This document shows positions 1-64,000 of a stretch of DNA of 64,000 bases, one piece after another. The DNA lies in NCBI GenBank assembly GCA_023512835.1, contig CM042089.1, forward strand, positions 48,475,504 through 48,539,503, written 5' to 3'. The DNA comes from Taxillus chinensis. Its lineage: Eukaryota; Streptophyta; Magnoliopsida; Santalales; Loranthaceae. Position numbers and translations under genes: made by a program. Position 1 is the stretch's first letter, and each line of letters opens with the position of its first letter. The notes under the pieces are model-generated. The model did not search any database and was not told the DNA's origin. It saw only the letters and a list, made by a program, of their open reading frames with translations.

Positions 1-173
1 GTTGGAGTTCGAGGCCTTGAGGGGTATTTTTGGAATTTCACATATCGTAAATAATATTTATTTGAGGGATTTATTTTAAATATTTGTTGGGCTTAATGAA
101 TTGGGATGTTGAGCTTAAGAGATGGGTTAGAAAACCTTGGCCTTTGGGCTTAGAGATGCTAGGCTTTAGATTG

Positions 174-252
174 ATCAAAACTATGTCATTTTGATGTAGG
201 GATTCACTTAATCAAAACTACGTCATTTTGATTATGTGGGAAAATATATAAA
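174..252 (+). promoter_or_regulatory. LTR-1 core promoter: two ACGT palindromes plus TATA box
   Basis: Two near-palindromes of the form CAAAACTACGTCATTTTG lie at 174-195 and 211-232, joined by a spacer also seen in solo LTR C. ATATATAAA follows at about 244-252. An ACGT core is the binding core of plant bZIP factors; the role here is inferred from position upstream of the TATA box. Confidence 0.6.
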
Positions 253-719
253 GAAAAAGGGCTTGGAAATTAGGGGGTTTCTCATTCCAAAACCCTAGCA
301 GCCGTCACCCCTAGAGAGAGAGAGAGACACGGCCAGAGAGAGGGAGAGACGGCCAGAGAGACGGCCAGAGAGGTGAGGGAGACGATCCAGGGCCGACAAT
401 CTAAGGTTCCTGCTGATGATGGGAGACCGGAGGCGTCGAGGTAGCAAGGATACAACGATTTGTTGTATTCCCAAATTCTTGAGGTAGGAATTTCTTGATC
501 AACCCTTGAAACTCTCACAAAATTCTGGATTTTACCTGTCATGGATGTGATGATGAGTATATACCGATATATATATATATATATATAAGCGTGTGTTGGT
601 TTATTGTGAGATTTTCAATATAGATATCTGAGGGAGAATTGATTTTGATGGCTTGGGTTTGTTTGGATGGTTGGTTGGGCATGAGTGTAGAGGCTGGAAT
701 TGAAAATAGGCTTTATATC

Positions 720-1090
720 CTATGTTTAAAGCCTAATAATTTACAAACTAACCAGAATTGGAGGTGGGTTCTTTAGAGAAAAGTCTTTAGAATAACAAAA
801 CAAAGAAAACTGTGCAAAAACATGGTTACACGCCAATTTGCACACCATATCCCCAATTGGCGTGCAGGTCCAAATACCCTGAAAATTTACCCCGGACTTC
901 CTTGAGGTGTGTAGAATGTAGGGAGCCAAAAATACCCCTGCACGTCATATGGCCCATATGACGTGCACCCTTCATTTTGCTTCTTTTGGATGCCCCATTT
1001 AGCCAGAAGTCCCTTGTGTGAAAAATAGAGTGATTTGGGTAATAAGCATGAGTTGAATTTATCTTAAAATTTGCCAAAACAGCTCAAAAA
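720..1090 (-). repeat. Inverted Athila-type U3 block inside LTR-1
   Basis: Read on the minus strand, this stretch resembles the U3 of the Athila-like elements, closest to G: an ACGT hairpin followed by wording like that around 45040-45095. A perfect hairpin GCACGTCATATG / CATATGACGTGC with a 3-nt loop lies at 940-966. A second inverted repeat (ACGCCAATT / AATTGGCGT) lies at 830-863. The block is opposite in orientation to the host LTR. Exact ends are uncertain, and no clear target duplication was seen. Confidence 0.55.
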
Positions 1091-2219
1091 CACCTATGTT
1101 GGTAGAACTGTAAACTGTGAATGTTAGTGAATGCTGTTGCACAGTATGAGCTAAATGCACAGTAGATTTACATTGACATATCTGAGTTATGCTTGCTGAG
1201 TTGCATTGATATATTTGAGTTGTGCTCTCTGAGTTACTTTGTACTGAGTTGAGATGTATGCCTAAGTTGCATTACTGAGTTACACTTGCGTTTGAGCTGT
1301 GTTTACTGAGATGTACTTGAAATGTATTTCTTTGAGATCTTGTGTGAACTTGTATTTGAGAATGAGTACCCAAACACTTGTGGGTTGAGATGACTTATGG
1401 GCCAGGCACAACTACTGGACCTCCTTTTGAGATTTGGCCAGGACTGCGGTCCTGAGTCTCGGTGTAGCACTCACGACGGTGGGCTAAGTCTGCACCCATT
1501 CCTTAGGGTAGGTATGGCATCCGAGGAGGTGATGGCCATATCTGACTCGGGTGGACAATGTTGCATTGGTGACCATGAAACATTCGCCTGGATATGGTAT
1601 GTCATGTCGCCGTGGTGGCGGGGTGTCCTCTGCCCTCCAGTGTGGGTTCAGGTAAATGGCGTGTTACTAGGTGATGTGTGCTGCTTAGCTTTAGGCACTA
1701 CACGAGCACAAGCATACACTTGTCATGCATATTGTAGAGTGGGACGGGTCTGGGGAGACTTGAACCATACCGAGGTATGGTTTGCTCACCCCTCCTATAA
1801 ACTGTTCTTTTGCAGGGTCTAGCAGGCGGTAGGTGAAAGAGCTGTGGTGGTAGGCTACTGAGGCTGAAGAATTATTATTATTTTTATTGCTTTTGTGGAC
1901 CAATGTTTTATGGTTTGGATTGTTTATAAACTATATATATTGTGGTTTGATGGGAGTTTTTCCCAGTTGAGTTGTAATAAACTTGGAACTCTTCTTGAGG
2001 AGTAATAGATTGAGATATGTTTATTGTTTAATCTATGTTTGTGTGCATGGTTTGGGATCAGGAGCATGCCCCGTGGCATGTTAGCCTGGTTGTACAGGTT
2101 TGGGACTGCACCCGTGACATAAGTCCTTTGTAGGTGCTTGCACCAACCCCTTGACCCTTCGGGTGCGGGCATGGGCAGTTACTCCTCATTTCCAAGTGAG
2201 AGGAAATTGGGGCGTGACA

Positions 2220-3112
2220 TCCCCGTCATGGAGGAAAAATCCAAGCAATTTGCATCTTTCAAGGCCTAGACTTTCCTTTTGAACGCTATGTAGTTTTCAA
2301 TATCATGTCCTGCTCCACCGGCATGACACTCGCATCTGGTATCTAGTTTATACCAAGTCGGGGGAGGAGACCATATTTCTCCCAAGGGTGTAGGGAGTAC
2401 TAGCCTTGCTTCTAAAAGCTTGGGGTATAATTCAGCTTATATCATTGGAATTGGGTCAAACTCTTATGGTGGCCGACGAGGGGCCTGATTCGATCTTGCA
2501 TGGTGGGTCTGGGCCCTTGGTTGCCCCTATTCCTAGAATACAGGTCTAGGTGCTTCCGGAGCTGATGCCTTTGGTTACTCTTGGTATGGTGCTCTTGGTT
2601 AAAATGGGTTTGGTGCCATTGGATATGGAAATGGAACCCCTCTTTGTGGTAAATAGGGAGTGAATTGGGGAGCAGGAGCAGGTGCAACATAGGCAGCTAC
2701 TAGTGATCCTCTGTAGTACCCTGGTGCTTGGTAGAATGTCGGTGGTATTGTTGGGTGCGATTGATATACTAGGTTGGTTTCATTTTCTTACTTCTTTCCT
2801 GGTGCTTGAAACCTTTTTGATGCCTCAGCCATATCACCCTTTAGCTTTCCTCCTTTAATGCCACTTTCAACATGTTCACCAGATGTGACCAAGTCTGCAA
2901 AGCTATTAGAGACGTGGCTAATCAATTTCTCATAGTAGACTCCGTTTAGCGTGTTGATGAAAAGACTAGTGATTTCCCTTTTTGTAAGGGGAGGTTGGAC
3001 CTCCACAACCGTCTCTCTCCATCTTCGTGCATAATCTTTGAAGCTTTCATCGGATCCCTTTTCTAAGGACTGCAGGGTTAGTCGATCCAACGCCAGCTTG
3101 GTGACATGTTTG
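2220..3112 (-). pseudogene. gag: Ogre/Tat-type gag fragment
   Basis: On the minus strand, 3090-2788 reads a gag core with the phrase LEKGSDESFKDYARRWRE. The plus-strand gag at 63905-64000 encodes nearly the same phrase, so both belong to related Ogre/Tat-type Ty3/gypsy elements. Further 3' (about 2220-2450) a degraded zinc-knuckle-like phrase CECHAGGAGHDIEN can be read, with the usual last Cys replaced by Tyr. Several stops and frameshifts separate these pieces. The upstream gag portion is cut off by insertion of Copia A at 3113, and the downstream portion by LTR-1 at 2219. Gag would form the virus-like particle. This copy is dead. Confidence 0.8.
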
Positions 3113-4509
3113 TGTTGGTCCCTGGGAGCTTAGAGGGGTGTGAATAGGCTCTAATCGAAAACTCTTTTTCGTCTCTGGCACAACACTTGTCTGGTTAAAA
3201 GATAGAATCAGTGCGGAAGATAACCAGATAGTGGAAGTATTCTGTTTTATCATCAAAAGATAATTACAACAAAATATAGCAGATTAAAGATGATGAAGCT
3301 TTTTGATCTACTGAAAACTCTCTTATACTATGTTTACAATTACTCACACACTAGCCAATTTAATCTCTAAGAGCTCTTGTACATATACATACACTTATGA
3401 AAATATACAAGTCTTAATATATATAGTCATTTGTTAGAAAAACATTCTTTGAACATGATCTTCCGAGCACCGTGTAGCATTGAATTCTTCTCGGAAATGT
3501 TTCTACTTTAATTGCTACGGATGTGGAGCTTAAGATCTTAGGTCTTTAAACATTGAATTACTTTGCATGATCCCAAGTACAATTAAGGCTCTGTCCATAT
3601 CTCCGTGTGTTCCACGTGTAAGATGATTTAGATCTTCAACAAATCTGTCTTACATCGGGACATAGCGAGCTAATGACTTTAAATGCGAAGCTAATAAAGT
3701 GAAGCAGCATCTTCTTAGTCCGTTGTAAACTTCCTTACTCCGTGTTAGTGAATCTCGGATCCTCAGTGGTTGCTTACTCCATATCAGTTTGATACTGGAA
3801 TCATTATTCCGTGTCAGCACTTCCTTATTCCGTATGAACAAAAGGTTCAGAGAGTTTACTCCATATCAGCGCTACCTTATTCCGCTTGAGTTCCTTACTT
3901 CGCATAAGTTCCTTACTCCATATAAGTAAAACGTCAGGATGGCTTACTCCGTATCAGCGCATCCTTACTTCACTCGAATAAAAGGTTCGGATTCCTTACT
4001 CTGCATTTCTTTTCCTTACTCCGTGCGAACGAAGGACTCGGGTCCTTATTTCGCATAAGTGCTTCCTTACTCCGCATGAATAAAAGACTTGTATTCCTTA
4101 CTCCGTGTCTTCATGTCCTTAGTCTGTTTGAGTGGAAGATTTAGCTTTTTACTCCGCGATAGTTTTCTTTACTCCGTATGAGATGTAGACTAGGATTCTT
4201 ATTTCGCATCTGTTTAACTTAGTCCATTTAAGTGTAAGATGTAGATTCCTTAGTCCGTAACTTTAGGCATTTAGTCTGCATGAGTGATCCTTATTCCGTA
4301 TGAAGACTTAGTTATTTACCAAGTGTTTAACAACACTCATGCTGGTCCGGATCAGGATTATGTATCTTGTCCTTAGCTTTGCTCTCACGAGTGAAGGTCC
4401 AGATTAAAGTTATATCTTCTGCAACAACTGGGAATAAACATACAAGGTCTCAAATCAAATTACATAGGATTTTATCCACATCATTCAAATTCTAGGTTTG
4501 ATCCAACAA
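3113..4509 (-). repeat. 3' LTR of Copia A (1397 bp)
   Basis: Read on the minus strand the LTR begins TGTTGGATCAA and ends GGGACCAACA, a canonical TG...CA pair with the inverted terminus TGTTGG/CCAACA. Between about 3650 and 4290 it is packed with variants of CTTACTCCG (CGGAGTAAG on the coding strand). It is homologous to the LTRs of Copia B (6231-7499) and Copia H (60989-62416). Confidence 0.9.
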
Positions 4510-4520
4510 TCTCCCCCAAT
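4510..4520 (-). other. Polypurine tract of Copia A
   Basis: The minus strand reads TTGGGGGAGAT directly abutting the 3' LTR start TGTTGG. This is the expected position and composition of the plus-strand DNA primer. Confidence 0.85.
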
Positions 4521-4656
4521 ATGGATATGCCAAAACCCTTTGTAATCTGATCTGATAAGTGAAGCAAAAGGATAACATACAGAAATAAAGATAACTTCCA
4601 CATTCCATTCAATCAATAACATGAGTGTAATTCAGACTTGATACAAGAATTTTATA

Positions 4657-6230
4657 TTAAGGTACATAAGGCTTATTATACTTGAAGATCATTGTTGCTG
4701 CTTTCTCACGAAGCTCCATTGTCTGCTCTATCGTAAAGTTGAGCATACCATTCCAGTCTTCATCCACCTTCATGAAGGACTTAATGAAGTAGCAGACAAA
4801 AGCTCTGCAACTATCTCCATCGGGCTGTTGAAGAACATTCTTGTTGCTTTAGATCGCCGCTTTCAGCTTTTCAGTAGGAGCTAAAGGAGTTTGACTCATT
4901 TCTTCATAAAGCTCGGATTGCTTTACTACTTCTGTCAGTCGAAGTCGCAATGGTTCCAATTGATTCTTTTTTACTTTGTTTTTCACAACCTGATGAGAAT
5001 CAATTAGGAGCATTTGTTTTGACGGAATCAGAAAAACAATCAGCATGAAATGCAGAGTTTTGACCCGGTACGGAATGAGGACAGAGGTAAGATTTCTCCA
5101 AGGTTTGCTGTCCTCAACAGTTCTATCAATGAAGGTCCGGATGTGGGTTACGTTTGGAAGATAACCCTCTGACCAATATGGAAAGACGTCAGAAATGTGT
5201 CCGTCCTTGTATAGAGATGAAAACAGCCTTATCTCCATCTTAAGTGCCCGAGAAAAGTTGTCTATATCACTCGTAGTAAACAAGCCTTTCTCATAACGTA
5301 AGGTTTGTATATCTTGAGGTGAGAAGGGAGAGATATCCGTTAGACACCTTCGCTCGGCAGTAGAAGAGGCATACTGAGTCATTGCATTATAAACACTTCC
5401 ATCCACATCATGAGGATCAAGAGCCGCATATGATGGGAGGAAGGTGATAGCCTTAGATGGAGAAGTCGAAAGAGGAGTTGCACTTGAGGAGCTAGGTTGA
5501 GAGAAGCGGCTGTGTTTGGGCATAGGAACTCCCGGAGGAAGTGTAGATGCAGACCGCTTACTAACAGGAGCAGAGGAAGCTGCAGTAGGATTAGATGGTA
5601 CTTTCTCCCCCGTTTTGGCAGATTGCAGGGGAGTGGCAGGAGCACGAGCCATAGTGTGAGCCAAGTCTACAAAGGAGGTAGACAATGAATGCACAGACGA
5701 GGCTACAAGATCTATGTTCTGCTCGATGGAAGTGGAAGAGTCGGTTAGGGCAGAGAGGAGTTGGGCACCTAGAGCATCAAACTTAACGACGTTGACAGCA
5801 ATTTGGGTGCTCTGGGCTTGAGCATGGCAGTCCAGTTGTGCAGAGATCACAACATCGGAATGAACCATGCCAAAATAGGCACACCCAAGCACAAACTCCG
5901 GTGCTTTGGAGGACTCCCCTGCATGAAGAGGGGCAGGAGTGCGCCGGGCAGAGAAGTCGGTAGGAGGAAAGAGAGGTTGGTCATCAACAGCAACGAAGGG
6001 ATTAGCCGAAGCATCGGAGGCATCCGGGGCTGCAGATCCGCTTTGACCAGAAAGGTCAACAACGGGAATGGCGATAGTAGTAGAAGAGGGCTTGGCCTCA
6101 GCAGGAGAAGGAACCCGTGTGTCATGGGCCGGTCCGGAGGTAACGGCGAATGGTGCGTCAAGAAGGGAAGTCAGTGTAAGAAAGCCGTGATCCAAGTTCC
6201 AGACGATCATGTCTTCCGGGGTTTTGGTAT
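4657..6230 (-). pseudogene. Copia A ORF3, C-terminal part with Ulp1-like C48 protease domain
   Basis: This is the downstream part of the third ORF of Copia A; the N-terminal continuation is at 25487-25983, and the frame is continuous once the 5-bp duplication is counted once. It starts with a phrase like MIVWNLDHGF, then a Pro/Ser/Ala/Asp-rich stretch, then a helical segment (about 5640-5800), then the C-terminal domain. Visible protease landmarks are a 'TTSDIDNFSRAL' segment (the position of the Ulp1 'W-L-x-D' motif), an HF followed by a strand and LLIDSHQ (candidate His and Asp), and after an in-frame TAA (4849-4851) QQPDGDSCRAFVCYF (candidate Gln and Cys). The true end appears to be the stop at 4657-4659. 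Apart from the Copia B insertion, that single TAA is the only lesion seen. Ulp1/SENP enzymes process or remove SUMO; the substrate here is unknown. Confidence 0.75.
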
Positions 6231-7499
6231 TATTGGATCAAGCCCAGAATTTGGATAATGCTAATAAAGCCCTATGTAATTTGATTTGAGATCTTTTGAG
6301 TTTTGTCTTTAATCATTGCAGAAGATATGTTATTAATCCGGAGATACACTTGTAAGAGCAAAGCTAAGGATAGGATACATAATCCTGATCCGGACGAGAG
6401 TGAGTGTCGTCAAACACTTGGTAAATAACCAAGTCCCCCATACATACGGAGTAAGGAAGTACTGATGTGGAATAAGGACCCGAGTCTTTATTGGCACGGA
6501 GTAAGGAAACCAGATGCGGAGTAAGGAATCCGGACCACTCACTCATGCGGAGTAAGGATGTGCTAGTACGGAGTAAGCCATCCGATCCTTTAAGCTCGCA
6601 CGGAGTAAGAAACTTGTACGGAGTAAGGAACTTACATGCGGAGTAAGGATGTGCTAGTACGGAGTAAGCCATCCGATCCTTTAAACTCGCACGGAGTAAG
6701 AAACTCGTACGGAGTAAGGAACTTACACGCGGAGTAAAGAAGCGCTGATACGGAATAAGCACTCCAACCTTCTCATTCACACGGAGTAAGCAACCACTGA
6801 CACGGACTAAGGATTCCAGTACCAAATAGATACGGAGTAAGCAACCACTGACACGGAGTAAGGTTCCGAGCTTCATTAGCAACGGAGTAAGGAAAATTAC
6901 ACTGGACCAAGAAGATGCTACTTCAACTTACCGCATTTAAAGTTATCAGCTTGTGGTGTCCCGATGTAAGACAAACTCGTTGAGAACCTAAAGAATCTTA
7001 CACGTGGATCACTCGGATATGTGGACACAACTTTAATTATACTTGGGAACTCACAAAGGCACTTATACTCTTCAAACCCAAGATCTTGATCTCCACAAAC
7101 CACAGCAGTCAAGGCAGAGAGATTACCGAGGAATAGTTAGTGCTGAACGCATTCCGGAACTACAAGTTCCAAGGTTGTCTCTTAGGAATGTTTGTATAAA
7201 TATTCATACTTGTACATTTGAAAAGTGCGCGAGCGAGCCTGAATCAACCCTGTGTATGCACAAGAGTTCAAAGACATAATATAGGCTAGTGTGTGAATCC
7301 TTTTGTAAACAGAGTGTAAAAGAGTCTTGCTTCTATTTTGTTGTATTTATCTTTTGATAATAAAACAAAATACTTCCACTATCTGGTTATCTTCCGCAGT
7401 GATTTTATCACTTAACTAGATAAGAGTTGTGTCATAAGAGATTCAAAAGAGTTTCGATAAGAGCCTATTCACCCCCCTCTAGGCTCCAAGGGACCATCA
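6231..7499 (+). repeat. 5' LTR of Copia B (1269 bp)
   Basis: Begins at the GGTAT duplication and ends CCATCA immediately before the primer binding site. About 19 copies of ACGGAGTAAGG-like words occur between roughly 6430 and 6900, counted by eye. The 3' half (6991-7499) is matched by the truncated 3' LTR at 24938-25486. Confidence 0.93.
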
Positions 7500-7501
7500 A
7501 G

Positions 7502-7513
7502 TGGTATCAGAGC
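7502..7513 (+). other. Primer binding site, tRNA-iMet type
   Basis: TGGTATCAGAGC is complementary to the 3' end of plant initiator methionine tRNA and lies 2 nt after the LTR, the standard Copia arrangement. Confidence 0.93.
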
Positions 7514-7560
7514 ACGTTCTATTTGTTCTAAGTAGAGATCTCACTTTTTCACTCTCAGCA

Positions 7561-7583
7561 ATGGCCGAAGAAAGCAGTATGCT
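7561..7583 (+). pseudogene. gag: First codons of Copia B gag, cut by solo LTR C
   Basis: ATG at 7561 starts MAEESSML. The same start is readable on the minus strand in Copia H (ATG at 60927). The frame is broken at 7583 by insertion of a solo LTR and resumes at 9408-9412, the second copy of the duplicated ATGCT. Confidence 0.85.
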
Positions 7584-7705
7584 TGTAATGACCCGTGTGT
7601 AACCCGTGTGTAAGAAGTTAACCACAAATACCTTGGATGTTGGTGCACAAGTTTGAGGTAAGAGATGAGCCCAAGAGGGGACTTTTGGGAGGTGCATGTG
7701 ACAAG

Positions 7706-8130
7706 TGATAACGTACATTTATGCCCTAGGAAGATGTTATGCGTATACAGGCAGTTTTAAGCTGTTTTGGCTGATGTTGGAGCTCACTTTTGATAGGGTA
7801 GATGGCCTCAAACAATTGGCATGCAAGAACAAAAGTTTCTTAGAATGAGGTCCTCTATCTACCACAGAAATTTTAGGGCATTTGGAGCTGCACGTGAATT
7901 CACCCATTTCACGTGCAAGCATATTTTTACTTCTTAGACCTCTACAAGATGCAAGGAGGCTTGGGGTGAAGTTTGAGTGCATTTGGAGTTGCACGCCAAT
8001 TGGGGAATTGGCGTGTAGGCAGGTTTTTGCATAGTTGCCTTGGTTTTGTCATTCTAATCATCTTTTCCCAAAGGACCATGTTGGAATTGTGACTATTTTG
8101 GTGTGTATGGATGTGGGAAGGTCATAGCTT
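7706..8130 (+). repeat. Athila-type U3 module embedded in solo LTR C
   Basis: The block starts TGATAACGTACATTTATGCC, which matches the first bases of Athila-like LTRs D, F and G. It continues colinearly with LTR D: the GGCCTCAAACAATTGGC wording, then the hairpin TGCACGTGAA / TTCACGTGCA (7890-7918), identical to D's. It begins about 120 bp inside LTR C and has no CA end or target duplication of its own. That argues for recombination or template switching rather than simple insertion. Confidence 0.7.
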
Positions 8131-8135
8131 GTTCC

Positions 8136-8212
8136 ATCAAAACTACGTCGTTTTGATGCTGGGATTCACTTAATCAAAACTACGTCGTTTTGATGTTGTG
8201 TTGTCTATATAA
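8136..8212 (+). promoter_or_regulatory. Solo LTR C core promoter: double palindrome and TATA box
   Basis: Two copies of CAAAACTACGTCGTTTTG (within 8136-8157 and 8173-8194) are followed by TATATAA at about 8205-8212. This is the same double arrangement as in LTR-1 (174-232), here with perfect repeat units. Confidence 0.7.
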
Positions 8213-8784
8213 GGAGGAGAAGCCCCTCTGTTTTAGGTTTAGGGTTTGTTGCTCCACCAACCGTCGCAGAGAGAGAGGGAAGGAGAGCTTCTGGTGGCTG
8301 CCGGAGCGTTGCGTGGGTGGTCGGAGTCTTGCATGGAAGCGGGAATAGGAGAACATACAAGGTAAGGGGTTCTGTTCTTCTTAAATCCTCCTCTGTCCTA
8401 GGGTTCTAGGGCAGATTATAGAGTTATACTTGTTTATATATATATGCAATCCATATAGGTGTGATATCCTATATGGATGTTGGCCTTCAATGGCAGTTTT
8501 TGATGTATTCTGGTGTTGGATGGTGTGTATATTAAGTGTTCGATAAAATGCCTGTGTGGTTGGGTTTGTGGGTTTGTGAATGTATGCATGTTAAGCGTTT
8601 GGTAAAATACCTATGAGACTCTGCATGTCAAGTGTTTGATTTTATGCCTGATGGACTGTGCGAACTAAGTGTTTGGTATTATGCCTGTGAAAGTGTGTAT
8701 GCTACGTGTTTGGTTTAATGCCTGTGTGACCTTGTATGCTGTGCTTGTGGAACCCGGTGGCTGTGGAAGCCAGGGACTAGAACT

Positions 8785-8936
8785 GTTAGCCTGTGTGGCT
8801 AAGCCTATATGGTTGTGGATATGTTAGCCCGTGTGGCTAAGCCTGAGAGGCTGTGGATATGTTAGCCCATGTGGCTAAGCCTGAGTGGCTGTGGATATGT
8901 TAGCTTATATGGCTAAGCCTGTATGGCTGTGGATAG
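8785..8936 (+). repeat. 4 x 38 bp tandem repeat in solo LTR C
   Basis: Four adjacent 38-bp units start at 8785, 8823, 8861 and 8899, each beginning GTTAGC and containing GGCTAAGCCT. The units differ at a few positions. There are no spacers, so this is a simple tandem array, not CRISPR. Confidence 0.9.
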
Positions 8937-9407
8937 GTGTGTGCCATGTGAATGTGGAATACAACTTGTTTACATTTTATTGTCACTACACTGCACATGT
9001 ACACACTCATGTAGACGCTAGGAGCATGGGATGGGTTGGGGAGACATGATCCCTACTGAGCTATGGTTGCGCACCCCTCCCTCTATGTTGTGTTTTCTTT
9101 CAGGAACATACAGGCGTTAGGTGGGACCCTAAGGTGGAAGACCTTATTTACTTTACTGTCTACCATTTATGTTTTTTTTTTATGGGAATTGATGTAACCC
9201 CAGTGGGGATGGATTGAAAAGAGGATTTTGTTGTAATAAAGACTGGTTTGGATTGTGGATTGCTTTTATGAACTTTACTTTCTTGAATATGTTGTGGATG
9301 TTTAAAATGTTATATTCGGGGTTTGCACCCTAACCCCTTTGCCCTCCATGTGGGTACAAGGGAAGTCACGTACCGGTTTCCTCGGGTTGGAAATCCGGGG
9401 CGTGACA

Positions 9408-11680
9408 ATGCTATTCAACACTCGCCTTAACTCCAGAGGTGCACAAGAGCCCATCCCGAATCGAAGCAGTAGTGAAAACATCGACCCACCTCAACCTGCT
9501 ACTGCCGCCACTCCTCAACCACGGAGTTTTGGTTTTACTCTGACAAAACCGCCCAAATTCACACCTGAGCTTTTCTCCCAGTGGAAAGCTCGCATAAAGA
9601 TGTTTATGGTATGCCATGATCATCTCATGTGGCCCTGTCTTCATCAGGAGATTCTAATTCCGATGACTATCGGAGAACATGGAGTGAGAAGGCCAAAGAC
9701 GGATGCCGAACTTACCAACGATGAAAGAGCCTGGCAGTGCGCTAGCGAAAAGGCTCTGGCTTACGTTACATCGTCTTTGGATTCCGAGGCTTTCACGGAC
9801 GTCCAGGGCTGCACGAAAGCAAAAGCTGTCTGGGATAAACTGACAATCCTCTATGAGGGGAGTTAGTCCCAGATGCAAAACATGATATGTGCTCCCAGAC
9901 AGAACTTTGAGAGTTTCAATTACAAACCTGGCGAATCCCTTGAGAGCATCTATCGGAGATTCGGCAAGCTCATTCTAGAGCTAAAAACTGTCAATGAACA
10001 CTACACTCAGTCACAAATCAATGACAAGTTCTTTCGATCCCTGCTAGATCGCTACTACTCCAAGCAGCTCCAGATGCAAGCTGACAAAAACTGGCCGTTT
10101 ACTGCCCTTGAAGAAGTATACGGAGAGCTTCGGACTCATGAGGTCAGATTCAGATACACTGACCGTGATGAGAAAATAGCTCGGAAACGAAAAAGGGGTA
10201 GCCCTCAAAGCTACGGAATGCTCCAGTAATCATCAAGAGGATGATACGGATGAGTTAGAGAATTCTGACTTAGACGCAGAAGAGGAAATAGCTCTTCTTG
10301 TCAAATCCTTTGAACGATTCCTTCGGAAAAGTAAAAAAGGATTCAGAAGAGGCTCCTCATCATCCAGAAGGAAGGAGCGATCGGAGTCGTGTTCCCAAGA
10401 ATGCTTTAATTGTGGGAAACCCGGTCATTGGGCCAAGGAATGCAGATCCAAATCTAAGACGGCAGAGAAAAGTGACAAAGTTACTCCTCGACAAACCACC
10501 TCAGACAACAGCAAAAACAAGAGGAAGGCGTTCGTGACAGAGTACATCAGTGGCTCGGAAGAAGAAGAGGAATCCTCGGATGATGAGCCAACTCCTAAGC
10601 CAAACGTCTGCCTCATGGCAAATACTGAGGTACCTTCTATCTCCGAGCTCATGAGTAAAATAGAATCTCTTATTACTGAACGTGATCATGAAAAGAATGA
10701 GAGACTAATAATTACTCAAATGTACAAAGATATGGAAAGTCAGAATAAACGTCTTGAATTTACTATTACTAGACTTGAAAAAGACATAGCTGACTTCAGA
10801 GGAAAAGAAGCTTGGTATCACGATCTAAGGGCTGAAAATCATCTACTAAATACCAATCTCTCAGGCCTAAAAGTTATTGTAAAAAGACTCAAGAATGAAC
10901 TTGAATAGGAAAAGGAAATAAATCGTAAGTGGCTTAAATCCGGGGAAATAGCCTCTTCATTTAGGACTGATCCGGATAATATTCGAGTCAAACCTGGCCT
11001 AGGCTCCGAATCATCAACCTCGAATGCTCAAGCTACTGAGTGTCCTCCGGATTTCACTCCAAAACTAACCAACTTATATCCTGTTAGTATGTCTAAACCG
11101 TTGGATGGTTTCATTTCAGGTGGCACCATAGTTTATGACTGTGGAGTCGAGGCTGTTACTGCACTTCCCGCAAGCAGTAGCACCCGTAACTAATGATGAA
11201 GGGAAGGATGCTACAGTTAAAGCACCCAAAAAGAAAGGAAAGGCTAAGGCTGACGCATCTAGGGCCAAGAGCGCGTCACCCAAACGCAATGGATTAGGCC
11301 ACAGGGAACAGAGTAGAAAGTCTGTAAAATCTAAGAGACCTGTATCCCCTGTCTGTACTCCGCATTATAGTGTCTATTCCATCTATAGGGAAATAGGTCA
11401 TTATCACTATGAATGTTGGAGCTTATCTGATAACTGGCTTTGTAATCAAATTCGTACCAATAAAGATCAGTTCAATAAAAAGGGTTCTTCGAGCAAAACA
11501 AAATCTAAACCTCAAAGGTGTGTCTCTCCTAAAATAACCCAAATAAAAGAAGCAGCTGAAACTAACAAATTAAAGTCAACTTGGAGAGCTAAAAATCCTA
11601 GCAAAGTCAAATCCGAAACTGTTGACATTACTGTTGTTCTTTCTAACTGCCCGAAACAAGTTTGGGCACCAAAAGTGTAA
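9408..11680 (+). pseudogene. gag: Copia B gag polyprotein (Sirevirus-like)
   Basis: Gag resumes after solo LTR C. Order: N-terminal gag fold with PPKFTPELFSQWKARIKMFM (about 9550-9610); UBN2-like core with DKLTILYEGS and ESIYRRFGKLILELK; a CCHC zinc knuckle CFNCGKPGHWAKEC at 10402-10443 that binds RNA; an acidic Ser/Glu stretch; a long coiled coil (about 10620-10910); and a Lys/Ser-rich tail with a second cysteine/histidine cluster (about 11360-11415). Lesions: Gln to TAG at 9864-9866, a frameshift near 10190-10230, Gln to TAG at 10906-10908 and a frameshift before 11135. Copia H carries a parallel, less broken version of the C-terminal part. A long gag with a coiled coil is characteristic of Sireviruses. 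Confidence 0.85.
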
Positions 11681-11701
11681 ACTGTTGTCTTTCAGGAGCA
11701 T

Positions 11702-14533
11702 CTCTGGAATGCACTGCCGGATCACTTGAAGTTAAAGATCAATCAAAGCAAGTGGATCCTCGATAGTGGATGATCCAGACATATGACGGGTGATCAGACT
11801 CTGCTTGTAGAAGTTAATGAAAAATGAGGTCCGTCCGTTTCATATGGTGACAACAGCAAAGGAAAGACTGTCGGGTATGGCACTTTAACCAACGGCTGTG
11901 TATCAATCACTAAAGTTGCACTAGTCGAAGGTTTGAAGCATAATTTGCTAAGTGTCAGTAATTTATGTGACAAAGGATTTACTGTTTCCTTTATGTCCAA
12001 CACCAGACAATAAGGGAAAACTTATCCGGAGATGTTAAGTTATCCGGATCAAGAGATGGGGACATATACTCAGTGGTCTTAAGAAATAATTCTTCTGACC
12101 CTGTATGCTTCCTCACTAAAGCTTTAGATGATGATAGCTGGTTATGGCACAAGCGATGCGCACATTTAAACTTTAAGACATTGCCTAAGTTAGCGTCACT
12201 TGATCTTGTCACTGGTCTACCTAAACTCAAATACTCCAGAGACAATCTCTATCGAGAATGCCAACTTGGCAAACAGACCAAACATAGGTTTAAGAGCAAA
12301 TCAGTTAATTCAATAACTGCTCCTCTACAACTTCTTCATATGGACCTCTGTGGTCCTATTTTTGTTCCTTCGCTGGCTGGTGCGAGATATACCCTTGTGG
12401 TTATCAATGATTTCACCAGATACACATGGGTGATGTTCCTGAAATCAAAGGATCAAACTTTTGAGCATCTTGTAGATCTTTTCAATTGGATAAGCAACTC
12501 ACAAGGACTGAGCATAAAGTGCATCAGGAGTTATCATGGTACAAATTTGATTTTTTAGAGATGAGATCATATTGTTCTGAACAGGGCATTCAGCATGACT
12601 TCTATGCACCCAGAACTCCACAACAAAATGGGGTAGTTGAGCGCAAGAATCATACTTTAGTCGAGGCTGGCAGATCTATGTTAGCAGGGGCAACGCTTCC
12701 TCTCAGTCTATGGGCTGAAGCTATGTCCACTGCCTGCTATGTTCAGAACAGAACTCTAATAAATAAATCTACCATGAAAATACCCTATGAGATGTGGAGA
12801 GGACGAAAGCCTTCAATTTCACATTTCAGAGGTTTTGGGTGTACTTGCTTTATATTGATAAATGGCAAAGAAACCCGGAATAAATTTGAACCAAAATCTG
12901 ATGATGGGATTTTTGTCGGGTACTCATTACATAGCAAGGCTTATCGGGTCTTCAATAGAAAACTTTTTAAAGTTGAAGAATCTATCCATGTAACCTTTGA
13001 TGAAACTAATCTTGATTGGTCAAAAGTTGCTTCTTCAAGTTATAATGTACAGGTCCCGGACAGCAACATTGACTATTCGAAGTTCATGAATGTTCCTATT
13101 ACACATTCTGACCAACCACGTGGTATCAGTGAGGCACAAAGAAATTATATGGATGATGCTACGGATGATTCGGACTCAGGACTACCATTAAGCTCCGGAC
13201 ATACTCCTTCGGATACCCAAAATTCCGGAGCACCTTCAAGCTCGTCCGGACCAGTTAACACTGAAAGAAACACTATTGAAGAACCACCTAGTTCTACCGT
13301 ACCTTCTAATACAGAAACATCTGGTCCGAAAGAAGCTCAACTAGTAGATATACCTGAACCACCTAATCTGGCAGAGCTTCAAATAATTCAAGATCAACCA
13401 TCACATGCACAGAATTACAGATGGACCCGAAACCATCCCTTAGATCAAGTGATTGGTGATACTACTGCTGGTGTAAGAACAAGAGCAGCCACTTTCAACA
13501 TGTGTCTTTACTCGTGTTTTCTATCACAAATAGAACCAAAAGTGGTAGATGAATCAATTTAAGAGATATAATGTGTGGACTCTAGTACCAAGGCCTAAGT
13601 CTCAGCAAGTCATTGGAGTTAAATGTGTGTTCCGGAACAAGCTTGATACGGATGGAATAGTAATCCGGAACAAAGCCAGACTGGTTGCCAAAGGATATCG
13701 TCAAGAAGAAGGAATAAACTATGATGACACCTTTGCTCCCGTAGCAAGACTTGAGGCAATCCGAATGTTTCTGGCGTATGCTTCATATGAAAACTTCATA
13801 GTTTATCAAATGGACGTCAAGAGTGCATTCCTGAATGGAGATCTTAAAGAGGAGGTGTACGTTGAACGACCTCCTGGTTTCATTGAACCTAAGGCAGGAC
13901 ATCTAGTCTACAAGCTTCAGAAAGCTTTATATGGTTTGAAGCAAGCTCCAAGAGCCTGGTACGACACACTGCCGGAATTCCTACTTGCTCACAACTTCCA
14001 AAAAGGGAAGATTGACACCACCTTATTTCTACGAAAAGAGAAAGGACACACTCTAATCGTATAGATATACGTGGATGATATCATTTTCGGATCAACAAAT
14101 CCGAAGCTTTGTGAAGAGTTTGCAAAGTTGATGACAGGCAAGTTTGAGATGAGCATGATGAGAGAACTGTCCTACTTCCTTGGAATAGAAGTTAAACAAT
14201 TGAAGGAAGGAATCTTCATTAATCAAGCTAAGTACACTCGCGATCTTATTAAGAAGTTTGGTATGGAAGGTTCATCTCCCGTCAAAACTCCCATGCCAGT
14301 CAGTGCCAAGCTAGATCCTTATGTGGATGGAATATCAGTAAATGTGACTGACTACAGAGGGATGATTGGATCCTTGCTGTATCTTACAGCAAGTCGCCCA
14401 GACATTATGTTTGTAACTTGCATCTGTACACGATATCAGGTGAATCCTAAGGAGTCACATATGCTTCATGTTAAACGGATATTAAGGTATCTCAAGGGAA
14501 CGATGAATTTGGGACTCTGGTACCCAAAGGAGT
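11702..14533 (+). pseudogene. pol: Copia B pol: protease, integrase, reverse transcriptase (5' part)
   Basis: The protease active site reads WILDSG at about 11752, followed by TGA where Copia H has Cys. The GAG-pre-integrase/HHCC region lies at about 12140-12290 (WHKRCAHLNF... CQLGK). Integrase core: first Asp in HMDLCGP, but the second catalytic Asp is Tyr (IRSYHG instead of RSDHG), and the Glu lies in NGVVERKN. The reverse transcriptase holds [13 protein letters not shown] and YVDD at 14068-14079, with a TAG six nt before YVDD (14062-14064). A roughly 40-nt deletion near 13555 removes the linker that Copia H keeps (WIEAMQEEL) and shifts the frame. Element D interrupts at 14533; RNase H follows at 21308. 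Confidence 0.9.
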
Positions 14534-16045
14534 TGATAACGTGCATTTTATGCCGTTATTCTAGTGTTTATTTAGGATGTTTAAGAGCATGATTAGAGCC
14601 TTATTGCTTCATATATCATATATATTTGCTCTAACCCCTAGGAAGATGCTAGTTGCAAATACATGCGTTTTTAAGCTGTTTTGGCAGATTTTGGACCTCA
14701 CTTTTGATAAAGTAGATGGCCTCAAACAATTGGCGTGCAAGAACAAAAGTTTCTTAGAATGATGTCCTCTACCTACCACAGAAATTTCAGAGCATTTGGA
14801 GCTGCACGTGAATTCACCCATTTCACGTGCAAGCCTATTTTTGCCTCTCAGGCCTCTACAGGATGCAAGGAATCTTGGGGAGAAGTTTGAGCTGATTTGG
14901 AGTTGCACGTGAATTCACCATATCACGTGCAAATTGGCGTGCAGAGATATTTTTGGACCGATCCTATCGTTTTTCCATGCTGATCATTTGTTTTTGAAGG
15001 CCCGTGTCCAAATTGTGGATGGAAGATAGAGATTTTAATGTTTCGAGTGTTACTTATCAAAACTACATCGTTTTGATAGATGGGCTAGGTTACACACCTC
15101 AAGGCCCATCCAAACTCTATAAATAAGAACTCCACGCCCTCTGCTATGCATGCCTAACCCCCCCCCACGTTTTAGAGAGAGAGAGGCTCCACGTCTTGGA
15201 GGCTGTCCTTGACCTAGAGAGAGCCCGTTGCGGCCATCCGTTGCCGTCGCAAGCGGCCGTCGCGGATTTCGGAGCCTGGATTTGAAGCTTTGCTGTGCGC
15301 GTGATCAAGAAGAAGATGTTGAGCTTTTCTGCTTTGTGTTTGCTTGTAATCATGCGTGAGTAGTTCTTTAATCTAGGGGAGCAATGTAGCCCCCTTGTTG
15401 CTTTGCTGTGTTTATGAATATTGGGTTTGGATGATTGAGTTTTGCATGTTTTATGAATCTGTTCTTAATTCTATCTTTGGATGTACACCTTGGTATTCTT
15501 AGCCCTAGTTCGGGGCGGATTGAGATTCATAACTTATTTGTAATTGGTGTGATCATTATCCTTTTGCAAGTATGATTTATTGGCTTTGCATGTTTGTGTG
15601 TTTAGATGACCATTCTGGCATACAACTCTTAAAAGGACCTCAATGACCATTTGTTGTCCTTGGCTTATGTTTAGCATGTTTTCAATCAGACAACCCTAAT
15701 ACCATGAACCAGTAGAGATAACATAGGGAGGTGAAATTGTGACCCTAGATGCTTTTAATCCTTGAATCTTAATCCTAAATTCAATTTGCTTTCTTTGTTT
15801 AATCAGAAAACCAAATAAAAATTAGATCTTTAGTTTAAAAAAAAAAACTTTTTGCCAAGACATTTTATAGAACAAGAGTAATTGGGTGTTTTGATTTGAG
15901 AACTAGAGAACTAGGCTAATCCCTGTGGGTTCGACCCCTTGCTTGCTGCTATTCTTTTAGTGCAAACTTAGGGAATTTATTATCTTGAAGAGAGATTTAA
16001 CGACATTAGCTAGCTCTTTTAGAGAGGCTAAAAATTTGTCTGTCA
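14534..16045 (+). repeat. 5' LTR of element D
   Basis: TG...CA ends. U3 holds two hairpins with ACGT-core arms (14803-14832 and 14904-14931). U5 ends with CCCTGTGGGTTCGACCCC (about 15922-15939) before the primer site. Confidence 0.95.
15055..15125 (+). promoter_or_regulatory. LTR D promoter: ACGT-type palindrome and TATA box
   Basis: The palindrome lies at 15055-15078 (centre ACTACATCGT in this copy, ACTACGTCGT in the 3' LTR at 20321-20344). TATAAATA follows at 15118-15125 and at 20384-20391 in the 3' LTR. The palindrome-to-TATA spacing is about 40 bp. Confidence 0.75.
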
Positions 16046-16048
16046 AAT

Positions 16049-16066
16049 TGGCGCCGTTGCCGTGGA
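16049..16066 (+). other. Primer binding site, tRNA-Asp type
   Basis: TGGCGCCGTTGCCGTGGA differs by one base from TGGCGCCGTTGCCGGGGA seen in element G. The latter is complementary to the 3' end of plant tRNA-Asp, the usual Athila primer. Confidence 0.9.
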
Positions 16067-16262
16067 TTCAACGGTTAACTAGTTTTTAAAATCAACATTG
16101 AGTGAAATTGTTTGAATTCTGATCTTGGTGTTTTATTTTGTCTTTTATTTTCTGTTATTTTGTGTTCTTTATTTGTTTATTTTGCATTGTTCGGAGTCCT
16201 GGGTGTGTTCTTGTTGTTTTTCAGGAACATACACCAAGTGTTTGAAGAATTGCTAGTTGTGT

Positions 16263-16983
16263 ATGCGACGAGGGGAACTTGCGTCCTTTAATCCAGAACC
16301 TGAACAGCACTCCAATGGATAGATAGTTTGGAGATAAGGAGGAGCTAACCATGGAAGAATGTTTGGAAAGGATGATCCAAGGCAACAAATATTTGTGGGA
16401 AAACCAAGGGAGAGATGAGGAGAATTCAATGATGGCAGACCAACATGTTTATGTTCCAGGCCATGCAGCAGATCAATTTTCATATAGTGCTTGGGATTGC
16501 ACTGTCTATGATCTTCCCACAAGCAGTTATTCATACCAGGAGCCTCCTTGTTATGGTGGGAGTATTAATGGAGATGGTAGAGAAGTATGGCCAACTTACA
16601 CCCAACCTGAGGGTGACTACTATCCACAAGAGCCACCACCTGAGGAGTTTAATGGTTTCTTCAATGGATATTCTGAGAACATATGGGTTGGGCAATATCA
16701 AGATGAAGCTTACTCTGAAGCCCCACTCTATGGCAATTATTGTCCATATCAACAACAAGAGTGGCAGCCCCAAGTTGAAGAAGAAACCAGAAGAGAGGGA
16801 GAGGATTTGAATGAAAGGCTAGGAAGTATAGAGACTACCATAAAAAATATAGAGCAATTATTGATGAGTATGGTTCAAAATGCAGATAACGGAGTCTCAT
16901 CTAACTCCTTTGCTGGTGACACAGAGATAGAGCCGAAGAGAATTGCAAAGCCATCACTCCAACTTCCATGTATCAATCTTTGA
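16263..16983 (+). pseudogene. Element D gag-like region
   Basis: ATG at 16263 starts a peptide MRRGELASFNPEPE that aligns with the first residues of the gags of F (30761) and G (46109), then stops at 16320-16322. A second open frame follows (16351-16983, 210 codons). It is acidic and rich in Tyr, Gln, Pro and Glu, with a C-terminal helical stretch (LNERLGSIETTIKNIEQLL) like the coiled C-terminal part of Athila gag. The capsid core present in F (PALLQMFGQDAFRG) is missing. I infer a gag from which the capsid region was deleted; its current function, if any, is unknown. Confidence 0.6.
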
Positions 16984-17229
16984 CATCTGCCTCACAAGAA
17001 TGGGAGTTTTTCGCTAATAATGATTCGAAGATGAAGCTCGCATTCTAGCTGGTCAAACCATTAATGATGCTATAGACCAAGAAGTGGATACAAGGGCAAT
17101 GGTTCATTATGATGAGGTTGTCCCTCCACCACAATTTAATAGCCCATGTGATGTATCCACTTCAACTCTTCCCATGGTTGGAGCTTATGAGGACAATTTT
17201 TCCATCCAAGAAGAAGAGGAAGACTTGAA

Positions 17230-17709
17230 TTGTTCGGGGTGTTAGAAGAACATGAGAAACCAATAAATGACAACCCAAGGATGCAGCAACAAATCTTGGA
17301 TGATGATGCTATAATTCTCATATCTGAAGGCACATCAAACCAAGGTACTCTTTATGAAGACAAGCTACATGAGCCCACCACTACTATCTTTGCTTTGGAA
17401 TCATCTTCCCTTATACAAGAGAAGGAAGTGCTTGGCAAGGGAGGTAACCATGCGTGCATCATGACTACTCCAATTGTGGAGTATGTTGAATTTGTGTTAC
17501 CACCTCGATGGAATGAGAGGAAGGAGAACCATAAGTTTGTGGAGGTGTCTCCTTATCAACAATTGAATCAGGAGTTCAAGTGGCTCCCACAGCGGTTCAT
17601 TCATCCGATTGCTATGGTTTATGAGACTGCTGAGGTTTACAATGCCAGGATGAAAGCCTTTCATACATTGGTTGAGCTTAGTATGACAAAGTCTAGCTAC
17701 AGACTTTAA
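17230..17709 (+). pseudogene. Element D second open frame, unknown
   Basis: A 159-codon open frame starting MFGVLEEHEKPIND and ending in MTKSSYRL. I recognise no family. Its first half is acidic; the second half has a conserved-looking run around 17500-17700 (VEYVEFVLPPRWNE, VSPYQQLNQEFKWLP). The frame stops just before the AGCGCT/AGGCAA hairpin that in element F follows the end of pol, so by position it occupies the slot of the pol C-terminus. Stops in the preceding 250 bp (16984-17229) suggest that it was once joined to the upstream frame. Confidence 0.4.
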
Positions 17710-17713
17710 ATAA

Positions 17714-17737
17714 AGCGCTGGTTGGGAGGCAACCCAA
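17714..17737 (+). other. AGCGCT + AGGCAA-loop hairpin (element D)
   Basis: AGCGCT at 17714-17719, then TTGGG / CCCAA (17722-17726 and 17733-17737) around the loop AGGCAA. The same device with arms ATGGG / CCCAT lies at 36251-36274 in element F. The arm change is compensatory, which supports a structured RNA element. Confidence 0.55.
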
Positions 17738-17934
17738 TGTTTATTGCTATATTTTATTTTATGTTATTTTCTTTTATTTATTTTATTCAATAAATTGTTT
17801 GCAAGCTAACCATTGTGCAAGAGACTTTGCTTCTTTCTTAACTAACCATTTGCAGGATGAGCAAATTATTGGGTCCTGAACTTGTGGAATTGTTTTTAAA
17901 GTCAAAGTCAAGGAGCAAGGAGCAAGTGAAGCCC

Positions 17935-18060
17935 AAACGTGCATGAAGATGGGCTCAACCAATTCACGTGCAAGGGCTAATTTGGTCAGAACACTCTGAA
18001 AATTTAGGGGCACGTGTATCACGCCAATTGGAGCATCTTTCCTTCTGCACGCTATATAAA
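17935..18060 (+). promoter_or_regulatory. Internal U3-like promoter region before the protease remnant (element D)
   Basis: ACGT-core words (ACGTGCA, TTCACGTGCAAG at about 17968, CACGTGTATCACG at about 18011) are followed by TATATAAA at 18053-18060. The layout matches the region at 36684-37153 in element F, which precedes the C48-protease ORF there. Promoter activity is inferred. Confidence 0.5.
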
Positions 18061-18100
18061 GAGATGCCATCTTCAAAGGCTTCCACACCAAAATCACTCT

Positions 18101-18253
18101 AGTGGAATCTTTGCTTGCTACTACATGATGGCTATTCTGCAAGGGAGAGAAACTTGGGAAGTGCGCAGCGAGACATCGGTTGTCTTTGGGGCTCAGGTGC
18201 GACGAATGGTGGCCAATGTCATCTACTATTACAGCTTGCCAACTGAGAGGTAA
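18101..18253 (+). pseudogene. Remnant of C48 protease ORF3 (element D)
   Basis: The reading SGIFACYYMMAILQ followed by a VRRMVANVIYYYSLPTER tail aligns with the last 50 residues of ORF3 in F (39400-39549) and G (47510-47673). The catalytic Cys is lost: the reading is SG where F and G read SCG. All upstream parts of the ORF are deleted, and the frame ends at TAA 18251-18253. Confidence 0.8.
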
Positions 18254-19799
18254 GTATTTTCCTACTCCCTATTTTATGCCATGAGGACATAGCATATTTT
18301 AAGTGTGGTGTATGGGGAGTGACTTGAGCCACTTGCTTGTCTTTTATGTTGTGATTGCATGTTTTATTTAAACAAAAAAAAACCAAAATTTTTAGTTGCA
18401 TGATTGTTTGAGTTGTTTGCTTGAATGATTTGCCTGTGGAGACATGGATTTTAAGTATGCAATTTTGGCCTACATTTACTTTTTGGGCCACATTAATATC
18501 ATGTTGTGATAAGGGTGTTAAAGTAGTTAAAATGTGCTCTAAATTGGTTTAATCATGTCTTTATCTGTTGAATGATATCACCATGTTTTTGGAGCTGAGT
18601 TTTGAATATTAGCTGAGCATGAAATGCTATGATAGACCTAAGTAACCCTTAAAGTTGAGTGAAAAAGAAATGCAAAATGAGAATAGCTTCTTTTTAGCCC
18701 TTGAGTGACATTTAGGGTATGGGTAATAATTGCTACTCTTCTTGCATTCAACATTGGTTATTTAATGGTAGGAGTCAAGTAAGCATGTGATTACTTGTTA
18801 GTGCTCAGTGTTTGGTGTTTAGTTAGGATGCAAGACCTCTGAGTCACTGTGACTGTCTTTGCATTCTTTTCTTTATTGTGTGATATTATTGGAAAAGGCT
18901 GTGATATAGAATGTGAAAAAGCCATCACTTAATTGGAAATGGGATGTGAGATATCAATGAATTTCTGTCTCTCCTTATGTAGCAAAATGGCAAGGAGTTT
19001 GCATTAGAAAAAAATCAGTCTTATTTATGTGTTATGTGAGTTAAAAAAAAAGAGTGAATAATCCATCAAGGGAGAGCATAAAATGCAACCTTGTAATGTT
19101 ATTATTTAAAAAAAAAAAGAGAAAAAAAAAGAGGGATTCAAAATAAAAGCCACAATGGCTTGATGTTTATGCGTGATTATTTATTTGAAGCCACATTGGC
19201 TGAATTGTGTTATGTTTATTTGAGAGTGTTGAGCTCAATTCTTTAGCTCATGGTTTCGTTTTATCGGTTATTAGAATAGAGTGTGAGTTTATTGAGTTTA
19301 GACTAGCGTGTGAGTTCAAATAAAGTAGAATAGAGGGTGTGTTTTCTTTGATGAGCACAATAGGGAACTCTCATGATTGCTTGGCAAGTATTTAATCAAT
19401 AGCTGATGGTGAGTGTAGAGATAGAGTTTTCCATCCATTGTTCATTAATAGGTATTGGGCTTGAGAATTATTATATTTGAGTGAGGCTGCTTATCCTTGG
19501 TAAGAACTTAAAGGGAAACTAGGTGCTATTTTATCAAGGATTGCTTGCTCATATCTAAAATTTAAGTGGAGATATTGCATGGTTGTTGGACTTAGGGATA
19601 TGGACATGAATGCACCAAGTTACGACTCATTTTGATGCTTAAACTCCCATTTCATCATGATAGAGTTGCATGCTTAGGAAACCATGATTCTCCTTGATTG
19701 TTATTTTATTTTTCTTCCGTTTGATTGTGTGTTTATTTTATTTTTGCATGCTTGTACGTTTTCGCTTGAGGACAAGCAATGGTTCAAGTGTGGTGTATT
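18254..19799 (+). other. Conserved 3' noncoding region of element D
   Basis: No coding potential is seen. Many phrases are shared in the same order with F (39550-40873) and G (47674-49111): GAATGATATCACCATG, the CATAAAATGCAACCTTGTAA stretch, AAAGCCACAATGGCT, and near the end a hairpin GCTTG-AGGA-CAAGC (19764-19777) about 22 bp before the 3' LTR. In this copy the polypurine tract is degraded (GTGTGGTGTATT). Confidence 0.7.
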
Positions 19800-21307
19800 T
19801 GATAACGTGCATTTTATGCCATTATTCTAGTGTTTATTTAGGATGTTTAAGAGCATGATTAGAGCCTTATTGCTTCATGTATCATATATATTTGCTCTAA
19901 CCCCTAGGAAGATGCTAGTTGCAAATACATGCGTTTTTAAGCTGTTTTGGCAGATTTTGGACCTCACTTTTGACATAGTAGATGGCCTCAAACAATTGGC
20001 GTGCAAGAACAAAAGTTTCTTAGAATGATGTCCTCTACCTACCACAGAAATTTCAGAGCATTTGGAGCTGCACGTGAATTCACCCATTTCACATGCAAGC
20101 CTATTTTTGCCTCTCAGGCCTCTACAGGATGCAAGGAATCTTGGGGAGAAGTTTGAGCTGATTTGGAGTTGCACGTGAATTCACCATATCACGTGCAAAT
20201 TGGCGTGCAGAGATATTTTTGGACCGATCCTATCGTTTTTCCATGCTGATCATTTGTTTCCGAAGGCCCGTGTCCAAATTGTGGATGGAAGATAGAGATT
20301 TTAATGTTTCGAGTGTTACTTATCAAAACTACGTCGTTTTGATAGATGGGCTAGGTTACACACCTCAAGGCCCATCCAAACTCTATAAATAAGAGCTCCA
20401 CGCCCTCTGCTATGCATGCCTAACCCCCCTACACGTTTTAGAGAGAGAGAGGCTCCACGTCTTGGAGGCTGTCCTTGACCTAGAGAGAGCGACCGTCGCA
20501 GCCATTCCGCCGTCGCAGTGCCGTCGGATTTTGGAGCCTGGATTTGAAGCTTTGCTTGTGCGCATGATCAAGAAGAAGATGTTGAGCTTTTCTGCTTTGT
20601 GTTTGCTTGTAATCATGCGTGAGTAGTTCTTTAATCTAGGGGAGCAATGTAGCCCCCTTGTTGCTTTGCTGTGTTTATGAATATTGGGTTTGGATGATTG
20701 AGTTTTGCATGTTTTATAAATCTGTTTTTAATTCTATCTTTGGATGTACACCTTGGTATTCTTAGCCCTAGTCTGGGGCGGATTGAGATTCATAACTTAT
20801 TTGTAATTGGTGTGATCATTATCCTTTTGCAAGTATGATTTATTGGCTTTGCATGTTTGTGTGTTTAGATGACCATTCTGGCATACAACTCTTAAAAGGA
20901 CCTCAATGACCATTTGTTGTCCTTGGCTTATGTTTAGCATGTTTTCAATCAGACAACCCTAATACCATGAACCAGTAGAGATAACATAGGGAGGTGAAAT
21001 TGTGACCCTAGATGCTTTTAATCCTTGAATCTTAATCCTAAATTCAATTTGCTTTCTTTGTTTAATCAGAAAACCAAATAAAAATTAGATCTTTAGTTTG
21101 AAAAGAAAACTTTTTGCCAAGACATTTTATAGAACAAGAGTAATTGGGTGTTTTGATTTGAGAACTAGAGAACTAGGCTAATCCCTGTGGGTTCGACCCC
21201 TTGCTTGCTGCTATTCTTTTAGTGCAAACTTAGGGAATTTATTATCTTGAAGAGAGATTTAACGACATTAGCTAGCTCTTTTAGAGAGGCTAAAAATCTG
21301 TCTGTCA
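19800..21307 (+). repeat. 3' LTR of element D
   Basis: 1508 bp, almost identical to 14534-16045. Differences visible by eye are concentrated in the leader after the TATA box (a GC-rich CCGTCGC-type stretch). Palindrome 20321-20344, TATA box 20384-20391. Confidence 0.95.
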
Positions 21308-21779
21308 GGAGTCCAACTTCACCTTATCCGGATACTCTGATGCTGACTTCGCTGGGTGTCGCATCGACAGGAAAAGCACAAGTGGTACGTGTCAGTTTCT
21401 TAGAAATAGATTAATTTCATGGTTCAGTAAGAAGCAGAATTCCGTATCAACCTCTATTTGCCGAGGTGGAATATATAGTCTTTGGGAGTTCTTGCGTGCA
21501 CTACTACTTGGATGCAAAGTCAACTTACTGACTACGGTTTCAACTTGTCATCTATTCCACTCTACTGTGACAACACTAGCGCAATTGCTATCAGCAACAA
21601 TCCTGTCATGCACCCTAAGACGAAGCATATTGAGGTCAGGTATCACTTCATACGCGACCATGTTCTCAAAAGTCATATCTCACTAGAACATGTTGCTACT
21701 GAAGATTAACTGGCAGACATACTTACAAAGCCACTACTTGATGCAAAATTCTCTGAACTACTCTTCCGATTAGGTATGC
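21308..21779 (+). pseudogene. pol: Copia B RNase H and C-terminus of pol
   Basis: Coding resumes after element D with SNFTLSGYSDADFAGC, the RNase H first Asp motif, then CQFL and SKKQNSVSTS. The normally following AEAEYIA region is frameshifted (about 21455-21480). The C-terminal part is readable in another frame: YCDNTSAIAISNNPV, HPKTKHIEVRYHFIRDH, then a TAA in place of a Gln codon near 21708. The end resembles ADILTKPL... The best parallel is Copia H at 55272-55750. Confidence 0.88.
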
Positions 21780-22557
21780 TTGACTTCTCTACATAGTCCC
21801 ACATTTCAATTACCCAACAGTATACTTACTTTCAAAACATGCATTGTGCTTTTATTGATAGTAGATACATACTGGTCTCAATGTGATCATTCTTGCTGTT
21901 TAACGTGCTTCATGCTTCTGATATTGATATCAACTTCATATTGGGAGGATGCTTGCGTTTCCCGACTGAAGTCGGTAAGCAAATATGATTAAAGTTTATA
22001 TGATTAATCTCACTCTGGTTTCATGATCTTAATTTCCACTGATCACCACATGACAAATACCTGTTCGTTTGGATTACTCTATTAACATGTATAGTTGAAG
22101 AAATGAAATGGGTTAGCTCGGAATGTCTGGTGGATGAATACACAATCACAGTTTGATCAGCTTCTGAAGTATAGTTTCTTAAAAAGATAGACAGTACTGA
22201 CTTTCTTTAAGCCGGAAAGGTCTACCGAGAGGATTGCACAATCTACGGGGGAGAAAATGCTTATAAATTATTCGAGTAATACCCCCCGTATATGTCTCAT
22301 GACCTCTTTCCTGGCTGTCTATTCGAGGGGGAGCCTTTTTTTTTTTGAGAGGATCGAATGATCTACGGGGGAGCCTAAGCTTCATCTATTACCTCGGTAA
22401 TAACCCCCTAATATGTCTCAGATACTCCCTCCTCTAAACCTTTACTTCCGGATCTAACTGGACATGCGTTGTTGAAATAGAATTGAGGCATGCTTGGATG
22501 TTTTCTTTTCTTCAACCATGCATTTTAATCGGATAATCAACTGCTTGCTTTTGACAT
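21780..22557 (+). other. Copia B spacer between pol and ORF3 with polypurine-like repeats
   Basis: Noncoding. Between about 22230 and 22380 it holds the repeated unit GAGAGGAT...ATCTACGGGGGAG (about 22230-22254 and 22350-22373) and another purine run GAGGGGGAG near 22325. The equivalent tract of Copia H lies at 54650-54800 on the minus strand. Multiplied polypurine-like tracts between pol and the 3' LTR are, as I recall, a feature of Sireviruses. Relative to H, the part just before ORF3 that carries a TATA box appears deleted in B (near 22560-22590). Confidence 0.6.
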
Positions 22558-24935
22558 GTGTCCGCTTCCTCATTTCTCACTCTTCTAAAAGCCTCTCACA
22601 TACTCGACTTGATCTCCAATCCTGTCGATCTTGTTATAGACGACATTCTCGAGTTCTACCAACGGATCCGCTGTACCACCGACTCCATCATCTCCTCTGT
22701 TCGCAGTGAATCCATCCTAATCACCCCCGCCGTTCTCCGCGCTGCTCTCAATCAACCCCCCCCGGTGAATCACAGCGCTCCGATGCCGATCCCATGGCGG
22801 CTTCTATGGGTTACACCTATAAAGGCAAGGAATACAAGGTGAAGTCCTTCCAAGGTCGCTATCGCTGTATGGCGATCATACTGAGTCAATGTTTACTGGC
22901 TCGCACTTCTGCTCTGGACTCTATTCCATACGATCTTCTTCTGGCCATGTACGGTGTTTTCGAAGGTCTTCCGATGGACTCGGGGATGTTTTTGTTCCGA
23001 CTGCTGCAGAATGGACCCAAGAACCATTCCTTCGAGTGCATCCTAAGCATTGTCTTCCGGCAGCTTCATCCGGACCATTTCGCCCGCTCTGAGGCTGTTC
23101 CATTTCCTCCGGCTTATTATCTTCGCTATCTTATGCCTGATGGGAACATGACGGCCCGCCGTCCCTCTGCTGCTCTCTGCCTGCTTCCTGCCACGGAACA
23201 ACAAGGCAGTTCTGTTGGTGATCCCTCCGACAGCCATGCCCCTGACGTCAGCTCTGCTCACCGATCCTCCCAGATTCGGTTCGTTGCTGCACCCTTCATT
23301 GCTCGGGCCTCCCAGCACATTGTCCGTGCCGAACCCTCCGAGGTTGCGGGGCCATCTCAGCGCAGTGTCCCTAGAGCTGTTTCCTCAGCCCCTTCTACTG
23401 CGGATGTCCCCACTCCCTCCACTTCCGCTGTTGTTGCCGCGGTTGATACCGCCGTTGCTGCCGTCATTGCAGATGTCCCGGAATCTATTCTGGAAGCTCC
23501 TTTGCCTCCCCTACCTCAACCCCGAGCCTACCTTGACCATCTCTCCGCCGACACCTTAACGGACCTTTGGCTCCGTTTCAGCCTTGCCCACACTGCCTCC
23601 ATTCCTGACACCGATCTCTGGGTGTTTTACACTCGTCATACCCAATCCCCGGAGACCATGATCATCTGGAATTTGGACCAAGGCTTTCTTACGCCGGCCT
23701 CCATTCCAGATGTGCCATTCCCTAACCCCTCCAGCCCGGTCCATGCCGCACGGAGTCCTTCCCCTGCTAAGGTTGGACCTTCTTCTCCTGCTGTTGACAT
23801 TCCCGTTGTTGACCTATCTAGTCAAAGCGTGTCTGCTGCTCCGGATGCCTCTGCTGCTCCGGATGCCCCTTCTGCTGCTTCTGCTGATACTCCTGCGAAC
23901 TCCTCTACCCAGCGCACTCCTGCTCCTGTTCATGCGGGGGAGTCCTCCAAAGCTCCCGAGTTGGCCCTTGGGCGTGCTTCTTTTGGCACGGTCCACTCTG
24001 ACGCTGTGCACTCCGCCCAGCTGCACCACCACGCCCAAGGTCAAAGCGCCCAAATATTCGCCATCGCCACCAAGGTCGATGCTCTTGGCGCCCAACTCCT
24101 CTTCGCCCTCACCGACTCCTCCACCTCCATGGAACAGAAGATGGACCTAGTCGCCTCGTCTGTCCACTCCTTGTCTACCTCCTTCGCGGACCTGGCGCAT
24201 ACGATGGCTCGCCCTCCCGTTGCTCCCCGGCGATCTGCCAAACCAGGGGAGAGAGTGTCATCTGATCCTTCTGCTCCTCTTGCATCACATTCCTCCACTC
24301 GTGCTGAGAAGCGGCTTGCCTCTTCATTGCTTCAGGGAGTTCAAATCCCCAAACGTAGCCGCTTCTCTCAGCCAAGCTCCTCGAGTGCAGCTCTTCCTCC
24401 ATCCTCTCCATCCGCAGCTGACACCTTCCTCCCATAATACGCGGCGTGTGACCCTCTTGATGCGGACGGAAGCGTGCATAAGGCAATGATTTCCTATGCT
24501 GCATCTACTACCGAGAGAAGATGTCTCTCTGACCTGTACCCCTTCTCCCCGGACAACATTCGGACCCTTTGTTCGGAGAAAGGCCTTTTTACAACAGACG
24601 ACATTGACAACTTCTCTAGGGCTGCTAAAATGGAGATGAGGCTGTTTCCATCTCTGTACAAGGACGGCCACATGTTTGAAGTTCTGCCACGCTGGAATGA
24701 GGGCTATCTTCCCAATATAGATATCATTTAGTCCTTTATCGACGGAACTGCTGAGGATAGCAAGCCATGGAGAACTCTCTCAACTGTCCTCATTCCGTAC
24801 CGGATCATGTCGCCACATTTCATGATGGCTGTCTTCATGATTCAGTCCAAACAGATGATTCTGATTGATTCTCATCAGATTGTAGAGCAGTATGTAAGAA
24901 AGAATCAATGGGAACCACTGTGTCTCAGGTTGACT
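22558..24935 (+). pseudogene. Copia B ORF3 (plant-transposon domain + linker + partial C48 domain)
   Basis: The N-terminal domain reads ISNPVDLVIDDILEFYQR (about 22610-22665), ILITPAVLRAALNQPP, then after a frameshift near 22780-22800 KSFQGRYRCMAIILSQCLLA and DSIPYDLLLAMYGV. This resembles the 'putative plant transposon protein' domain and aligns with F ORF3 (GFHGKYRCLANLVGRCLLL). A 250-codon Pro/Ser/Ala-rich region and a helical segment (DLVASSVHSLSTSF) follow. The start of the C48 region is present: TTDDIDNFSRAAK, VLIPYRIMSPHFMM and MILIDSHQ. Stops at 24435-24437 and 24729-24731 are single lesions. The first 30-odd residues seen in Copia H and the Gln/Cys end seen in Copia A are missing; the 3' end is removed by the deletion that truncates the LTR. 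Confidence 0.78.
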
Positions 24936-24937
24936 GA

Positions 24938-25486
24938 AGAATCTTACACGTGGATCACCCGGATATGTGGACACAACTTTAATTATACTTGGGAACTCAC
25001 AAAGGCACTTATACTGTTCAAACCCAAGATCTTGATCTCCACAAACCACAGTAGTCAAGGCAGAGAGATTACCGAGGAATAGTTAGTGCTGAACGCATTC
25101 CGGAACTACAAGTTCCAAGGTTGTCTCTTAGGAATGTTTGTATAAATATTCATACTTTTACATTTGAAAAGTGCGCGAGCGAGCCTGAATCAACCCTGTG
25201 TATGCACAAAAGTGCGTGAGCGAGCCTGAATCAACCCTGTGTATGCACAAGAGTTCAAAGACATAATATAGGCTAGTGTGTGAATGCTTTTGTAAATAGA
25301 GTGTAAAAGAGTCTTGCTTCTATTTTGTTGTATTTATCTTTTGATAATAAAACAAAATACTTCCACTATCTGGTTATCTTCCACAATGATTCTATCACTT
25401 AACTAGATAAGTGTTGTGTCATAAGAGATTCAAAAGAGTTTCGATAAGAGCCTATTCACCCCCCTCTAGGCTCCAAGGGACCATCA
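24938..25486 (+). repeat. Truncated 3' LTR of Copia B
   Basis: Only the last 549 bp of the LTR remain, beginning at ATCTTACACGTGG, which corresponds to 6993 in the 5' LTR. The missing piece includes the CGGAGTAAG array, the polypurine tract and the end of ORF3. A 41-bp segment present once in the 5' LTR is duplicated in tandem here (25169-25209 and 25210-25250). Confidence 0.9.
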
Positions 25487-25983
25487 GGTATTGCGAGTAT
25501 AATACACCTGGAGATCATTGTCGGGGATGGTGGTTGTGCAAGCAAGGCTGAAATGGAACCATAGGTTCATAAGAGTGTCGGCGGGGAGATGGTCGAGGTA
25601 GTCTCGAGGTTGAGGAAGTGGAGGCAAGGGTACTTCCGGAGGAGAGGTGGGGACATCAGCCACTGCCGTAGCAGTAGCGGCATCAACAGCAGCATCAATA
25701 GTAGGAGAATCAGGCGCAGGGACATCAACAGCAGAAGGTGCTGATGAATCATCTAGAGGACAAGTTGGCTGAGATAGCCCCGCAACCTCGGATGGGTCAG
25801 CGCGAACGCTGTGTTGGGAGCCGCGAGAGATGGAAGGAGCAGCTACGGACCAAATCCGTGAGGACCGGTTGGTAGAGCTGACCTCGGGGACAGAGTTGTC
25901 GGCTGGGTCACCAACCGAGCTACCCTGTTGTTCCGGAGCAGGGAGGAGGCGGAGAGCAGCAGAAGGCTGACGTTCTTTTTGCG
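25487..25983 (-). pseudogene. Copia A ORF3, N-terminal-side part
   Basis: Continuation of the ORF at 4657-6230 on the far side of Copia B. On the minus strand it reads PSAALRLLPAPEQQGSSVG, a Ser/Ala/Asp/Pro-rich linker, then PLPPLPQPRDYLDHLPADTL and VYYTRNT, joining the TPEDMIVWNL phrase across the GGTAT duplication. It aligns throughout with Copia B (about 23155-23640) and Copia H (about 52430-52890). The upstream N-terminal domain is outside the window because the Ogre-type LTR begins at about 25984. Confidence 0.8.
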
Positions 25984-27229
25984 TGTAATTGGTCACCTAA
26001 AATGTGGGTGGTCTACATTACCAGATGAAGGTTCGGGGCTTGGTTACGTGTAAGGAAGGATTAGCACCCCTACAATGCCCTTTCAGTACCTATCTTAGGA
26101 GGAGGAAGTTTCTATTTGTTTTTCTTACTTTCTTGTTTTTATTTTGTTTTTTTTATTTCTTAGAAGCATGTTGGTTCCACGAGTAATGATTTACTAGAGA
26201 TGTTTTCTTATTAGTCTCACTGCCAAAGGATAGACATAAATGTTGCCTTCTCGAATATTGGTCTATTCCGGATGACGGTATAGACCGAAATTTAGTTGTT
26301 ACATTTTTTGTATTTTTGATGATTTTTTTGTTTATTATATTTTGCTTTTTTTTTTGTTTCTTTTGCAGGGTTCACTCCCTTTCCCTCTACTTTTCTTGTT
26401 TTTCTCCTCTTTTTTTTTTACATATTACACATATTACAATTGCATATGGCACGTAACGAAATAAAGTAAACAACAATAGAAATAAAAATTACATCGAACT
26501 GACAAACGGAATTAAGAACATGAAATGAAATACACAACACACCAAACCGACTATCAAAGACTCCGACAAACGTCTGCTCTGGTAGCAGCACCACGCTCGA
26601 GCTATCCCGTTAGTGTCAACGTCTCCCAAACAATATGGAATTGGCCAAACTTTGATTTACAGCTATTGAGAGAGATGAGATTGAGAAGAACAAATGATAG
26701 GTATTTTTGGATTTTCGTTTTCTATAAATAACAAAAAAAATGCGATAGGGGTTTGGGAGGTTTTTTTTCTTTTTTTCTTTATTTACTTTGGTTTGTAATG
26801 TACGGATGTCTGGGAGAGACAGGAAGGGAATAGGTCTGATTAGAATGAGAAAGAGAAAGTTTTCTGTTTTTTTTTTGGCTAGCAATTTCGTAAGGAGAGA
26901 GAGCAAGATTTGGTCTCTTTTTTTGTAATTCGTAATCTCTTTTCCGTTGGAGAGAGCTTCCCTTTTAATATAATGTGCTTCACCTTCATTATTAATTGCC
27001 AACCCTTTTTTATTGCTAGATTCTAGCCTTTGTCTAGTGGTTGGACGATCTGTGCGGAAAATAAGGTAGCTTGTGATTACCTTTTTGTTTTATTATGAGC
27101 ACATGTGTCTGACAAGCATTGAAGAGCATTTGCCCATCTAAACCCGTGTAGCAACAGTGAGCACACCCGTGAAAAGGCCAATCAGGGAAGGTCAAAGGTT
27201 GGCAGGGTCGAAGGTCGGAAGGTCAAAGC

Positions 27230-27760
27230 TCAATTCGTATCATTGAAGCTTTTTCAAACGATTGAAGGCTCACATCCATATGATGGGAACTTATTCCGGA
27301 TGATTGACGCTTATTCAGGATGATTGGAAGCTTATTCCGTATCATTGAAGCTTAGTTCGGATCAGTGGAAGGCTCGGATCCTTACTCTATATCAGTGGAG
27401 GCTTAGTTCGGATCAGTGGAAGGCTCGGATCCTTACTCCGTATCAGTGGAGGCTTAGTGCGAATCAATGGAAGGCTTGGATCCTTACTACATATAAGTGG
27501 AGGCTTAGTTCAGATCAATGGAAGGCTCGGATCCTTACTCCATATCAGTGGAGTCCTTAGTCTAGATTAGTGATGTCCTGGATTTGACCTTTTGCTCCGG
27601 ATTTGACTTTGATGTTCTGGATTTGACCTTGATGTTTCGAATTTGACCATGATTATCCGGATTTGACTTTGATGTTCCTAATTTGACTTTGATGTTTCGG
27701 ATTTGGCTTTGATGATCCCGATTTCACTTTGATGTTCCAGATTTGACTATTTCACATAAG
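27230..27760 (+). repeat. Arrays of TTACTCCG- and GGATTTGAC-type repeats in LTR E
   Basis: From 27230 to about 27560, units such as GGCTCGGATCCTTACTCCG (27422-27440) and GTATCAGTGGAGGCTTAG recur in a higher-order pattern of about 60 bp. From about 27570 to 27750 a roughly 22-25 bp unit (GGATTTGACTTTGATGTTCC) recurs about eight times with variation. The first array uses the same words as the Copia LTR arrays. Confidence 0.8.
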
Positions 27761-28077
27761 TACATTTTCGGGCCGTTTAACCAGGGGCATTGACCGTCTG
27801 TTGGCAAGTTTGACTTTTTCCAACGAAAATTGTTTTGGCCATAACTCCTTCCTTTTAAATCACATTTGAGCATGGTCAATTACATTAGTCTCCAAATTTC
27901 ATCCTCTATCTCCTGGTGTCAGTCTTGAGGCACTTTAGGGGCTGGTAGCAGAGGTTCTCAACTTTGGGCTTCCGTAGACTTGTTTACAAGATATATGGCA
28001 TGGGCAGATAAATATATAAAATGGGGTAAGTATGTCCAACTAAGGAAAAAATGGGGTACAACAGCACTTTTGGAGGA

Positions 28078-28079
<2 letters not shown>

Positions 28080-28126
<47 letters not shown>
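28080..28126. repeat. (AG)n microsatellite
   Basis: An uninterrupted AG dinucleotide run of about 47 bp inside LTR E. Confidence 0.95.
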
Positions 28127-28129
<3 letters not shown>

Positions 28130-28492
28130 TCACTGTTGGTTCAAGCGTGCCGTTACGTGTTGAGGATGGAGGATGCTTATCGGAAAAGGGCAAGGTGCAA
28201 GGGAAGTCCTTCGAGTCGGAGCTCTAAGTTTGCCTATTTTCGAGGTAGGGATTTTGTGCTTCTTGAACCTATTCTAGGGTTGGTTTTTGAGGTAATTGGT
28301 ATATATATGTGTTGAACCCCAATTTGATCGTGTTAGATCACAACCGTACTTGGCGAAGGACCACTTTGGAAAACCTTTAAATGTCCCAAGGTAAGCCCTA
28401 AGTAATAGAGGATGACATTTGGAGAACAATGCACTTGACCACACTTGATTCCGAGAAGAAATGAAGAGATTATGACAAAAGTATCATATTTT

Positions 28493-28870
28493 GTACAAAT
28501 TTAAATTGGGTAACAGGTGTGCAACCCTCTATTTTGCCAATAACAATCCCGATACTTGTCGTAATCCAACAAAATAAATTGCATTGATTAGATAACATCT
28601 TTATCTATCATTTCCAACTACTTTAAGATTATTCTGGGCTATATTCAATTAGTTATGATTTTTCGAAGTTGACGATTAAATCTTATACAAATTTAGGGAA
28701 GACAGCAGGTGCACAACGCATTATTTTGCCAATAACTTTCTCAATAATTACTGGATTCGAACGAGGCTAATTGCATTGGTTAGATAACATCTTTATCTAT
28801 CATTTCCAACCAATTTGAGGATAATCCAAGTTCTGTGCATTTAACTATGAATTTTTGAATCTGACGGGCA
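28493..28870 (+). repeat. Degenerate tandem duplication, 192-bp period
   Basis: Two diverged copies, each carrying TACAAATTTA, then TATTTTGCCAATAAC, then TAGATAACATCTTTATCTAT. The last phrase recurs exactly 192 bp apart (28590 and 28782). Confidence 0.8.
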
Positions 28871-29049
28871 GAATGCTCACTTTGTCATATACCTCTATGC
28901 GGTGTTTCTAACTTTTCTCGTGAATGGCTGATCATTTTGGAGTGATTCCAATTTCAGAAGATAGATAATAGAATTTAGAGAAAACTAAAACTAATTTGGC
29001 CTCAATACGAGCTCTGTAGAGAAAGTTATGAATTTTTAAGTTGCCCTAG

Positions 29050-30569
29050 TGATAACGTGCATTTATGTCGTTATCCTATGCCTTATATAGGGTGTTTTAG
29101 CGTATGTTTTGTACCTATTTGCATGTTATTTTCCACATATTTGCTCTAACCCTTAGGAAGACCCTGTTTGGTGTATAGTGGTACTTTTTGAGTGTTTTTG
29201 GCAGATTTTGGAGCAACCTTTTCCCACACACCTTCACTAGATCACTCCATACACTCAAGAGGAAGCTATAGGAAGACGATGGAAGCAAAATGAAGGCAAA
29301 ATCAAGGTGCACGTGAAAAGGCTTTCTCACGTGCATTCTCACGTGCAAGGATTTTATTGCATGGACGCCTTCTACAACTCAAGAGGAAGCTTTGGAGCAA
29401 ATTTGAGTCAAATTGGAGCTGCACGTGAAAAGGGTCTTCTCACGTGCATTCTCACGTGCAGGCATTTTTGTGCTCCCAATGCTGTGTTTTGTTGTTTTAA
29501 TCATTTTCCTCTAAAGAACTGGGGTCAAATTTGGTGTAGTTTGAGTTTTATTGCGACTAGAGCGTCAAATAGTGTCACTAACTAAAACGACGTCGTTTTG
29601 GCTGCGACCACATTTATAATTAGGGCACACCTTTTGTAACCCTAATTTGGCCCACTAAAACCTATAAATAGGGGTCTTTGGAGGCATTGTAAATTATCTT
29701 GAGTGGGAGAATCTGATCTGAGTTCTGAAAAGAGCTATAGCCATTGCTAAAAGATCGGATTGTCCTTGGCAAGGAGTGAGTTTGGGCAGCAGACGCCGGA
29801 GTCTTTGGAGGCTGGAGTCCTGGTTCATCTTGGGGTCTTCCTTTATTGTACTGGTATTGTAATCATGTTCTTTCCTGTGATTGTTATTGTTTTTGTCATG
29901 ATTATGGAGTAGTCTTGTTAGTCTAGGGGAGCAATGTAGCCCCCAATAAATTGTAGTCAGTTTGGTTATGGTTGTTCAATAAAATAAAATTCAGTTCTTG
30001 TTTAATTCATTTGCTTGAATGGAAATGCCTAGTTTATGCATAATTAGGTAATCTTAGCCCTTGTCTAGGGTGGAACACTAGTGAATTAGATTTAATATTG
30101 CATGATGGACCAAGTCTGCAACTATTAGATTGTTTATCTACCTTGATCACTTTTATTCACATAGACCAAATGGGATAAACGCCTTAAATCTATCTTAGCA
30201 TGGACCAAATGTAAGATAGGTAAGAGATAATCAACATGAACGTGAACTAGAACATAAATCAAGAACAAGAGCCATAACCAGACTATTACAATTGATTGGG
30301 TGGTAAACATTGTAACCCTAGATCCTTAATCACTGAAATTTCTATACCAATAGCTTGCCAACTTTCTGATTTAATCACCTTTCGTTCACATTATTTGTCC
30401 AACAAAAATCAATTGTCCAGACATAAAAACAACTTGTTAGCTTAGTGCTTGCTGCTTAACAGCATTAGCTACCTCCCTGTGGGTTCGACAACCGGAGTCT
30501 TAATACTCCATTTTATTACTTGACCAGTGCACTTGCTGCAAAACCTATAGACACAATTTATACGGGTCA
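29050..30569 (+). repeat. 5' LTR of element F (1520 bp)
   Basis: TG...CA ends. U3 contains clustered ACGT hairpins: about 29308-29349, and TGCACGTGA / TCACGTGCA at 29420-29448 with a further arm at 29452-29460. U5 ends with CCCTGTGGGTTCGACAACC near 30475. Confidence 0.95.
29584..29670 (+). promoter_or_regulatory. LTR F promoter: AAAACGACGTCGTTTT palindrome and TATA box
   Basis: A perfect 16-bp palindrome lies at 29584-29599; in the 3' LTR it extends to a perfect 20-bp palindrome CCAAAACGACGTCGTTTTGG at 41406-41425. TATAAATA follows at 29663-29670. The 3' LTR has lost its TATA region. Confidence 0.8.
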
Positions 30570-30575
30570 AGTTTT

Positions 30576-30593
30576 TGGCGCCGTTGCCTGGGA
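30576..30593 (+). other. Primer binding site, tRNA-Asp type (element F)
   Basis: TGGCGCCGTTGCCTGGGA, one mismatch from the tRNA-Asp-complementary site of element G, starting 7 nt after the LTR. Confidence 0.9.
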
Positions 30594-30760
30594 GGCAAGC
30601 CAAACGTTGTTAGGACTAAGTGACATTAGGTGCTTAAGTTTATTTGTGATCTGGAATTTTATTTTCTTGTAATTTTGCTAGTACGGTGTTACTTGGTATC
30701 TTTTTGTTTTTGCTACATTGCAGGGGTGCACCATAGGTGTTTGAGAAAATTCCTCTGTGT

Positions 30761-31932
30761 ATGCGTCACACCAGGGGTGAGTTATTACCATACGATCCCG
30801 AAATCGAACGGACATTGCGAGGGCAGCGGAGAGCTCAGAGGGTATTAGCTGCAGCTGAACAGCAGTTGGAAGGCTTACATACCTTGTGTGAAGAAATCAT
30901 GGCTGAAAACAGAGCAATGGAAGATCAGGGACACAACGGCCAAGGAGGTTATCAGCCAAGGACTTTCATGGATTATGCTAGACCTGTACTATCGGATGAG
31001 TATTCAGGCATTAGAAGGGTGCCGGTCCAAGCAAACAACTTCGAGCTGAAGCCTGCGCTACTGCAAATGTTTGGGCAAGATGCATTCCGAGGCTCGGCAC
31101 TAGATGATCCACACAACCATCTAGCGCGATTCTTGCAAATTTGTGACACCATCAAAATTAATGGAGTCTCAGATGACACCATTAAGCTGCGACTCTTCCC
31201 ATTTTCCCTGAAGGACCGAGCTCTTGGTTGGTTCCAGTCCCTACCTCGCGGCAAGATACACACATGGGACCAAATGGTGGAGAAGTTTCTCTCCAAGTAC
31301 TTTCCACCAACAAGAGTTATTCATTTAAGGAGCCAAATAAATCAATTCACCCAGCACGGTGATGAGTCGCTATACGAGGCCTAGGAGCGATTCAAAGATT
31401 TGGTTAGGAGGTGTCCTAATCATGGCAGGCCAGAATGGTTACAAGTCGAATCTTTTTATGCAGGTCTGCACGCAAATACAAGGAGCATGATAGATGCAGC
31501 CGCTGGAGGAGCGTTCATGATGATGGAACCTTCTCAGCCAGAGAGCTTATAGAGAGAATGGCGTTGTCAAACTGCCAATGGTCTAATGACAGACGCCCTA
31601 GAGCTGAGCCGGTGGCTGCGGTATCAAATTCATCAAATTCAACTCAGTTCGATGAGTTGACAAGGAAGATGGAGTTACTGATAGAGCAAATGTCAGTAAT
31701 GGCTATTCGTATGGAGGGCAGAACTGAACAACCCAAGGCAGTTACTGAAGACGCTGCTGCAGCCCAGCTATACGAAGAAGCCCATTATGTTGGGAATCGA
31801 GGTGGAGGATTTCAAGTGACAATTTCAGAATCCAAACCAGTACCAGAATCCTCCTTAGTCCAACAACTTCCAGAATCAAGGAGGACCTCACCAATTTCAA
31901 CAACAGCCTTACTTATGGCCAAGGCAGAATAA
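30761..31932 (+). pseudogene. gag: Element F gag
   Basis: The start at 30761 (MRHTRGELLPYDPEIERTL) is chosen because D and G share this N-terminus. The capsid core of the retrotransposon gag family follows: PALLQMFGQDAFRGSALDDPH, SDDTIKLRLFPFSLKDRALGW and WDQMVEKFLSKYFPP. TAG at 31382-31384 interrupts, the same frame goes on (ERFKDLVRRCPNHG, the usual gag continuation), a further TAG occurs near 31549, and a frameshift moves reading to ARELIERMALSNCQW and a coiled segment MELLIEQMSVMAIRMEG, ending at 31930-31932. The region 31933-32271 carries further gag-linker sequence in broken frames. Confidence 0.88.
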
Positions 31933-32271
31933 GGTCTCTGCTACTGGAGCAACATAGTATGGAGAACATTCTCAGCCACAACTTCCTCCTGGGTTCCAGA
32001 AGATGCCTCAACAGAAGGAGGAAGACAAAGAGAAGGCAAAGGATGAAGAGATGCGGAACTTCTTTTATCAATTTGCTAAGCAAGCAACTGACAGAATGAG
32101 TAAGGGGGAGACGAGGATTGAGTCCCTTACCACTTCTGTCCAGGATCTTGGGGCTGCCATGAAGAATATAGAGCAGTAGATTGGCCAGCTAGCAAATGCA
32201 GTTAGGCCATCTTCATCAAATACTTTTCTAGCAATACAGAGGTCAACCCAAGGGAGCAATGCAAAGCTATA

Positions 32272-34500
32272 ATGCTTAGAAGTGGGAAAGAACTACTAGC
32301 TGGAGAGAAAAAAGTCGAGCCAACCAAGGAGGAGTCGGAACAGTATGCCCAGGAGGAAGCTAAGGAAGGAGATGCTGAGCAGCATAAGGACCAAACAAAA
32401 AAGGTTGGGAGTAGTCAACCGACAATCCGTCATCCTGAAGTTAGCTCTCCCGTTCCGTATAAACCTCCTTTGCCGTATCCTCAAAGGCTGAGGAAACAGA
32501 AATTAGATGCTCAGTTCCAAAAATTCTTAGATGTATTCAAAAAGCTGGAGGTGAACATCCCATTCATAGAAGCCTTGGAACAGATGCCTGGATATGTCAA
32601 ATTTTTAAAGGATCTACTGTCCAAGAGGAGAAGCTACACTGATTGTAAGATAGTGGCTCTCACAAATGACATTAGTGAAGTGGTGCAGCACAAGCTACCG
32701 CCCAAGCTTAAAGATCCGGGTAGTTTCACGCTGACCTGTACCATTGGCACCTCGCAATTGGAGCAAGCCCTATGTAATTTAGGGGCGAGTATAAATCTGA
32801 TGCCAATGTCCATCTATCGGCGACTGGGCTTGACTGGAATAAAGCCCACTTCCATATCTTTACAATTTGCTGATCGCTCAATAGGAAAGCCGGCGGGCAT
32901 CATTGAAGATGTTTTAATCAAGGTGGATCGCTTTATCTTCCCAATGGACTTTGTTGTATTGGAAATGGAAGAAGATAAAGGAGTCCAATTGATTCTCGGA
33001 AGGCCATTCCTGAGTACTGGAAGGGCCTTGATCGATGTAAACTCAGGGGAGTTGACGCTGCGTGTGGATGAAGACGCAGTGGTGTTCAACATGGAGCGTT
33101 CAATGCGCAAGGCAAATGATCATTCTAGCTATTATTGGATTGATCAGATTGCTGAATTCGTGGACAGCTACTTTGAAGAGAGCTTGATCACTGGAAGCTT
33201 GGATCACGAATTGCAACAGGTGGATTTTGCGGAGGTGGAACCGGAAGAGACTTATGAAGTGCTGAAAGAACAAACTGAGCAGCAGCCTTCCTCAACTGAA
33301 TCCTCAGCAATCACGGAACCCTTGCCAGTTCTGAAGCAACCCCCAGAACATCTGAGGTACGAGTTTTTGGATACACAAGGGCGTTACCCTGTGATAGTAG
33401 CTGCGTCCTTAACAGTAGAAGAAACCAGACAGCTACTAGAAGTCTTAAGGGAGCATAAGCAGGCCCTAGGGTGGTCTCTGGATGATATAAAAGGTATAAG
33501 TCCAGTGGTCTGCATGCACAAGATACTGATGGAGGAGTCTTATACTCCTACTGTAGAGCGCCAACGCAGGCTCAATCCTGCAATGAAGGAAGTCGTTGGC
33601 AAGGAGATTCTGAAGTGGAGGAAAGCGGGCATCATATATGCCATTTCAGATAGCTCCTGGGTTAGTCCAGTACAAGTGGTTCCCAAGAAGGGCGGCATGA
33701 CATTGATACGCAATGAGAAGAACGAGCTTATTCCATCCCGCACAGTGACCGGGTGGCGCGTGTGCATTGATTACCGCAAGCTGAATAAAGCCACGCGTAA
33801 GGACCACTTTCCGTTACCTTTCATTGATCAAATGCTAGATCGGTTAGCTGGCTACCCGTATTATTGTTTTCTGGACGGTTATTCTGGATACAACCAAATA
33901 GCAGTTGCCCCGGAGGATCAAGAGAAGATTACATTCACGTGCCCTTTTGGCACGTATGCTTTCCGGCGTATGCCATTTGGTCTTTGCAACGCACCTACTA
34001 CTTTCCAGAGGTGTATGATGGCCATTTTTCAAGGGTTAGTGGAGGACATTATGGAAGTCTTTATGGATGACTTCTCGGTATTTGGTTCAACTTTTTCCAT
34101 CTGCCTCAAAAATCTGGAAACCGTGTTAGTCCGATGCAAGGAAAAGGACCTGGTCTTGAACTGGGAGAAGTGTCACTTCATGGTCAAGGAAGGAGTCGTC
34201 CTTGGGCATAGAGTGTCCGCAGCTGGGATGGAAGTAGATAGAGCAAAGATCTCCACCATTGAGAGTCTACCTCCTCCCACTAATGTGAAGGGCATCCGGA
34301 GCTTTCTGGGTCATGCAGGGTTTTATCGGCGGTTCATCAAAGATTTCTCAAAAATTGCCAAGACCCTAAGCATGCTTTTAGAGAAGGATGTTCCTTTCAT
34401 ATTTTCGGAAGACTGCCTTCAGGCCTTTACAGTGCTGAAAGAGAAGCTCAGTTCAGCACCGGTGATAGTAGCTCCAGATCGGTCGCAACCCTTTGAGTGA
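32272..34500 (+). pseudogene. pol: Element F pol, protease and reverse transcriptase
   Basis: A 742-codon open frame. The gag-pol linker contains YPQRLRKQKLDAQFQKFLD, typical of Athila. The aspartic protease region (codons about 160-290) reads CNLGASINLMP, where Athila-type proteases have DLGAS: the catalytic Asp codon is AAT at 32776-32778, a probable G-to-A change that should kill the protease. It continues with LILGRPFL. The reverse transcriptase reads IIYAISDSSWVSPVQVVPKK, WRVCIDYRKLN, DGYSGYNQI and FMDDFSVFG (the catalytic Asp pair intact), then GHRVSAAGMEVDRAKI and the RNase H connection. A one-base deletion near 34497 (TTTGAGTGATG where TTTGAG-TTG-ATG is expected) ends the frame just before RNase H. 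Confidence 0.93.
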
Positions 34501-36217
34501 TGTGTGATGCGAGTGACTTTGCAATCGGAGCGGTGCTTGGGCAGAAACGGGACAAAGTTTTCAGGGCAATATATTATGCCGTCGCACACTCAATGAGGCC
34601 CAGCTCAATTACACTACTACAGAGAAGGAGTTACTTGTCGTGGTGTTTGCTTGTGATAAGTTTCGGTCATATCTTTTGGGCACTAAGGTCATTGTTTACA
34701 CCGACCATGCTGCCCTGAGATATTTGTTCAGCAAGAAGGATGCGAAACCCAGGTTGATCAGATGGGTTTTGTTACTCCAAGAGTTTGATCTGGAGATTAA
34801 AGACTTGAAGGGGACTTCCAACACTGTGGCAGACCATTTGTCAAGGCTGGAGCTAGGGGAAGGTAGTACACAAGGTGCTACTATTTCTGACACCTTCCCT
34901 GATGAGCAGCTCTTTGTAGCTGAAGCAAGGACGCCATGGTTTGCTGATATAGTGAACTACCATGCATGTGACTATGTACCTACAGAGTTTACTTATCAGG
35001 AAAAGAAGAGGTTCCTCTTTGATGCAAGAAGATACATTTGGGATGAGCCTGTTCTATACAGGCAATGTGCTGATCAGATCATCAGAAAATGTGTGCCAGA
35101 AGAGGAAGTGGACAGCATACTGAAGCATTGTCATTCATCTGACTATGCTGGCCATTTAGGAGTGCAAAGAACGGTGGCAAAGATCCTACAAAGTGGGTTT
35201 TACTGGCCAACCATATTCACAGACACATACACCTTTGTTAAGTCATGTGATCAGTGTCAACGAACGGGAAGGATTACAAGGAAGCAAGAGATGCCCCAAA
35301 CTGGCATTATGCCAGTCGAACTTTTTGACATATGGGGAATCGATTTCATGGGACCTTTCCCACCATCAGATGGATTTTCTTACATCCTTCTGGCTGTTGA
35401 CTACCTCTCAAAGTGGGTTGAAGCTATACCCACTAGGAAGAATGATGCTCAAGTGGTTACCAAGTTCCTTCGCCGCAACATATTTAGCCGGTTTGGAACA
35501 CCTAGAGAAATTATCAGTGATGAAGGGAGTCACTTCTGCAATAAACTTTTCGACAAGCTCTTAAACAAATATGGAGTTCAACATAGGCGCACCTTAGCCT
35601 ATCATCCACAAGCAAACGGTCAAGCTGAAGTTTCCATCCGTGAGATCAAGCACATTTTGGAAAAGATAGTGGGAGGCAACCGAAAAGATTGGGCTCTAAA
35701 ACTCGATGAGGCGTTGTGGGCTTATCGCACAGCATTCAAAACGCCCATTGGAATGTCTCCTTATTGTCTACTGTACGGAAAGGCCTGCCACTTGCCTGTT
35801 GAATTGGAACACAAGGCATTTTGGGCAGTTAAAAAGCTTAATATGGATCCCAATGTTACTGCTGACCTACGATTGCACCAACTAAATGAGTTGGAGGAAT
35901 TTCGCTTCAATGCCTATGAGAGTGCGAAGCTGTACAAGGAGAGGTTTAAGCTCCGACATGATTAGAAGATCAGCCCCTCTACTGTTGAACCAGGGCAGAA
36001 GGTGCTTCTCTTTAATTCCAGACTTAAACTCTTCCCTCGGAAGCTGCAATCTAAATGGATGGGGCCTTTCACTGTTACAAAGGTTTTTCCATATCTGAGT
36101 GTTGAACTCCAATCAACCTCTGGACAAATATTCAAAGTAAATGGTCAGTGTGTGAAGCCATACTACATGCAGGACCATGTTAAGGAGGTTGATCATTTCA
36201 CTCTGAGCACAACTTGA
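34497..36217 (+). pseudogene. pol: Element F pol, RNase H and integrase
   Basis: RNase H starts [14 protein letters not shown], with a second frameshift near 34590-34640. The long frame 34640-35965 then reads [19 protein letters not shown] and [10 protein letters not shown]. The integrase HHCC zinc finger is visible as [10 protein letters not shown] and CDQCQRTG. The catalytic triad is intact in IDFMGPFPP (Asp), IISDEGSHF (Asp) and [12 protein letters not shown] (Glu). TAG at 35963-35965 precedes a readable C-terminal tail (KWMGPFTVTKVFPY, VNGQCVKPYY) ending at 36217. Integrase would insert the cDNA copy; the core looks functional apart from the stops. Confidence 0.93.
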
Positions 36218-36250
36218 CAGCGGAGACGGTCAAGCTAAAGACCTAAACTC

Positions 36251-36274
36251 AGCGCTTCATGGGAGGCAACCCAT
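36251..36274 (+). other. AGCGCT + AGGCAA-loop hairpin after pol (element F)
   Basis: AGCGCT 36251-36256, arms ATGGG 36259-36263 and CCCAT 36270-36274, loop AGGCAA. It lies 34 bp after the pol stop. See the matching element at 17714-17737. Confidence 0.55.
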
Positions 36275-36683
36275 GGTGATTTCTCTTCTTTATTTTATTT
36301 TATTTTATTTTATTGGGATATTGTTATTGTGTGCTTTAACCCATAGTCTGTAGGGAGTGCATATCTGTTTTGTTTTAACTTTTATTTGCAGCATTTGAAC
36401 CAGGGCCTAGGCCCAAATTCCTTGATAGAGTTTCTTTATGCTTGGGCTTACTTGGGCCTGTGTATCAGAACTTCAACTAAATTTTCTCAGGCCCACATCC
36501 AAGCTCAGTTGAATTAAATCAGAGGGGCCCACTCCAATCTATTGCCAAACCAAGGAGATGAAGTTATGGATTATATGATGGTATTTTGGGCCCACTAACT
36601 GACACGTTTTTGTCCTTGGGAGATGGGCTACTAGTCTGTCAAATGTCAACAACATTGGGCTTCATTTAGGGTGTCAACCAGCT

Positions 36684-37153
36684 TGCCCGTGAGAAGCAGT
36701 ATGTCATGTTCACATCTATAATGAATCTACAGTTCATCCGTGACCTACAGGTGAAATTTGGACAAAAAAGGCCCTGCCCGTGAAAAGGCTTTTCGCGTGC
36801 ACAAGGGTAGAATGGTCCACTCGATCTGACATTTTACACAGAGGCAACTGGCATCTTCTAGACCCTTCTGAGACCTGCCCGTGAAAACTCTTTTCACGTG
36901 CACACCTACCTTCTTTGGTCTTTTCGATCTAAAATTTTGGTGGACGACAGCGGGAAGTGTCTAGAGTCATCCAAGCTCTGCCCGTGAAAACACGCTTTTC
37001 ACGTGCACACCTACCTTTGGCCAATTAGTCTGAAATTTCGGTGGGCGCTAGCTGGCATCTTCTAGAGTCTTCTTTGGTCTGCACGTGAAAATGATGGAAC
37101 ACTTTAAGAGGGTTATTTTCGTATTTTCCCCTTGTGGCGAATCACTATAAATA
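36684..37153 (+). promoter_or_regulatory. Internal promoter-like region before ORF3 of element F
   Basis: Tandem units of about 100 bp start at 36684, 36776, 36877, 36980 and 37081. Three of them carry a complete inverted repeat of the type GCCCGTGAAAA...TTTTCACGTGCAC; the first and last carry a half. The words (CGTGAAAAGGCTTT, CACGTGCA) are those of element F's own U3 hairpins. TATAAATA follows at 37146-37153, 91 bp before the ORF3 ATG at 37237. I infer a separate promoter for ORF3. CACGTG is the G-box core recognised by plant bZIP and bHLH factors. Confidence 0.65.
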
Positions 37154-37236
37154 GGGATGAGTTCCAAGCTTCAAACTCACATCTCATACTTTCTTCTCCT
37201 TTCTTGCTGAGAGCAAAATCCCTTCTCTGGTTAGTC

Positions 37237-39549
37237 ATGGTGCATACAAGGAGAGCCCGCCAAGGAGAAGGCAGTCCTGAAGCCTCTGCCACCTCTATGC
37301 CTTTGGCATTGAGAGATGCCGACACTATCTTCGTGGGGAATGTGCTTGATTGGGAGATCCTGGAGTCCTCCACCCTTGACTGGACTGAAGAAGTTATGAC
37401 CAAGCTGCAGGCGTTGGGACTGAGAAGGTTAGTATGCGCTCGCAGTGATTTGTATTACCCTGCCATGTTAGACTTTTATAATTCAGTCTATGTCAATGAG
37501 GAAGATGATGAGATAATTGTGGAATCTTAATTTCTATTTCCCCTGCTATGTTGAGAGATTGCTTTGATCTGCCAAATCCCATGCACGCAAAGCCTGCATT
37601 GACCTTAGGAGAATATGGTAGAGCTTTACAGTATAAAAAGGAATTTGGGAAACGTCGGCAATTTACGAAAAACGGATTTCACGGGAAATACCGTTGCCTT
37701 GCCAATTTAGTAGGGAGGTGCTTACTGTTACAAACTAGTGGCGTAGACTCAATCCCTAAATCCCATTTGGAGTTTATGTTTTGCATCGATCGTCAGTTAC
37801 ACATTGATTGGGCTGCGGAAATTTTTAAATTGTGGAAACGGGACATTCATAAATGTTTATATGGTCGACTACTTAGCATGCTTCTGCAATATCAATATGG
37901 TCATCTTAGTGCTCAAGTAGTCCCCACTGTTTTCCCGAATAACTTGCGGTTACGAGTTCTCCATCCAGAGGGTGCCTTAGGGGTTAGCTACAAGGGCAAA
38001 TGGGGAGATAGTATCCATGTCGCACCACAGCCTTCACGTCATAGCGTGCATATGGAGCGACCCACGGAGCAGTTTAGGGACACCTCCACTCCCATGAATG
38101 CCCGCCGACAGCACATTTTCCAGTTGACTGGCATGTACATGCAGTTCAATGTTCACAAGGAGGAAATCTACAATTTCTTCCAAGGCATCAGTGGCCAAGT
38201 TATCAGTGAAGTTGACGTTCTTAACTGGGCTTTCACTAATGGCCACATCACAAGACTTCAGCTGGATGAGCTGCTCGAGTACATCACTCAAGATCAACAA
38301 GCAACGTCTCGTCTATCTGCTCGACCATGGGAAGCCCCGGAGCCAACTCTTGCTGCTTCTTATGAAGACTCACGGAAGCAAACTGCTCAACTACAAGAGG
38401 CACAGGCGGAAACCGTTCAGGAGATCGGGCTGCTGAAAAAAAATCAAACTCTCATCCTTAAGGAGCAGAAGGAAGTCAAAGGGCTGCTCGGTAAGATCTG
38501 GAAAGCCCTGGGGAAGAAGAAGAAGAAAACTCCTACACCTCCTGTGGAGGAACCATTTGACGCACCATCACCTCCGGTACAGCAGCACGCTGCACATAGC
38601 GAAGAGACACCGGAATATCCCCAGTATCCGCAAGAGGCGGAGCCCTACACCGCTCCACCCTTCCCTCCAGCAGTTCCTGTTTATTTCACACCACCAGCAG
38701 GGCCCAGCTCTTCACAGGCCCTAGTTCCCTTAATCCAGCCATTGCAATGGTGGTCTGGCACATCATCAGAAGCTCCCCAGGAAGATAACCTCGGGGCGCC
38801 CATCTATATTCATCTTCATCCGGCCCTCTCCACTGTTGATGCCACAGCTGCTTTTCATCAGTTTACTTATGGAGACACCTTGCAAGCACGTTTTACACGT
38901 GATTCAGAAGTCTTCACGTCATCTTATTTGCAGCGTATCCTAGCTGATGAGTACTTATCTTCCGATGACATTGACTTATTCTGCCGTACGATGCGACACG
39001 TGGTGGAGGCTGAGCCCAACGACTACCCTATGGCTCAGTACACTTCTATCATGCTGTGCGAGATATATGAGCAGCCGTTAGAGGAGCATATCTTCTGCCG
39101 GCGGATGAATGGAGCAGCAGAAGGACATCGCTCTTGGCACCAGGTCCATGAGGTTCTTATACCGGTCCTCCTTGATCGACACTTTGTACTCTTGCAATTG
39201 GACCTGACTGTGGGCCATGCTGTCCTTTATGACCCGAGCCAAGCCCATGGGTTTTCCACACGCAAGAAGAAGCTTGTCCATGGTTTCTTGAAAAAAAATC
39301 AAAAATGCACTCAGAAAAGAAGGGCTATTGACATCCAAGTTTCCTCTGGTCCACTTCAATGAAATGGAGCTTCCCCAACAACCTGATCAATTCAGTTGTG
39401 GGATTTTTGTCTGCTATTATTTGATAGCTCTGTTGCAGCATAAGGATACTTGGGCGCTCACAGGAGAAACCTTGGCTGACTTTGTCGCACGTCTTAGAAG
39501 AATGGTGGCCCATGTTATCTTCTACTATAGCGTACCCACCAACCGGTAA
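37237..39549 (+). pseudogene. Element F ORF3: plant-transposon-like domain fused to Ulp1-like C48 protease
   Basis: Start MVHTRRARQGEG is chosen by its position after the TATA box. The N-terminal domain has SDLYYPAMLDFYNSVYV, ISPAMLRDCFDLPNP (after a one-base frameshift at about 37530), GFHGKYRCLANLVGRCLLL and DSIPKSHLEFMF, resembling the 'putative plant transposon protein' domain. Then a helical, Lys-rich segment (TVQEIGLLKKNQTLILKE to GKKKKKT, 38410-38530), a Pro-rich linker, and the C48 domain: LSSDDIDLFCRTM, HFVLLQL with candidate His at 39180-39182, VLYDPSQ with Asp at 39231-39233, a frameshift in an A-run near 39290, and QQPDQFSCGIFVCYY with Gln at about 39388 and Cys at 39397-39399. 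The ORF ends after YYSVPTNR at 39547-39549. No signal peptide or membrane span is seen, so it is not an envelope protein. The likely activity is SUMO-type isopeptidase, unproven. Confidence 0.82.
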
Positions 39550-40873
39550 CGCTCCTTTTCCTTTTACTTTTTCCATGCTCTGAGGACATCGCTTCGTTTA
39601 AGTATGGGGGGGTATTTCCCTTGAACCGGTTGCTTGTTTGTTTGCATGCATGTTTTGTTTTCATTTTTGTTATGTTTTGTTGTGACTGTATGTTTTGCTT
39701 GTGAGGTGCATGGCTACAAAGGCGTGTAATTTTGGTTGACTATACTGACCACCTTAGTATCTTGTTGTGATAAAGATGTTTCACTTGTTAAGGTGTGTTA
39801 TAAGTTAGTTGAGCATGTCTTTACTTTTTGAATGATATCACCATGATTTTGGAGCTGACATTTGAATAGTAAGCTGAGCATGTTATGTTAGGATGAGCTT
39901 TGTAAACCCTGAAGTTGAGTGCAGAATAGGCATATACTTTTTGAGAGCACCATTATCTTGCCTTTGAGTGTATTTTATGGGTTATTGGGTTACCAATTCG
40001 CTCTTAATCTTCATTACTAGCTATTTAATAGTTGGAGTTACTTAGGCATAAGAAGTACCTGTTTGTGCTCAGTGTTTGGTGTATGATGTTAGTGATTTCA
40101 GTATTTCAGCTCCGTTATTGTTTAAAAAAAAAACAAAAGGGCTTGTGTGAGGACAATAGCAGAGTGAATAATCCATCAAGGGAGAGCATAAAATGCAACC
40201 TTGTAAGGTTATTACTAAAAAGAATTGTGAAAAAAAAAACAAACAGAAACAGAAAAAAGTGGTTGCCCGAATAAAAGCCACAATGGCTTACTGTTTATAT
40301 GTGTTTTTGTTTTCGTGTTGCAGCCATAATGGCTAAGCTGTTTTCCTATGCAATTTGTGTCACAAATGTGAGCTTAAATCTTTAGCTCTAAGTGTTTATC
40401 AGTAAGTAGAATAGAGTGTGTGTTTTCCTTGACGAGCACATGGGGACCTCGCATGTTTACTTAGCAAAAACTTAATCAATAGCTAGTAGTGGGTGTAAGA
40501 GTAAACCCTTAGTTGTTAGGCATTGATAGTAGGGCTTGAGAGGAGAGAAAAGAAAGTGATATTTAAGTGAGGCTGCTCTAACCTTGGTGAGGACTTTCAG
40601 GGGGAGCTAAGTTCATTTTATCCTGGAATGTTTGCTTCTATCTGAACTGTTAGTAACGATATTACATGGTTGTTGGACTTGATAGTAAGGGCATGTTTTG
40701 ATTAACTTATGATTCATTTTTAGCTATTGGAATGTCTACTTCATCATGATAGAATTGTATGCCTTGGGAAACCATGCCTCTCTTGTTTGTTAGTTTATTC
40801 GTTCTATTCCGTTTGACTGTGTGTTTATTTCTTTTTGCTTGAGGACAAGCAAAGGTTCAAGTATGGGGGAATT
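39550..40873 (+). other. 3' noncoding region, hairpin and polypurine tract of element F
   Basis: No coding seen. It shares ordered blocks with D and G, including GAATGATATCACCATG, GCATAAAATGCAACCTTGTAA and AAAGCCACAATGGCT. It ends with the hairpin TTGCTTG-AGGA-CAAGCAA (40835-40852) and the polypurine tract GTATGGGGGAATT (40861-40873) directly before the LTR. Confidence 0.8.
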
Positions 40874-41680
40874 TGATAACGTGCGTTTATGCCGTTATCC
40901 TATGCCTTATATATGGTGTTTTAGCGTATGTTTTGTACCTATTTGCATGTTATTTTCCACATATTTGCTCTAACCCCTAGGAAGACCCTGTTTGGTGTAT
41001 AATGGTACTTTTTGAGTGTTTTTGGCAGATTTTTGAGCAACCTTTTCCCACACACCTTCGCTAGATCACTCCATACACTCAAGAGGAAGCTATAGGAAGA
41101 AGATGGAAGCAAAATGAAGGCAAAATCAAGGTGCACGTGAAAAGGCTTTCTCACGTGCATTCTCACGTGCAAGGATTTTATTGCATAGACGCCTTCTACA
41201 ACTCAAGAGGAAGCTTTTGAGCAAATTTGAGTCAAATTGGAGCTGCACGTAAAAAGGGTCTTCTCACGTGCATTCTCACGTGCAGGCATTTTTGTGCTCC
41301 CAATGCTGTGTTTTGTTGTTTTAATCATTTTCCTCTAAAGAACTGGGGTCAAATTTGGTGTAGTTTGAGTTTTATTGCGCCTAGAGCGTCGAATAGTGTC
41401 ACTAACCAAAACGACGTCGTTTTGGCCTCACACTTTTAGGGCACACCTTTGATACACAGGGGTTAGGGGCGAGTTTGAGCAGCCACAAAGTTTGGCAAGG
41501 GTGAGTTTAGCATGGAGTCTTGAGGTCGGAGCCTCTCTTGGGGTCTTTTTTGTCCGACCGCTTTCCGTTTTTTTTTCCGCCCCCTGGTTTTTCTTGTTTT
41601 CCTTGCCTTCTTAGCCCTTGCCTAGGTTGGACCCCTCCCGAATTCAATTTCACCTTCCCCCCCCATACCCCAATCTTCCA

Positions 41681-41714
<34 letters not shown>

Positions 41715-41933
41715 CTATTTTTTTTTTTTCAAGAAGTAAGATAAAGAAACACCCACCTTTGTCCAACAAAAATCAATTGTCCAGACATAAAATCAACTTG
41801 TTAGCTTAGTGCTTGCTGCTTAACAGCATTAGCTACCTCCCTGTGGGTTCGACAACCGGAGTCTTAATACTCCATTTTATTACTTGACCAGCGCACTTGC
41901 TGCAAAACCTATAGACACAATTTATACGGGTCA
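40874..41933 (+). repeat. 3' LTR of element F, internally rearranged (1060 bp)
   Basis: U3 (40874-41425) matches the 5' LTR closely, and the last 175 bp match its end. The middle is about 460 bp short and replaced by a garbled C/T-rich stretch, so the TATA region is missing. Confidence 0.9.
41430..41760. other. Suspicious C- and T-homopolymer stretch
   Basis: It contains a run of 31 C (41682-41712) followed within 6 bp by a long T run. Scattered words recall the 5' LTR (TGGGGTCTT, TAGCCCTTG). It looks like a sequencing or assembly error inside LTR F rather than biology. The proline-rich open frames across it are artefacts. Confidence 0.65.
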
Positions 41934-41938
41934 CCTAG

Positions 41939-43756
41939 AAATCTACCTTATTTTCCATGAATTTTAGTTCTTCATATGCATCTTTGTCCCACATTGATAG
42001 TTTTGCTTCTCCTTCGCCTAGTATATATACAAAGACACTCTCCTTACATAGCAAGTGAGAACAAGAGAGGCCCAGGAAGCCAAGTGGAGTTGCTAGCTTG
42101 CGAATGAGTCTAAATCCAGGTTTTTTGAAACATGAAATTTGGAAAATTCAGAACTTTCAAATCCGGGACATTGGAAGATCTAGAATAAGCCAAGATCAAA
42201 CTTGGTCAATGATTCGGAATAAGCCCACTAATACGGAATAAGCCTAGATTCGGAGGTCAAAGATAGTCAATGATTCGGAATAAGCCTAGATTCGGAGGTC
42301 AAATTTGGTCAGTGATCCAGAATAAGCCCATTAATACGAAACAAGCCAGATCCAAAGGTCAAAGATAGTCAATGATTTGAAATAAGAAGCTTTAACACGG
42401 AATAAGGAATCTAAGCTATTCTTTAGGACGGAATAAGGGGGCCTTAACATGGAATAAGGAATCTGAGCCATCCAATGATCCGGAATAAGGATGATATAGA
42501 ATAAGGACTTAATGATCCGAAATAAGCCCAGATCCAGAGGTCAAACTTGGTCAAATCCGGAATAAGCACAAAAGATGCAGAATAAGCTCCCAATAGTCCA
42601 GAAATCATCCCAATGATCTGGAAAAGCTCCAATGGCCCGGAAATCATCCCAATGATCCGGAAAAAGTTCGAAATAGCTCCTCTATAAGTCTGGGAGTGAT
42701 TTCAAAGCATCGGGATTCTAAAAAACTTCGAGAAATCCTTTTTCCAAGTGCATTAATTACAAACAGTGCCTTGGGACTCCATTTTTGACCATAGGGACAG
42801 GGAGGTGTCATAATTAAATGAATAAAATCCTCAGGACATCACAGTTGACCCTAGGGACTGCATAGCTATTAATTCCCAATGACACTAATACACCCAAAAA
42901 TACATTCAACCCTTACCCACCAATGTGTCCAGGGCAAAAAAGCCACAGAGGAGAGGATTCCAGAAAAAAACTTTACCATTTTAAGGGAAAAAAGCAAAAG
43001 GGAAGCTGTATTTTTCTTTCTAGCCTTTGTGTTTTCAGGGAAACGTTTTGAAGAAAGATTTCTATGCTCCTCCATAAAACCACTCAGGTTCTTTTCTTCA
43101 ATTTCTTCATATTTAAACTGCTAACTCTTCTTTGCTCAAAATTAAAATAAGGCCTGGGCGGCCATAAGGGTTGAGCCTTAGATGCTAATATTCTAGTCTG
43201 CCTGGGCCAATATCAATTGTGACAATATTTTCATTTTCGAATTCAAATTATTTTCTTTTTTAAAAAAGAATATCACCTTTGTTTTCAAAACAAAAAATAC
43301 AATGTCGTCACATGGTCCTAAATCCCATATTTTTTTTTCTAAAATTAGAATGTATCCTTTTATCTGCTTTAAAATCCTTTTTATTGTTTTAAGGCCTAGA
43401 TCCTAAAAACTCCTTTTTCCAAAATATAAAAAAGTAACTTTTATTTAAATAATGGAAGCAAACACCCATAGATCAAAACTATGTACCAATTGTGGGTGTT
43501 GTGGGGGTGCAAGAGTTTTTCTTCCTTCCCCACATGTAATCGACTCCCAAACCTAATTCTCTGGAACCATAGACCTTTCTTTTTCTCGGTGCCCAATCGC
43601 ACCTCTAATTTGTTTGGTGGCGACTCTGTGTTTTTCTTTTCTTTAATGGTTTGTGCGAGCCTTGTGCAGGGATGACTCTACGATCAACTGAATGAACCGG
43701 CATTAGAGTCCTTTCACATAAGCCAGTACGAGTCTGGTCAAAAATGGGTGATGACA
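41939..43756 (+). repeat. 5' LTR of Ogre-type E, right part
   Basis: Continuation after element F. Between about 42180 and 42660 it has a dense array of ATTCGGAATAAGCC / CGGAATAAGG words, the reverse complement sense of the array at 27230-27560. The LTR is taken to end GATGACA at 43756, two bases before the primer site. Nothing coding is seen. Confidence 0.72.
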
Positions 43757-43758
43757 TC

Positions 43759-43776
43759 TGGCGACTCTGCTGGGGA
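43759..43776 (+). other. Primer binding site, Ogre type
   Basis: TGGCGACTCTGCTGGGGA is the tRNA-Arg-type primer site characteristic of Ogre/Tat elements. It fixes the 3' limit of LTR E. Confidence 0.85.
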
Positions 43777-44359
43777 CATTGTGAGAGTCTAGCCATGGTC
43801 TCAATTTATGGAATGTTCGCTTGCTTGTTTCTTTTCTGTTTCTTTTCTTTTTATTTTATAATTGTTTTAACTGTGCATACATGCATCTTTTTCTCCCTCT
43901 TACCCAATACCCGAGTTTTTCTCTTACACGTTAGGATTAGAGAGGCTAGTAAAGGTTTTCCCATGTGGACTTGGTTATGCTTGTCTATGTGGAATACCCG
44001 AAATGTCTCACTCAAGCAGTGGTCCTTTCTTGTTAATGCCCAAGAGGTGCAAGAAGGACCCCATCCGTTAATGCCCTTTGGGGTACGGAGGCTCCCTCTT
44101 AGTTCTTGTTAATGCCCTTGAGGTACAAGGCTAAGTAGAGAATGCTTTGGAACCAATGAATAAGATAAGCTTAGATTTAGAAGCCCATCAGGGGCATAAT
44201 CTTCATGTGTTTGAGCCTTGCTATGACATTTATTTACTTGCCTTGTTTGAACCATGTATTTAAACGATAACCCCTTGTATATATTATCCATGTTCTGTTT
44301 GCTAACCCCTCATTTGCATCCATTGCATACCCAGCATTTCACACATCCATCTAGGAAAC

Positions 44360-44622
44360 ATGGCAAGCTTTAACTGTCTTCTAGCCAATAAGGTGGACAA
44401 TGAAGACATCCAAGAAGTTGCTCTCGCTGCAAGGATCATCTAAAGAAGCTTGGGAGACTTTTCTCACGAGAAGCCACAGAAAGTCCAAGACACGCACATT
44501 GACCTTCCAAAGAATCTTGGTCCTGAACTCGAATTCATATGGAAGAGATGGTGTCCTGAAAGTCAAGTTATGTACATCAAGCACTTTGGAGATCTATTGC
44601 ATCTAAATAACTACCAGTATAT
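44360..44622 (+). pseudogene. Ogre-type E ORF1, part 1
   Basis: ATG at 44360 starts MASFNCLLANKVDNED, with one in-frame TAA near 44441, then HIDLPKNLGPELEFIWKRW and MYIKHFGDLLHLNNYQY, ending at the insertion of element G. The region 43777-44359 between primer site and ATG is untranslated leader with no feature I recognise. ORF1 of Ogre elements lies before gag and is of unknown function; this family is often annotated as DUF7745-like. Confidence 0.65.
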
Positions 44623-45929
44623 TGATAATGTGCATTTATGTCGTTACTCTAGTGTATATTTTGGACATTAAAGAGCATAACTAGGGCTTAATTTTTCCAT
44701 ATTTCTTAGATATATGCTCTAACAGCTTAGGAAGACATTGCTTGGCTTATATATGTGTTTTTGAGCTGTTTGGAAAGTTTTTAGGCAATTTCATCTCATG
44801 GACATCAGCCAAATCACTTCATTTACCAAACAAGCAACTTGTGGCAAAAGAGGGCAGCCTGATGAGGCAAAACATGAGTGCACGTCACATGGACCATTGT
44901 CATGTGCATAGAGATAATTATAGTCCTGCCTTCTACACGACGCCAGGAATCTTGGGAAGCAATTGCACCTTATTTAGAGCTGCACGTCATATGAGGATAT
45001 GACGTGCAATATGACATGCAATATGACGTATACCTGTATTTTTGCATAGTTCACTTTGGTTTATTATTTTAAAGACTTTTTTCTAAAGAACGTTGGTCTA
45101 AATCTGCTTGGTTTGAGCATTATTGTAACTTCAAGATGGATTTTTGGTCACTAAGCAAAACTACGTAGTTTTGCTAATGGGCTGTCAGCTGTGGGTTAGG
45201 GCACATCTATAGTTGGACTTGCAGCCCTATAAGTGAGTAGTTCCTATTTTCTAGGACAGCAATGTAGCCCCCTACGCTATAATATTGATGATAGGTGAAT
45301 TCTGGGTTTGTCTATGTGAAACTTGCATGCTTTAAGGATCTTATCATTATTTTATAATCTGGATTGTGCACTTCTGGATTCCTTAGTCCTAGTCAGGGAT
45401 AGAACTCATGATTCTTAACATGTATATGCTTGGTGTGACCATTATCCTTGCATGTGTGTGATTTATTAGCTGTGAAGCTACTGTAATGATGACCATTCAT
45501 GCAATAAGCGCTTAGAAGCTCTGACAATGACCATTTCCCAAACCTTGGTTGACAAATAGCATGCATAGCTTAAAACAAACCTAAGAGCACTCGAATCAGT
45601 AGAAATAGTGCAGGGATGGCGAAGTTGTGACCCTAGATGTCTTAATTCTGAAATTTAAATCCAAAACCATTCTGCTTAGTAATTTAAGAGAAAAGAGTTT
45701 ATAATTTGAGAAAAATACAAAACAGTAAGCTAAAACATTTTCTAGGACTAGAGTAAATAGGTGATTTGATTAAAACCTGGAAAAGTTTGGTTAATCTCTG
45801 TGGGTTCAACCCCTTTCGTGCTGCTACACTGAGTAGTTACATTAAGGGAATCAAAGTAATATTTAGAAGGACAATTTAAACGACAAAAGCTGAACTAAAT
45901 CAGTGAAGCTGTGAAAAAGTTGTTCATCA
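44623..45929 (+). repeat. 5' LTR of element G, promoter deleted (1307 bp)
   Basis: Lacks about 220 bp present in the 3' LTR between GCAGCCCTAT and GTGAGTAGTTCC (45220-45240). This is where the 3' LTR has its TATA box and leader. Palindrome CAAAACTACGTAGTTTTG is retained (within 45154-45175). Confidence 0.9.
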
Positions 45930-45932
45930 AAT

Positions 45933-45950
45933 TGGCGCCGTTGCCGGGGA
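45933..45950 (+). other. Primer binding site, tRNA-Asp (element G)
   Basis: TGGCGCCGTTGCCGGGGA, a perfect match to the complement of the plant tRNA-Asp 3' end. Confidence 0.93.
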
Positions 45951-46108
45951 TTCAACGGTGTGTTGGTTTTTACATCAAAATTGGTTGAAATAGTTTGAAT
46001 TGTGATTTTAGCATTTAATTTTGTTTTGCATTGTATAGAGATGCTGTGGTGTGTTCTTGCAGTTTTATAAGAGTGGACGACAGGTGTTTGATAAATTTCC
46101 AGCAGTGT

Positions 46109-46687
46109 ATGCGTCGCAGAGAACTTGTGCCTTTTGACCCAGAACCTGAATGGACTCTCAGAAATCGGAGCAGAGCAGTGAGGGACATTGCTAGAGATGC
46201 TGAGGACGCATTACTCGGTCTGGAACATACACTTTTGGAAGTAATGGCAGAACAAAGAGCAGAAGGCGGTGGACAGCAACACGAGCCACCTTTTGTTTTT
46301 AATGGGCGAAACCCTGAAGGGGAGGGTAGTAGATCAGTGCCCAGAACATTTCTGGACTATGCTCGGCCAGTAATGACGGACCATTATTCTGGGATCCGAC
46401 AAACAAGAGTCCAGGTCAACAGTTTCGAATTAAAACCAGCACTCATCAATATGGTGAGCAATAATGCCTTTGGAGGCACCGCAGTAGACGATCCTCATCA
46501 ATATTTGATGAGATTTTATCAGATGTGTGACACTATAAAGATCAACAATGTGTCTGATGACTCAATTAAGCTAAGATTTTTCCCTTTTTCTTTGAGGGAA
46601 AGAGCACTTGGTTGGTTTAACAGCCTGCCACTGGATCAATTACTACTTGGGAGATATCTGATGAGGATTTACCTCCAACACCTGTAG
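46109..46687 (+). pseudogene. gag: Element G gag, truncated
   Basis: Start MRRRELVPFDPEPEWTLRN aligns with F and D. The capsid core is present: SVPRTFLDYARPVMTDHYSG, PALINMVSNNAFGGTAVDDPH and SDDSIKLRFFPFSLRERALGW. It then leaves the family after NSLP (about 46630), where F continues with WDQMVEKF. The following 19 codons to the stop at 46685-46687 are out-of-frame ORF3 sequence. The break point joins gag to the middle of ORF3, removing about 8 kb relative to F. Confidence 0.88.
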
Positions 46688-47673
46688 CATATGATAGTTC
46701 CTACCCTTCCCAAGAAGTGCACCCTCCACTAGGGCTATCAGCAGGGTACTCTGATTATCCCCAATATCCGCAAGAAGCTGCGCTGGAAGCACGATACTCA
46801 CCTTTTGATCCCTATGTGGACCCTGCCTATTCTTAGGCCATAGTGCCTGTTGTGCAACCTATTTTATGGGGGACTTATATGCCAGCTGAACCTCATGATT
46901 CCCTAGGAGAGCCAGTGCATCTGAGGATTAATCCGGCCATCTCTTCTGTGGAAGCTCAAGTGGAATTTGAGCGATTTATAAACCCTAAGGTGCAGCTGGC
47001 TCGCTTTGTAAGGGACATGGACGTCTTCACATCCGATTTTTTACGGCGGATTTCAGGTAATGAATTTTTATGTACAGATAATGTGGATCTATTTTGCAGG
47101 ACCATGCGATTCGTAGTGGAGGCTGAGCCTCATAATTATCCGTTAGCCCAGTACAAGTCTATTATGCTGTGCGAATTATACGAGCACCCCTTGTCTGAAA
47201 GTGTTCTGTATTAGCGTATGAATGGTGCGAATGAAGGCCACCGACCCTGGCACACCGTGCATGAGGTACTAATCCCTGTACACATTGACCACCATTTTGT
47301 ATTAGTGCATTTGGATTTGAGTACAGGGCATGCAGTGCTGTATGATCGCAGTCAAGGCCATGGGTTTGGAAGAAGAAAGAGACAGCTTGTTCATGGCTTC
47401 ATGAAAAGAATTAAAGACGCCATGAAGAAAGAGGATTTGTTGCAGAGCAAATTACCTCTTATTCACCTCACTGAAATGGAATTTCCTCAACAGCCTAACC
47501 AGTTCAGCTGTGGGATTTTCGTTTGCTATTATTTGCTGGCTATCCTGGAGCAAAGAGATAGTTGGGCGGTCCGCGGTGAAACTTCAATTGATTTTGTGGG
47601 TCGTGTTAGGCGAATGGTGGCCCAAGTTATCTACTATTATAGCTTACCCGCGGATAGGTTAGGATCTTCTTAA
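46640..47673 (+). pseudogene. Element G ORF3, C-terminal half with C48 protease domain
   Basis: In the frame +1 to gag it reads Pro/Tyr/Ser-rich linker phrases (DYPQYPQEAA, close to F), then AIVPVVQPILW, LCTDNVDLFCRTM, HEVLIPVHIDHHFVLVHLDLS (candidate His near 47293), VLYDRSQGHGF (Asp), EFPQQPNQFSCGIFVCYY (Gln and Cys) and ends YYSLPADRLGSS at 47673. Only two lesions are seen, TAG at 46837-46839 and TAG at 47215-47217. The protease core after 47218 is open to the end, with all four catalytic positions visible. No start codon is obvious, so it may have been expressed from the gag frame. Confidence 0.82.
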
Positions 47674-49111
47674 TCCCTAATCCATGCCATGAGGACATAG
47701 CATAAGTGGTGTGGGGAGTGCCTTGAGTCACTTGTTTGTCCTTTATGTTGTGTGATTGCATGTTTTGTTTTTAGTTTTTGTTTTTGGATTGTTTGTTTGC
47801 TGTTCATTTCTTTATTTTGTGTGATTATTTGCTTGTTTGAATGTATGAATTGCATGTGGAGAGGCATGAGTATTGGGTTTGCAATTTTGGCTTAAATTTT
47901 TAATTTTTATGCCATATTAGTATCATGTTGTGATAAAGGTGTTAAAGTAATTAAAGTGTGCTATGATTTGATTCAATCGTGTCTCTATCTCTTGAATGAT
48001 ATTACCATGTTTTTGGAGCTGGCATTTGAATATTAGCTGAGCATGACATGCTAGGATAACACTTAGTATCCCTTAAGGTTGAGTGAAAAAGATAATTCAC
48101 AAGGAAAACAAAACCTCTTTCTAGCCTTTGAGTGCCATTATTGGGTTATGGGTTTGTAGTTTGCTACTCCTCTTGCATCTCGACATTAGTTATTTCATGG
48201 TAGGAGTCAAGTATGCATGATGACTGCTTATTTGTGCTCAGTACTTGGTGTGGGTGTTAATGATGCAAATGATGCAAAAGCTTCATAGTCACCTAGACCT
48301 TCCTAGCATCTTTTGTTTCTTTATTGTGCAATAAAAGGCAAATGAGCCTTATGTTTCATGTAATAAACGGATTGAAATACATTTTTCTCTCCATATAATG
48401 AAGAAAAAGGCAAATAAGAGCAAAATATAAAAAGGTGAGCATAAAAATGCAACCTTGTAAGGTCATTATTTAAAAGCAGTGTGGAAAAAAAACATATTCT
48501 CAAAATAAAAGCCACAACGGCTCGATGATTGTTTATGTGATTGTTAGTTTGCAGCCACCATGGCTGAATACTTTTATTTTTGTATTTAGTGTTGAGCTGA
48601 ACTCTTAGGCTCAAGGTGTGTTTCTTAGCATAGACTGTGTGTTTTCGTTGATGAGCACAATTTGGAACTCATATGCTTGCTTGGCAAGCACTTAAACAAT
48701 AGCTAGAGGAGAATGTTGGAGGAGCTTTCTAACCCGTTGATTTTCTATTAGGTACTGTACGTGGGCTTGTAAGAAAATTTATATTTGTGTGAGACTGCTC
48801 TGACCTTGGTGAGGACTTTAAGGGAAACTAGATGTTGTTTTATCATACAATGTTTATTGATATCTGAATTTTCAGTGATGAGATTGCATGGTTGTTGGAC
48901 TTAGGGGTATGGACATGAATGAGCTAAATTATAAATCATTTTGGTTACTTGAATGCCCCCTTCATCATGATAGAGTTGCGTGCTTAGGAAACCATGACTC
49001 TCCTTGATTGTTATTTTTATTTTTGTTCCAGTGTGACTGTGTATTTATTTTATTTTTGCATGCTTGTATGTTCTTGCTTGAGGACAAGCAATGGTTCAAG
49101 TGTGGTGTATT
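47674..49111 (+). other. 3' noncoding region of element G
   Basis: Noncoding; colinear with D and F in short blocks. The hairpin TTGCTTG-AGGA-CAAGCAA lies at 49074-49091, 21 bp before the 3' LTR. The polypurine tract is degraded (GTGTGGTGTATT), as in D. Confidence 0.75.
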
Positions 49112-50641
49112 TGATAATGTGCATTTATGCCGTTATTCTAGTGTATATTTAGGACATTAAAGATCATAACTAGAGCTTAATTTATCCATATTTCTTAGAT
49201 ATTTGCTTTAACACCTTAGGAAGACATTACTTGGCCTATATATGTGTTTTGGAGCTGTTTGGCAGGTTTTTAGGTAATTTCATCTCATGGACATCAGCCA
49301 AATCACTTTATTTACCAAAGAAGGAACTTATGGCAAAAGAGGGCAGCCTGATGACGCAAAACATGAGTGCACGTCACATGGACCATTGTCACGTGCAAGG
49401 AGATAATTATAGTCCTTCCTTCTACACGGCGCTAGGAAGCTTGGGGAGCAATTTCACTTCATTTGGAGCTGCACGTCATATGAGGATATGACGTGCAATA
49501 TGACGTGCACCTGTATTTTTGCATAGTTCACTTTGGTTTATTATTTTAAAGACTTTTTTCTAAAGAACCTTGGTCTAAATCTGCTTGGTTTGAGCATTAT
49601 TGTAACTTCAAGATGGATTTTTGGTCATTAAGCAAAACTACGTAGTTTTGCTAATGGGCTGTCAGCTGTGGGTTAGGGCACATCTATAGTTGGACTTGCA
49701 GCCCTATATAAAGGAAAAAACACATCCACCAAAAGGGGAACTGAACATCTGAGAAAAAAGGGCTGATGGCTGGAAACCCTAGCAGACCTGGAAGTGTGGA
49801 TTGCTGTTGGAATTGAAGATCAGAGCCAGGATTTGGGAGTTATCTCGCACCTTGCGGAAGGAAGCCACCTGAGAACACACTTTCTCTCCTGTACCAAGGT
49901 CTGAATGTTGTATTTTATGGATTCTGGTGTAATATCCAATACGAGTGAGTAGTTCCTATTTTCTAGGGGAGCAATGTAGCCCCCTACGCTGTAATATTGA
50001 TGATGGGTGAATTCTGGGTTTGTCTATATGAAACTTGCTTGTTTTAAGGATCTTATCATTATTTTATAATCTGGATTGTGCAGTTCTGGATTCCTTAGTC
50101 CTAGTTAGGGACAGAACTCATGATTCTTGACATGTATATGGTTGGTGTGACCATTATCCTTGCATGTGTGTGATTTATTAGTTGTGAAACTACTGTAATG
50201 ATGACCATTCATGCAATAAGCGCTTAGAAGGTCTAACAAGGACCATTTGCCAAACCTTGGTTGATAAATAGCATGCATAGCTTAGAACAAACATAAGAGC
50301 ACTCAAATCAGTAGAAATAGTGCAGGGATGGCGAAGTTGTGACCCTAGATGTCTTAATTCTGAAATTTAAATCCAAAACCATTCTGCTTAGTAATTTAAG
50401 AGACAAGAGTTTATATTTTGATGAAAATACAAAACAATAAGTTAAAGCATTTTCTAGGACTAGAGTAAATAGGTGATTTGATTAAAAACTGGAAAAGCTT
50501 GGTTAATCCCTATGGGTTTGACCCCTTTCGTGCTGCTATACTGAGTAGTTACATTAAGGGAATCAAAGTAATATTTAGAAGGACAATTTAAACGACAAAT
50601 GCTGAACTAAATCAGTGAAGCTGTGAAAAAGTTGTTCATCA
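49112..50641 (+). repeat. 3' LTR of element G (1530 bp)
   Basis: TGATAATG...TTCATCA. U3 hairpin TGCACGTCATAT / ATATGACGTGCA with loop GAGG at 49470-49497. The palindrome lies within 49631-49652 and TATATAAA at 49705-49712. U5 ends TATGGGTTTGACCCC near 50510. Confidence 0.93.
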
Positions 50642-51352
50642 TAGATGCTCTTTGGGATCCAAGGCAAAGATGCTTCTATTTTAATAGCGTGGATCTGGTC
50701 CTAACCGTTGAAGAATACAACAGACTCCTTGAAAAAGAAGTGAATCAAAAGAAGGCAATCTTCAACTATGATCCCCGAAAATCATGCTAGCATACTTTTG
50801 CTTGTCTCCTAAGCATAAAAGCTAAAGAAATTCCTCCAATCATTCAAAAGGATGGGAAGCATGAAGTCGTTCCATGGGAGTTGTTCAAGAGGATGATACA
50901 ACATTCAACTCAAGAGGAAAGCTATATACTTTTCATTGATGCTGTCTATGGTCTGCTCATTTTCCTTTAGAATCTAAACTTCATTGATGGGAAAGTCCTT
51001 AAACTTGTCTTGTAGTTGATAAAGGGTAGTGATTCTATTCCCGCCATCTTAGCAGAAATCATCAGGTCCTTATCTTACATTAGAGTCAGAGGTCGGGGAC
51101 AATTCAGAGGTTGTCTTCCTTTTCTATGCACCTGGTTGAAGAGCCACTTTCCATGTATCTTCCCATGATTTAAAAAGGTGTATATATTACCTACCATGAC
51201 TCTATTGGACATACTGGAGAGTGGATGGTAGCTACCTAAAGACAAAGCAGGATGGATGTTCAAGCTTCATACATTAAGTGATGAAGATATTGTTTGGAGA
51301 GCCCCATGGATGTACAGATCAAGCATGTTATATAGCTGCAACAGTTACAATT
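50642..51352 (+). pseudogene. Ogre-type E ORF1, part 2
   Basis: Begins DALWDPRQRCFYFNSVDLVL, the W-D-P...C-F-x-F motif typical of ORF1 proteins in Ogre-like elements, then TVEEYNRLLEKE, EIPPIIQKDGKHEVVPWELF and YILFIDAVYGLLIF. Several in-frame stops occur (for example near 50790 and 50970). The last readable phrase DIVWRAPWMYRSS is interrupted by Copia H at 51353 and resumes at 62417 with CVPLIGSWG. Function unknown. Confidence 0.72.
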
Positions 51353-51697
51353 TGTTGGTCCCTTGGAGCCTAGAGGGGGGTGAATAGGCTCTAATCGAAG
51401 CTCTTTCGAAACTCTTTAGCACAACACTTATCTAGTCAAGAGATAGAAACAATGCGGAAGATAACCAGATAGTGGAAGTATTTTGTTTTATTATCAGTAT
51501 GATAAGTATAACAAAATGAAAGCAGTCTAAAGCTTGAAGGCTTTTAGACCTACTTAACAGCTCTTAACACTCTGTTTACAAGTACACACACAGTAGCCTC
51601 TTAGATCTCTATGAGCTTTAGTACATGCACGCTCCTATTTGTTTACTTTACTCCAGTACACACTTTATAAATATACAAGTGTTGCTATTTATAGTGA
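51353..51697 (-). repeat. Truncated 3' LTR of Copia H
   Basis: Matches 60989-61333 of the 5' LTR and stops at ATAGTGA. The rest of the LTR, the polypurine tract and the end of ORF3 are deleted. A 23-bp filler copied from ORF3 sits at the junction (51696-51718, source 51832-51854). Confidence 0.9.
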
Positions 51698-53560
51698 GGA
51701 GGACGAGCCATCGTGTGATCATTCTCTTGGGCGTGAGGATGCAGACCATTTCTTTTCATCACGAGAGGAGGAAAGTGCAGAAGGATCAGATGACACTTTC
51801 TCCCCCGGTTGGGCAGATCGGCGAGGGACGGGAGGAGGACGAGCCATCGTGTGAGCCAAGTCCGCAAAAGAAGTGGATAGTGAATGGACGGATGAGGCAA
51901 CAAGGTCCATCTTTTGCTCGATGGAGGTGGAAGAGTCATTTAGGGCGAAGAGGAGTTGGGCACCAAGAGCATCAACCTTAGCGGCAATGGCAGAGATTTG
52001 GGCGGTTTGAGCTTGGGCGTGACGGTCCAGCTGAGCAGAAAGCACAACATCGGAGTGAACCGTCCCAAAAGAGGCACGTCCAAGCGCCAACTTCGGAGCT
52101 TTGGAGCATTCCCCGGCAGGAATAGGTGCAGGGGTGCACTGGGCAGAGGAGTCCGCAGGAGTAGAGTGGTCAGCAGCAGTAGCAGAGGGGGCATCCGGAG
52201 CATCAGAAGCTTCCGGAGCAGCAGAGCCACTATGACCAGACAGGTCAACAACTGGGATGGCATCTACAGGAGAGGCGGACCGAGCCTCAGCAAGGGAGGG
52301 AACCCGGGCGTCATGGGCTTGTCCGGAGGAGACAGCGAAGGGAACCTCCAGAATGTGGACAGGCATAAGAAAGCCATGATCTAGATTCCAGACAATCATA
52401 TCCTCCGAGGTGCGGGTGTGTTTGGCATAGAACACCTTGAGGTCATCATCGGGGATGGAGGCTGTGCAGGCGAGGCTAAAACGGAACCAGAGGTCCATTA
52501 GGGTGTCGGCGGAAAGATGGTCTAGGCAGTCTTGGGGTTGAGGTAGAGGAGGCAAGGGAGCTTCCGGAAGAGATTCCGGGACATCAGCGATGGCAGTGTC
52601 AACTGCGGCAGCAACAACGGAAGTGGAGGGAGTGGGGACATCCGCAGCAGATGGTGTTGGGGAAATAGCCTTAGGTAAACTGGGCTGAGATGGTCCCGCA
52701 ACCTCAGAAGGGTCGGCACGGACGCTGTGCTGCGAGGCTCAAGAGATGGAAGGAGCAGCAACGGACCGAATCCGGGAGGACCGGTGAGCAAAGCTGACTT
52801 CGGGGGCACGGCTGTCGGAGGGATCACCAACCGAGTTGCCTTGTTGTTCTGAGGCGGGAAGAAGGTGGAGAGCAGCCGAGGGACGGCGAGCTGTCATGTT
52901 CCCATCAGGCGTACGGTAGCAAAGATAATAAGCCTGAGGGAAAGGAACGGCATCATAGCGGGCAAAATGGTCCGGATGGAGATGCCTGAAGACAGTGCTG
53001 AGGATCCGCCCAAAAGAGTGATTCTTTGGACCGTTCTTCAGTAGCCGGAACAAGAAGGTCCCCCAGTCCATCGGGAGACGCTCAAGGACGCCGTACATAG
53101 CCAATAGAAGGTCGTATGGGATGGAATCCAGAGCAGTGGTACGAGCCAGGAAGCATCGACTCAGAATGGTCGCCAGACAACGATAGCGACCTTGGAAAGA
53201 CTTCATCTTGTGCTCTTTCCCTTTGTAGGAGCAACTCATGGAAGTAGCCATGGTCTCAGCATCCGGGCGCTAAGGATCACCGGGAGGTAGATTGAGGGCG
53301 GCACGGAGGACAGCAGGGGTGATCAATATGGATTCACTGCGGACGTAGGAGATAATGGAGTCCATGGTGCAGCGAAGCCGTTGGTAGAACTCAAGTATGT
53401 CTTCAATAAGAAGATCAACAGGATTTGAGATTAGGTTGAGGATGTGAGAGGCTTCCAGGAGTGGGCGGGGTTCAAGAAACCAAGCCGGAGGATCGGAGAC
53501 CGCGCGCCAATCAACCAGATGGCCGGGGTTGATCCCGCAAAGAGAGATTTTGGGTGCCAT
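51698..53560 (-). pseudogene. Copia H ORF3, N-terminal and linker parts
   Basis: Start MAPKISLCGINPGHL at 53560 lies 110 bp after a TATA box. The N-terminal domain: ISNPVDLLIEDILEFYQR, ILITPAVLRAALNLPPG, a stop near 53270, then KSFQGRYRCLATILSRCFLA, DSIPYDLLLAMYGVLERLP and HPDHFARYDAVPFPQAYYL. A stop at about 52737 is followed by the Ser/Ala/Pro-rich linker and helical segment (DLVASSVHSLSTSFADLAHT). The deletion that truncated the LTR removed the C48 region. The N-terminal domain aligns with Copia B and, more distantly, with element F. Confidence 0.8.
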
Positions 53561-53830
53561 TGGGGGAAAGTTTGAGAGGAGAAGGAGGTGAGGTCTTGGG
53601 GATTGAAGGAGCGATGAGGGGTTTGGGGATTTGGAAAATGTAAAACTCGCGCTGCGTAGGAATGTCCAGGATATATAGGACCGAGTCCGGGATTATTAGC
53701 GGGTCTAGGGATTAAGCAAGTGAAACAGTGACCCAAGTGACAGGCTGATGTCATTAGTCTTGATAGCGGCGCACTTCCTGGATATAAAGATGACGTGGAG
53801 ACGGCATGACCAGGGAGTGATAACAGCTGT
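53561..53830 (-). promoter_or_regulatory. Putative internal promoter of Copia H ORF3
   Basis: On the minus strand, CCACGTCAT (about 53789-53797) and then CTATATAT (about 53670-53678) precede a CT-rich leader (CTCACCTCCTTCTCCTCTC) and the ATG at 53560. TATA-to-ATG distance is about 110 bp, close to the 91 bp in element F. Promoter function is inferred from composition and position. Confidence 0.5.
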
Positions 53831-55271
53831 TTGCCTTCTTTGGGAAGTGTGTGCATCCCGAGACATGCATTATCATTATCCCTCCTCAAAAGCACGCGAT
53901 ATATAATAAGACATGATTTATCGCGATTTGAGAGTTCCAAGAGTCCGGAGGAATGAACCGACAATCATCCGGAGTAAATAATTTCCGAAAGAAGATTATC
54001 CGGGTGAAAAGTAGACCGTGTCCGGAGAAACAGAGTGCAGTAAGAGAGAAGTAGATTCCTTTGCTATCTTGAAGTCGAAGAGAAGAGAAGTACCACAACA
54101 CTTCAAATCCGAGACTATAGACGAGATGTATCGATAAAGGTGCAAAGAGAATCTGGACCTGTAGGTTCACGAAAATAAGCTAAAAGAACACAAGCTTAAT
54201 AGGTAGGAATTAGTACGGATATGAGAATATAATCAGATGTGCGCATCTAAATCCGAACTAATGAGAAACAGAACTTAATGCATTGAAAGGGAATGAAAAA
54301 GACACATACAAACAAGAGAATGATCATTGTTACTGAATCAAAGCATAGGTTAGATAATAAACACACAAGTTCATAGTGGTCAACATAGCGAAACCGACCT
54401 GCTGAACAACGTAGCGAAGATAATTAAAAAAAAACATATGAATTATCCAACTTAGGATTCATGAATGAAACGGAATAAATGAACACATGTCGAAAGCAAT
54501 CAAATGATTATCTGATTAAAATGCACGGTTGAAGGAAGAAAAACATCCTTGTATGCCACAAATCTGATTCAACAATGCATGTCCAGGTAGATCTGGAAGT
54601 GATAGTTTAGAGGAAGGAGCATCCAAGACATATTAGGAGATTATTACTTGCTCCCCCTTAGATCATGCGATCCTCTCAGTGATAGACTCCCCCTCAGATA
54701 AACAGCCAGAAAAGAGGTCACGAGATATATACGGGGGGGTATTACTTGGATAATGAATAAAGCATTTTCTCCCCCGTAGATCATGCGATTCTCTCGATGT
54801 CGATGGCATTACCTTTTTTTTAATAAAAAAATAGATCTTGAAACAACACTGTTTATCCATTCGGAAACTACACTCCAGGAGCTAAGGAGACTGCGATTGT
54901 GAGAACCATCACCAAGCATTCCGAGCTAACCCATTTCATTTCTTCAACCATACAAGTTAATAGAGCAATCAATATGAAACAGCATTCGTTATGTGGTGAT
55001 GAGTGGAGATTAGAATCATGAAATCCCAAAGAAGTTATTCATAGCCATTTTAATTATGTTAGCTTAAACGACTTCAATCGGGAAACACAAGCATCCTCCC
55101 AATATGAAATTAGATATTTATATCAGAACATGAAGCACGATAGGCAGTAAGTATGATCAACATTAAGTTTGGTATGTGTTTTCTACTGACAATAAAAGCA
55201 CAATGCAAGTTAAAAAAAATACTGGTGGTAGGTTAAATATGAAGCTATGCAGAAAAGTCAATCATACCTAA
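53831..55271 (-). other. Copia H spacer between pol and ORF3, polypurine-like repeats
   Basis: Noncoding. Around 54650-54800 the minus strand repeats GAGAG(A/G)ATCGCATGATCTA followed by a GGGGGAG purine run, with another GAGGGGGAGTC between them. The pattern matches 22230-22380 in Copia B. The remainder shows nothing I recognise. Confidence 0.55.
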
Positions 55272-58200
55272 TCAGAAGAGTAGTTCAGAAAATCTTGCAT
55301 CAGGTAGGGGCTTTGCAAGTATGTCTGCCAGTTGATCTTCAGTAGCAACATGTTCCAGTGATATGTGCTTTTTGAAAACATGGTTGCGAATGAAGTGATA
55401 CCTTACCTCAATGTGCTTGGTCTTTGGGTGCATGACATGATTGTTGCTTATAGCAATTGCACTGGTGTTGTCGCAGTAGAGTGGAATAGATGTCATGTTG
55501 AAGCCATAGTCAGTAAGTTGACTTTGCATCCGAAGTAGCTGCGCAAGCAACTTCTAGCAGCTATATATTCCGCCTCAGCAATAGAGGTTTATACGGAATT
55601 CTGCTTCTTACTCAACCATGAAATTAATCTATTTCCAAGAAACTGACACGTACAACTTGTGTTTTTCCTGTCGATGCGACACCCAGCAAAATCAACATCA
55701 GAGTATCTAGATAAGGTGAAGTTGGACTCCTTTGGGTACCAGAGTCCCAAATTCACAGTTCCTTTGAGATACCTTAATATCCGTTTAACATGAAGCATAT
55801 GTGACTCCTTGGGATTCGCCTGATATCTTGCACAGATGCAAGTTGCAAACATAATGTCCGGGTGACTTGCTATAAGATACATCAAGGATCCTATCATCCC
55901 TCTGTATTCAGTCACATTTACCGATTTGCCGTCCACATCAGGGTCTAACTTGGCACTGATTGGCATTGGAGTCTTGACGAGAGATGAACCTTCCATACCA
56001 AACTTTTTGATTAAGTCACGTGTGTACTTAGCTTGGTTGATGAAGATCCCTTCCTTCAATTGTTTGACTTCTATTCCAAGGAAGTAGGACAGTTCTCCCA
56101 TCATACTCATCTCAAACTTGCTAGTTATTAACTTTGCAATCTCTTCACAAAGCTTCGAATTTGATGATCCGAAAATGATATCATCCACATATATCTGTAC
56201 GATCAGAGTATGTCCTTTCTCTTTTCGTAGAAATAAAGTGGTTTCTATCTTCCCTTTTTGGAAGTTGTGAGCAAGTAGGAATTCTCACAGTGTGTCGTAC
56301 CAGGCTCTTGGAGCTTGCTTCAACCCATACAAGGCTTTCCATAGCTTGTAGACTAGATGTCTAGCCTTGGGTTCTATGAAACCGGGAGGTTGTTCAATGT
56401 ACACCTCCTCTTTAAGATCTCTATTTAGAAATGCGCTTTGACGTCCATTTGATAAACTACGAAGTTTTCATAAGAAGCATATGCCAAAAACATTTTGATT
56501 GCCTCAAGTCTTGCTACTGGAGCAAAGGTCTCGTCATAGTCTATTCCTTCTTCTTGACGATATCCTTTGGCTATCAGTCTGGCTTTGTTCCGGATTACTG
56601 TTCCATCCGTATCAAGTTTGTTCCAGAACACCAATTTAACACCAATGACTTGTTGAGACTTAGACCTTGGTACTAGTGTCCACACATCATTTCTTTTAAA
56701 TTGATTCAATTCTTCTTGCATGGCTTCTATCCAGTTCGAATCTTGAAGAGCATCATCTACCACCTTTGGTTCTATCTTTGATAGAAAACATGTGTAAAGA
56801 CAGATGTTGGAGGTGGCCGCTCTTGTTCTTACACCAACAGTAGGATCACCAATCACTTGTTCTGAAGGGTGGTTTCGAGTCCACCTGTAATTCTGTGCAT
56901 GTGATGGTTGATCTTGTATAATTTGAAGCTCTTCCAGATTAGGTGGTTCAGGTATATCCGCTGGCTGAGCTTCTTCCGGACCAGATGTTTTCGTATTAAC
57001 AGGTTCGGAAGAACTAAGTGGTTCTTCGACACTGTTGCTTTCAGTGTTAGCTGGTTCGGATGAACTTGAAGGTACTCCGGAATGTTGGATATCCGTAAGA
57101 ATATGTTCGGAGCTTAATGGTAGTCCTGAGTCTGAATCATCCGTAGCATCATCAACATCATTTCTTCGTCCTTCACTGGTGCCGCGTGGTAAATCAGTAT
57201 GTGTAACAAGAACATTCATAAACTTTAAATAGTCGATGTTGTTGTCCTGAACCTATACATTAGAACTTGAAGAAGCAACATTTGACCAATCTAGGTTAGC
57301 TTCATCAAAGGTCACATGGATAGATTCTTCAACTTTAAAAAGTTTTCTGTTGAAGACTCGATAAGCTTTACTATGTAATGAGTACCCAACAAAAATCCCA
57401 TCATCAGATTTTGGTTCAAATTTATTCTGGGGTTCTTTGCTGTTGTTCAATATGTAGCAAGTACACCCAAAAGCTCTGAAATGTAAAATTGAGGGCTTTC
57501 GTCCTCTCCACATCTCATAGAGTATTTTCATGATAAGTTTATTTATTAGAGTTCTGTTCTGAAGATAGCATGTAGTAGACACAGCTTCAGCCCATAGACT
57601 GAGAGGAAGCTTTGCCCCTGCTAACATGGATCTACCAGCCTCAACTAAAGTGCGATTCTTGCACTCGGCTACCCCATTTTGCTGTGGAGTTCTAGGCGCA
57701 GAGAAGTCATGCTGAATGCCCTGTTCAGAACAATATGATCTCATATCTGAAAAATCAAATTCTGTACCATGATCACTCCTGATGCACTTAATGCTCAGTC
57801 CTTATGAGTTACGTATCCAGTTGAAAAGATCTACAAGATGCTCAAAAGTTTGATCCTTAGATTTCAGGAACATCACCCATGTGTACCTGGTGAAATCATC
57901 GATAACCACAAGGGTATATCTCGCACCAGCTAGTGAAGGAATAGAAATGGGACCACAGAGGTCCATGTGAAGAAGTTGTAGAGGAGCAGTTATTGAATTA
58001 ACTGATTTGCTCTTAAAACTATGTTTGGTCTATTTGCCAAGTTGGCATTCTCGACAGAGAGTGTCTCTGGAGTATTTGTGTTTAGGTAGACCAGTGACAA
58101 GATCAAGCGACGCTAACTTAGACAAGGTCTTAAAGTTTAAATGTACGCATCGCTTGTGCTATAGCTAACTATCTTCATCTGACGCTGTAGTGAGGAAGCA

Positions 58201-58560
58201 TACTAGGTCAGAAGAATTATTTCTTAAGACCACAGAGTATATGTCCCCATCTCTTGATCCGGATAACTTTACATCTCCGGATAAGTTTTCCCTTACTGTA
58301 CAGGTGTTGGACATAAAGAAAGCAGTAAATCCTTTGTCACATAAATTACTAACACTTAGCAAATTATGCTTCAAACCTTCGACTAGTGCAACTCTAGTGA
58401 TTGATACACAGCCGTTGGTTAAAGTGCCATACCCGACAGTCTTACCTTTGCTGTTGTCACCATATGAAACGGATGGACCTCATTTGTTATTAACTTCAAC
58501 AAGCAGAGTCTGATCACCCGTCATATGTCCGGAGCATCCACTATCGAGGATCCACTTGCT
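55272..58560 (-). pseudogene. pol: Copia H pol: protease, integrase, reverse transcriptase, RNase H
   Basis: Protease active site WILDSGCSGHM at about 58520-58560, intact. Integrase: HKRCVHLNF and CRECQLGK zinc-finger region, HMDLCGPIS (Asp), RSDHGTEF (Asp, intact here unlike Copia B), NGVAECKN (Glu). Reverse transcriptase: [43 protein letters not shown] with a frameshift near 56430, and YVDD in the frame ending 56188. RNase H: YSDVDFAGCRIDRKN, then a stop near 55590, and YCDNTSAIAISNNHV, DILAKPLPDARF to the end. Additional stops lie near 57805, 58030 and 58165. Inactive, but it preserves the family's consensus motifs better than Copia B. Confidence 0.92.
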
Positions 58561-58619
58561 TTGATTGATCTTTAACTACAAGTGATCCGGCAATGCATTC
58601 CAGAGATGCTCATGAAAGA

Positions 58620-60927
58620 CAACAGTTTACACTTTTGGTGCCCAAACTTGTTTCGGGCAGTTAGAAAAGACAGCAGTAGTGTCAACAGTTTCGGATTTAA
58701 CTTTGTTAGGAATTTTAGCTTTCTAGGTTGACTTTGATTTGTTAGTTTTGGCTGCTTCTTTTACTTGGGTTTTCTTGGGAGAGACACTCCTTTGAGATTT
58801 AGATTTTGATTTGCTCGAAGAACCCTTTTTGTTTAACTGATCTTTATTAATACGAACTTGATTACAAAGCCAGTTATCAGATAAACTCCAACATTCATAG
58901 TGATAATGACCTATTTGCCTACAGATGGAACAAACACTATGGTGCGGAGTACAAATAGGGGATACAGGTCTCTTAGATTTTACAGACGTTCTACTCTGTT
59001 CCCTATGGCCTAGTCCATTGTGTTTGGGTGACGCACTCTTGGCCCTAGATGCGTCAGCCTTAGTCTTTCCTTTCTTTTTGGGTGCTATAGTTTTGGCTTG
59101 AACTGCAGCAACCTTCCCTTCATCCTTAGTTACGGGTGCTACTGCTCCGGGAAGTGCAGTAACAGCCTCAGTTCCATAGTCATAGACTATGGTGCCATCT
59201 GAAATGAAACCATCCAACGGTTTAGATGTACTAACAGGATAAATGTTGGTTAGTTTCGGAATGAAATCCGGAGGACACTCTGTAGTCTGTGTGGAGGTCA
59301 ATAGTCCGGAACCTAGGCCAGGTTTGACTTGGATGTTGTCAGGGTCAGTCCTAAAGGTAGAGGCTATTTCTCCGGATTTTAGCCACTTACGATTTATTTC
59401 CTTTTCCTGTTCCAGTTCATTTTCGAGTCGCTTCACAATAACTTTTAGGCCAGTTAGGTTGGTATTTAACAGGTGATTTTCAGCTCTTAAATCATGATAC
59501 CAAGCCTCTTTACTCCTGAAGTCAGTTATATCCTTTTCTAATTTAGCAACAGTAATCTCAAGACGTTTATTCTTACTTTCCATATCTTTGTACATTTGTG
59601 TAATTATTAGTCTCTCATTCTTTTCATGATCACGTTCAATAATAAGAGATTCTAATTTGCTCATGAGCTCAGAGATCGAAGGTATCTCAGAATTTGCTAT
59701 GAGGCAGACGTTCGACTTGGGAGTTGGCTCATCATCCAAGGATTCCTCCTCTTCTTTCGAGCTACTGACGTATTTTGTGACGAATGCCTTCCTCTTGTTC
59801 CTACTGTTTTCTGAGGTGGAGCGGCGAGGAGTTACCTTGTCACTTTTCTCGGCCACTTTAGATTTGGATTTGCAGTCCTTGGCCTAGTGACCGGTTTTCC
59901 CACAGTTGTAGCATTCCTGGGAACTGGACCCCGGTCGCTCCTTTCTTCGGAAAGATGATAAGGAGCCTCTTCTGAGTCCTTTTATGCTTTTTCGTAGGAA
60001 TCGCTCAAAGGATTTGACAAGGAGAGCTATTTCCTCTTCCTCGTCAGAGTCAGAATTCTCGGACTCGTCCGTATCATCATTCCTCAGTATGCTGAGACAT
60101 TCCGTAGCTTTGAGAGCTACCCCCTTTTCTTTCCGAGCTATTTTCTCGTCCCGGTCAGAGTATTTAAACCTGACTTCGTGAGTCCGTAGCTCTCCATATA
60201 GTTCTTCAAGGGGAACATACTGCCAGTTCTTGTCGGATTGCATCTGGAGTTGTTTGGAGTAGTAGCGATCCGGCATGGAACGAAAAACTTGTCATTGATC
60301 TGAGATTGAGAATAATGCTCATTGACAGTTTTCAGCTAAAGGATGAGCTTGCTGAATCTCCGATAGATGCTCTCGAGTGATTCACCCGATTTGTGATTGA
60401 AACTCTCAAAGTTCTGCCTGAGAGTACAAATAATGTTCTGCATTTGGGACTGACTTCCCTCATAGAGGATTGTCAGTTTATCCCAAATAGCTTTCGCTAT
60501 CGTGCAGCCCTAGACGTCCGTGAAAGCTTCGGAATCCAAAGACGATGTGACATATGCCAGAGCCTTTTTGTTGGCACACTGCCAGGTTCTTTCATCATTG
60601 GTGAGTTCAGCATCAGTCTTTGGTCTTCTAACTCCATGTTCACTGATAGTCATCGGAGTGGGTATCTCCTGATGAAGACATGGCCACATGAGATGATCAT
60701 GGCAGACCATGAACATTCTCATGTGAGCTTTCCACTGGGAGAAAAGCTCAGGTGTGAATTTGGGTGGCTTTGTCACAGTGAAGCCAGAACTCCATGGTTG
60801 TGAAGCAGCGGCAGCAGCAGGTTGAGGTGGATCAACATTTTCACTGCTGCTTCGATTTGGAAGGGGCTCTTGTGCACCTCCTGGAGTTAAGGCGAGTGTT
60901 AAATAGCATGCTACTTTCTTCGGCCAT
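58620..60927 (-). pseudogene. gag: Copia H gag
   Basis: ATG at 60927 (MAEESSMLFN) as in Copia B; one frameshift just after (near 60885). The gag core has PPKFTPELFSQWKAHMRMFM, a stop near 60509, then DKLTILYEGSQSQMQN, frameshift near 60280, LRTHEVRFKYSDRDEK, and a zinc knuckle CYNCGKTGH*AKDC in which the Trp codon is TAG (59884-59886). The following 377-codon frame (58723-59856) carries an acidic stretch, coiled coil (LMSKLESLIIERDHEKNERL to NLTGLKVIVKRLENEL) and a Lys/Ser-rich tail with CSICRQIGHYHYECW, a second CCHC-like knuckle. A stop near 58720 precedes the protease. Long gag and coiled coil support a Sirevirus-like assignment. Confidence 0.88.
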
Positions 60928-60974
60928 TGGTAAGAGTGAAAGAGTGGGATCTCTACTTGGAACAAATAGAACTT

Positions 60975-60986
60975 ACTTCGATACCA
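60975..60986 (-). other. Primer binding site of Copia H, mutated iMet type
   Basis: The minus strand reads TGGTATCGAAGT, against TGGTATCAGAGC in Copia B; the first seven bases are intact. Confidence 0.8.
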
Positions 60987-60988
60987 CT

Positions 60989-62416
60989 TGTTGGTCCCTT
61001 GGAGCCTAGAGGGGGGTGAATAGGCTCTAATCAAATCTCTTTCGAAACTCTTTAGCACAGCACTTATCTGGTCAAGAGATAGAAACAATGCGGAAGATAA
61101 CTAGATAGTGGAAGTATTTTGTTTTATTATGAGTATGATAAGTACAACAAAATGAAAGCAGTCTAAAGCTTGAAGGCTTTTAGACCTACTTAACAGCTCT
61201 TAACACTCTGTTTACAAGTACACATACAGTAGCCTCTTAGATCTCTATGAGCTTTAGTACATGCATGCTCCTATTTGTTTACTTTACTCTAGTACACACT
61301 TTATAAATATACAAGTGTTGCTATTTATAGTGACATCCTCAAGAGACAACGTCGGAACTCGTTGTTCCGGATATTGTGCCCATTTACTGTCTCTCAGAAA
61401 TCTCTCTGCATTAATTGCTACGGATGTGGTCTTCAAGATCTTGGGTTTGCAATGCATGAGAGTCTTTGTAAGTTCCTAAGTGTAATTAAAGTTGTGTCCA
61501 CATATCCGGATGATCCACGTGTAAGATGCTTTAGGTTCTCAACAAGTTTGTCTTACATCGGGAAACAGCAAGCTGATGACTTTGATCACGAAGAGATAAG
61601 TTGAAGTAGCGTCTTCTTGAATCCGGTGTAAGGTTCCTTACTCTGTGCTTAAATTAAGCTCAGATCCTTACTCCGTAATACTGATTGCTTACTCTGTATC
61701 AATTTGGTACTGGAATCCTTATTCCGAGTAAGAGCTTCCTTACTCCATATGAAAGAGAAGGTCGGAGTGCTTACTCCGCATCTGCGCTTCCTTACTCCGC
61801 AACTAGTTTCCTTACTCCGCATGAGTTAAAGGAACAGATGGCTTACTCCGTATCAGCACATCCTTACTCCGTATGAGTGAGTGGTTCGGATTCCTTACTC
61901 CGCATCTAGCTTCCTTACTCCGCATCTAATAAAGACTCAATTCCTTATTCCGTAGAAGTACTTCCTTACTCTGCATGTATGGAAGACTTGGATTCCTTAC
62001 TCCGTGTCTTCTGTACTTTAGTCCGGTTGAGTGGAAGAGTTATCTCTTTAACTCCGCGTTGATTCTCTTATTCCGTGCGACTTTATAGACCAAGATTCTT
62101 ACTCCGCATCTTTTAGACTTAGTCCGTTTGAAGTATTAGGTGCGGATTTCTTAGTCCGTAATTTTTAGGTTCTTACTCTGCACGAATGATCCTAATTCCG
62201 TATGAGGTAAAGACTTGGTTATTTACCAAGTGTTTGACGACACTCATTCTCACCTGGATCAGGATTAAGTATCCCGTCCTTAGCTTTGCTCACACGAGTG
62301 TATATCCGGATGAAGGTCATATCTTCTACAATGACTTAAGATAAAAAAATAAAGGTCTCAGATCAAATTACATAGGGCTTTATCAGCATTATCCAAATTC
62401 TGGGCTTGATCCAATA
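60989..62416 (-). repeat. 5' LTR of Copia H (1428 bp)
   Basis: Ends TATTGGATCAAG (start, minus strand) and GGGACCAACA. Between about 61620 and 62220 it is filled with CTTACTCCG-type repeats, including GGTTCGGATTCCTTACTCCG at 61883-61902. Confidence 0.93.
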
Positions 62417-62955
62417 CAATTGTGTTCCACTAATTGGCTCTTGGGGAAACACTGCATATGCCCCATTACAAGTGGGAAGACAATTGGAAGGGCATCAAAT
62501 TGTCCCAGTCTTACATAGGATGGAAGCTTGCGATAGGGAATATGGAGCTCCTGGAGCAAAAAGGGCAATCTTTGAGATAAACAGAGCTTGGGCCACCCCT
62601 CAAAGAATCAAGGCCAACTTGCATGCTACCCCTGTCTTATTAGAGTATAAGGTGTGGAAGAAGAAGTTGTTCGCTCTCCCTAACACAGGCGAAGACACTG
62701 CAGTTGAAGAGGTCACCTCCAATGAAGAACCTATGGTTGTCCTAGACACAGCTACATCCTTGCTACAAGAGAATACTATTTTGCAGCAAATAGTACAAGC
62801 AAGGGGAAGCCATACAAAAAATGGTGGAGCAATTGGAAGCGGGTAAGATATAGAAGACCCATGCAAAGAAGCAATCATTGGCAAGGGGGATGGTCATTAG
62901 CAGGCTTGAAGAGGAGAATGAACGACTAAGGAGTTTCTTAAGAAAACACTACTAA
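62417..62955 (+). pseudogene. Ogre-type E ORF1, part 3 (C-terminus)
   Basis: Resumes with CVPLIGSWGNTAYAPLQVGR, HQIVPVLHRMEACDREYG and AWATPQRIKANLHATPVLLEYKVW. A one-base frameshift near 62805 moves the reading to AIQKMVEQLEAG and, after a stop, VISRLEEENERLRSFLRKHY ending at TAA 62953-62955. The C-terminal helix looks like a coiled coil. The W-G-N-T, DREYG and R-I-K-A-N pattern is the usual end of this ORF1 family. Role unknown. Confidence 0.72.
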
Positions 62956-63229
62956 AAGATGATCAAAGCTTGCCCTAGAACATATAGTTTTAGGGATTTT
63001 ATGTCATTTTGTTTGCTTTAAATTCAGTCTGACTATTTGAACCCTCTAAACTTTGGTTTCTTAGTTTAATAAAGTTCATGTCTTTACATCTCATACATTT
63101 CATGCACTCATACTTAAAAAGTAAAAACAAAAATAAAACTTCTAGATTCACCAAGTTTGCCAGATGACTTTTGACAGAATTAGGCATCCATACAACTTAA
63201 GGTCCTGTAGTCATCAGTCATCTCCTCTA
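62956..63229 (+). other. Spacer between ORF1 and gag of Ogre-type E
   Basis: AT-rich and noncoding, with AATAAAG at about 63068 that could act as a polyadenylation signal for an ORF1 transcript. Nothing else recognised. Confidence 0.45.
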
Positions 63230-64000
63230 ATGGCAGAACATATCGAAGATAGATTCACAGGTCTCAAGCAGGCATAACAAGAGATTGGCGGGAGCATGCT
63301 CCAAGTGTAGGCCCAATTGAAGACTATGATGGATACACTAGCCAAACTGACTTCCGAAAGAGAAGCTAGCCTAACTGTAGGGGCCATTAATCCAGAGCAA
63401 GAGCAAGCCCCACATGCTTCACAAGCCTACGCTCCAGCAAACATGGTTCTTGGGGCATCACATCAAGTCCCACCTACACCACCTGTTATGGGGGTGCCAA
63501 CCCTAAATATCGTGGAAGCTATGGAATCTCTCACTAAACCATCTGATTGGAAATCTATCGAGCCCCGACTAAAAGTAGTGGAGGGGGTAAAAATAAATGG
63601 AGGAACCGACCCTCATGATTTATGCTTGGTTCCAGGCATAGTACTTCTTTCCAAATTTAACATGCTTGATTTTGAAAAATTCAATGGTACTCAGTGTCCT
63701 AGAACACATGTGACCATGTACTGCTGCAAGATGGTGGCCCATGCAGACAATGGCAAACTCTTGATGCATTTCTTCTAGGAATTCCTAACCGGTGGTCCAT
63801 TGCGATCTATATCCAACTTGAAGGTAGTCGTATCAGAACATGGAGTGAGCTCGCCTCGGCATTCCTAGCTCAATATAAAACATGTCACTGAACTAGCATT
63901 ATATCAGTTGGCCTTGCAGTCATTTGAAAAGGGAAGTGATGAAAGCTTCAAAGCTTATGCCCGAAGATGGAGGGAGGCAACCATGGATGTTCAGCCTCCA
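63230..64000 (+). pseudogene. gag: Ogre-type E gag, 5' part
   Basis: ATG at 63230 (MAEHIEDRFTGLKQA) with stops near 63277 and 63309, then a clean frame from 63317 with a helical N-terminus, PTLNIVEAMESLTKPSDWKS, NMLDFEKFNGTQCPRTHVTM and NGKLLMHFF. A TAG at 63776-63778 and another near 63867 follow, then ALQSFEKGSDESFKAYARRW at the window edge. This aligns with the minus-strand fragment at 2788-3112. The gag continues beyond the window. Confidence 0.85.

What the first reader, a model, noticed from the sequence alone, without database searches (positions are those of the whole stretch)
37237..39549. A Ulp1-like protease ORF shared by Copia and Ty3/gypsy elements
ORF3 of Athila-like F and ORF3 of Copia A, B and H have the same domain order and alignable segments: ISPAMLRDCFDLPN vs ILITPAVLRAALN; GKYRCLANLVGRCLLL vs GRYRCMAIILSQCLLA; LSSDDIDLFCRTM vs TTSDIDNFSRAL; HEVLIPV...YDPSQ vs TSVLIPY...IDSHQ; QQPDQFSCGIFVCYY vs QQPDGDSCRAFVCYF. 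Copia and gypsy are separate superfamilies, so one gene module appears to have moved between them or been captured twice from one source. C48 capture in plants is best known to me from Mutator-like DNA transposons, not from both LTR superfamilies.
Basis: partly seen in the sequence, partly recalled or inferred. Interest (0 to 1): 0.88.

Follow-up and report, generated by a model that had tools for sequence, protein, structure and literature searches.

The report
Shared protease gene in two retrotransposons
Two unrelated kinds of plant retrotransposon in this stretch of DNA carry relatives of the same extra gene, whose end looks like a SUMO-removing protease rather than a viral envelope protein, so the gene seems to have passed between the two kinds or come from one shared donor.

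Summary
In Athila-like element F (Ty3/gypsy) an extra gene between pol and the 3' LTR, 37237-39549, has a conserved N-block, a variable linker and a Ulp1/C48 protease end. Copia elements A, B and H carry a related gene in the same slot. Among 455 window ORFs of at least 50 aa, F's N-block best matches Copia H and B (scores 152 and 127, next 43); F's Cys segment best matches Athila G and E and Copia A (322, 166, 83, next 42). F's His-Asp half is weaker: Copia B 62 and A 56, unrelated ORFs up to 50. Pfam C48: G 1.4e-11, F 4e-6, Copia A 7.6e-4, just under the cut-off. Both superfamilies kept the protein under purifying selection. Caveats: no copy is intact, no single Copia copy holds all parts, both fold models were too poor to use, and plant ULPs could not be sampled. 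So 'moved between superfamilies' and 'captured twice from one donor' stay open. In ten literature searches I saw no account of this shared gene. It is a new variant of the known plant 'extra ORF' phenomenon.

The parts
37237..39549 (+). ORF3 of Athila-like element F, broken by two frame changes (open stretches 37108-37527, 37512-39359, 39292-39546)
37650..37973 (+). Conserved N-block of F ORF3, alignable without gaps to Copia H and B
38817..39359 (+). Upstream half of the C48 domain of F with His (39180-39182) and Asp (39231-39233)
39292..39546 (+). Cys segment of the C48 domain of F (Cys 39397-39399); Pfam C48 E 4e-6, 27.3 bits vs cut-off 20.7
32206..35962 (+). F pol: RT, RNase H, then integrase, the gypsy order
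46837..47670 (+). ORF3 end of Athila-like G (no pol ORF seen), two stretches split by an in-frame stop; 47215-47670 holds His (47293-47295), Asp (47344-47346) and Cys (47509-47511) in one frame; Pfam C48 1.4e-11
18008..18250 (+). Remnant of the C48 Cys segment in Athila-like E, Cys replaced by Ser
22555..24940 (+). ORF3 of Copia B: N-block, linker, His-Asp half of C48 (His 24816-24818, Asp 24867-24869); Cys part missing
4660..6237 (-). ORF3 of Copia A, downstream part: linker and C48 domain with His (5050-5052), Asp (4999-5001) and Cys (4807-4809), split by one in-frame stop at 4849-4851
25492..25996 (-). Upstream part of Copia A ORF3 (linker), separated by the insertion of Copia B
51722..53692 (-). 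ORF3 of Copia H: start region, N-block (in 52742-53269) and linker; deleted before the C48 domain
12465..14061 (+). Copia B pol: integrase-type hits, then RVT_2, the Copia order

Best explanation
ORF3 is an accessory gene with three parts: a conserved N-block, a faster-evolving Pro/Ser/Ala-rich linker, and a C-terminal C48 (Ulp1/SENP-type) cysteine protease domain. It sits in sense between pol and the 3' LTR. The gene of the Athila-like elements and the gene of the Copia elements descend from one two-part ancestor. The likeliest route is transfer as a module between co-resident elements, by recombination or template switching during reverse transcription, long before the copies seen here inserted. 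The likely function is to remove SUMO or a related modifier from a host or element protein, with the N-block and linker for targeting and with relief of host silencing as the most plausible benefit. Shown: homology, position, C48 motifs and past purifying selection in both superfamilies. Inferred: direction and route of transfer, protease activity, substrate and benefit.
For: N-block and Cys segment match across superfamilies far above shuffles and are each other's best matches among 455 window ORFs. Pfam C48 for G and F and, just under cut-off, Copia A. G's nearest solved structures are SENP1, SENP5, yeast Ulp1 and SENP2 (E 9.3e-6 for SENP1). F, G, A and B have His-Phe where SENP1 has His-Trp; F, G and A have Ser-Cys where SENP1 has Asp-Cys. 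Gypsy order in F, Copia order in B and H. dN/dS 0.13-0.19 for N-block and C48 parts and 0.24-0.38 for the linker, against 0.73-2.66 in the 16 shifted-frame readings of the same 8 comparisons; one search agrees, with one further, saturated value of 0.04. Precedents: Athila families exchanged env regions (PMC2410132, abstract and section 7); bdelloid retroelements of different classes share ORF3 genes (PMC5408684, passages). Ulp1-bearing VANC genes of MULEs induce hypomethylation of related copies (PMC13317346, a review, passages).
Against: No intact copy in the window. The Copia order is pieced together from three copies. Copia A's Cys segment scores 19.8 bits against a cut-off of 20.7, has Arg where F, G and SENP1 have Gly after the Cys, and finds no solved structure below E 1.1. 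The His-Asp pieces of F, A and B have no Pfam C48 hit, profiles of them find no C48 structure, and their cross-superfamily scores (62, 56) are only a little above unrelated ORFs (50). The linkers do not align. No DNA-level match of 200 bases or more joins F's ORF3 to a Copia ORF3. Independent capture from one two-part donor fits about as well without a wider tree. No evidence bears on activity or substrate.
Confidence: 0.6

Rival explanations
1. Double capture: Athila and Copia lineages each took the gene from the same third source, such as a host gene or another transposon that already had the N-block joined to C48.
For: The similarity across superfamilies is old (32 and 34 of 108 in the N-block) and seen only at the protein level. 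Neumann 2019 (PMC6317226, passages) suggests that plant extra ORFs were acquired from many sources. Ulp1 domains occur in MULEs.
Against: It needs two captures into the same slot and orientation. No donor with this architecture was found, but the collections searched hold little plant protein.
Confidence: 0.3
2. Two unrelated extra ORFs that each fused a C48 domain on their own, the match being only general C48 likeness.
For: C48 domains are widespread in transposons such as Ginger1 and Mutator (PMC2836005, passages). Linkers do not align and the His-Asp halves match only modestly.
Against: The N-blocks match over 108 ungapped columns, z 23 and 28; scores 127 and 152 against 43 for the next window ORF.
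Confidence: 0.03
3. A true envelope-like gene, as such ORFs in Sireviruses and Athila have been called, working in membrane fusion or cell-to-cell movement.
For: [quoted passage not shown]
Against: C48 domain at the C-terminus. The highest 19-residue hydropathy means over 15 pieces are 1.77 (C48 core of Copia A), 1.74 (linker of B) and 1.57 (linker of H); F's main piece peaks at 1.37, and a value of 1.52 in F's first piece lies mostly before the ATG. Crude test only.
Confidence: 0.04
4. The C48 domain serves the element's own life cycle, for example by trimming or de-modifying Gag or integrase, rather than countering host silencing.
For: dN/dS of ORF3 is like that of the element's gag and pol (0.14-0.36 for H vs B). 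The Ginger paper suggests a role of Ulp1/OTU domains in transposition.
Against: Nothing specific. E and G show no pol ORF but keep the C48 end, which fits either view.
Confidence: 0.3

Closest known systems
Extra ORFs of SIRE and Athila/OTA elements (eORF-3'F, 'env-like'), Neumann 2019 PMC6317226
   Different: That survey counts Copia and gypsy ORF groups separately (45 and 314), stresses heterogeneity and does not use the word Ulp1 in its main text (passages). Here the two lineages share one recognisable gene with a C48 end. Its supplementary tables were not readable here.
Ulp1-bearing MULEs (Kaonashi/KIU, VANC-Ulp1), review PMC13317346
   Same: A C48 domain fused to another transposon protein; a lead for an anti-silencing role (passages).
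   Different: DNA transposons. Whether their other parts relate to the N-block was not tested, since no KIU sequence was at hand.
Bdelloid rotifer shared ORF3s, PMC5408684
   Same: The same enzyme-coding ORF3 occurs in unrelated retroelement classes (passages).
   Different: Animal elements, other enzymes (GDSL esterase, DEDDy exonuclease).
Ginger1 transposons with Ulp1 or OTU, PMC2836005
   Same: C48 domain in a mobile element whose integrase groups near Athila/Tat (passages).
   Different: DNA transposons of animals; the domain is part of the transposase.
Recombinant Athila lineages of Arabidopsis, PMC2410132
   Same: env region exchanged between families; non-autonomous elements kept ORFs under purifying selection (abstract and section 7).
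   Different: Exchange within Athila, not between superfamilies.

Membership tests
Peptidase C48 (Ulp1/SENP) | Pfam PF02902 score at or above the curated cut-off (Athila-like F and G) | tested here: met
   G 45.1 bits and F Cys segment 27.3 bits against 20.7; F's other pieces no hit
Peptidase C48 (Ulp1/SENP) | Pfam PF02902 score at or above the curated cut-off (Copia A and B) | tested here: inconclusive
   Copia A Cys segment 19.8 bits, under 20.7; His-Asp pieces of A and B no hit
Peptidase C48 (Ulp1/SENP) | His, Asp, Gln, Cys in that order | tested here: met
   F (across two frames), G (one frame), Copia A (across one stop); B lacks the Cys part; E has Ser for Cys
Peptidase C48 (Ulp1/SENP) | Ulp1-type protease fold | tested here: inconclusive
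   G model mean pLDDT 42.4; Foldseek ranks SENP5, SENP1 and SENP5 at 1, 2 and 4, but none of 598 matches reaches E 0.001
Peptidase C48 (Ulp1/SENP) | Cleaves SUMO or another ubiquitin-like protein | not testable with these tools
   Needs purified protein
Ty3/gypsy, Athila clade | RT and RNase H before integrase | tested here: met
   F; no pol ORF seen in G and E
Ty3/gypsy, Athila clade | Placement by an RT tree | not tested
Ty3/gypsy, Athila clade | Pfam Athila ORF-1 (in 16% of Athila elements per PMC6317226, so not required) | tested here: not met
   No hit in the ORF3 pieces at E up to 10
Ty1/copia, SIRE (Sirevirus) | Integrase before RT (RVT_2) | tested here: met
   B and H
Ty1/copia, SIRE (Sirevirus) | Several AGGGGGAG octamers near the 3' LTR, mostly after the env-like gene (PMC2829016, passages) | tested here: inconclusive
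   One in B and two in H, all before ORF3; 5 in the window against 1.93 expected, 3 of 100 shuffles reach 5; 3' ends of B and H are deleted
Ty1/copia, SIRE (Sirevirus) | CCHC zinc knuckle in a large gag | tested here: inconclusive
   Motif CFNCGKPGHWAKEC read directly in B 10180-10908; gag length not measured
   No such hit at E up to 10 in five F, B and H pieces; split frames lower sensitivity
Ulp1 MULE (KIU) | Carried by a Mutator-like transposon | tested here: not met
   ORF3 lies between LTR-element pol genes and LTRs; no search for a MULE transposase was made over the whole window
Retrovirus-like Env | Transmembrane segment | tested here: inconclusive
   Max 19-residue hydropathy 1.77 over 15 pieces, in the C48 core of Copia A

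The most novel reading that the evidence does not exclude
The so-called env genes of some SIRE-type Copia and Athila-type gypsy elements are not envelopes. They are one and the same counter-silencing gene: a targeted SUMO protease that travels between retrotransposon superfamilies as a module, the retrotransposon counterpart of the Ulp1-bearing anti-silencing genes of Mutator-like elements.
Probability: 0.25. Interest if true: 0.82.

Novelty: new variant of a known kind. Interest (0 to 1): 0.58.

Why it matters
The function of the third gene of plant Sireviruses and Athila elements has stayed open since it was named env-like. A C48 domain with catalytic motifs and past purifying selection in both lineages offers a concrete, testable function. 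A gene shared by two anciently separate superfamilies would suggest that plant LTR elements trade accessory genes across superfamilies, as reported for rotifer retroelements. It also gives a way to sort plant extra ORFs by domain instead of by overall similarity.

Tried and rejected
Protein database: F's long piece gave no hit, nor did the Cys-segment alignment. The N-block alignment gave one weak hit, P0001, a 300-aa fragment from a 1005-base public contig (source label lgn), which is 88% identical to F's own main stretch. It shows another F-like copy but adds no outside relative. Viral contigs: three scans, no relative (one search was with F's RT piece). Plasmids: none. Fold models: G C48 pLDDT 42.4, F N-block pLDDT 52.3, both too poor to use; the N-block's Foldseek list has nothing below E 1.2.

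Considered and rejected: general C48 likeness as the cause (the N-block matches too); wrong-frame artefact (shifted frames lose the selection signal); similarity due to nesting of E in B or of B in A (insertions with 5-base duplications, and the cross-superfamily genes are about 30% identical, not recent copies). The dS values for F vs G are near saturation, so their ratios are rough; bootstrap replicates failed in part (258 of 500 usable in the worst case). A tree with host ULPs and MULEs was not built.

Literature: ten searches; two searches returned no paper, the others were capped or short lists. No title, abstract start or passage I saw describes a C48 ORF3 in plant LTR elements or one shared by Copia and gypsy. 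Subscription papers, supplements and Repbase were not searched. Passages were also seen of PMC4093653 (common bean: its antisense gypsy ORF2s show no similarity to envelope-like proteins), PMC5240378 (a Ulp1 gene listed near a repeat-rich resistance locus) and PMC11963269 (Retand, no Ulp1 in its main text). The 2006 and 2007 MULE-Ulp1 papers were seen only as citations. For the papers only listings were seen, and they are not used as evidence.

Full report
What is there. The window is plant-like DNA made largely of nested LTR retrotransposons. F has gag, then RT, RNase H and integrase and LTR matches 29050-29634 / 40874-41450 at 95.7%: a Ty3/gypsy element. B and H have integrase-type hits before RVT_2: Ty1/copia. 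Copia B (about 6231-25486) is inserted in the ORF3 of Copia A with GGTAT on both sides. Athila-like E (about 14534-21307, LTRs 97.6% identical) is inserted in B with GGAGT on both sides (flanks read by eye). So the two ORF3 pieces at 4660-6237 and 25492-25996 are parts of one gene, which the finding did not note.

The gene. F's ORF3 spans 37237-39549 exactly as given, in three overlapping frames. In order it has a conserved N-block (37650-37973), a linker with a Gln/Glu/Leu-rich stretch, a Lys run and a Pro-rich part, and a C48 domain with His at 39180-39182, Asp at 39231-39233 and Cys at 39397-39399. G keeps the catalytic set in one open stretch, 47215-47670. Copia A has His, Asp and Cys, split by one in-frame stop.

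Is it C48? Pfam: G 1.4e-11 and F Cys segment 4e-6, both above the curated cut-off; Copia A Cys segment 7.6e-4, 19.8 bits against 20.7. The other seven of ten pieces in that call had no C48 hit, nor had any of nine pieces. In the PDB, G matches SENP1 at 9.3e-6, then SENP5, Ulp1 and SENP2. A profile of the four Cys segments ranks yeast Ulp1 first at E 0.082; the other 14 of 15 listed include SENP1, adenoviral proteinase and Dub1 and one designed barrel, none significant. Copia A's Cys segment alone finds only Dub1-type deubiquitinases, at E 1.1 and above. Profiles of the His-Asp halves find no C48 structure. So C48 membership is firm for G and F. For Copia it rests on a Pfam near-miss plus its homology to them.

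Is the match between superfamilies real? Yes. Shuffle tests, 500 each: F N-terminal piece vs H z 27.7, vs B z 23.1; F Cys vs A z 15.9; G Cys vs A z 15.7; G C48 vs A His-Asp half z 7.7; F vs B His-Asp half z 8.1. Misses: both linker comparisons z 1.9, G's upstream half vs A z 1.8, H's start region z 2.5. Against all 455 ORFs of at least 50 aa in the window, F's N-block picks the Copia H and B ORF3s (152, 127, next 43), F's Cys segment picks G, E and A (322, 166, 83, next 42), and A's Cys segment picks F, G and E (83, 81, 57, next 46). F's His-Asp half is less clear: G 283 and 267, Copia B 62, Copia A 56, E 53, Copia B 50, and an unrelated ORF 50. A profile comparison of the His-Asp halves gave probability 63 and E 6.8e-5 with three sequences a side. 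F, G, A and B have His-Phe where SENP1 has His-Trp, and F, G and A have Ser-Cys where SENP1 has Asp-Cys. This hints at shared ancestry inside the C48 family, but plant ULPs were not compared.

Was it a working gene? Pairwise dN/dS: Athila C48 parts 0.13-0.18 plus one saturated 0.04, Copia N-block 0.14, Copia C48 0.17-0.19, Copia linker 0.24-0.38; for comparison Copia gag and pol 0.14-0.36. With eight of these alignments read in the two other frames the ratio is 0.73 to 2.66 in all 16 cases. So both lineages kept the protein under constraint before these copies decayed. An 88% identical 300-aa open fragment of an F-like copy exists in another public contig.

A sign of modularity. Between Copia H and B, fourfold sites differ at 34 of 186 in pol but at 89 of 238 in ORF3 (Fisher 1.5e-5). 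Gag is between them, 26 of 91, and differs significantly from neither (0.16 against ORF3, 0.06 against pol) (counts rounded from the printed fractions, RNase H with 6 of 20 left out of the pol pool). Either ORF3 has another history than pol in these elements, as expected if it is swapped by recombination, or its synonymous rate is higher. I treat this as suggestive.

How it most likely works. Shown: a protease-like domain with its catalytic residues, attached to a conserved block, under past selection, in the env slot of two superfamilies. Inferred: the domain removes SUMO or a like modifier. A counter-silencing role is the favoured guess, because a review reports that Ulp1-bearing VANC genes of Mutator-like elements induce hypomethylation of related copies, the part played by the Ulp1 domain being unknown (PMC13317346, passages). 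A role in handling Gag or integrase is a close rival. The inferred route is recombination between co-resident elements. Athila families are known to have swapped env (PMC2410132) and rotifer retroelements share ORF3s across classes (PMC5408684). Double capture from one donor is not excluded.

Known or new. Extra ORFs in SIRE and Athila/OTA elements are well known (PMC6317226, PMC7264820), as are Ulp1 domains in DNA transposons (PMC2836005, PMC13317346). The word Ulp1 does not occur in the main texts of PMC6317226 and of the orchid extra-domain paper PMC9289625. In the ten literature searches I saw no account of this shared gene. That is a limited search, and databases such as Repbase were not available. 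I call it a new variant of a known kind.

Noticed in passing
6226-6230 and 25487-25491; 14529-14533 and 21308-21312: Three-level nest: Athila-like E inside Copia B inside the ORF3 of Copia A, each insertion flanked by a 5-base duplication.
   Followed up: yes
45930-49107 and 16046-19798: Athila-like G and E show no pol ORF but keep the C48 end of ORF3 and the 3' noncoding region; G joins a gag start to the ORF3 end.
   Followed up: partly
16327-17709: E carries open stretches of 218 and 172 aa without a Pfam match at E up to 0.01, upstream of its C48 remnant.
   Followed up: no
51722-61100 versus 9306-24434: Copia H and B differ about twice as much at fourfold sites in ORF3 as in pol.
   Followed up: partly
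24940 and 51700: Copia B and H each have a deletion running from ORF3 into the 3' LTR, removing part or all of the C48 end.
   Followed up: no
38364-38528 and 5503-5778: Both linkers have a helical-looking stretch followed by a basic stretch (Lys run in F, KHSRF in Copia A) that could be a nuclear signal; seen by eye, positions.
   Followed up: no
7502-7513: An exact TGGTATCAGAGC, a tRNA-Met-type primer site (recalled), two bases after Copia B's 5' LTR; up to one mismatch 0.26 expected by chance.
   Followed up: no
36773-37091: Short overlapping direct duplication just upstream of F ORF3, about 71% alike.
   Followed up: no
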